NCBI GenBank assembly: GCA_016937915.1
Contig: JAFGVR010000084.1
Location: 1 to 17,773 of the forward strand
Direction of reading: 5' to 3'
DNA from: Campylobacterales bacterium
GTDB taxonomy: Bacteria; Campylobacterota; Campylobacteria; Campylobacterales; Sulfurimonadaceae
DNA: 17,773 bases
The translations under genes and the position numbers were made by a program. The notes beneath the pieces were generated by a model, which was given only the letters and a program-made list of their open reading frames with translations, had not been told where the DNA came from and searched no databases. How positions within the stretch are numbered: the stretch's first letter is position 1; each line of letters begins with the position of its first letter. Below, piece by piece: positions 1 through 17,773 of the stretch.

Positions 1-1658
1 AAGGTTTTATAGGTACATCAAATGTAGATACAAACTCCCGTACATGTATGGCTAGTGCGGTAGTGGCTTACAAAAAATCTATAGGGGCGGATTTTGTACC
101 TGTACGGATGAATGATATATTTGATGCAAACTTGCTTATCCTCACAGGTGCAAACACTGCAGAAGCTCATGTAGACTTTAACAATAAGATAAAAAAAGCT
201 AAAAAACAAGGCTTAAAAGTGGTTGTGATAGACCCAAGATACACAGAAACCGCAAAGATAGCAGATATATATCTGCCTATAAAAGTTGGTAGTGATATAG
301 ATTTTTTTAACCTTATCTCAAAAAGGGTTATAGATGAGGAGCTTTACGATAAAGAGTTTGTAGAGGAGCATCTAAACGGATTTGAAACACTTAAAAATAA
401 GTTTAAAAGAGTTCCAGTTACAAAGATGATGAAAAGGATTGGGATAGAAAAAGAGCTTTTCGAGGAGTTTTGGGAACTTTATAAAAACAGTGAAAATATA
501 ATCACAGCGTGGACTATGGGGCTAAACCAATCTGTTCAAGGGGTAGATAAAAACCTCTCACTCATAAATACCCATCTCTTAACTGGTAAGATATTTAAAA
601 AAGGGAACGGCCCACTTAGTCTAACAGGTCAGTCAAATGCGATGGGTGGTCGTGAGGTTGGGGGACTCTCAACTATGCTTGCGGTTCATCTTGGATTTGA
701 TGAGGAGTCGGTTAAAAAAGTATCAAACTTTTGGGGAACTAAAAATGTGGCTAGTGGAGTTGGACTAACTGCTACGCAGATGCTAGAAGCAGACATTGAG
801 GTGCTTATCATTTGCCATACAGACCCAGTTTACCATTTGCCAAACAGAAATAAAACAGAACAACTTATGAAAAAGATCCCTTTTGTGGTGGAAATAAACG
901 CCTATAAAAACTCTGAGAGTGCAAAATACGCACACATAAGACTCCCAGCTGCTCCATGGGGTGAGAAAGAGGGGACTCAAACAAACCTAGATAGAACTAT
1001 CACAAAACAAGAGAAGCTCACCCGTACATCTATAGAGTGTAAAAGTGATTGGGAGATATTTAAACTAATAGCTCAGGAGCTTGGATTTGTAAAACAGTTT
1101 GATTATAACCATCCAAAAGAGATATTTGAGGAGTATCAGGAGATGACAAAACTAAACCATTATATGGATATAGATAAAGCATCTTATGGGGCTTTGAGAG
1201 ATAAGCCTTTTGTTTGGGGTGAAAATATAAAAGGGTTTTTAACTGATGATAAAAAGGGGAATCTCTTTTTTGTAGAAAACAAACTTCTAAGTGAGAGGGC
1301 ATCTTTAGAGTACCCTTTTATCCTGCTAACAGGTAGAACAAGAGATCAGTGGCACAGTGGTACAAAAACAAATCTCCCACACACACTTTTAAAATTTAAA
1401 AAACTAAACTTTGTAGAGATAAATATAAACGATGCTAAAAAACTTAATATATCTGAGGGTGATGAGGTGATAATCACATCAAAAAGGGGTTCTATAACTT
1501 CAACTGCAAGTGTTAGTGAAAATATAAATGAGGGTAATCTTTTTATCCCAATAAGTAATCGAGAGATAAATTATCTAACAAACGATCTCTTAGATCCACT
1601 ATCACTTGAGCCAGACTATAACCATAGTGCAGTAAAAGTTCAGAAGGTTAAATTATGA
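1..1658 (+). CDS. narB: Assimilatory nitrate reductase catalytic subunit (molybdopterin oxidoreductase), 5'-truncated by the window edge
   Basis: Catalytic subunit of a cytoplasmic Mo-bisMGD nitrate reductase (nitrate to nitrite). The reading frame is open from base 3, so the ATG at 48 is internal. The 15 codons before it encode the family signature GFIGTSNVDTNSRTC, and its final Cys (bases 45-47), followed by MASAV, is the expected Mo ligand. About 551 residues are visible; the N-terminal [4Fe-4S] domain, expected upstream, is missing. Other family segments are the GQSNAMGGREVGG loop (about 616-660), the PWGEKEGT motif (about 955-980), the TGRTRDQWHSGT motif (about 1330-1365) and a C-terminal molydopterin-binding beta-barrel to the stop. 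No C-terminal BFD [2Fe-2S] domain is seen, so it resembles ferredoxin-dependent cyanobacterial NarB more than Klebsiella NasA. The stop overlaps the cysG start (ATGA). A formate dehydrogenase alpha subunit is the alternative, but the siroheme and nitrite reductase neighbours argue for assimilatory nitrate reductase. Confidence 0.87.
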   Translation, partial: GFIGTSNVDTNSRTCMASAVVAYKKSIGADFVPVRMNDIFDANLLILTGANTAEAHVDFNNKIKKAKKQGLKVVVIDPRYTETAKIADIYLPIKVGSDIDFFNLISKRVIDEELYDKEFVEEHLNGFETLKNKFKRVPVTKMMKRIGIEKELFEEFWELYKNSENIITAWTMGLNQSVQGVDKNLSLINTHLLTGKIFKKGNGPLSLTGQSNAMGGREVGGLSTMLAVHLGFDEESVKKVSNFWGTKNVASGVGLTATQMLEADIEVLIICHTDPVYHLPNRNKTEQLMKKIPFVVEINAYKNSESAKYAHIRLPAAPWGEKEGTQTNLDRTITKQEKLTRTSIECKSDWEIFKLIAQELGFVKQFDYNHPKEIFEEYQEMTKLNHYMDIDKASYGALRDKPFVWGENIKGFLTDDKKGNLFFVENKLLSERASLEYPFILLTGRTRDQWHSGTKTNLPHTLLKFKKLNFVEININDAKKLNISEGDEVIITSKRGSITSTASVSENINEGNLFIPISNREINYLTNDLLDPLSLEPDYNHSAVKVQKVKL

Positions 1659-2911
1659 AAAATAAAACACTACCAATTTTACTTAAAAATCAAAAAATCC
1701 TCCTTATAGGTGGGGGAAATGTAGCTTTACAAAAAGCTCAGGTTTTAAGTGAGAACGAGATAGATTTTAAGATAATCTCAAAAGAGTTAAATGAAGAGAT
1801 TTTAAAAACAACTTCAAACATTGAACAAAAAGAGTTTGAACAAAAAGATATAGAAGATTATGAGATTATTATAGATGCCACAGGCAATGAGAGAGTTACA
1901 AACGAACTTTTAGAGTACAAAAAAACTCATAGCATCCTTTTAAATGTTGTTGATAAACCTCTTTATTGCGATTTTTATTTTATGGCTTTGACAAAAAATA
2001 GACCACTTCAGATAGCAGTTTCAAGTAACGGTGCATCACCAACTGCTGCAAAATATTTTCGTGATGAGTGTGAAGCGATGATACCAAAAGATATAACTAA
2101 GTATCTTGAACAAAAACAGATGCAAAGAGATAACGGAGTTATAGAGGTTGAGAAAACAAAAGATGAGTTAAACCTAAAAAAAGCACGAGTTTATCTTGTT
2201 GGATGCGGTCTTGGGGATGTGGAACTACTTACACTTAAAGCGTATAGGATAATTAAAGGTGTAGATGTTGTTTTATATGACCACCTTATAAGTGATGAGA
2301 TAATGGAGATAGTGCCAGAGGGTACACAAAAAGTTTATGTTGGGAAACAAAAAGGGTATCACTCAAAAAGTCAAGAGGAGATAAACGCACTCATAATAGA
2401 GTATGCAAAAAAAGGGTTAAAGGTCGCAAGGCTTAAAAGTGGAGATCCGTTTGTTTTTGGGCGTGGGGCTGAGGAGCTTCTTGAACTTCTTGAGATAGGG
2501 GTTAAGACTGAAGTGGTACCAGGGATAAGTTCATCCATCTCTGCACCGCTTTTAGCAGACATACCTATAACATCAAGGGAGTATTCAAGCTCTTTTAGTG
2601 TGGTATCGGCTCACTTAAGGGGTAACAGTGTAAATGTTGACTGGGTGGAACTTTTAAAAAGAGAGCACCACACGGTTGTTGTTTTAATGGGGCTTAGTAG
2701 GGTAGAGGAGATAGTACAAGAGGCTAAAAAGATAGGGATAGCTGATTCACATGAGTGTGCAATCATCTCAAATGCAAGTAGAAAAAATCAACAAGTTATA
2801 CCAACTACGATAAAAGATTTGCAAAAAGATTCTGTAGATGTAGAGAGACCTGCCATTTTGGTTTTTGGTGATGTAGTAAAACTAAATAAAAAAATAATGG
2901 AGTTAAGATGA
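1655..2911 (+). CDS. cysG: Siroheme synthase: fused precorrin-2 dehydrogenase/ferrochelatase and uroporphyrinogen-III C-methyltransferase
   Basis: Makes siroheme from uroporphyrinogen III, the prosthetic group of the nitrite reductase encoded next. Residues about 1-150 form the NAD+-dependent dehydrogenase/chelatase half: a Rossmann motif LLIGGGNVA near residues 16-24, NVVD with Asp100 at the expected catalytic Asp, and the AVSSNGASPTAA segment near 121-132. Residues about 176-418 are the SAM-dependent methyltransferase, with VGCGLGDVELLTLKA, YDHLIS, LKSGDPFVFGRGAEE and PGISS in family order. At 418 residues it is shorter than E. coli CysG (about 457). The saving lies in the linker between the halves (about 150-175). 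The start overlaps the narB stop as ATGA, and the stop overlaps the nirA start the same way, which suggests translational coupling. The high similarity to both halves makes the assignment firm. Confidence 0.95.
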   Translation: MKNKTLPILLKNQKILLIGGGNVALQKAQVLSENEIDFKIISKELNEEILKTTSNIEQKEFEQKDIEDYEIIIDATGNERVTNELLEYKKTHSILLNVVDKPLYCDFYFMALTKNRPLQIAVSSNGASPTAAKYFRDECEAMIPKDITKYLEQKQMQRDNGVIEVEKTKDELNLKKARVYLVGCGLGDVELLTLKAYRIIKGVDVVLYDHLISDEIMEIVPEGTQKVYVGKQKGYHSKSQEEINALIIEYAKKGLKVARLKSGDPFVFGRGAEELLELLEIGVKTEVVPGISSSISAPLLADIPITSREYSSSFSVVSAHLRGNSVNVDWVELLKREHHTVVVLMGLSRVEEIVQEAKKIGIADSHECAIISNASRKNQQVIPTTIKDLQKDSVDVERPAILVFGDVVKLNKKIMELR

Positions 2912-4497
2912 ATAAGTTACAAGATGCTTATGAAGCAAGGGCAAAAAAAACAAATAAGATAGAGGATATAAAAAAGTTAAAAACACCTATGAGTGTTTAT
3001 GATAGGTTAGATGAGATAGCATCTTCAACACTTGAGGAGTTATTTGATGAGGATAGTTCATTTTTCTTAAAATGTTTTGGTTTGTTTTTAAAAAAAGATG
3101 GAAAGTTTATGCTTCGCATCCGCATCCCTGCTGGTGCTCTAAGTTGTGAACAAGCCCAAAAGATAGGGGAACTTTCAAAACTTTATGGTGATGATTATAT
3201 AGATATAACTACAAGACAGCAGATAGAGCTTAGATATATACAGTTAAAAAATATATCTACAGTTTTAAAAGAGTTAGACAGTGTTGGCATCTCAACATTT
3301 CAAACAGGGGTGGATAACTTTAGAAACATAGTAACAAGCTCTATGGATGGTCTTGGTGATACCTCTATAGTAGAGTGCAAACCTATCATAGATGAACTTC
3401 AGTTACTATTTTTTAAAAAAGAGGAGTGGATAGGGAAACTCCCTAGAAAATTTAATACTGCTATTTTGGGAAATAGTATAAATGATTGTAATATCTATGG
3501 ACACGACTGTTGTTTTATAGTTGCATCTTGTGATGGTGAGATAGGGTTTAATCTATATCTTGGTGGAAAAGTTGGAGTTCAAGCACAAGATTGCGGACTT
3601 TTTTTAACTAAAGAGCAGGTTGTACCTACATTTAAAGCTATAGTTGAACTTTTTAAAAGATACGGTTTTAGAGATAATAGAAATAAAAACCGTCTCCATT
3701 TTTTACTTGAGGCGGTTGGGATGGATGAGTTTGTAAAAGCTATCAAAGAGGAGTCAAACATTAGTTATAAAAATTCAGGTGATATCCTTGCAAAAGATGA
3801 GTTTGTTTTAGATAGTGGTTCTATCTATAAACTTAATGATGAGATAAACGCTTACCACCTAAGCATACCAAGTGGCGTTTTTAGTGGGATAGATCTTATC
3901 AAAGTTGCATCTCTTTGTGCTAAAACAGACTCTTTTATAAGGTTATCTGTTGAACAAAGTCTCTACATCATTAGTGCTTCAAAAAACAAAGAGGAGATTT
4001 TAAAATCTGATATATACAGTAGTTATGCATCTTATCAAAATATATATTTTAACCATCAGATAGCTTGTGCAGGGACTGCTACATGTTCGTTTGGTGTGAT
4101 ACCAAATAAGCCAGATGCTATAGAGATGGCGGAGTTTTTACAAAAAGAGGTACCATTAGAGGATGGCAAAGTGAGGATGTACTGGTCAGCTTGTCCTAAA
4201 GGGTGTGGCATCCATGGTGTGGCAGATATAGGTTTTGAAGGGTGCAAGGCAAAAGATGATGATGGTGATAGCTGTTATGGTGTCCATATATATCTAGGTG
4301 GAAAAGCTACAAAAGAGGCAAAAGAAGCTAGAGTTCTTTATAAAGCTATTCCACTTTATGAAGCAAAAGAGAAAGTAAAGGGTCTTATGATTTATTATAA
4401 AAATTATAAAAAAGAGAATGAGACATTTGAAGAGTTTGACAGCAGGGTTTTTAGTGATTTAAGTGTTGATGAGATAATTGAAAAAATAAAAATTTAA
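2908..4497 (+). CDS. nirA: Ferredoxin-type assimilatory nitrite reductase (siroheme, [4Fe-4S])
   Basis: Six-electron reduction of nitrite to ammonium in the cytoplasm, with electrons probably from ferredoxin. The 529-residue protein shows the duplicated nitrite/sulfite reductase layout: ferredoxin-like half domains (an early one near residues 60-115, ending in the siroheme-contacting segment DITTRQQIELRYI, and a second near 310-365) alternating with the catalytic domains. The siroheme/[4Fe-4S] ligands are four Cys in the usual spacing: C387 and C393 (Cys-x5-Cys in ACAGTATCSFGV), then C429 and C433 (Cys-x3-Cys in SACPKGCG). There are no N-terminal flavin or [2Fe-2S] domains, so it is not an NADH-dependent NirB or CysI-type enzyme. 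Assimilatory sulfite reductase is the near relative; the adjacent nitrate reductase gene favours nitrite as substrate. The start codon lies within the ATGA overlap with cysG. It is the last gene of its operon and is followed 43 bases later by a terminator hairpin. Confidence 0.9.
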   Translation: MNKLQDAYEARAKKTNKIEDIKKLKTPMSVYDRLDEIASSTLEELFDEDSSFFLKCFGLFLKKDGKFMLRIRIPAGALSCEQAQKIGELSKLYGDDYIDITTRQQIELRYIQLKNISTVLKELDSVGISTFQTGVDNFRNIVTSSMDGLGDTSIVECKPIIDELQLLFFKKEEWIGKLPRKFNTAILGNSINDCNIYGHDCCFIVASCDGEIGFNLYLGGKVGVQAQDCGLFLTKEQVVPTFKAIVELFKRYGFRDNRNKNRLHFLLEAVGMDEFVKAIKEESNISYKNSGDILAKDEFVLDSGSIYKLNDEINAYHLSIPSGVFSGIDLIKVASLCAKTDSFIRLSVEQSLYIISASKNKEEILKSDIYSSYASYQNIYFNHQIACAGTATCSFGVIPNKPDAIEMAEFLQKEVPLEDGKVRMYWSACPKGCGIHGVADIGFEGCKAKDDDGDSCYGVHIYLGGKATKEAKEARVLYKAIPLYEAKEKVKGLMIYYKNYKKENETFEEFDSRVFSDLSVDEIIEKIKI

Positions 4498-4540
4498 TCT
4501 CTATATATTACAAAACTACACATAAGTTTTCTTTCATATT

Positions 4541-4582
4541 TAAGCTATGTTGCAACTTGTAACATGGCTTACTATTTTTTTT
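4541..4582 (+). terminator. Intrinsic terminator of the narB-cysG-nirA operon
   Basis: Bases 4541-4553 pair with 4559-4571 in a 13-bp stem. Eleven pairs are Watson-Crick, with G-U wobbles at 4546/4566 and 4552/4560, and the loop is AACTT (4554-4558). Eight T (4575-4582) follow three bases after the stem. The orientation fits termination on the + strand only; there is no matching T-tract for the opposite strand. It lies 43 bases after the nirA stop and separates the nitrate operon from the nuo operon. Confidence 0.85.
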
Positions 4583-4594
4583 CTATCACATAAG

Positions 4595-4621
4595 TTTGTT
4601 TAATACTCTTTTTGATATAGT
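4595..4621 (+). promoter_or_regulatory. nuoA promoter: Candidate sigma-70-type promoter of the nuo operon
   Basis: Between the terminator and nuoA the DNA is T-rich. TATAGT at 4616-4621 is a good -10 hexamer, preceded by T-runs (CTTTTTGA). A weak TTTGTT at 4595-4600 sits at a short spacing. Campylobacterota housekeeping promoters typically have a strong -10, periodic T-rich upstream DNA and no conserved -35, which fits. Transcription would start near 4628, leaving a leader of about 58 bases before nuoA. The call rests on pattern and position only. Confidence 0.45.
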
Positions 4622-4685
4622 GCAACTAACTGTTTTTTCTTCTATGTTTTTTGGAAGGGAAAAAATATTGAAAAGGTAGGATTAT

Positions 4686-5075
4686 ATGGAACATATTGCT
4701 ACAGCAAATCCGTATTTTGGGGTATTTGTACTTTTTGTAATTACATTTGGTGCATTTACAGCAACAACAATTATCGCTCGTTTAGCATCTCGTGCGCTTG
4801 CTGCTAAAGACAGTGAAAAGCTTAAGCTTTCTGTTTATGAGTGTGGACCAGAGGTTACAAAACAGCCAAATAGATTATCACCTCAGTTTTATCTATTTGC
4901 ACTTTTATTTCTACTTTTTGATGTAGAGATAGTGTTTATGTTTCCATGGGCAGTTGATTTCAAACTACTTGGTTGGTTTGGTTTTGCTGAAATGTTAATG
5001 TTTATATTACTTTTAACTATTGGTTTTATTTACGCATGGAAAAAAGGAGCGCTTGAATGGCACAACATAAAATAA
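4686..5075 (+). CDS. nuoA: NADH-quinone oxidoreductase subunit A (membrane)
   Basis: Small membrane subunit of complex I that lines the junction between the quinone site and the membrane arm. The 129-residue protein has three predicted transmembrane helices (about 11-34, 66-88 and 97-116). Its loop after helix 1 carries the invariant YECGPE (Cys53), and the start of helix 2 carries [20 protein letters not shown] with Asp79 and Glu81, both family hallmarks. The ATG at 4686 follows AGGA (4678-4681) at 4 bases. It is the first gene of the nuo operon and overlaps nuoB by 19 bases in a different frame, which suggests coupled translation. Confidence 0.97.
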
Positions 5076-5566
5076 ATTATACGCAAGATGGTGGTTTGCC
5101 AGTTGCACTTACAACTATAGATAAAGTTGCAAACTGGGGGCGTTCAAACTCTCTTTGGGCTATGACTTATGGTCTAGCTTGTTGTGGTATTGAGATGATG
5201 GCAGCAGGTGCTTCAAGATATGACTTTGACCGTTTTGGTACCATATTTCGTGCATCTCCAAGACAATCAGATGTTATGATAGTTGCTGGGACTTTAACTA
5301 AAAAGCACTCGGAATTTATCAAAAGACTTTATGATCAGATGACTGAGCCTAGATGGGTTATCTCGATGGGTTCATGTGCAAATACTGGTGGTATGTTTAA
5401 CACTTACGCAACTGTTCAAGGTGTTGATAGAATCATCCCAGTTGATTTATATCTTCCAGGTTGTGCACCTCGTCCTGAAACACTTCAGTATGGTGTGATG
5501 CTTTTACAAAAAAAGATCCGTGCAAACAAAGCGGGTCGTGCTCAAAAATCTAAAAGGTTGATGTAA
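5057..5566 (+). CDS. nuoB: NADH-quinone oxidoreductase subunit B, carries cluster N2
   Basis: Q-module subunit that holds the terminal [4Fe-4S] cluster N2, the direct electron donor to quinone. The four ligands are visible: the tandem C42-C43 in [11 protein letters not shown]107 in GSCANTGG, and C136 in PGCAPRPE. At 169 residues it is compact and begins almost at the core domain, with a short basic C-terminal tail after residue 155. The start inside nuoA is supported by a strong Shine-Dalgarno AAGGAG at 5044-5049, seven bases before the ATG. The stop overlaps the nuoC start by one base (TAATG). Confidence 0.97.
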
Positions 5567-6372
5567 TGAGAACATATAAACCAAAAGATGATGTACAAAA
5601 AAAAGCTTACTACACAGATAGATTTTATGTAGCTCCTCAAGTTCCTAAAAGTGATGTTGAGAGTGATGAAGTTTTCGCAAAAGATTTAGAGGCTATCAAA
5701 GCTAAGTTTGAAGTGTTAGATGCTTACATACAAGTTGAGCAAATGGTTGTTTGGATAAAACCAGAAGATAACTACGGTGTGATAGAGCTTATGAGAGATG
5801 AGCTTGAATATACTCAACTTAGTGAACTAAGTGCGATTGATTTTATAGCACAAAGAGATGAGTTTGAGATTTTTTATCAGATGCTAAGTATGAACAAAAG
5901 AAAAAGAGTTCGTATTAAGATGAGCATCAAAAACGGTCAAGCTGTAAACTCTGTTGAAAAACTTTTCCGTAGTGCAGATTGGAGTGAGCGTGAGATGTAC
6001 GATATGTTTGGTATCGTAGCTAATGGTCACCCATTTATGAAAAGAATCCTTATGCCTTATGACTGGCAGGGGCATCCACTTCTTAAATCTTACCCACTTC
6101 AAGGTGATGAGTTTGCTGCGTGGTATGAGGTTGATAAGATATTTGGTAAAGAGGCAAGAGATATCGTTGGTCCTGAGCTTAGAGACACTTCTAGAGTTGA
6201 TAGATACGACTCTACTCGTTTTGCTCGTCTTGGTCATGAGGTGCCGTTTGGTGCAGAGGTTAAAGGTGATGAGCCTGTAACTGAGCAATCTTACCAAGAA
6301 GAGGGCGGTGTGTTCTTAGTTAAAAAATTAGATAAAGCATCATCAGTTGTTGTTGATGATCCGCAAAGATAG
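5566..6372 (+). CDS. nuoC: NADH-quinone oxidoreductase subunit C (30 kDa)
   Basis: Peripheral subunit that clamps NuoD and NuoB in the Q-module; it binds no cofactor. The 30-kDa signature is clear at residues 140-150 (SEREMYDMFGI), followed by GHPFMKRILMPYDWQGHPL and YPLQGDE. The protein is 268 residues, longer than minimal NuoC. It has a charged N-terminal stretch (about 1-35) and an acidic C-terminal extension of about 85 residues after the signature, without a motif I recognise. It is a separate gene, not the NuoCD fusion of E. coli. The start is TAATG-coupled to nuoB, with AAGG at 5554-5557. Confidence 0.95.
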   Translation: MRTYKPKDDVQKKAYYTDRFYVAPQVPKSDVESDEVFAKDLEAIKAKFEVLDAYIQVEQMVVWIKPEDNYGVIELMRDELEYTQLSELSAIDFIAQRDEFEIFYQMLSMNKRKRVRIKMSIKNGQAVNSVEKLFRSADWSEREMYDMFGIVANGHPFMKRILMPYDWQGHPLLKSYPLQGDEFAAWYEVDKIFGKEARDIVGPELRDTSRVDRYDSTRFARLGHEVPFGAEVKGDEPVTEQSYQEEGGVFLVKKLDKASSVVVDDPQR

Positions 6373-6382
6373 GTGGTAAAAT

Positions 6383-7624
6383 ATGGCACAAATACAAAAT
6401 AGATTAACTCCGTTTTTTGAAAATATCACATTTGATAGAGAAGATAATGAGTTAGTGTTAAACTTTGGTCCTCAGCACCCATCTGCTCACGGACAGCTTC
6501 GTTTGATGCTTCACTTACAACAAGAGCAAATCGTAAAAGCTCATCCAGACATAGGTTACCTTCACCGTGGCATGGAGAAGATGGCTGAAAACATGATATA
6601 TAACGAGTTTATGCCAACAACAGATCGTATGGACTATATCGCATCATCATCTAACAACTACGGTTTTGCACTTGCAGTTGAGAAACTGATAGGGCTTGAA
6701 GTTCCTCGTCGTGCTAAAGTTATCCGTATGATGCTTTTAGAGATAAACCGTATGATGTCTCACCTTTTCTGGCTTGCAACAACTGCACTTGATATTGGTG
6801 CTATGACTATATTTTTATTTGTATTTCGTGAGCGTGAATATCTTATGGATATTATCGAGGGTTATTGTGGAGCTAGACTTACACATTCAGCTGTTCGCAT
6901 CGGTGGTGTTCCATTAGATATCCAAGATAGTTTCATAGCTCAGTTAAAAGATTTCCTAGAGAAACTTCCTCAAAACATCAAAGATTACGAGGACCTACTT
7001 GATAGTAACCGTATCTGGAGAATGAGAATGGAAGAGGTTGGACATATTCCAACTGAGATGGCACTATCTTGGGGTTGCAGCGGTCCAATGCTAAGAGCAT
7101 CTGGAGTAGCTTGGGATATCCGTAAAGAGGAGCCTTATGAGCTTTATGATGAAGTTGAGTTTAATGTACCTTACTCTGATGTAGGGGATAACTTCGCTCG
7201 TTATAGAATCTATATGGAAGAGATGCGTGAGACTGCAAAGATACTTTGGCAAACTATAGATATGTACGCAGAGTGTGTAAAAAATGGTCAAACTGAACTT
7301 ATGGCTCATGCTCCAAAATATATCTCAGCTCCAAAGCTTGATATCATGACTCAAAACTACTCATTGATGCAACACTTCGTACTTGTTACTCAAGGGATGA
7401 GACCACCAGTTGGTGAAGTTTATGTAGCTACAGAATCACCAAAAGGGGAGCTTGGTTACTTTATAAACTCTCAAGGTGGACCGTATCCATACAGATTAAA
7501 ACTTCGTGCACCATCTTTTTACCATACAGGGATTTTAACTGATATGTTACCTGGTTGTTACATCCCAGATGTTGTTTCAATTATAGGTACTACAAATATT
7601 GTATTTGGTGAGGTTGACAGATAA
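6383..7624 (+). CDS. nuoD: NADH-quinone oxidoreductase subunit D (49 kDa, quinone site)
   Basis: Forms the quinone-binding cavity with NuoB and NuoH. The N-terminal signature [16 protein letters not shown] contains His36, and DRMDYIASS contains Tyr85. Their 49-residue spacing matches the His38/Tyr87 quinone-headgroup pair of the Thermus subunit. [11 protein letters not shown] and the C-terminal [12 protein letters not shown] end are family hallmarks. Length is 413 residues, as expected, and the Ni-binding cysteines of related hydrogenases are absent. AGGTGG at 6371-6376 precedes the ATG by six bases. The stop TAA shares a base with the ATG of a 32-codon ORF in the following gap. Confidence 0.97.
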
Positions 7625-7665
7625 TGAGAAATTTAAAAAATTTATCTCTCATCGCTAGATGTAGC
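7624..7665 (+). other. Two consecutive small inverted repeats after nuoD
   Basis: ATGAG at 7624-7628 pairs with CTCAT at 7648-7652. Inside it, AAATTT (7629-7634) pairs with AAATTT (7638-7643) around a three-A loop, with a four-base bulge on the 3' side. Directly after it, GCTA (7654-7657) pairs with TAGC (7662-7665). The first stem would sequester the ATG at 7624. No T-tract follows, so these are not terminators. Confidence 0.4.
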
Positions 7666-7722
7666 TTTAGTGAGGGGAATTTTGCAAAGAATTCACTTCT
7701 TTGTAAAAGGAGACAAATATAA
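7624..7722 (+). CDS. Possible 32-residue micro-ORF filling the nuoD/nuoE-like gap
   Basis: An ATG overlapping the nuoD stop (TAATG at 7622-7626) opens a 32-codon frame. Its own TAA (7720-7722) overlaps the ATG of the next gene in the same TAATG manner. The product begins [18 protein letters not shown], is basic, has two Cys and resembles nothing I know. Its ribosome site would be a weak GAGG (7610-7613) within nuoD. The exact double coupling is what argues for it. Against it, the same bases are dominated by hairpins, and a short open frame of this size can arise by chance. It may be a coupling device rather than a functional peptide. Confidence 0.25.
   Translation: MRNLKNLSLIARCSFSEGNFAKNSLLCKRRQI
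7680..7713 (+). promoter_or_regulatory. Hairpin abutting the ribosome binding site of the nuoE-like gene
   Basis: Bases 7680-7691 pair with 7697-7708 in a 12-bp stem (one G-U wobble at 7684/7704) around loop TTCAC. The 3' arm ends in AAAA, which runs straight into GGAGA (7709-7713), so part of the strong Shine-Dalgarno AAGGAGA (7707-7713) is in the stem. No T-tract follows. A role in mRNA processing, stability or translation control between the Q-module genes and the input-module genes is inferred. Confidence 0.5.
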
Positions 7723-7946
7723 TGAAACGCTATGATTTAAGACATTTAAAAGATGGTTTTGAGCCTATAATGGTAGAGATTTTAGGTGAACATAAAAAAG
7801 GTGAAGTTGCGATATTTTTGTTTGAGATAGGTGATTTCTCACCAGTTCAAAAATCAGCAGATATTGTAAAAGAGCAAGGTTATGAGTTACTAAACTCTTT
7901 AAAGTTTAACGAAGTCGATTGGACTATCGTAGTAAAAAAAGACTAA
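7722..7946 (+). CDS. Small NuoE-position subunit of complex I (HP1264/Cj1575-like)
   Basis: Occupies the nuoE slot but is not NuoE. It has 74 residues against about 160 for canonical NuoE, and no cysteine, so it cannot carry the [2Fe-2S] cluster N1a. The predicted order of secondary structure is beta-alpha-beta-alpha-beta. The start YDLRHLKDGFEPIMVEI and the end DWTIVVKK recall the TusA/SirA fold (LDLRGL..CPEPVM in E. coli TusA), with the active-site Cys missing; this link is my inference. From the literature as I remember it, Helicobacter pylori and Campylobacter jejuni have similar small proteins (HP1264, Cj1575c) in place of NuoE. AAGGAGA (7707-7713) precedes the ATG by eight bases. The stop lies 10 bases before the TTG start of the nuoF-slot gene, so the two are probably co-translated and may form a subcomplex. 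Confidence 0.8.
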   Translation: MKRYDLRHLKDGFEPIMVEILGEHKKGEVAIFLFEIGDFSPVQKSADIVKEQGYELLNSLKFNEVDWTIVVKKD

Positions 7947-7949
7947 GGA
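7945..7949 (+). promoter_or_regulatory. Ribosome binding site deciding the TTG start of the nuoF-slot gene
   Basis: AAGGA overlaps the stop of the preceding gene and lies seven bases before TTG at 7957-7959. The next in-frame Met is about 33 residues later (VMYN) and would cut into the conserved N-terminal part, so the TTG is preferred. A TTG start usually lowers initiation efficiency. Confidence 0.7.
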
Positions 7950-7956
7950 CTATATT

Positions 7957-9996
7957 TTGAGCAAAGTCTATTTCTCAACTTGGAGAGGGGAGTCTATAAA
8001 TAACATAGGCAAACCGCAAGAAGAGTGGGAAGAATCAGCTTATAAACTACCTGTAATGTACAATACAGACACTAATTCAAAAGCTTTTATCGGCTGGGAT
8101 GGTGTATCTTTATTTGATGCAGATATAGATGTAGTTCGCTTAGCTACTGAGTACGCAGCACAATATCAAGTATATTCTGAAGCGTGTGGTAGATGTGCAC
8201 CTGGAAGATGGGGTGGGCGTATATTATACGATATGCTTGACAAGATTGCACGCGGCGAGGGAAGTTTGGCTGATTTGGATCACTTGAAAGAGATATGTTC
8301 AAGTATGCAGCTTACTTCAAAATGTGAGATTGGTAAAACGGTTCCAAACCCAATTTTAGATCTTTTAAAACATTTTGAAGATACTTTTTTAGAGTGCATA
8401 AACGAACAAAAAAAGTCAAAACACTACGATGCAAAAGTTGATTATATAGCAAAAATCACTGCACCTTGTACAGATATGTGTCCAGCACATGTTGACATAC
8501 CTGGATATATAGAGGGTGTTAGGGATTTAAGATTTGATGATTCTTTAATGGCTACTCGTCAAACTATGCCTCTAGCTCATGTTTGTGGTCGTGTATGTCC
8601 GCATCCTTGTGAAGATGCATGTCGCCGTACTAACCTTGATTCACCTATCGCTATTATGGAGCTTAAACGCCTTGGTGCTGATTATGAAACAGATCATGGA
8701 TTTGGATTTTTCCACCCTATGAAGAAAAAACCATCAATTGGTAAAAAAGTAGCTATAGTTGGAGCTGGTCCTGCAGGACTTACTAACGCTTACTATTTAG
8801 CTGCTGAGGGTGTTGAAGTAGATGTATATGAAGAGCTTCCAGTTTTAGGTGGTGAGGTTACTGTTGGTGTTCCTCAGTACCGTATGCCTTGGGAGAAGTA
8901 CATAAAAGATATCGAATGTGTAAAAGATATGGGTGTTAACTTTATCATGAATCATAAAGTTACTGCTGATGATATGCGTCGTTTTGAAGAGGAATACGAT
9001 GCTACCATGATAGCATCTGGTACAAGACTTTCTAAAAAAGTTTATTGTGAAAATGAGCGTGCAGATATAAAAGGTTATTGGGGAGCTATCGATTTTCTTG
9101 ACTGGGTAAACCTGTATGAGAAGTTTGATATAAAAACTCCAAAACATATCCAAGAGCAACAACTACTTACTACTGATTATGTTGACTTAACTGGTAAAAC
9201 AGTTGTTTGTGTAGGTGGTGGTTTTACATCTATGGATGTTGTTCGCTGTTCTGTTCGTGCTGGTGCTAAAAAAGTTATCATGATTTATCGTCGTGATGAG
9301 AAAACAATCATCCGTAATACAACTTATGAGGAGTATCACGAAGCTGTTGAAGAGGGTGTAGAGTTTATTTTCCACTCAGCAGTTGCAGAGATGATAGATG
9401 AAGATAATGTCTTGAAACAACTTGTTATAGATAAGTTTGAGTTAGTTCCAGATCCAAACGGTGGTCGTGATCAACTTGTAAAAATCGAGGGAGCGTCTGA
9501 GACTATAGATGTTGATTATCTTATCCCTGCGGTTTCTCAAGCGGCTGATTTTAGCCATATACCACAAGAGTGGGAGTTAGCTAAAACTTCATGGAATTCA
9601 CTTCAAACAAATGGTAAAGACTATATGACTTCACGCAAAGGAATCTTTGCTGCGGGTGATTGTGAGTATGGTCCTATGACGATAGTAAATGCTGTTGGTC
9701 AAGCAAAAAGAGCGGCTTCTGTTATGCTTAGATATGTACAAACTGGTGAGATAACTTTAACTGATGATGAGATTATGGAAGATCACTTATCTAAGTTAAA
9801 AGTTTATAATAAGAGTGAAAAAGTAACAGGTTGGCTTCCAGGTGTTCCTAGAGAAAAAAGTGACATCCTTGATCTTGATATAAGAAAACAAAAGTTTAAC
9901 AATACTGAGGTTAACTTTGGTTTTACTCAAGAACAAGCTATCCATGAAGCAAATCGTTGTATGAGATGTTACTATATAGCTATGGTAGCTAAGTAG
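7957..9996 (+). CDS. NuoF-position FAD/Fe-S oxidoreductase: NuoF-type Fe-S domain fused to GltD/SfrB-like NAD(P)H module
   Basis: Probable electron-input subunit replacing NuoF, 679 residues with a TTG start. Residues about 60-150 match the C-terminal [4Fe-4S] (N3) domain of NuoF: C77, C80, then Gly83 where the third Cys should be, and C123 in KCEIGKTVPNPI, all at family spacing. The FMN/NADH Rossmann domain of NuoF is absent. Residues about 155-250 form a dihydropyrimidine-dehydrogenase/GltD-type Fe-S domain with Cys171, 175, 210, 214, 218 and 222 (PCTDMCPAHVDIPGYI; CGRVCPHPCEDACRR). Then come the FAD site VAIVGAGPAGL (265-275), the NAD(P) site VCVGGGFTSMD (417-427) followed by YRR (444-446), and the FAD-closing GIFAAGDCEYGPMT. 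The C-terminus has RCMRC (667-671). The layout resembles Geobacter SfrB and NADPH-linked glutamate synthase small chains. Function as NAD(P)H dehydrogenase of complex I, or as a ferredoxin/flavodoxin-linked transhydrogenase, is inferred from position. Confidence 0.85.
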   Translation: MSKVYFSTWRGESINNIGKPQEEWEESAYKLPVMYNTDTNSKAFIGWDGVSLFDADIDVVRLATEYAAQYQVYSEACGRCAPGRWGGRILYDMLDKIARGEGSLADLDHLKEICSSMQLTSKCEIGKTVPNPILDLLKHFEDTFLECINEQKKSKHYDAKVDYIAKITAPCTDMCPAHVDIPGYIEGVRDLRFDDSLMATRQTMPLAHVCGRVCPHPCEDACRRTNLDSPIAIMELKRLGADYETDHGFGFFHPMKKKPSIGKKVAIVGAGPAGLTNAYYLAAEGVEVDVYEELPVLGGEVTVGVPQYRMPWEKYIKDIECVKDMGVNFIMNHKVTADDMRRFEEEYDATMIASGTRLSKKVYCENERADIKGYWGAIDFLDWVNLYEKFDIKTPKHIQEQQLLTTDYVDLTGKTVVCVGGGFTSMDVVRCSVRAGAKKVIMIYRRDEKTIIRNTTYEEYHEAVEEGVEFIFHSAVAEMIDEDNVLKQLVIDKFELVPDPNGGRDQLVKIEGASETIDVDYLIPAVSQAADFSHIPQEWELAKTSWNSLQTNGKDYMTSRKGIFAAGDCEYGPMTIVNAVGQAKRAASVMLRYVQTGEITLTDDEIMEDHLSKLKVYNKSEKVTGWLPGVPREKSDILDLDIRKQKFNNTEVNFGFTQEQAIHEANRCMRCYYIAMVAK

Positions 9997-10012
9997 AAAG
10001 GGGGTATGTGAA

Positions 10013-12202
10013 ATGATTAATTTTAAGATCAACGGTATCTCAGCTCAAGCTAAAAAAGGGGAGACTATCTTACAAGTAGCTCGTAGAATGGGTATGTATA
10101 TCCCTACTATGTGTTACCTATCAAAAGCTAATCCAAATGCATCTTGTAGGATGTGCATCGTTGAAGCAAAAGATGTTAACGGTTTTGTACTTAGCTGTAA
10201 CACTCCTCCAACAGAGGGTGCAGAGTTTTTTACAGACTCACCAGCACTTTTTAAAGAGCGTCAAAACATCATGAAACTCTACAATGTTAACCACCCGCTT
10301 CAGTGTGGTGTGTGTGACAAAAGTGGAGAGTGTGAGCTTCAAAACAAAACTTTAGAGTTTGGTGTAGCTGAGCAGAGTTTTGCTGTTCGTGATCAGGCTC
10401 GTAAAAAGAAAAAGTGGGGTGTTCATACTTATGACCCATCTTTATGTATCCTTTGTGAAAAGTGTACAACTGTTTGTCATGAGATAGTTGGTAGTGAAGC
10501 TTTATATATAGAGGTTGGTGGATATAAATCTCATATAGATATAAACCTTAAAAACTGTATCCAGTGTGGTGAGTGTGTATCTGTTTGCCCTGTTGGTGCT
10601 ATGGCTTCAACTGAGTTTAAATACACTTCAAACGCATGGGAGATGAAAAAAGTACCATCTAGTTGTGCTCATTGTTCAAGTGCATGTTCACTAAACTATG
10701 AGGTTAAAGATGGTGAGATAAAAAGAGTTACAAATGAAGCTGAATTCTCTTCACTTTGTGGAGCAGGTAGATTTGGTTTTGATTTTGCGAACAATGTATC
10801 TGCAAAAGACTCTGAAGCGTTTGATAAAGCGGTAGCTGCATTTAGGGATGCTAAAAATGTTGTGTTTAATTCATACATAACAAACGAAGAGGCGTACCTT
10901 TTAAATCAGCTAAAACAAAAACTTGGATTTAACCTTGTAAATGATGAAGCAAGAGCGTTTAAAACTTTTATGAAGGCATTTGCATCTACAGCTGGTGAAT
11001 CACTTTACAGTGCTACACTTGATGATGTTAGAGCAAGTGATTATGCTATAAGTGTTGGATGCTCAATTGCGAGTGATAACCCTATGGTTAAGTTTGCTTT
11101 ATCTCAAGCAGTTGGGTATAAAAAAGCGTTTGTTGCTTCTATCCACCCTGTAGAGGAATCTGCTATCGCAAATGTTATCTCTTTATTTGTTAAAAATGAG
11201 GTTGGTAGCGAAGAGGCAGCTCTAGCTATGATAGCTGATGCGTTTGTTGAAGACAAATCAACTCAAAAAGAGTTTTTTGATTCGCTTGATTTTGGATATT
11301 TGAGTGGTGAGAGCAATATCTCTGAAGAAGAGATAGCTATTCTAAAACAAAAATATGCAAGGAAAAAATCTCCAGTGCTTATACTTGGAGCTGATGTTAT
11401 AAATCATAAATCTGCATCTAACATAGGTAGAATCGCTGGATTTATCCAAAAAAATACTCAGTTTAAAGTTTTAGTAGTGCCACCAGTTACAAACACTTTT
11501 GGTGTTAGCCTAATTTGTGATTTGGATGAAAAAACTGCTGGTTATACAGTTGGATACAATGTAAAAGGTGACTTTACTCTAAGTGCTAAAGGTGATGGTG
11601 ATTTAGATATGCCTGCACTAAACAGCCAAGAGGGAACTTTTGTAAACATCGATAAAGATTTGGTTGTTTTAAATGCAGCAGCAAGTTATAAAGGTTATGA
11701 GTTAAACGACATTGCATCAGCACTTGGTGTTAAAACTCAAAATGTTATAGATTATACATCTAAACTTGGATTTAAAGATGTAGAGTTTGATGATTTAGAA
11801 AACTACTATGACAATGTTGGAAATGCTTATCGCGGTTACAAGATAGAATCAAAATCAACTTCAGCGGATGCAAAAATTCAAGAGGTTACAGAGCTTGGTG
11901 AGTACAACGGAAGTGTAGTTTATGATAGAGATCCTATCAGCCAATTTAGCCCTTTTACTAAAGATTGTAAACAGATTAAAGGTAATCTTGATCTAATCGG
12001 TTCAGAGCAATTTTCAATAGCTGCGAAGATAAAATCTGGTGATAATGTGAAGTTTAGTGTAAATGGTGTTGAATTTGTAAGACATTTTAGGGTTGATAGA
12101 CATATGAAAGGTACAGTTGCGTATAATCCTGTATTTGATATAGATTCTAAAACTTCAGAATATAGATACAACCAAGTGAAGATAGAGGTAATAAATGGAT
12201 AA
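10013..12202 (+). CDS. nuoG: NADH-quinone oxidoreductase subunit G, first copy
   Basis: Large Fe-S subunit of the peripheral arm. The 729 residues carry, in order: a [2Fe-2S] site (C34, C45, C48, C62); the His-Cys3 N5 site (H94, C98, C101, C107); a full ferredoxin cluster (C145, C148, C151, C155); a second (C182, C185, C188, C192); and an N7-type site (C218, C221, C225, C249). A molybdopterin-oxidoreductase-like domain without obvious active-site Cys follows to about 580, then a short C-terminal domain. Canonical NuoG has one CxxCxxC...C cluster where this has two complete ones, as in [FeFe] hydrogenases and NAD(P)-linked formate dehydrogenases. An AAAGGGGG sequence (9997-10004) precedes the ATG. 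The stop overlaps the second nuoG copy by eight bases. Position between the NuoF-like gene and nuoH supports complex I over a free-standing enzyme. Confidence 0.92.
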   Translation: MINFKINGISAQAKKGETILQVARRMGMYIPTMCYLSKANPNASCRMCIVEAKDVNGFVLSCNTPPTEGAEFFTDSPALFKERQNIMKLYNVNHPLQCGVCDKSGECELQNKTLEFGVAEQSFAVRDQARKKKKWGVHTYDPSLCILCEKCTTVCHEIVGSEALYIEVGGYKSHIDINLKNCIQCGECVSVCPVGAMASTEFKYTSNAWEMKKVPSSCAHCSSACSLNYEVKDGEIKRVTNEAEFSSLCGAGRFGFDFANNVSAKDSEAFDKAVAAFRDAKNVVFNSYITNEEAYLLNQLKQKLGFNLVNDEARAFKTFMKAFASTAGESLYSATLDDVRASDYAISVGCSIASDNPMVKFALSQAVGYKKAFVASIHPVEESAIANVISLFVKNEVGSEEAALAMIADAFVEDKSTQKEFFDSLDFGYLSGESNISEEEIAILKQKYARKKSPVLILGADVINHKSASNIGRIAGFIQKNTQFKVLVVPPVTNTFGVSLICDLDEKTAGYTVGYNVKGDFTLSAKGDGDLDMPALNSQEGTFVNIDKDLVVLNAAASYKGYELNDIASALGVKTQNVIDYTSKLGFKDVEFDDLENYYDNVGNAYRGYKIESKSTSADAKIQEVTELGEYNGSVVYDRDPISQFSPFTKDCKQIKGNLDLIGSEQFSIAAKIKSGDNVKFSVNGVEFVRHFRVDRHMKGTVAYNPVFDIDSKTSEYRYNQVKIEVING

Positions 12203-14690
12203 TAAGATTACTATAAATATTGATGGAAAAGAGATTCAAACGCAAGAGGGTGAGTATATTTTAAATGCTGCTCGTGCGAATGATATTTTCATCCCTGCAA
12301 TATGTTATTTGACTAGATGTAGCCCGACCTTAGCTTGTCGTATATGTCTAGTTGAGGCAGATGGCAAACAGGTTTATGCTTGTAATGCTAAATGTAAAGA
12401 TGGTATGAACATAACTACTACTACTGAAAACATCGCAAAAGAGCGTCGTGCTATTATGGAGGTTTATGATGTAAACCATCCATTACAGTGTGGTGTTTGT
12501 GATCAATCAGGGGAGTGTGAACTTCAAAACTATACATTAGAGATTGGTGTTGATTCTCAAAACTATGCTATCAAAGATGTACATAGACCAGCAAAAGACT
12601 GGGGACACTTACATTATGATGCTGGACTTTGTATAGTTTGTGAGAGATGTGTAACTGCATGTAAAGATATGATAGGTGATAACTCACTTAAAACTATCAA
12701 GCGTGGTTCAGATGCAATCGATGCTCAGTACAAAGAGGAGATGCCAAAAGATGCTTACGCTATGTGGAACAAGCTTAACAAATCTATCATCGGTTTATCA
12801 AACGGAACTGATGAGGATTTAGATTGTACATCTTGTGGTGAGTGTGCAGCTGTTTGTCCTGTTGGAGCGTTGGTTGATACTAAGTTTATGTACACTACAA
12901 ACGCTTGGGAGTTAAACAGAATCCCTGCAACTTGTGGACACTGTAGTGCTGGTTGTCAAATAAACTATGAGGTAAAACATACAAGTATCGAAAACCCTGA
13001 AGATAAGATTTACCGTGTAACAAATGAGTGGAACTATGTGTCACTTTGTGGAGCTGGTAGATACGGATTTGATTACCAAAATGCAGATGCTAAAAAAGAT
13101 GAAGTTGCATTTAACAAGGCAGTTGAAGCTTTCAAAAAAGCAGATGCTATCAAGTTTACTTCAACTATCACAAACGAAGAGGCACTTATCTTAGAAAAAC
13201 TAAGAGAGAAATATGGGTATAAACTTGTAAATGAAGATGCAAGAAGTTTCCAAACTTTCTTAAAAGATTACTCAGCTGTAAGTGGAACTACCCTTTATGG
13301 AAGTGATCTAAAAGAGGTAGCTGCGAGTGATTTTATAGTAAGTATTGGTTCTGCACTAAAGAGTGACAATCCAAATGCAAGATATGCTTTAAATAACTCA
13401 ATGACTGTAAATAAGGGTGCTGGTATATATTTTCACCCAGTAAAAGATCCAATCATAGAGGGACTTAACAAAAACCTAATCACAGTAAACCATAAACCTC
13501 TTCTTGAGGAGGCTGCTTTATACCTTTTACTTGATCTATTTGGTGATAAAGAGAAGATGCCATCAAGTGTAGCTCAGTATCTTGAATCATTTCACTCTAA
13601 AAAAATTGTAACAGTAACTGAGACTATAAAAGAGAGTGTTACTGAGATAGTTAAAGAGATGAAACTAAATGAAGAGACTGGCGTAGAAGAAGAAGTTGAA
13701 GTAGAAAAAACTAAAATGGTTCCTAAAAAAGTATCTAAAGAGGTTGAAGTTGAAGATAACCGCCTTTTAGAGATTTTGGGTGCTAGTGAAAGTTTTATGG
13801 ATGATTTAGATAAACAACTAAAGAAAAAAGAGAGTTTTGCTCTAATCGTTGGAGCAGATCTATACAACCATCCAAAAGCTAAAAACCTTGCTCGTTTATG
13901 TGCATTAGTTGAAAAGTATGCTGGATTTAAACTTGTTATGATCCCAACTCTTACAAATACTTTGGGTGTATCTATGATAAATGAGTTATCAGATGAGAGT
14001 GGAAAATATACTATAGGTTATAACACTAAAGGTGATTTTACTCTTTCAGCTTTAGGTGATGGTGATCTTGATATGCCTGCACTTAACCAACAAGAGGGTA
14101 CCCTTACATCTATAAACAAAAATGTAAACCCTACAAATGCTGCGATAGGTTATAACGGATATACTTTAGCAGATATAGCAAACGCTTTAGGGGTTGAGTC
14201 TAAAAACACTATAGATTTTACAGCACAGCTTCCAGAGTCTAAAGGTTTCTCAAATATCGCTTTTGATGATTTAGAAGATTATTATACAAATGCTGGAGAA
14301 GAGGTTAGAGGTTATAAACTTCAAAATATCTCTGTAGAAGTAAATAGTGATGAGAGTGTAGAGAAGTTTGAAGAGAGTATGGCTATGGACTCAACTATTA
14401 TCTATATGGCAAATCCAGTTAGACAATTTAGTGAGTTTACAAATAAAGCTAGCGGACTTGATGAAGTTAGTGGTGTATATATGAGTGAAGAGTATCTAAA
14501 AGGCTCTGATTTTAACGAGGGTGATAGCGTAAGAGTTAAAAATGAAAATGGTGAGATAGTTGCAAAAATCGTAAGTGACAATAAAATCGCTGGTGATATT
14601 GTAGTTATTCCAACTTTTGATTCTAAATTAAATTCAGAGGCTCTGTTTAGTGGTTACCGCTTTGCTACAGCTTCGATAGAAAGGGTGTAA
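12195..14690 (+). CDS. nuoG2: NADH-quinone oxidoreductase subunit G, second copy (tandem paralogue)
   Basis: An 831-residue paralogue of the preceding gene, collinear along its whole length. Cluster ligands: C37, C48, C51, C63; H95, C99, C102, C108; C146, C149, C152, C156; C211, C214, C217, C221; C247, C250, C254, C285. The MoCo-like domain shares long blocks with copy 1, including GDFTLSA.GDGDLDMPALN.QEGT (about 613-636). Two inserts set it apart. One is about 28 residues between the two ferredoxin clusters (about 165-205). The other is a highly charged, repetitive stretch at about 470-522 (ETIKESVTEIVKEMK, then EEEVEVEKTK and KEVEVEDN) that looks like an extended or coiled-coil linker. Its start lies inside the end of copy 1, so translation is coupled. 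It may form a second Fe-S branch or replace copy 1 under other conditions; the sequence does not say which. Confidence 0.9.
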   Translation: MDNKITINIDGKEIQTQEGEYILNAARANDIFIPAICYLTRCSPTLACRICLVEADGKQVYACNAKCKDGMNITTTTENIAKERRAIMEVYDVNHPLQCGVCDQSGECELQNYTLEIGVDSQNYAIKDVHRPAKDWGHLHYDAGLCIVCERCVTACKDMIGDNSLKTIKRGSDAIDAQYKEEMPKDAYAMWNKLNKSIIGLSNGTDEDLDCTSCGECAAVCPVGALVDTKFMYTTNAWELNRIPATCGHCSAGCQINYEVKHTSIENPEDKIYRVTNEWNYVSLCGAGRYGFDYQNADAKKDEVAFNKAVEAFKKADAIKFTSTITNEEALILEKLREKYGYKLVNEDARSFQTFLKDYSAVSGTTLYGSDLKEVAASDFIVSIGSALKSDNPNARYALNNSMTVNKGAGIYFHPVKDPIIEGLNKNLITVNHKPLLEEAALYLLLDLFGDKEKMPSSVAQYLESFHSKKIVTVTETIKESVTEIVKEMKLNEETGVEEEVEVEKTKMVPKKVSKEVEVEDNRLLEILGASESFMDDLDKQLKKKESFALIVGADLYNHPKAKNLARLCALVEKYAGFKLVMIPTLTNTLGVSMINELSDESGKYTIGYNTKGDFTLSALGDGDLDMPALNQQEGTLTSINKNVNPTNAAIGYNGYTLADIANALGVESKNTIDFTAQLPESKGFSNIAFDDLEDYYTNAGEEVRGYKLQNISVEVNSDESVEKFEESMAMDSTIIYMANPVRQFSEFTNKASGLDEVSGVYMSEEYLKGSDFNEGDSVRVKNENGEIVAKIVSDNKIAGDIVVIPTFDSKLNSEALFSGYRFATASIERV

Positions 14691-14693
14691 TAT

Positions 14694-15671
14694 ATGGAAG
14701 CATATTTAATAGAAACGGTTATTAAAGTCGTTGTAGTATTATTGATATTTTCAGCACTTGCTGGTATCGGTACATACTTTGAAAGAAAGGTTCTTGCATT
14801 TATGCAACGCCGTTTAGGTCCAATGTATGTTGGTCCTTATGGATTGTTGCAAGTTGCGGCAGATGGTGTAAAACTTTTTACAAAAGAGGATATTATCCCA
14901 ACTGGTGTAGTTGCTAAGATATTTAAGATAGCTCCTGTTATTACAGCTGCTACTGCATTTATGGCTGCAGCTGCTATACCGTTTTTGCCTCAGTTTGAGA
15001 TATTTGGATACACTGTTCATCCAATTATTGCTGATGTAAATATCGGTATCCTTTATGTTCTTGGTGTTATGGCTATAGGACTTTATGGACCATTACTTGG
15101 TGGTATGGCATCTGCTAATAAGTACTCACTTATCTCAGCTGCTAGAAGTGCTGCGGTATTTATCTCTTATGAGGTTGTAACGGGTCTTTCTATACTTGCT
15201 CCTATCATGATGGTTGGTTCATTATCTCTTGTAGATTTTAACAACTATCAAGTGGAAAATGGTTGGATAGTATGGTCACAACCTGTTGCATTTATTTTAT
15301 TTTGGATAGCTGCTTTTGCTGAAACTGGTCGTACACCATTTCACCTTATAGCAAATGACCATGAGATAATCGATGGTTTTGGTACTGAGTACTCTGGTAT
15401 GAGATGGGGTCTTTTCTTTATCGGTGAGTATGCAAATATGTTCTTTATCTCATTTGTTATCCCATTACTTTTCTTAGGTGGTTTTGGTGATGGTAGTGTG
15501 ATGGGTGCATTGGCACTTCTTGGTAAAGTTGCATTTTTCTTTTTCTTCTTCTTATGGACAAGAGCTGCATGGCCAGATGTAAGACCAGATCAATTGATGT
15601 GGTTATGTTGGAAAGTACTTATGCCAATAGCAGTGATTAATGTAGTTATCACTGGTATCGTGATGATGTAA
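14694..15671 (+). CDS. nuoH: NADH-quinone oxidoreductase subunit H (membrane)
   Basis: Membrane subunit that anchors the peripheral arm and forms the entrance and floor of the quinone cavity. The 325 residues form about eight hydrophobic segments. Hallmarks are ERKVLAFMQRRLGPMYVGPYG (30-50), Glu160 in the SYEV segment, and the third cytoplasmic loop AETGRTPFHLIANDHEI with TEYSGM (209-236). Compared with the widespread ETNR.PFDL.EGESELV form, Asp is His217 and one loop Glu is Ala220, while Asp222 and Glu224 are kept. A run of six Phe occurs near residue 283. AAGGG (14681-14685) precedes the ATG by eight bases, three bases after the nuoG2 stop. Confidence 0.96.
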   Translation: MEAYLIETVIKVVVVLLIFSALAGIGTYFERKVLAFMQRRLGPMYVGPYGLLQVAADGVKLFTKEDIIPTGVVAKIFKIAPVITAATAFMAAAAIPFLPQFEIFGYTVHPIIADVNIGILYVLGVMAIGLYGPLLGGMASANKYSLISAARSAAVFISYEVVTGLSILAPIMMVGSLSLVDFNNYQVENGWIVWSQPVAFILFWIAAFAETGRTPFHLIANDHEIIDGFGTEYSGMRWGLFFIGEYANMFFISFVIPLLFLGGFGDGSVMGALALLGKVAFFFFFFLWTRAAWPDVRPDQLMWLCWKVLMPIAVINVVITGIVMM

Positions 15672-15685
15672 GGGGGAGATGGATA

Positions 15686-16300
15686 ATGTTAGAAGATTTC
15701 AAAAACAGAAATGTATCTGAAGATACTTACTATAAAGTAGATATTGAAGCCTATCCAGTAACTGGATGGGATAAGTTTAAAAGAGTTGTGCAAAGAACTT
15801 TCAAAGGTGAGCTTTTTGTGGGTCTTTGGGTAGTTATGCGTGAGATGATCGATTTTAAGATCCATACTGTTCAGTATCCTGAAGAGAAGATGCCAATAGG
15901 GCCAAGATACCGTGCAATTCATGAGATGAAAAGACTTTTAGAGTCAAACACTGAGAGATGTATCGGTTGTGGTCTTTGTGAGAAGATCTGTATCTCAAAC
16001 TGTATAAAGATAGATACTAAGATAGATCAGAACTCTCGTAAAGAGGTGAGTGAATATAGCATAAATCTAGGTCGTTGTATCTTCTGTGGTTATTGTGCAG
16101 AGGTTTGTCCAGAACTTGCTATCACTCATGGTGGAAGATATGAAAATGCATCTGATCAAAGGGAACACTTTGTTATGTATGAAGATATGTTAACACCAAT
16201 AGATGTTATGAAAGCCAACGCTCAAAAAGAGTTTGAAGGTTTTGGTGCTATCACACCACATGAAGATGAGCGTGTTAAGAAAACACCTCTAGCATATTAA
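15686..16300 (+). CDS. nuoI: NADH-quinone oxidoreductase subunit I, carries N6a and N6b
   Basis: Q-module ferredoxin-like subunit passing electrons from NuoG to cluster N2 in NuoB. Two [4Fe-4S] motifs are present: C92, C95, C98, C102 (RCIGCGLCEKIC) and C131, C134, C137, C141 (RCIFCGYCAEVCPE). The first lacks the usual Pro after its fourth Cys and has an extra Cys106 (ISNCI). The amphipathic N-terminal region contains a hydrophobic stretch (ELFVGLWVVMREMIDF, 42-57) that probably lies on the membrane. GGGGGAG at 15672-15678 precedes the ATG. Length (204) is slightly above bacterial NuoI, mainly through the C-terminal tail. Confidence 0.96.
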   Translation: MLEDFKNRNVSEDTYYKVDIEAYPVTGWDKFKRVVQRTFKGELFVGLWVVMREMIDFKIHTVQYPEEKMPIGPRYRAIHEMKRLLESNTERCIGCGLCEKICISNCIKIDTKIDQNSRKEVSEYSINLGRCIFCGYCAEVCPELAITHGGRYENASDQREHFVMYEDMLTPIDVMKANAQKEFEGFGAITPHEDERVKKTPLAY

Positions 16301-16310
16301 GGAGTTTGGA

Positions 16311-16886
16311 ATGTTTGAAGCTATCGCTTTTTATCTGTTTGCTTTTTTAACTATCTCGATGTTCTACATCACAGTTACTACAAATCAAGCGTTATATGCC
16401 CTAACTGCACTAGCAGCGGGGATGATATTTATATCAGTATTTTTCTTTATTCTAGGTGCTGACTTTTTGGGTGCGATTCAGATAATCGTTTATACTGGTG
16501 CGGTTATGGCACTTTATGCATTTGGTATGATGTTTTTTGATACAACTCGTGATGTAAAAGAGAAACAAGGCAATAAGTTTATAATAGTTGGACTTAGTGC
16601 ATTATCTGCTGTTTTAGTAGTGCTTATATTTGTAGCTCCAATTGTTAGTGATAACATCACTGCACTTTACCCTATGACTGAGGGTGCTGGAAATACACAA
16701 GAGGTTGGTATGGTTTTATTTACAAAATACCTTATCCCATTTGAAGTAGCTGCGGTTATGCTTTTAGTAGCTATGATAGCTGGTATAGTTTTAGCTGGTA
16801 AGAAAATGGACTTATCTTTAACACTTATGAATGATGCACAAATCAGACATATAGATGAAGAAAAAAATAAAAAGGTGATTTCATGA
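16311..16886 (+). CDS. nuoJ: NADH-quinone oxidoreductase subunit J (membrane)
   Basis: Membrane-arm subunit linking the quinone site to the antiporter-like subunits. There are five hydrophobic segments in 191 residues. The third (about 53-76) carries the family core GAIQIIVYTGAVMALYAFGM with Tyr61, the helix known to form a pi-bulge during the catalytic cycle. The C-terminal 25 residues are charged and cytoplasmic. AAGGAG (16299-16304) overlaps the nuoI stop and is spaced six bases from the ATG. The stop overlaps the nuoK start (ATGA). Confidence 0.96.
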   Translation: MFEAIAFYLFAFLTISMFYITVTTNQALYALTALAAGMIFISVFFFILGADFLGAIQIIVYTGAVMALYAFGMMFFDTTRDVKEKQGNKFIIVGLSALSAVLVVLIFVAPIVSDNITALYPMTEGAGNTQEVGMVLFTKYLIPFEVAAVMLLVAMIAGIVLAGKKMDLSLTLMNDAQIRHIDEEKNKKVIS

Positions 16887-17191
16887 TGGAAATAGGACTT
16901 AGTCATTATCTTGTTCTTTCAACTATCCTTTTTGCTATAGGTTTAGTTGGTGTGATGAAGAGAAAGAACCTTTTATTGTTGTTTTTCTCTACTGAGATTT
17001 TATTAAACTCTGTAAATATAGCGTTTGCTGCTATTTCACACTATTATGGTGATTTAACTGGTCAAATGTTTGCATTTTTTGTTATCGCGATTGCAGCATC
17101 TGAAGTTGCAGTTGGACTAGGTTTACTAATCGTTTGGCATAAGCGTCATAACACTGTTGATCTAGATACTATGTCAACAATGAGAGGATAG
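16883..17191 (+). CDS. nuoK: NADH-quinone oxidoreductase subunit K (membrane, MrpC-like)
   Basis: Three-helix proton-channel subunit of the membrane arm, 102 residues. Two membrane-embedded glutamates are kept: Glu38 (FFSTEILLNSVN) and Glu74 (AASEVAVGLGL). Their 36-residue spacing equals that of Glu36 and Glu72 in E. coli. The frame opens with ATGATG, so either codon could start it; the first is in the ATGA overlap with nuoJ. It is preceded by AAGGTGA near 16872. Confidence 0.96.
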   Translation: MMEIGLSHYLVLSTILFAIGLVGVMKRKNLLLLFFSTEILLNSVNIAFAAISHYYGDLTGQMFAFFVIAIAASEVAVGLGLLIVWHKRHNTVDLDTMSTMRG

Positions 17192-17195
17192 AAGT

Positions 17196-17773
17196 ATGGA
17201 AGTATTATTATATACAGCACTTTTTGCACCACTAGTTGGTTCACTGTTTGCTGCTTTATTTGGAGCTTCACCTAAGACTTTGATCGCAGGTATCGTTCCT
17301 AGTATATTATTGGGTATATCATTGATAGCAAGTACTATCCTTTTAGTGTTTGTTTTTACAAGTGGTCAACATGTTCAAGTTGAGATGATGACTTGGATGC
17401 AAACTGGTAACCTTTATATACCATTTGGTTTTATGGTTGATCAGGTAAGTGTAACTATGATGATGGTTGTAACTGTTGTTTCAACTGTTGTTCATGTTTA
17501 TGCTATTGGGTATATGAAGTATGACAAAGCGTTTAACCGTTTCTTTGCTTGGTTATCAGCTTTCGTTTTCTCGATGATGATCCTTGTTATGAGTGATAAC
17601 TTTGCTGGTCTTTTCATTGGTTGGGAAGGTGTTGGTCTTTGTTCATGGGCACTTATTGGTTTTTGGTATCACAAAGAGAGTGCTACTTGGGCAGCAAACG
17701 AAGCGTTTATTATGAACCGTATAGCTGACCTTGGTATGTTAATTGGTATATTTTTGGTTTACTGGAATACAGG
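17196..17773 (+). CDS. nuoL: NADH-quinone oxidoreductase subunit L, 3'-truncated by the window edge
   Basis: Distal antiporter-like proton pump of complex I. The ATG at 17196 follows GAGAGGA (17182-17188) by seven bases and the nuoK stop by four. 192 codons are visible before the window ends. They contain the first transmembrane helices, VDQVSVTMM (about 81-89), and the conserved IGWEGVGLCSWALIGFWY with Glu144 at the same number as the E. coli key glutamate. ANEAFIMNRIADLG (167-180) is also a NuoL hallmark that separates it from NuoM and NuoN. Roughly two thirds of the gene lies outside the window, and nuoM and nuoN are expected beyond it. Confidence 0.96.
   Translation, partial: MEVLLYTALFAPLVGSLFAALFGASPKTLIAGIVPSILLGISLIASTILLVFVFTSGQHVQVEMMTWMQTGNLYIPFGFMVDQVSVTMMMVVTVVSTVVHVYAIGYMKYDKAFNRFFAWLSAFVFSMMILVMSDNFAGLFIGWEGVGLCSWALIGFWYHKESATWAANEAFIMNRIADLGMLIGIFLVYWNT

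Follow-up and report, generated by a model that had tools for sequence, protein, structure and literature searches.

The replacement of NuoE and NuoF by NuoX and NuoY in the Campylobacterota complex I (epsilon-Nuo) is already in print (PMC6682613, PMC4585668), being traced to Weerakoon and Olson 2008 in the reviews PMC6682613 and PMC4178425; the lack of NuoE/F in H. pylori and C. jejuni complex I was named as known in the original prediction. Within this system NuoY was previously described as a NuoF replacement, with HP1265 being labelled NuoF in one paper, and the C. jejuni NuoY (Cj1574c) was reported to pass electrons from flavodoxin on to complex I (Weerakoon and Olson, as cited in PMC4178425). 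For the NuoX orthologue HP1264 from H. pylori (PDB 2LXR), FMN binding was reported (PMC6269979). A second group of related systems are the Stn/NfnABC enzymes (StnC; PDB 8oh5, 9bov, 9n5u), which are soluble, possess a GltD domain fused into NuoG and retain a NuoE/NuoF-like FMN bifurcating module (StnA, StnB). Sporomusa StnC is reported to use NADP(H) at its GltD domain and to have lost bifurcation at the FAD, yet it keeps the arginine that in P. furiosus NfnI-L (Arg201) was proposed to tune the bifurcating FAD.

The window, a stretch of 17,773 nucleotides from a Campylobacterales genome, was found to carry a complex I operon which shares with epsilon-Nuo the operon position, a NuoX orthologue, the absence of NuoEF and a NuoG2 orthologous to its single NuoG, but which, unlike epsilon-Nuo, keeps a full-length NuoG1 and a 679-residue NuoF-N3/GltD flavoprotein (Table 1). 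As predicted, a 74-residue protein, the 679-residue fusion and two NuoG paralogues are encoded by four open ORFs in one run between nuoD and nuoH (14694-15671), with 10 bases between nuoX and the fusion gene, 16 bases between the latter and nuoG1, and nuoG1 and nuoG2 overlapping by 8 bases. Like the canonical 14-subunit complex I, the operon encodes NuoA-D, H, I and NuoG2; unlike it, NuoE and the NuoF FMN/NADH domain are lacking, a second NuoG is present and each NuoG has a further ferredoxin-type cluster site as compared to Thermus. The claimed absence of NuoE and NuoF from the operon held: Complex1_51K (PF01512, the NuoF flavin domain) was detected neither in the 679-residue protein, nor in any of the ten window ORFs scanned, nor in the own assembly (63% complete), nor in the seven other genomes of the genus sampled, each at least 99% complete, and of the 32 further sampled genomes with a fusion 28 lack it too, while the 74-residue protein is free of cysteine and hence of ligands for the NuoE [2Fe-2S] cluster N1a.

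Table 1. Features of the complex I operon, numbered along the window.
Feature	Position	Strand	Remarks
nuoA, nuoB, nuoC, nuoD	4686..7624 (4686-5075, 5057-5566, 5566-6372, 6383-7624)	+	Pfam/NCBIfam matches
nuoX, 74 aa, Cys-free	7722..7946	+	PF16514 NADH-UOR_E, HP1264 family
NuoF-N3/GltD fusion ("long NuoY"), 679 aa, TTG start	7957..9996	+	Pfam domains
NuoF-type N3 cluster domain (aa 73-145)	8173..8391	+	Pfam NADH_4Fe-4S; Cys77, Cys80 and Cys123 present, Gly83 in place of the third ligand
Fer4_20 domain (aa 168-247)	8458..8697	+	Cys171, 175, 210, 214, 218, 222; Lys237 (StnC-type)
Double Rossmann module for FAD and NAD(P)H (aa 263-583)	8743..9705	+	Pfam Pyr_redox_2; Arg309 corresponds to Arg201 of P. 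furiosus NfnI-L
C-terminal EVNFGFTQEQAIHEANRCMRC segment (aa 651-671)	9907..9969	+	Equivalent of the Nfn N-terminal CxxC segment (Cys668, Cys671)
nuoG1, second NuoG, 729 aa	10013..12202	+	NuoG-like by Pfam/NCBIfam
C-terminal part of NuoG1 (aa 317-729)	10961..12199	+	Blocks 317-489 and 614-726 retained in NuoY
nuoG2, 831 aa	12195..14690	+	NuoG-like; NF006305 PRK08493, 1181 bits
nuoH, nuoI (matches tested); probable nuoJ, nuoK (position alone)	14694..17191	+	

This arrangement is due neither to chance nor to misassembly, since the order recurs in fetched as well as named fusion loci. Thirty-one of 32 fetched fusion loci possess the same gene order, with the remaining one leaving its contig, and the 80 named loci divide into 41 of complete order, 29 that are consistent but cut, and ten that deviate, seven of which do so owing to unknown bases or split ORFs. 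The three real deviations are L182, where nuoH follows the fusion and nuoG1 without a nuoG2, L209, where unrelated genes stand after nuoG1, and L215, where nuoG1 was not found within 1.4 kb downstream of the fusion. In every untruncated survey locus the fusion and NuoG1 have their constant place between nuoX and nuoG2, and a full-length NuoG1 accompanies the fusion in all 32 untruncated survey loci having it; as judged from these loci, the two are co-inherited.

By its matches to PF16514 NADH-UOR_E (E 1.9e-38, Pfam) and PDB 2lxr (HP1264, E 6.9e-22), the 74-residue protein was identified as the NuoX (HP1264 family) known from complex I of Campylobacterota. PF16514 was found in 119 of 150 Campylobacterota genomes as compared to 0 of 14 control genomes, and NuoX, which none of the 33 fusion genomes lacks, is also retained in loci where NuoY is lost. 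The earlier statement that FMN is missing holds true for the FMN/NADH fold of NuoF, which is absent, but is uncertain for FMN as such because HP1264 is a reported FMN binder.

Domain matches within the 679-residue protein (NADH_4Fe-4S, Fer4_20 and Pyr_redox_2) bear out the predicted complete FAD/NAD(P)H module next to a second NuoG, and the likeness to soluble NADPH modules (Stn/NfnABC and the Collinsella N3-GltD protein) is real by alignment. With Stn/NfnABC the locus has in common a GltD domain with FAD, an NADPH site and a C-terminal RCxxC segment, the lysine at the proximal-cluster position and the combination of GltD with a NuoG-like chain, whereby the equivalence of the C-terminal segment was taken from aligning 4ylf_B and 5jca_L (domain 1). 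It differs in that GltD is joined to an N3 domain, NuoG1 is a separate ORF, there is no FMN module and the surrounding operon encodes a full complex I. With lysine at the proximal cluster in 33 of 33 fusions, the FAD domain is of the StnC type. In the AlphaFold model, residues 169-179, 211-233 and 660-679, at the location of the GltD clusters, are among those with a pLDDT below 50. The same N3-GltD two-domain layout was identified in Collinsella aerofaciens WP_195568673.1 (29% identical, with 89% of the query covered), whose gene is located beside an [FeFe] hydrogenase and not complex I, with no annotated nuo genes in the 11.7 kb seen, and which we take to be SfrB-like. Its N3 motif is normal (CGKCTPC plus the distal Cys), and that of a Stn-like homologue likewise has the third cysteine, whereas this residue is missing in all 33 fusion proteins, and electron transfer via N3 is therefore uncertain.

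One relative (P0007) is named "Glutamate synthase [NADPH] small chain" in its source, yet the idea of a glutamate synthase small subunit misplaced in the operon is extremely improbable and was rejected, given that 29 of the 33 fusion genomes encode another, GltD-sized homologue elsewhere (456-499 aa, identity 29-35%) and that the N3 domain and the nuo linkage are constant. "Formate dehydrogenase" names on relatives were discarded as being source labels only. In the plasmid collection 269 records have a match, which in two of them extends over 80% of the query or more; the Acetoanaerobium match of such coverage was rejected as a fusion, as it consists of two adjacent Stn-type ORFs.

At the NAD(P)H loop nearly every one of the 33 rows has GGGFTSMD, with Phe423 and Ser425 in all 33, instead of GGGNTAMD as in Stn/Nfn, and therefore the nucleotide preference could differ. 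This altered loop, together with the lack of a NuoF flavin domain from 28 of the 32 relatives sampled, would be in line with a module taking NADH, i.e., an ordinary NADH:menaquinone oxidoreductase restored with a new flavin domain. Such an enzyme is nonetheless unlikely, as the Tyr-Arg-Arg motif, which contacts the 2'-phosphate of NADPH in this family, is invariant in the fusion alignment, and the closest solved relatives, which are of Stn and Nfn type, bind NADP(H) as substrate at the corresponding domain.

Autotrophs of this Campylobacterota group need reduced ferredoxin, and bifurcation by the module was one of the options named in the original prediction, which in the form considered here would mean that NADPH electrons are split between ferredoxin and menaquinone, or confurcated in the reverse sense, either at the GltD FAD as in Nfn or at an FMN of NuoX. 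The alignment of Arg309 with P. furiosus NfnI-L Arg201 and the FMN reported for HP1264 would be compatible with this; however, the prediction was not borne out, because Lys237 at the proximal [4Fe-4S] cluster beside the FAD is found in all 33 fusions and aligns to K170 of the non-bifurcating StnC, while the same column is occupied by the Glu ligand of bifurcating NfnAB in 4ylf_B and 5jca_L. FAD-based bifurcation is thus disfavoured. As to the FMN, StnA/StnB-like NuoE/NuoF proteins were absent from the window ORFs scanned, and the Hyd/Stn-type FMN module is lacking in the assembly (no PF01512) and in 28 of the 32 other fusion genomes. Electron bifurcation is hence considered possible but disfavoured, and quite improbable on the whole.

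Within its first 249 residues NuoG1 possesses ligand sets for N1b, N5, two ferredoxin-type [4Fe-4S] clusters and an N7-type cluster; nuoG2 is the orthologue of the single NuoG in short-form genomes. Profile comparison revealed that the short NuoY of Helicobacter- and Campylobacter-type genomes matches NuoG1 in 45 of 45 cases and the fusion in none, whereby family codes f2/g17 were read as Helicobacter on a NuoX identical to HP1264, and f3 was called Campylobacter-like on one thioredoxin reductase with C. jejuni 3r9u as its best solved match. On this sequence evidence, NuoY is the cluster-free C-terminal part of NuoG1, holding nothing of the fusion, and is reinterpreted as the tail of a lost second NuoG rather than a NuoF replacement. 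A NuoF-derived NuoY was rejected, as the HMM of 33 long NuoY proteins matches 0 of 45 short ones (hhalign probability 0.1%). At the window locus, where the full NuoG1 and the fusion stand, short NuoY is not present. On this view NuoY itself lacks a visible redox centre, and electrons from flavodoxin would have to come in at NuoX or NuoG. Within the literature searched, including one search on Stn, no description was found of the fusion/NuoG1 module, of NuoY as a NuoG1 remnant or of a StnC-type FAD domain in complex I.

It was further considered that long NuoY together with NuoG1 is a soluble SfrAB-like enzyme in its own right, which shares the operon but is no part of complex I. The hydrogenase neighbourhood of the Collinsella protein, the evolutionary dispensability both of the fusion and of the Fe-S half of NuoG1, and the unrelated genes after nuoG1 in L209 would speak for it. 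We regard it as improbable, since the place between nuoX and nuoG2 is fixed, the cluster-free part of NuoG1 persists as NuoY in 45 of 48 loci where the fusion is absent, and C. jejuni NuoY was reported to carry flavodoxin electrons to complex I.

The reading given a slight preference is that of an NADPH-type port leading via NuoG1 into complex I, which in autotrophs is probably run in reverse for NADPH. We infer NADPH to be the substrate and the fusion to dock on NuoG1 in the assembled complex. Here, NADP(H) would exchange two electrons with the FAD in the GltD domain, single electrons may then pass via the two [4Fe-4S] clusters of the fusion and its modified N3 to the Fe-S chain of NuoG1, and reach menaquinone by way of NuoG2 and NuoI/NuoB, with protons being pumped in the process. 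This relay is suggested to run mostly backwards in autotrophs that oxidise sulfur or hydrogen, with menaquinol and the proton-motive force yielding NADPH, whereby NuoX could serve as shared ferredoxin/flavodoxin or FMN site adjoining NuoG2. Counting against the NADPH port are the departing loci L182, L209 and L215, the changed loop, the three-cysteine N3, the low pLDDT around the GltD clusters and the weakness of the ATP-citrate lyase link described below. A more far-reaching model, which appears doubtful, assumes a three-way proton-pumping hub, with an NADPH port (NuoY-GltD/NuoG1) and a ferredoxin/flavodoxin port (NuoX/NuoG2) gated by the three-cysteine N3, coupling menaquinol, NADP(H) and ferredoxin (possibly by confurcation), which would be ancestral in this portion of the phylum and would leave the Campylobacter/Helicobacter complexes as one-port remnants. 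With the present module, a GltD/NADPH cassette is seen once more in combination with NuoG, now inside a complex I operon. It is a concrete candidate for the route by which Campylobacterota autotrophs draw on sulfur compounds for the reductant of their reductive TCA cycle.

The survey of nuo clusters across Campylobacterota that was proposed along with the original prediction identified the fusion in 33 of 150 genomes, and its outcome looks as if the fusion form had come first and had been reduced to the form of the Campylobacter/Helicobacter type. The NuoY/NuoG1 tree (19 NuoG1, 26 NuoY and 6 NuoG2 rows) is compatible with a single origin of the short form, its starred branches forcing one change, while the NuoG2 tree, built by a quick method from 20 fusion and 26 non-fusion genomes (out of 32 and 48 at hand) and including one very long row (L096), forces at least four changes of form. 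ATP-citrate lyase (ACL) occurs in 30 of the 33 fusion genomes versus 2 of 86 other NuoX genomes, in line with the NADPH-forming reverse run proposed for autotrophs, a link which is largely shared ancestry: on the tree (46 rows) four independent contrasts were obtained, with 1.9 on average in the same direction and 0 in the opposite one, and the correlation is not significant because these contrasts are too few. The three fusion genomes lacking ACL belong to family codes f6 (two) and f2 (one), and six f5 genomes possess ACL without NuoX.

The nuo (complex I) operon of the window, a single entire contig of 17,773 bases, comprises four ORFs between nuoD and nuoH, as originally predicted, and ORF and domain matches identify them as nuoX, the gene of a 679-residue fusion protein and two nuoG paralogues, nuoG1 and nuoG2. 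Intergenic gaps are 10 and 16 bases long and the two nuoG genes overlap by 8 bases. As judged by the 679-residue protein (best 80 of at least 592 matches), Sulfurimonas metagenome-assembled genomes are the closest named relatives. Three proteins encoded upstream of nuo in window 48-4497 probably form an assimilatory nitrate reduction cluster: a molybdopterin oxidoreductase of nitrate reductase/FdhF type, which seems to be truncated at the beginning of the contig, a CysG-type siroheme synthase and a protein resembling ferredoxin-nitrite reductase.

Features of the nuo operon and of the fusion protein
Feature	Position	Size or evidence
nuo operon	4686 to about 17191	
nuoX, fusion gene, nuoG1, nuoG2	between nuoD and nuoH	74 (PF16514), 679, 729, 831 residues
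NuoF N3 iron-sulfur domain	fusion residues 73-145	domain match
Fer4_20 domain	fusion residues 168-247	domain match
Double Rossmann domain	fusion residues 263-583	domain match

The original prediction that the FMN/NADH fold of NuoF is missing held, as PF01512 was absent from the fusion and from the entire window assembly (Campylobacterota, 63% complete), and it was not found in any of seven other sampled genomes of the genus, nor in 28 of the 32 other fusion genomes. The nearest solved structure is Caldicellulosiruptor NfnABC (9bov_A, E 2.1e-74), followed by Sporomusa StnC (8oh5_C, E 6.1e-69) and Thermococcus NfnA (9n5u_A, E 3.4e-68), with which the predicted fold of the GltD part (residues 169-611) is consistent. 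The C-terminal EVNFGFTQEQAIHEANRCMRC aligns to the N-terminal CxxC segment carried by Nfn of T. maritima and P. furiosus, hence the GltD cluster pair has its full set of eight cysteines, of which two are shifted to the C-terminus as in StnC. These eight cysteines, Lys237, Arg309 and Tyr-Arg-Arg444-446 are invariant in all 33 survey fusions, as are Phe423 and Ser425 of the nucleotide-binding loop GGGFTSMD (window 9214-9237, residues 420-427), which reads GGGNTAMD in the Stn/Nfn relatives. Cys418, Cys431 and Cys569 are likewise invariant within the two Rossmann domains. Lys237 aligns with StnC Lys170, reported to coordinate the proximal cluster in one structural state (PMC10482914), whereas Nfn possesses Glu there; Arg309 aligns with Nfn Arg201, an arginine also kept in StnC. 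As StnC was reported to have lost bifurcation in favour of linear electron transfer (PMC10482914), and as it shares both residues, the sequence favours linear NADPH transfer by the fusion, and the bifurcation originally considered was not borne out. The N3 motif reads CGRC(A/T)PG in 33 of 33 fusions, the third cluster cysteine always being replaced by Gly83, so that, judged from its ligands, the N3 cluster must be altered or absent; a Collinsella N3-GltD protein and an Acetoanaerobium StnB-like protein, in contrast, possess the normal third cysteine.

Profile matches in 150 Campylobacterota genomes identified PF00346 (NuoD-type, also matching hydrogenases) in 136, NuoX in 119, PF01512 in 18, ATP-citrate lyase (PF16114) in 38 and the full-length fusion in 33, all of which carry NuoX. 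Loci were fetched from 32 fusion genomes (33 minus the window's own) and from 48 of the 86 NuoX genomes without fusion. This survey of nuo clusters, as had been proposed, upheld the order nuoD-nuoX-fusion-nuoG1-nuoG2 in 31 of 32 fusion loci (the contig of the remaining one, L092, stops within nuoG1). Among named loci (best 80 of at least 592), which overlap with the survey set so that the counts are not independent, the run from nuoD through nuoX, fusion, nuoG1, nuoG2 and nuoH to nuoI was complete in 41, compatible but cut at the stretch end in 29 and deviating in 10. Five of the latter reflect ORFs missed through unknown bases (tblastn found the genes in place), two are split ORFs and three are real: L182 (3425-6680) carries the fusion and nuoG1 followed directly by nuoH without nuoG2, which is either a genuine variant with one NuoG or the result of two nuoG copies collapsed in assembly, L209 shows unrelated genes 3' of nuoG1, and in L215 the 1.4 kb downstream of the fusion contain no nuoG1. 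Named fusion loci include Sulfurimonas, Sulfuricurvum, Sulfurovum, Nitratifractor, Nitratiruptor, Hydrogenimonas and one Helicobacter isolate. In one genome without PF00346 or PF10588 match, a NuoX fragment (residues 33-74; G087:C1:1142416-1142538) apparently remains from a complex I since lost.

Of the 48 non-fusion loci, 45 carry a NuoY ORF of 229-343 residues between nuoX and nuoG2, while in three Helicobacter-like loci (L118, L119, L121; genus code g17) nuoX adjoins nuoG2 directly; in L118, nuoG2 reads as two ORFs. A NuoG1 HMM built solely from fusion loci matched all 45 NuoY (E 1e-68 to 3e-18), always over the C-terminal part of NuoG1, and a NuoG2 HMM, which contained NuoG2 rows of the same short loci and hence is biased, if at all, toward NuoG2, matched 25 of 45 more weakly. 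Profile-profile comparison gave E 6.2e-53 for NuoY-NuoG1 and 1.5e-22 for NuoY-NuoG2, and in the reverse search of 1,197 ORFs from 32 fusion loci NuoG1 was the best match of the NuoY HMM in 32 of 32. Derivation of NuoY from the fusion was rejected, as the fusion HMM matched none of the 45 NuoY and the profile probability was 0.1%. NuoY aligns to window NuoG1 residues 317-489 and 614-726, all cluster ligands lying at or before residue 249; no CxxCxxC motif was found among the 45 short NuoY, and their best cysteine column reaches at most 23 of 45. NuoY is hence the C-terminal, cluster-free part of NuoG1, and on these data its role would be docking or structural rather than electron carrying. The NuoX of L115 is identical to H. 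pylori HP1264 over 74 residues, so that L115 NuoY stands for HP1265, labelled NuoF in one paper (PMC3561388). C. jejuni NuoY (Cj1574c), reported to mediate flavodoxin to complex I transfer (PMC4178425, citing Weerakoon and Olson), is inferred from gene position and the Campylobacter-like family f3 to belong to the NuoG1-derived class. Replacement of NuoEF by NuoXY with ferredoxin or flavodoxin as donor is in print (PMC6682613, PMC4585668, PMC4178425); for the N3-GltD subunit, the tandem NuoG and the NuoG origin of NuoY, no description was found in searches of an open-access library, outside of which key primary papers lie.

NuoG1 and NuoG2 each group in a clade of their own (100% SH-aLRT; 20 and 46 rows), hence their duplication is older than the sampled families. 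NuoY and NuoG1 are jointly set apart from NuoG2 (100%), and with lower support the best tree places NuoY among the NuoG1 sequences. In the NuoG2 tree non-fusion genomes are scattered, and starred branches force at least four changes of form. In the simplest reading the fusion form came first and underwent several reductions, in each of which the flavoprotein disappeared together with the half of NuoG1 that bears the clusters and the remainder was usually kept; the short NuoY tree is also compatible with a single loss. Thermus NuoG has one ferredoxin-type [4Fe-4S] ligand set; in the survey loci both NuoG1 and NuoG2 have two, and about ten clusters could be accommodated in the NuoG pair of a fusion-type complex. 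The N7-type cysteine set occurs in NuoG2 of 29 of 32 fusion loci versus 19 of 48 others. Within its C-terminal half, NuoG2 residues 474-521 (window 13614-13757) form a Glu/Lys/Val-rich, coiled-coil-like stretch, VTETIKESVTEIVKEM...

In complex I, the N3 domain docks on NuoG, and as GltD is fused to this domain, NuoG1 is the likely landing site. For StnC, a route from NADPH via FAD and two GltD clusters to NuoG-type clusters was reported (PMC10482914); by analogy, electrons would be exchanged between NADPH and NuoG1 via FAD, the GltD clusters and the N3 domain, and substrate, docking, relay order and direction are inferences. NuoG2, found in all survey loci that are not truncated, would be the likely link onward to NuoI and NuoB; L182 would break this pattern if it is real. 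The partner of NuoX, whose H. pylori orthologue was reported as FMN binder (PMC6269979), is more likely NuoG2, since NuoX is kept in the three loci without NuoY; its general presence in short loci proves nothing, as these were selected by NuoX. ATP-citrate lyase occurs in 30 of 33 fusion genomes versus 2 of 86 other NuoX genomes (four phylogenetic contrasts only, about two concordant, none opposed), and this near-constancy suggests that the complex may run in reverse, making NADPH for autotrophy, although six lyase-bearing genomes without NuoX (family f5) indicate that other routes exist.
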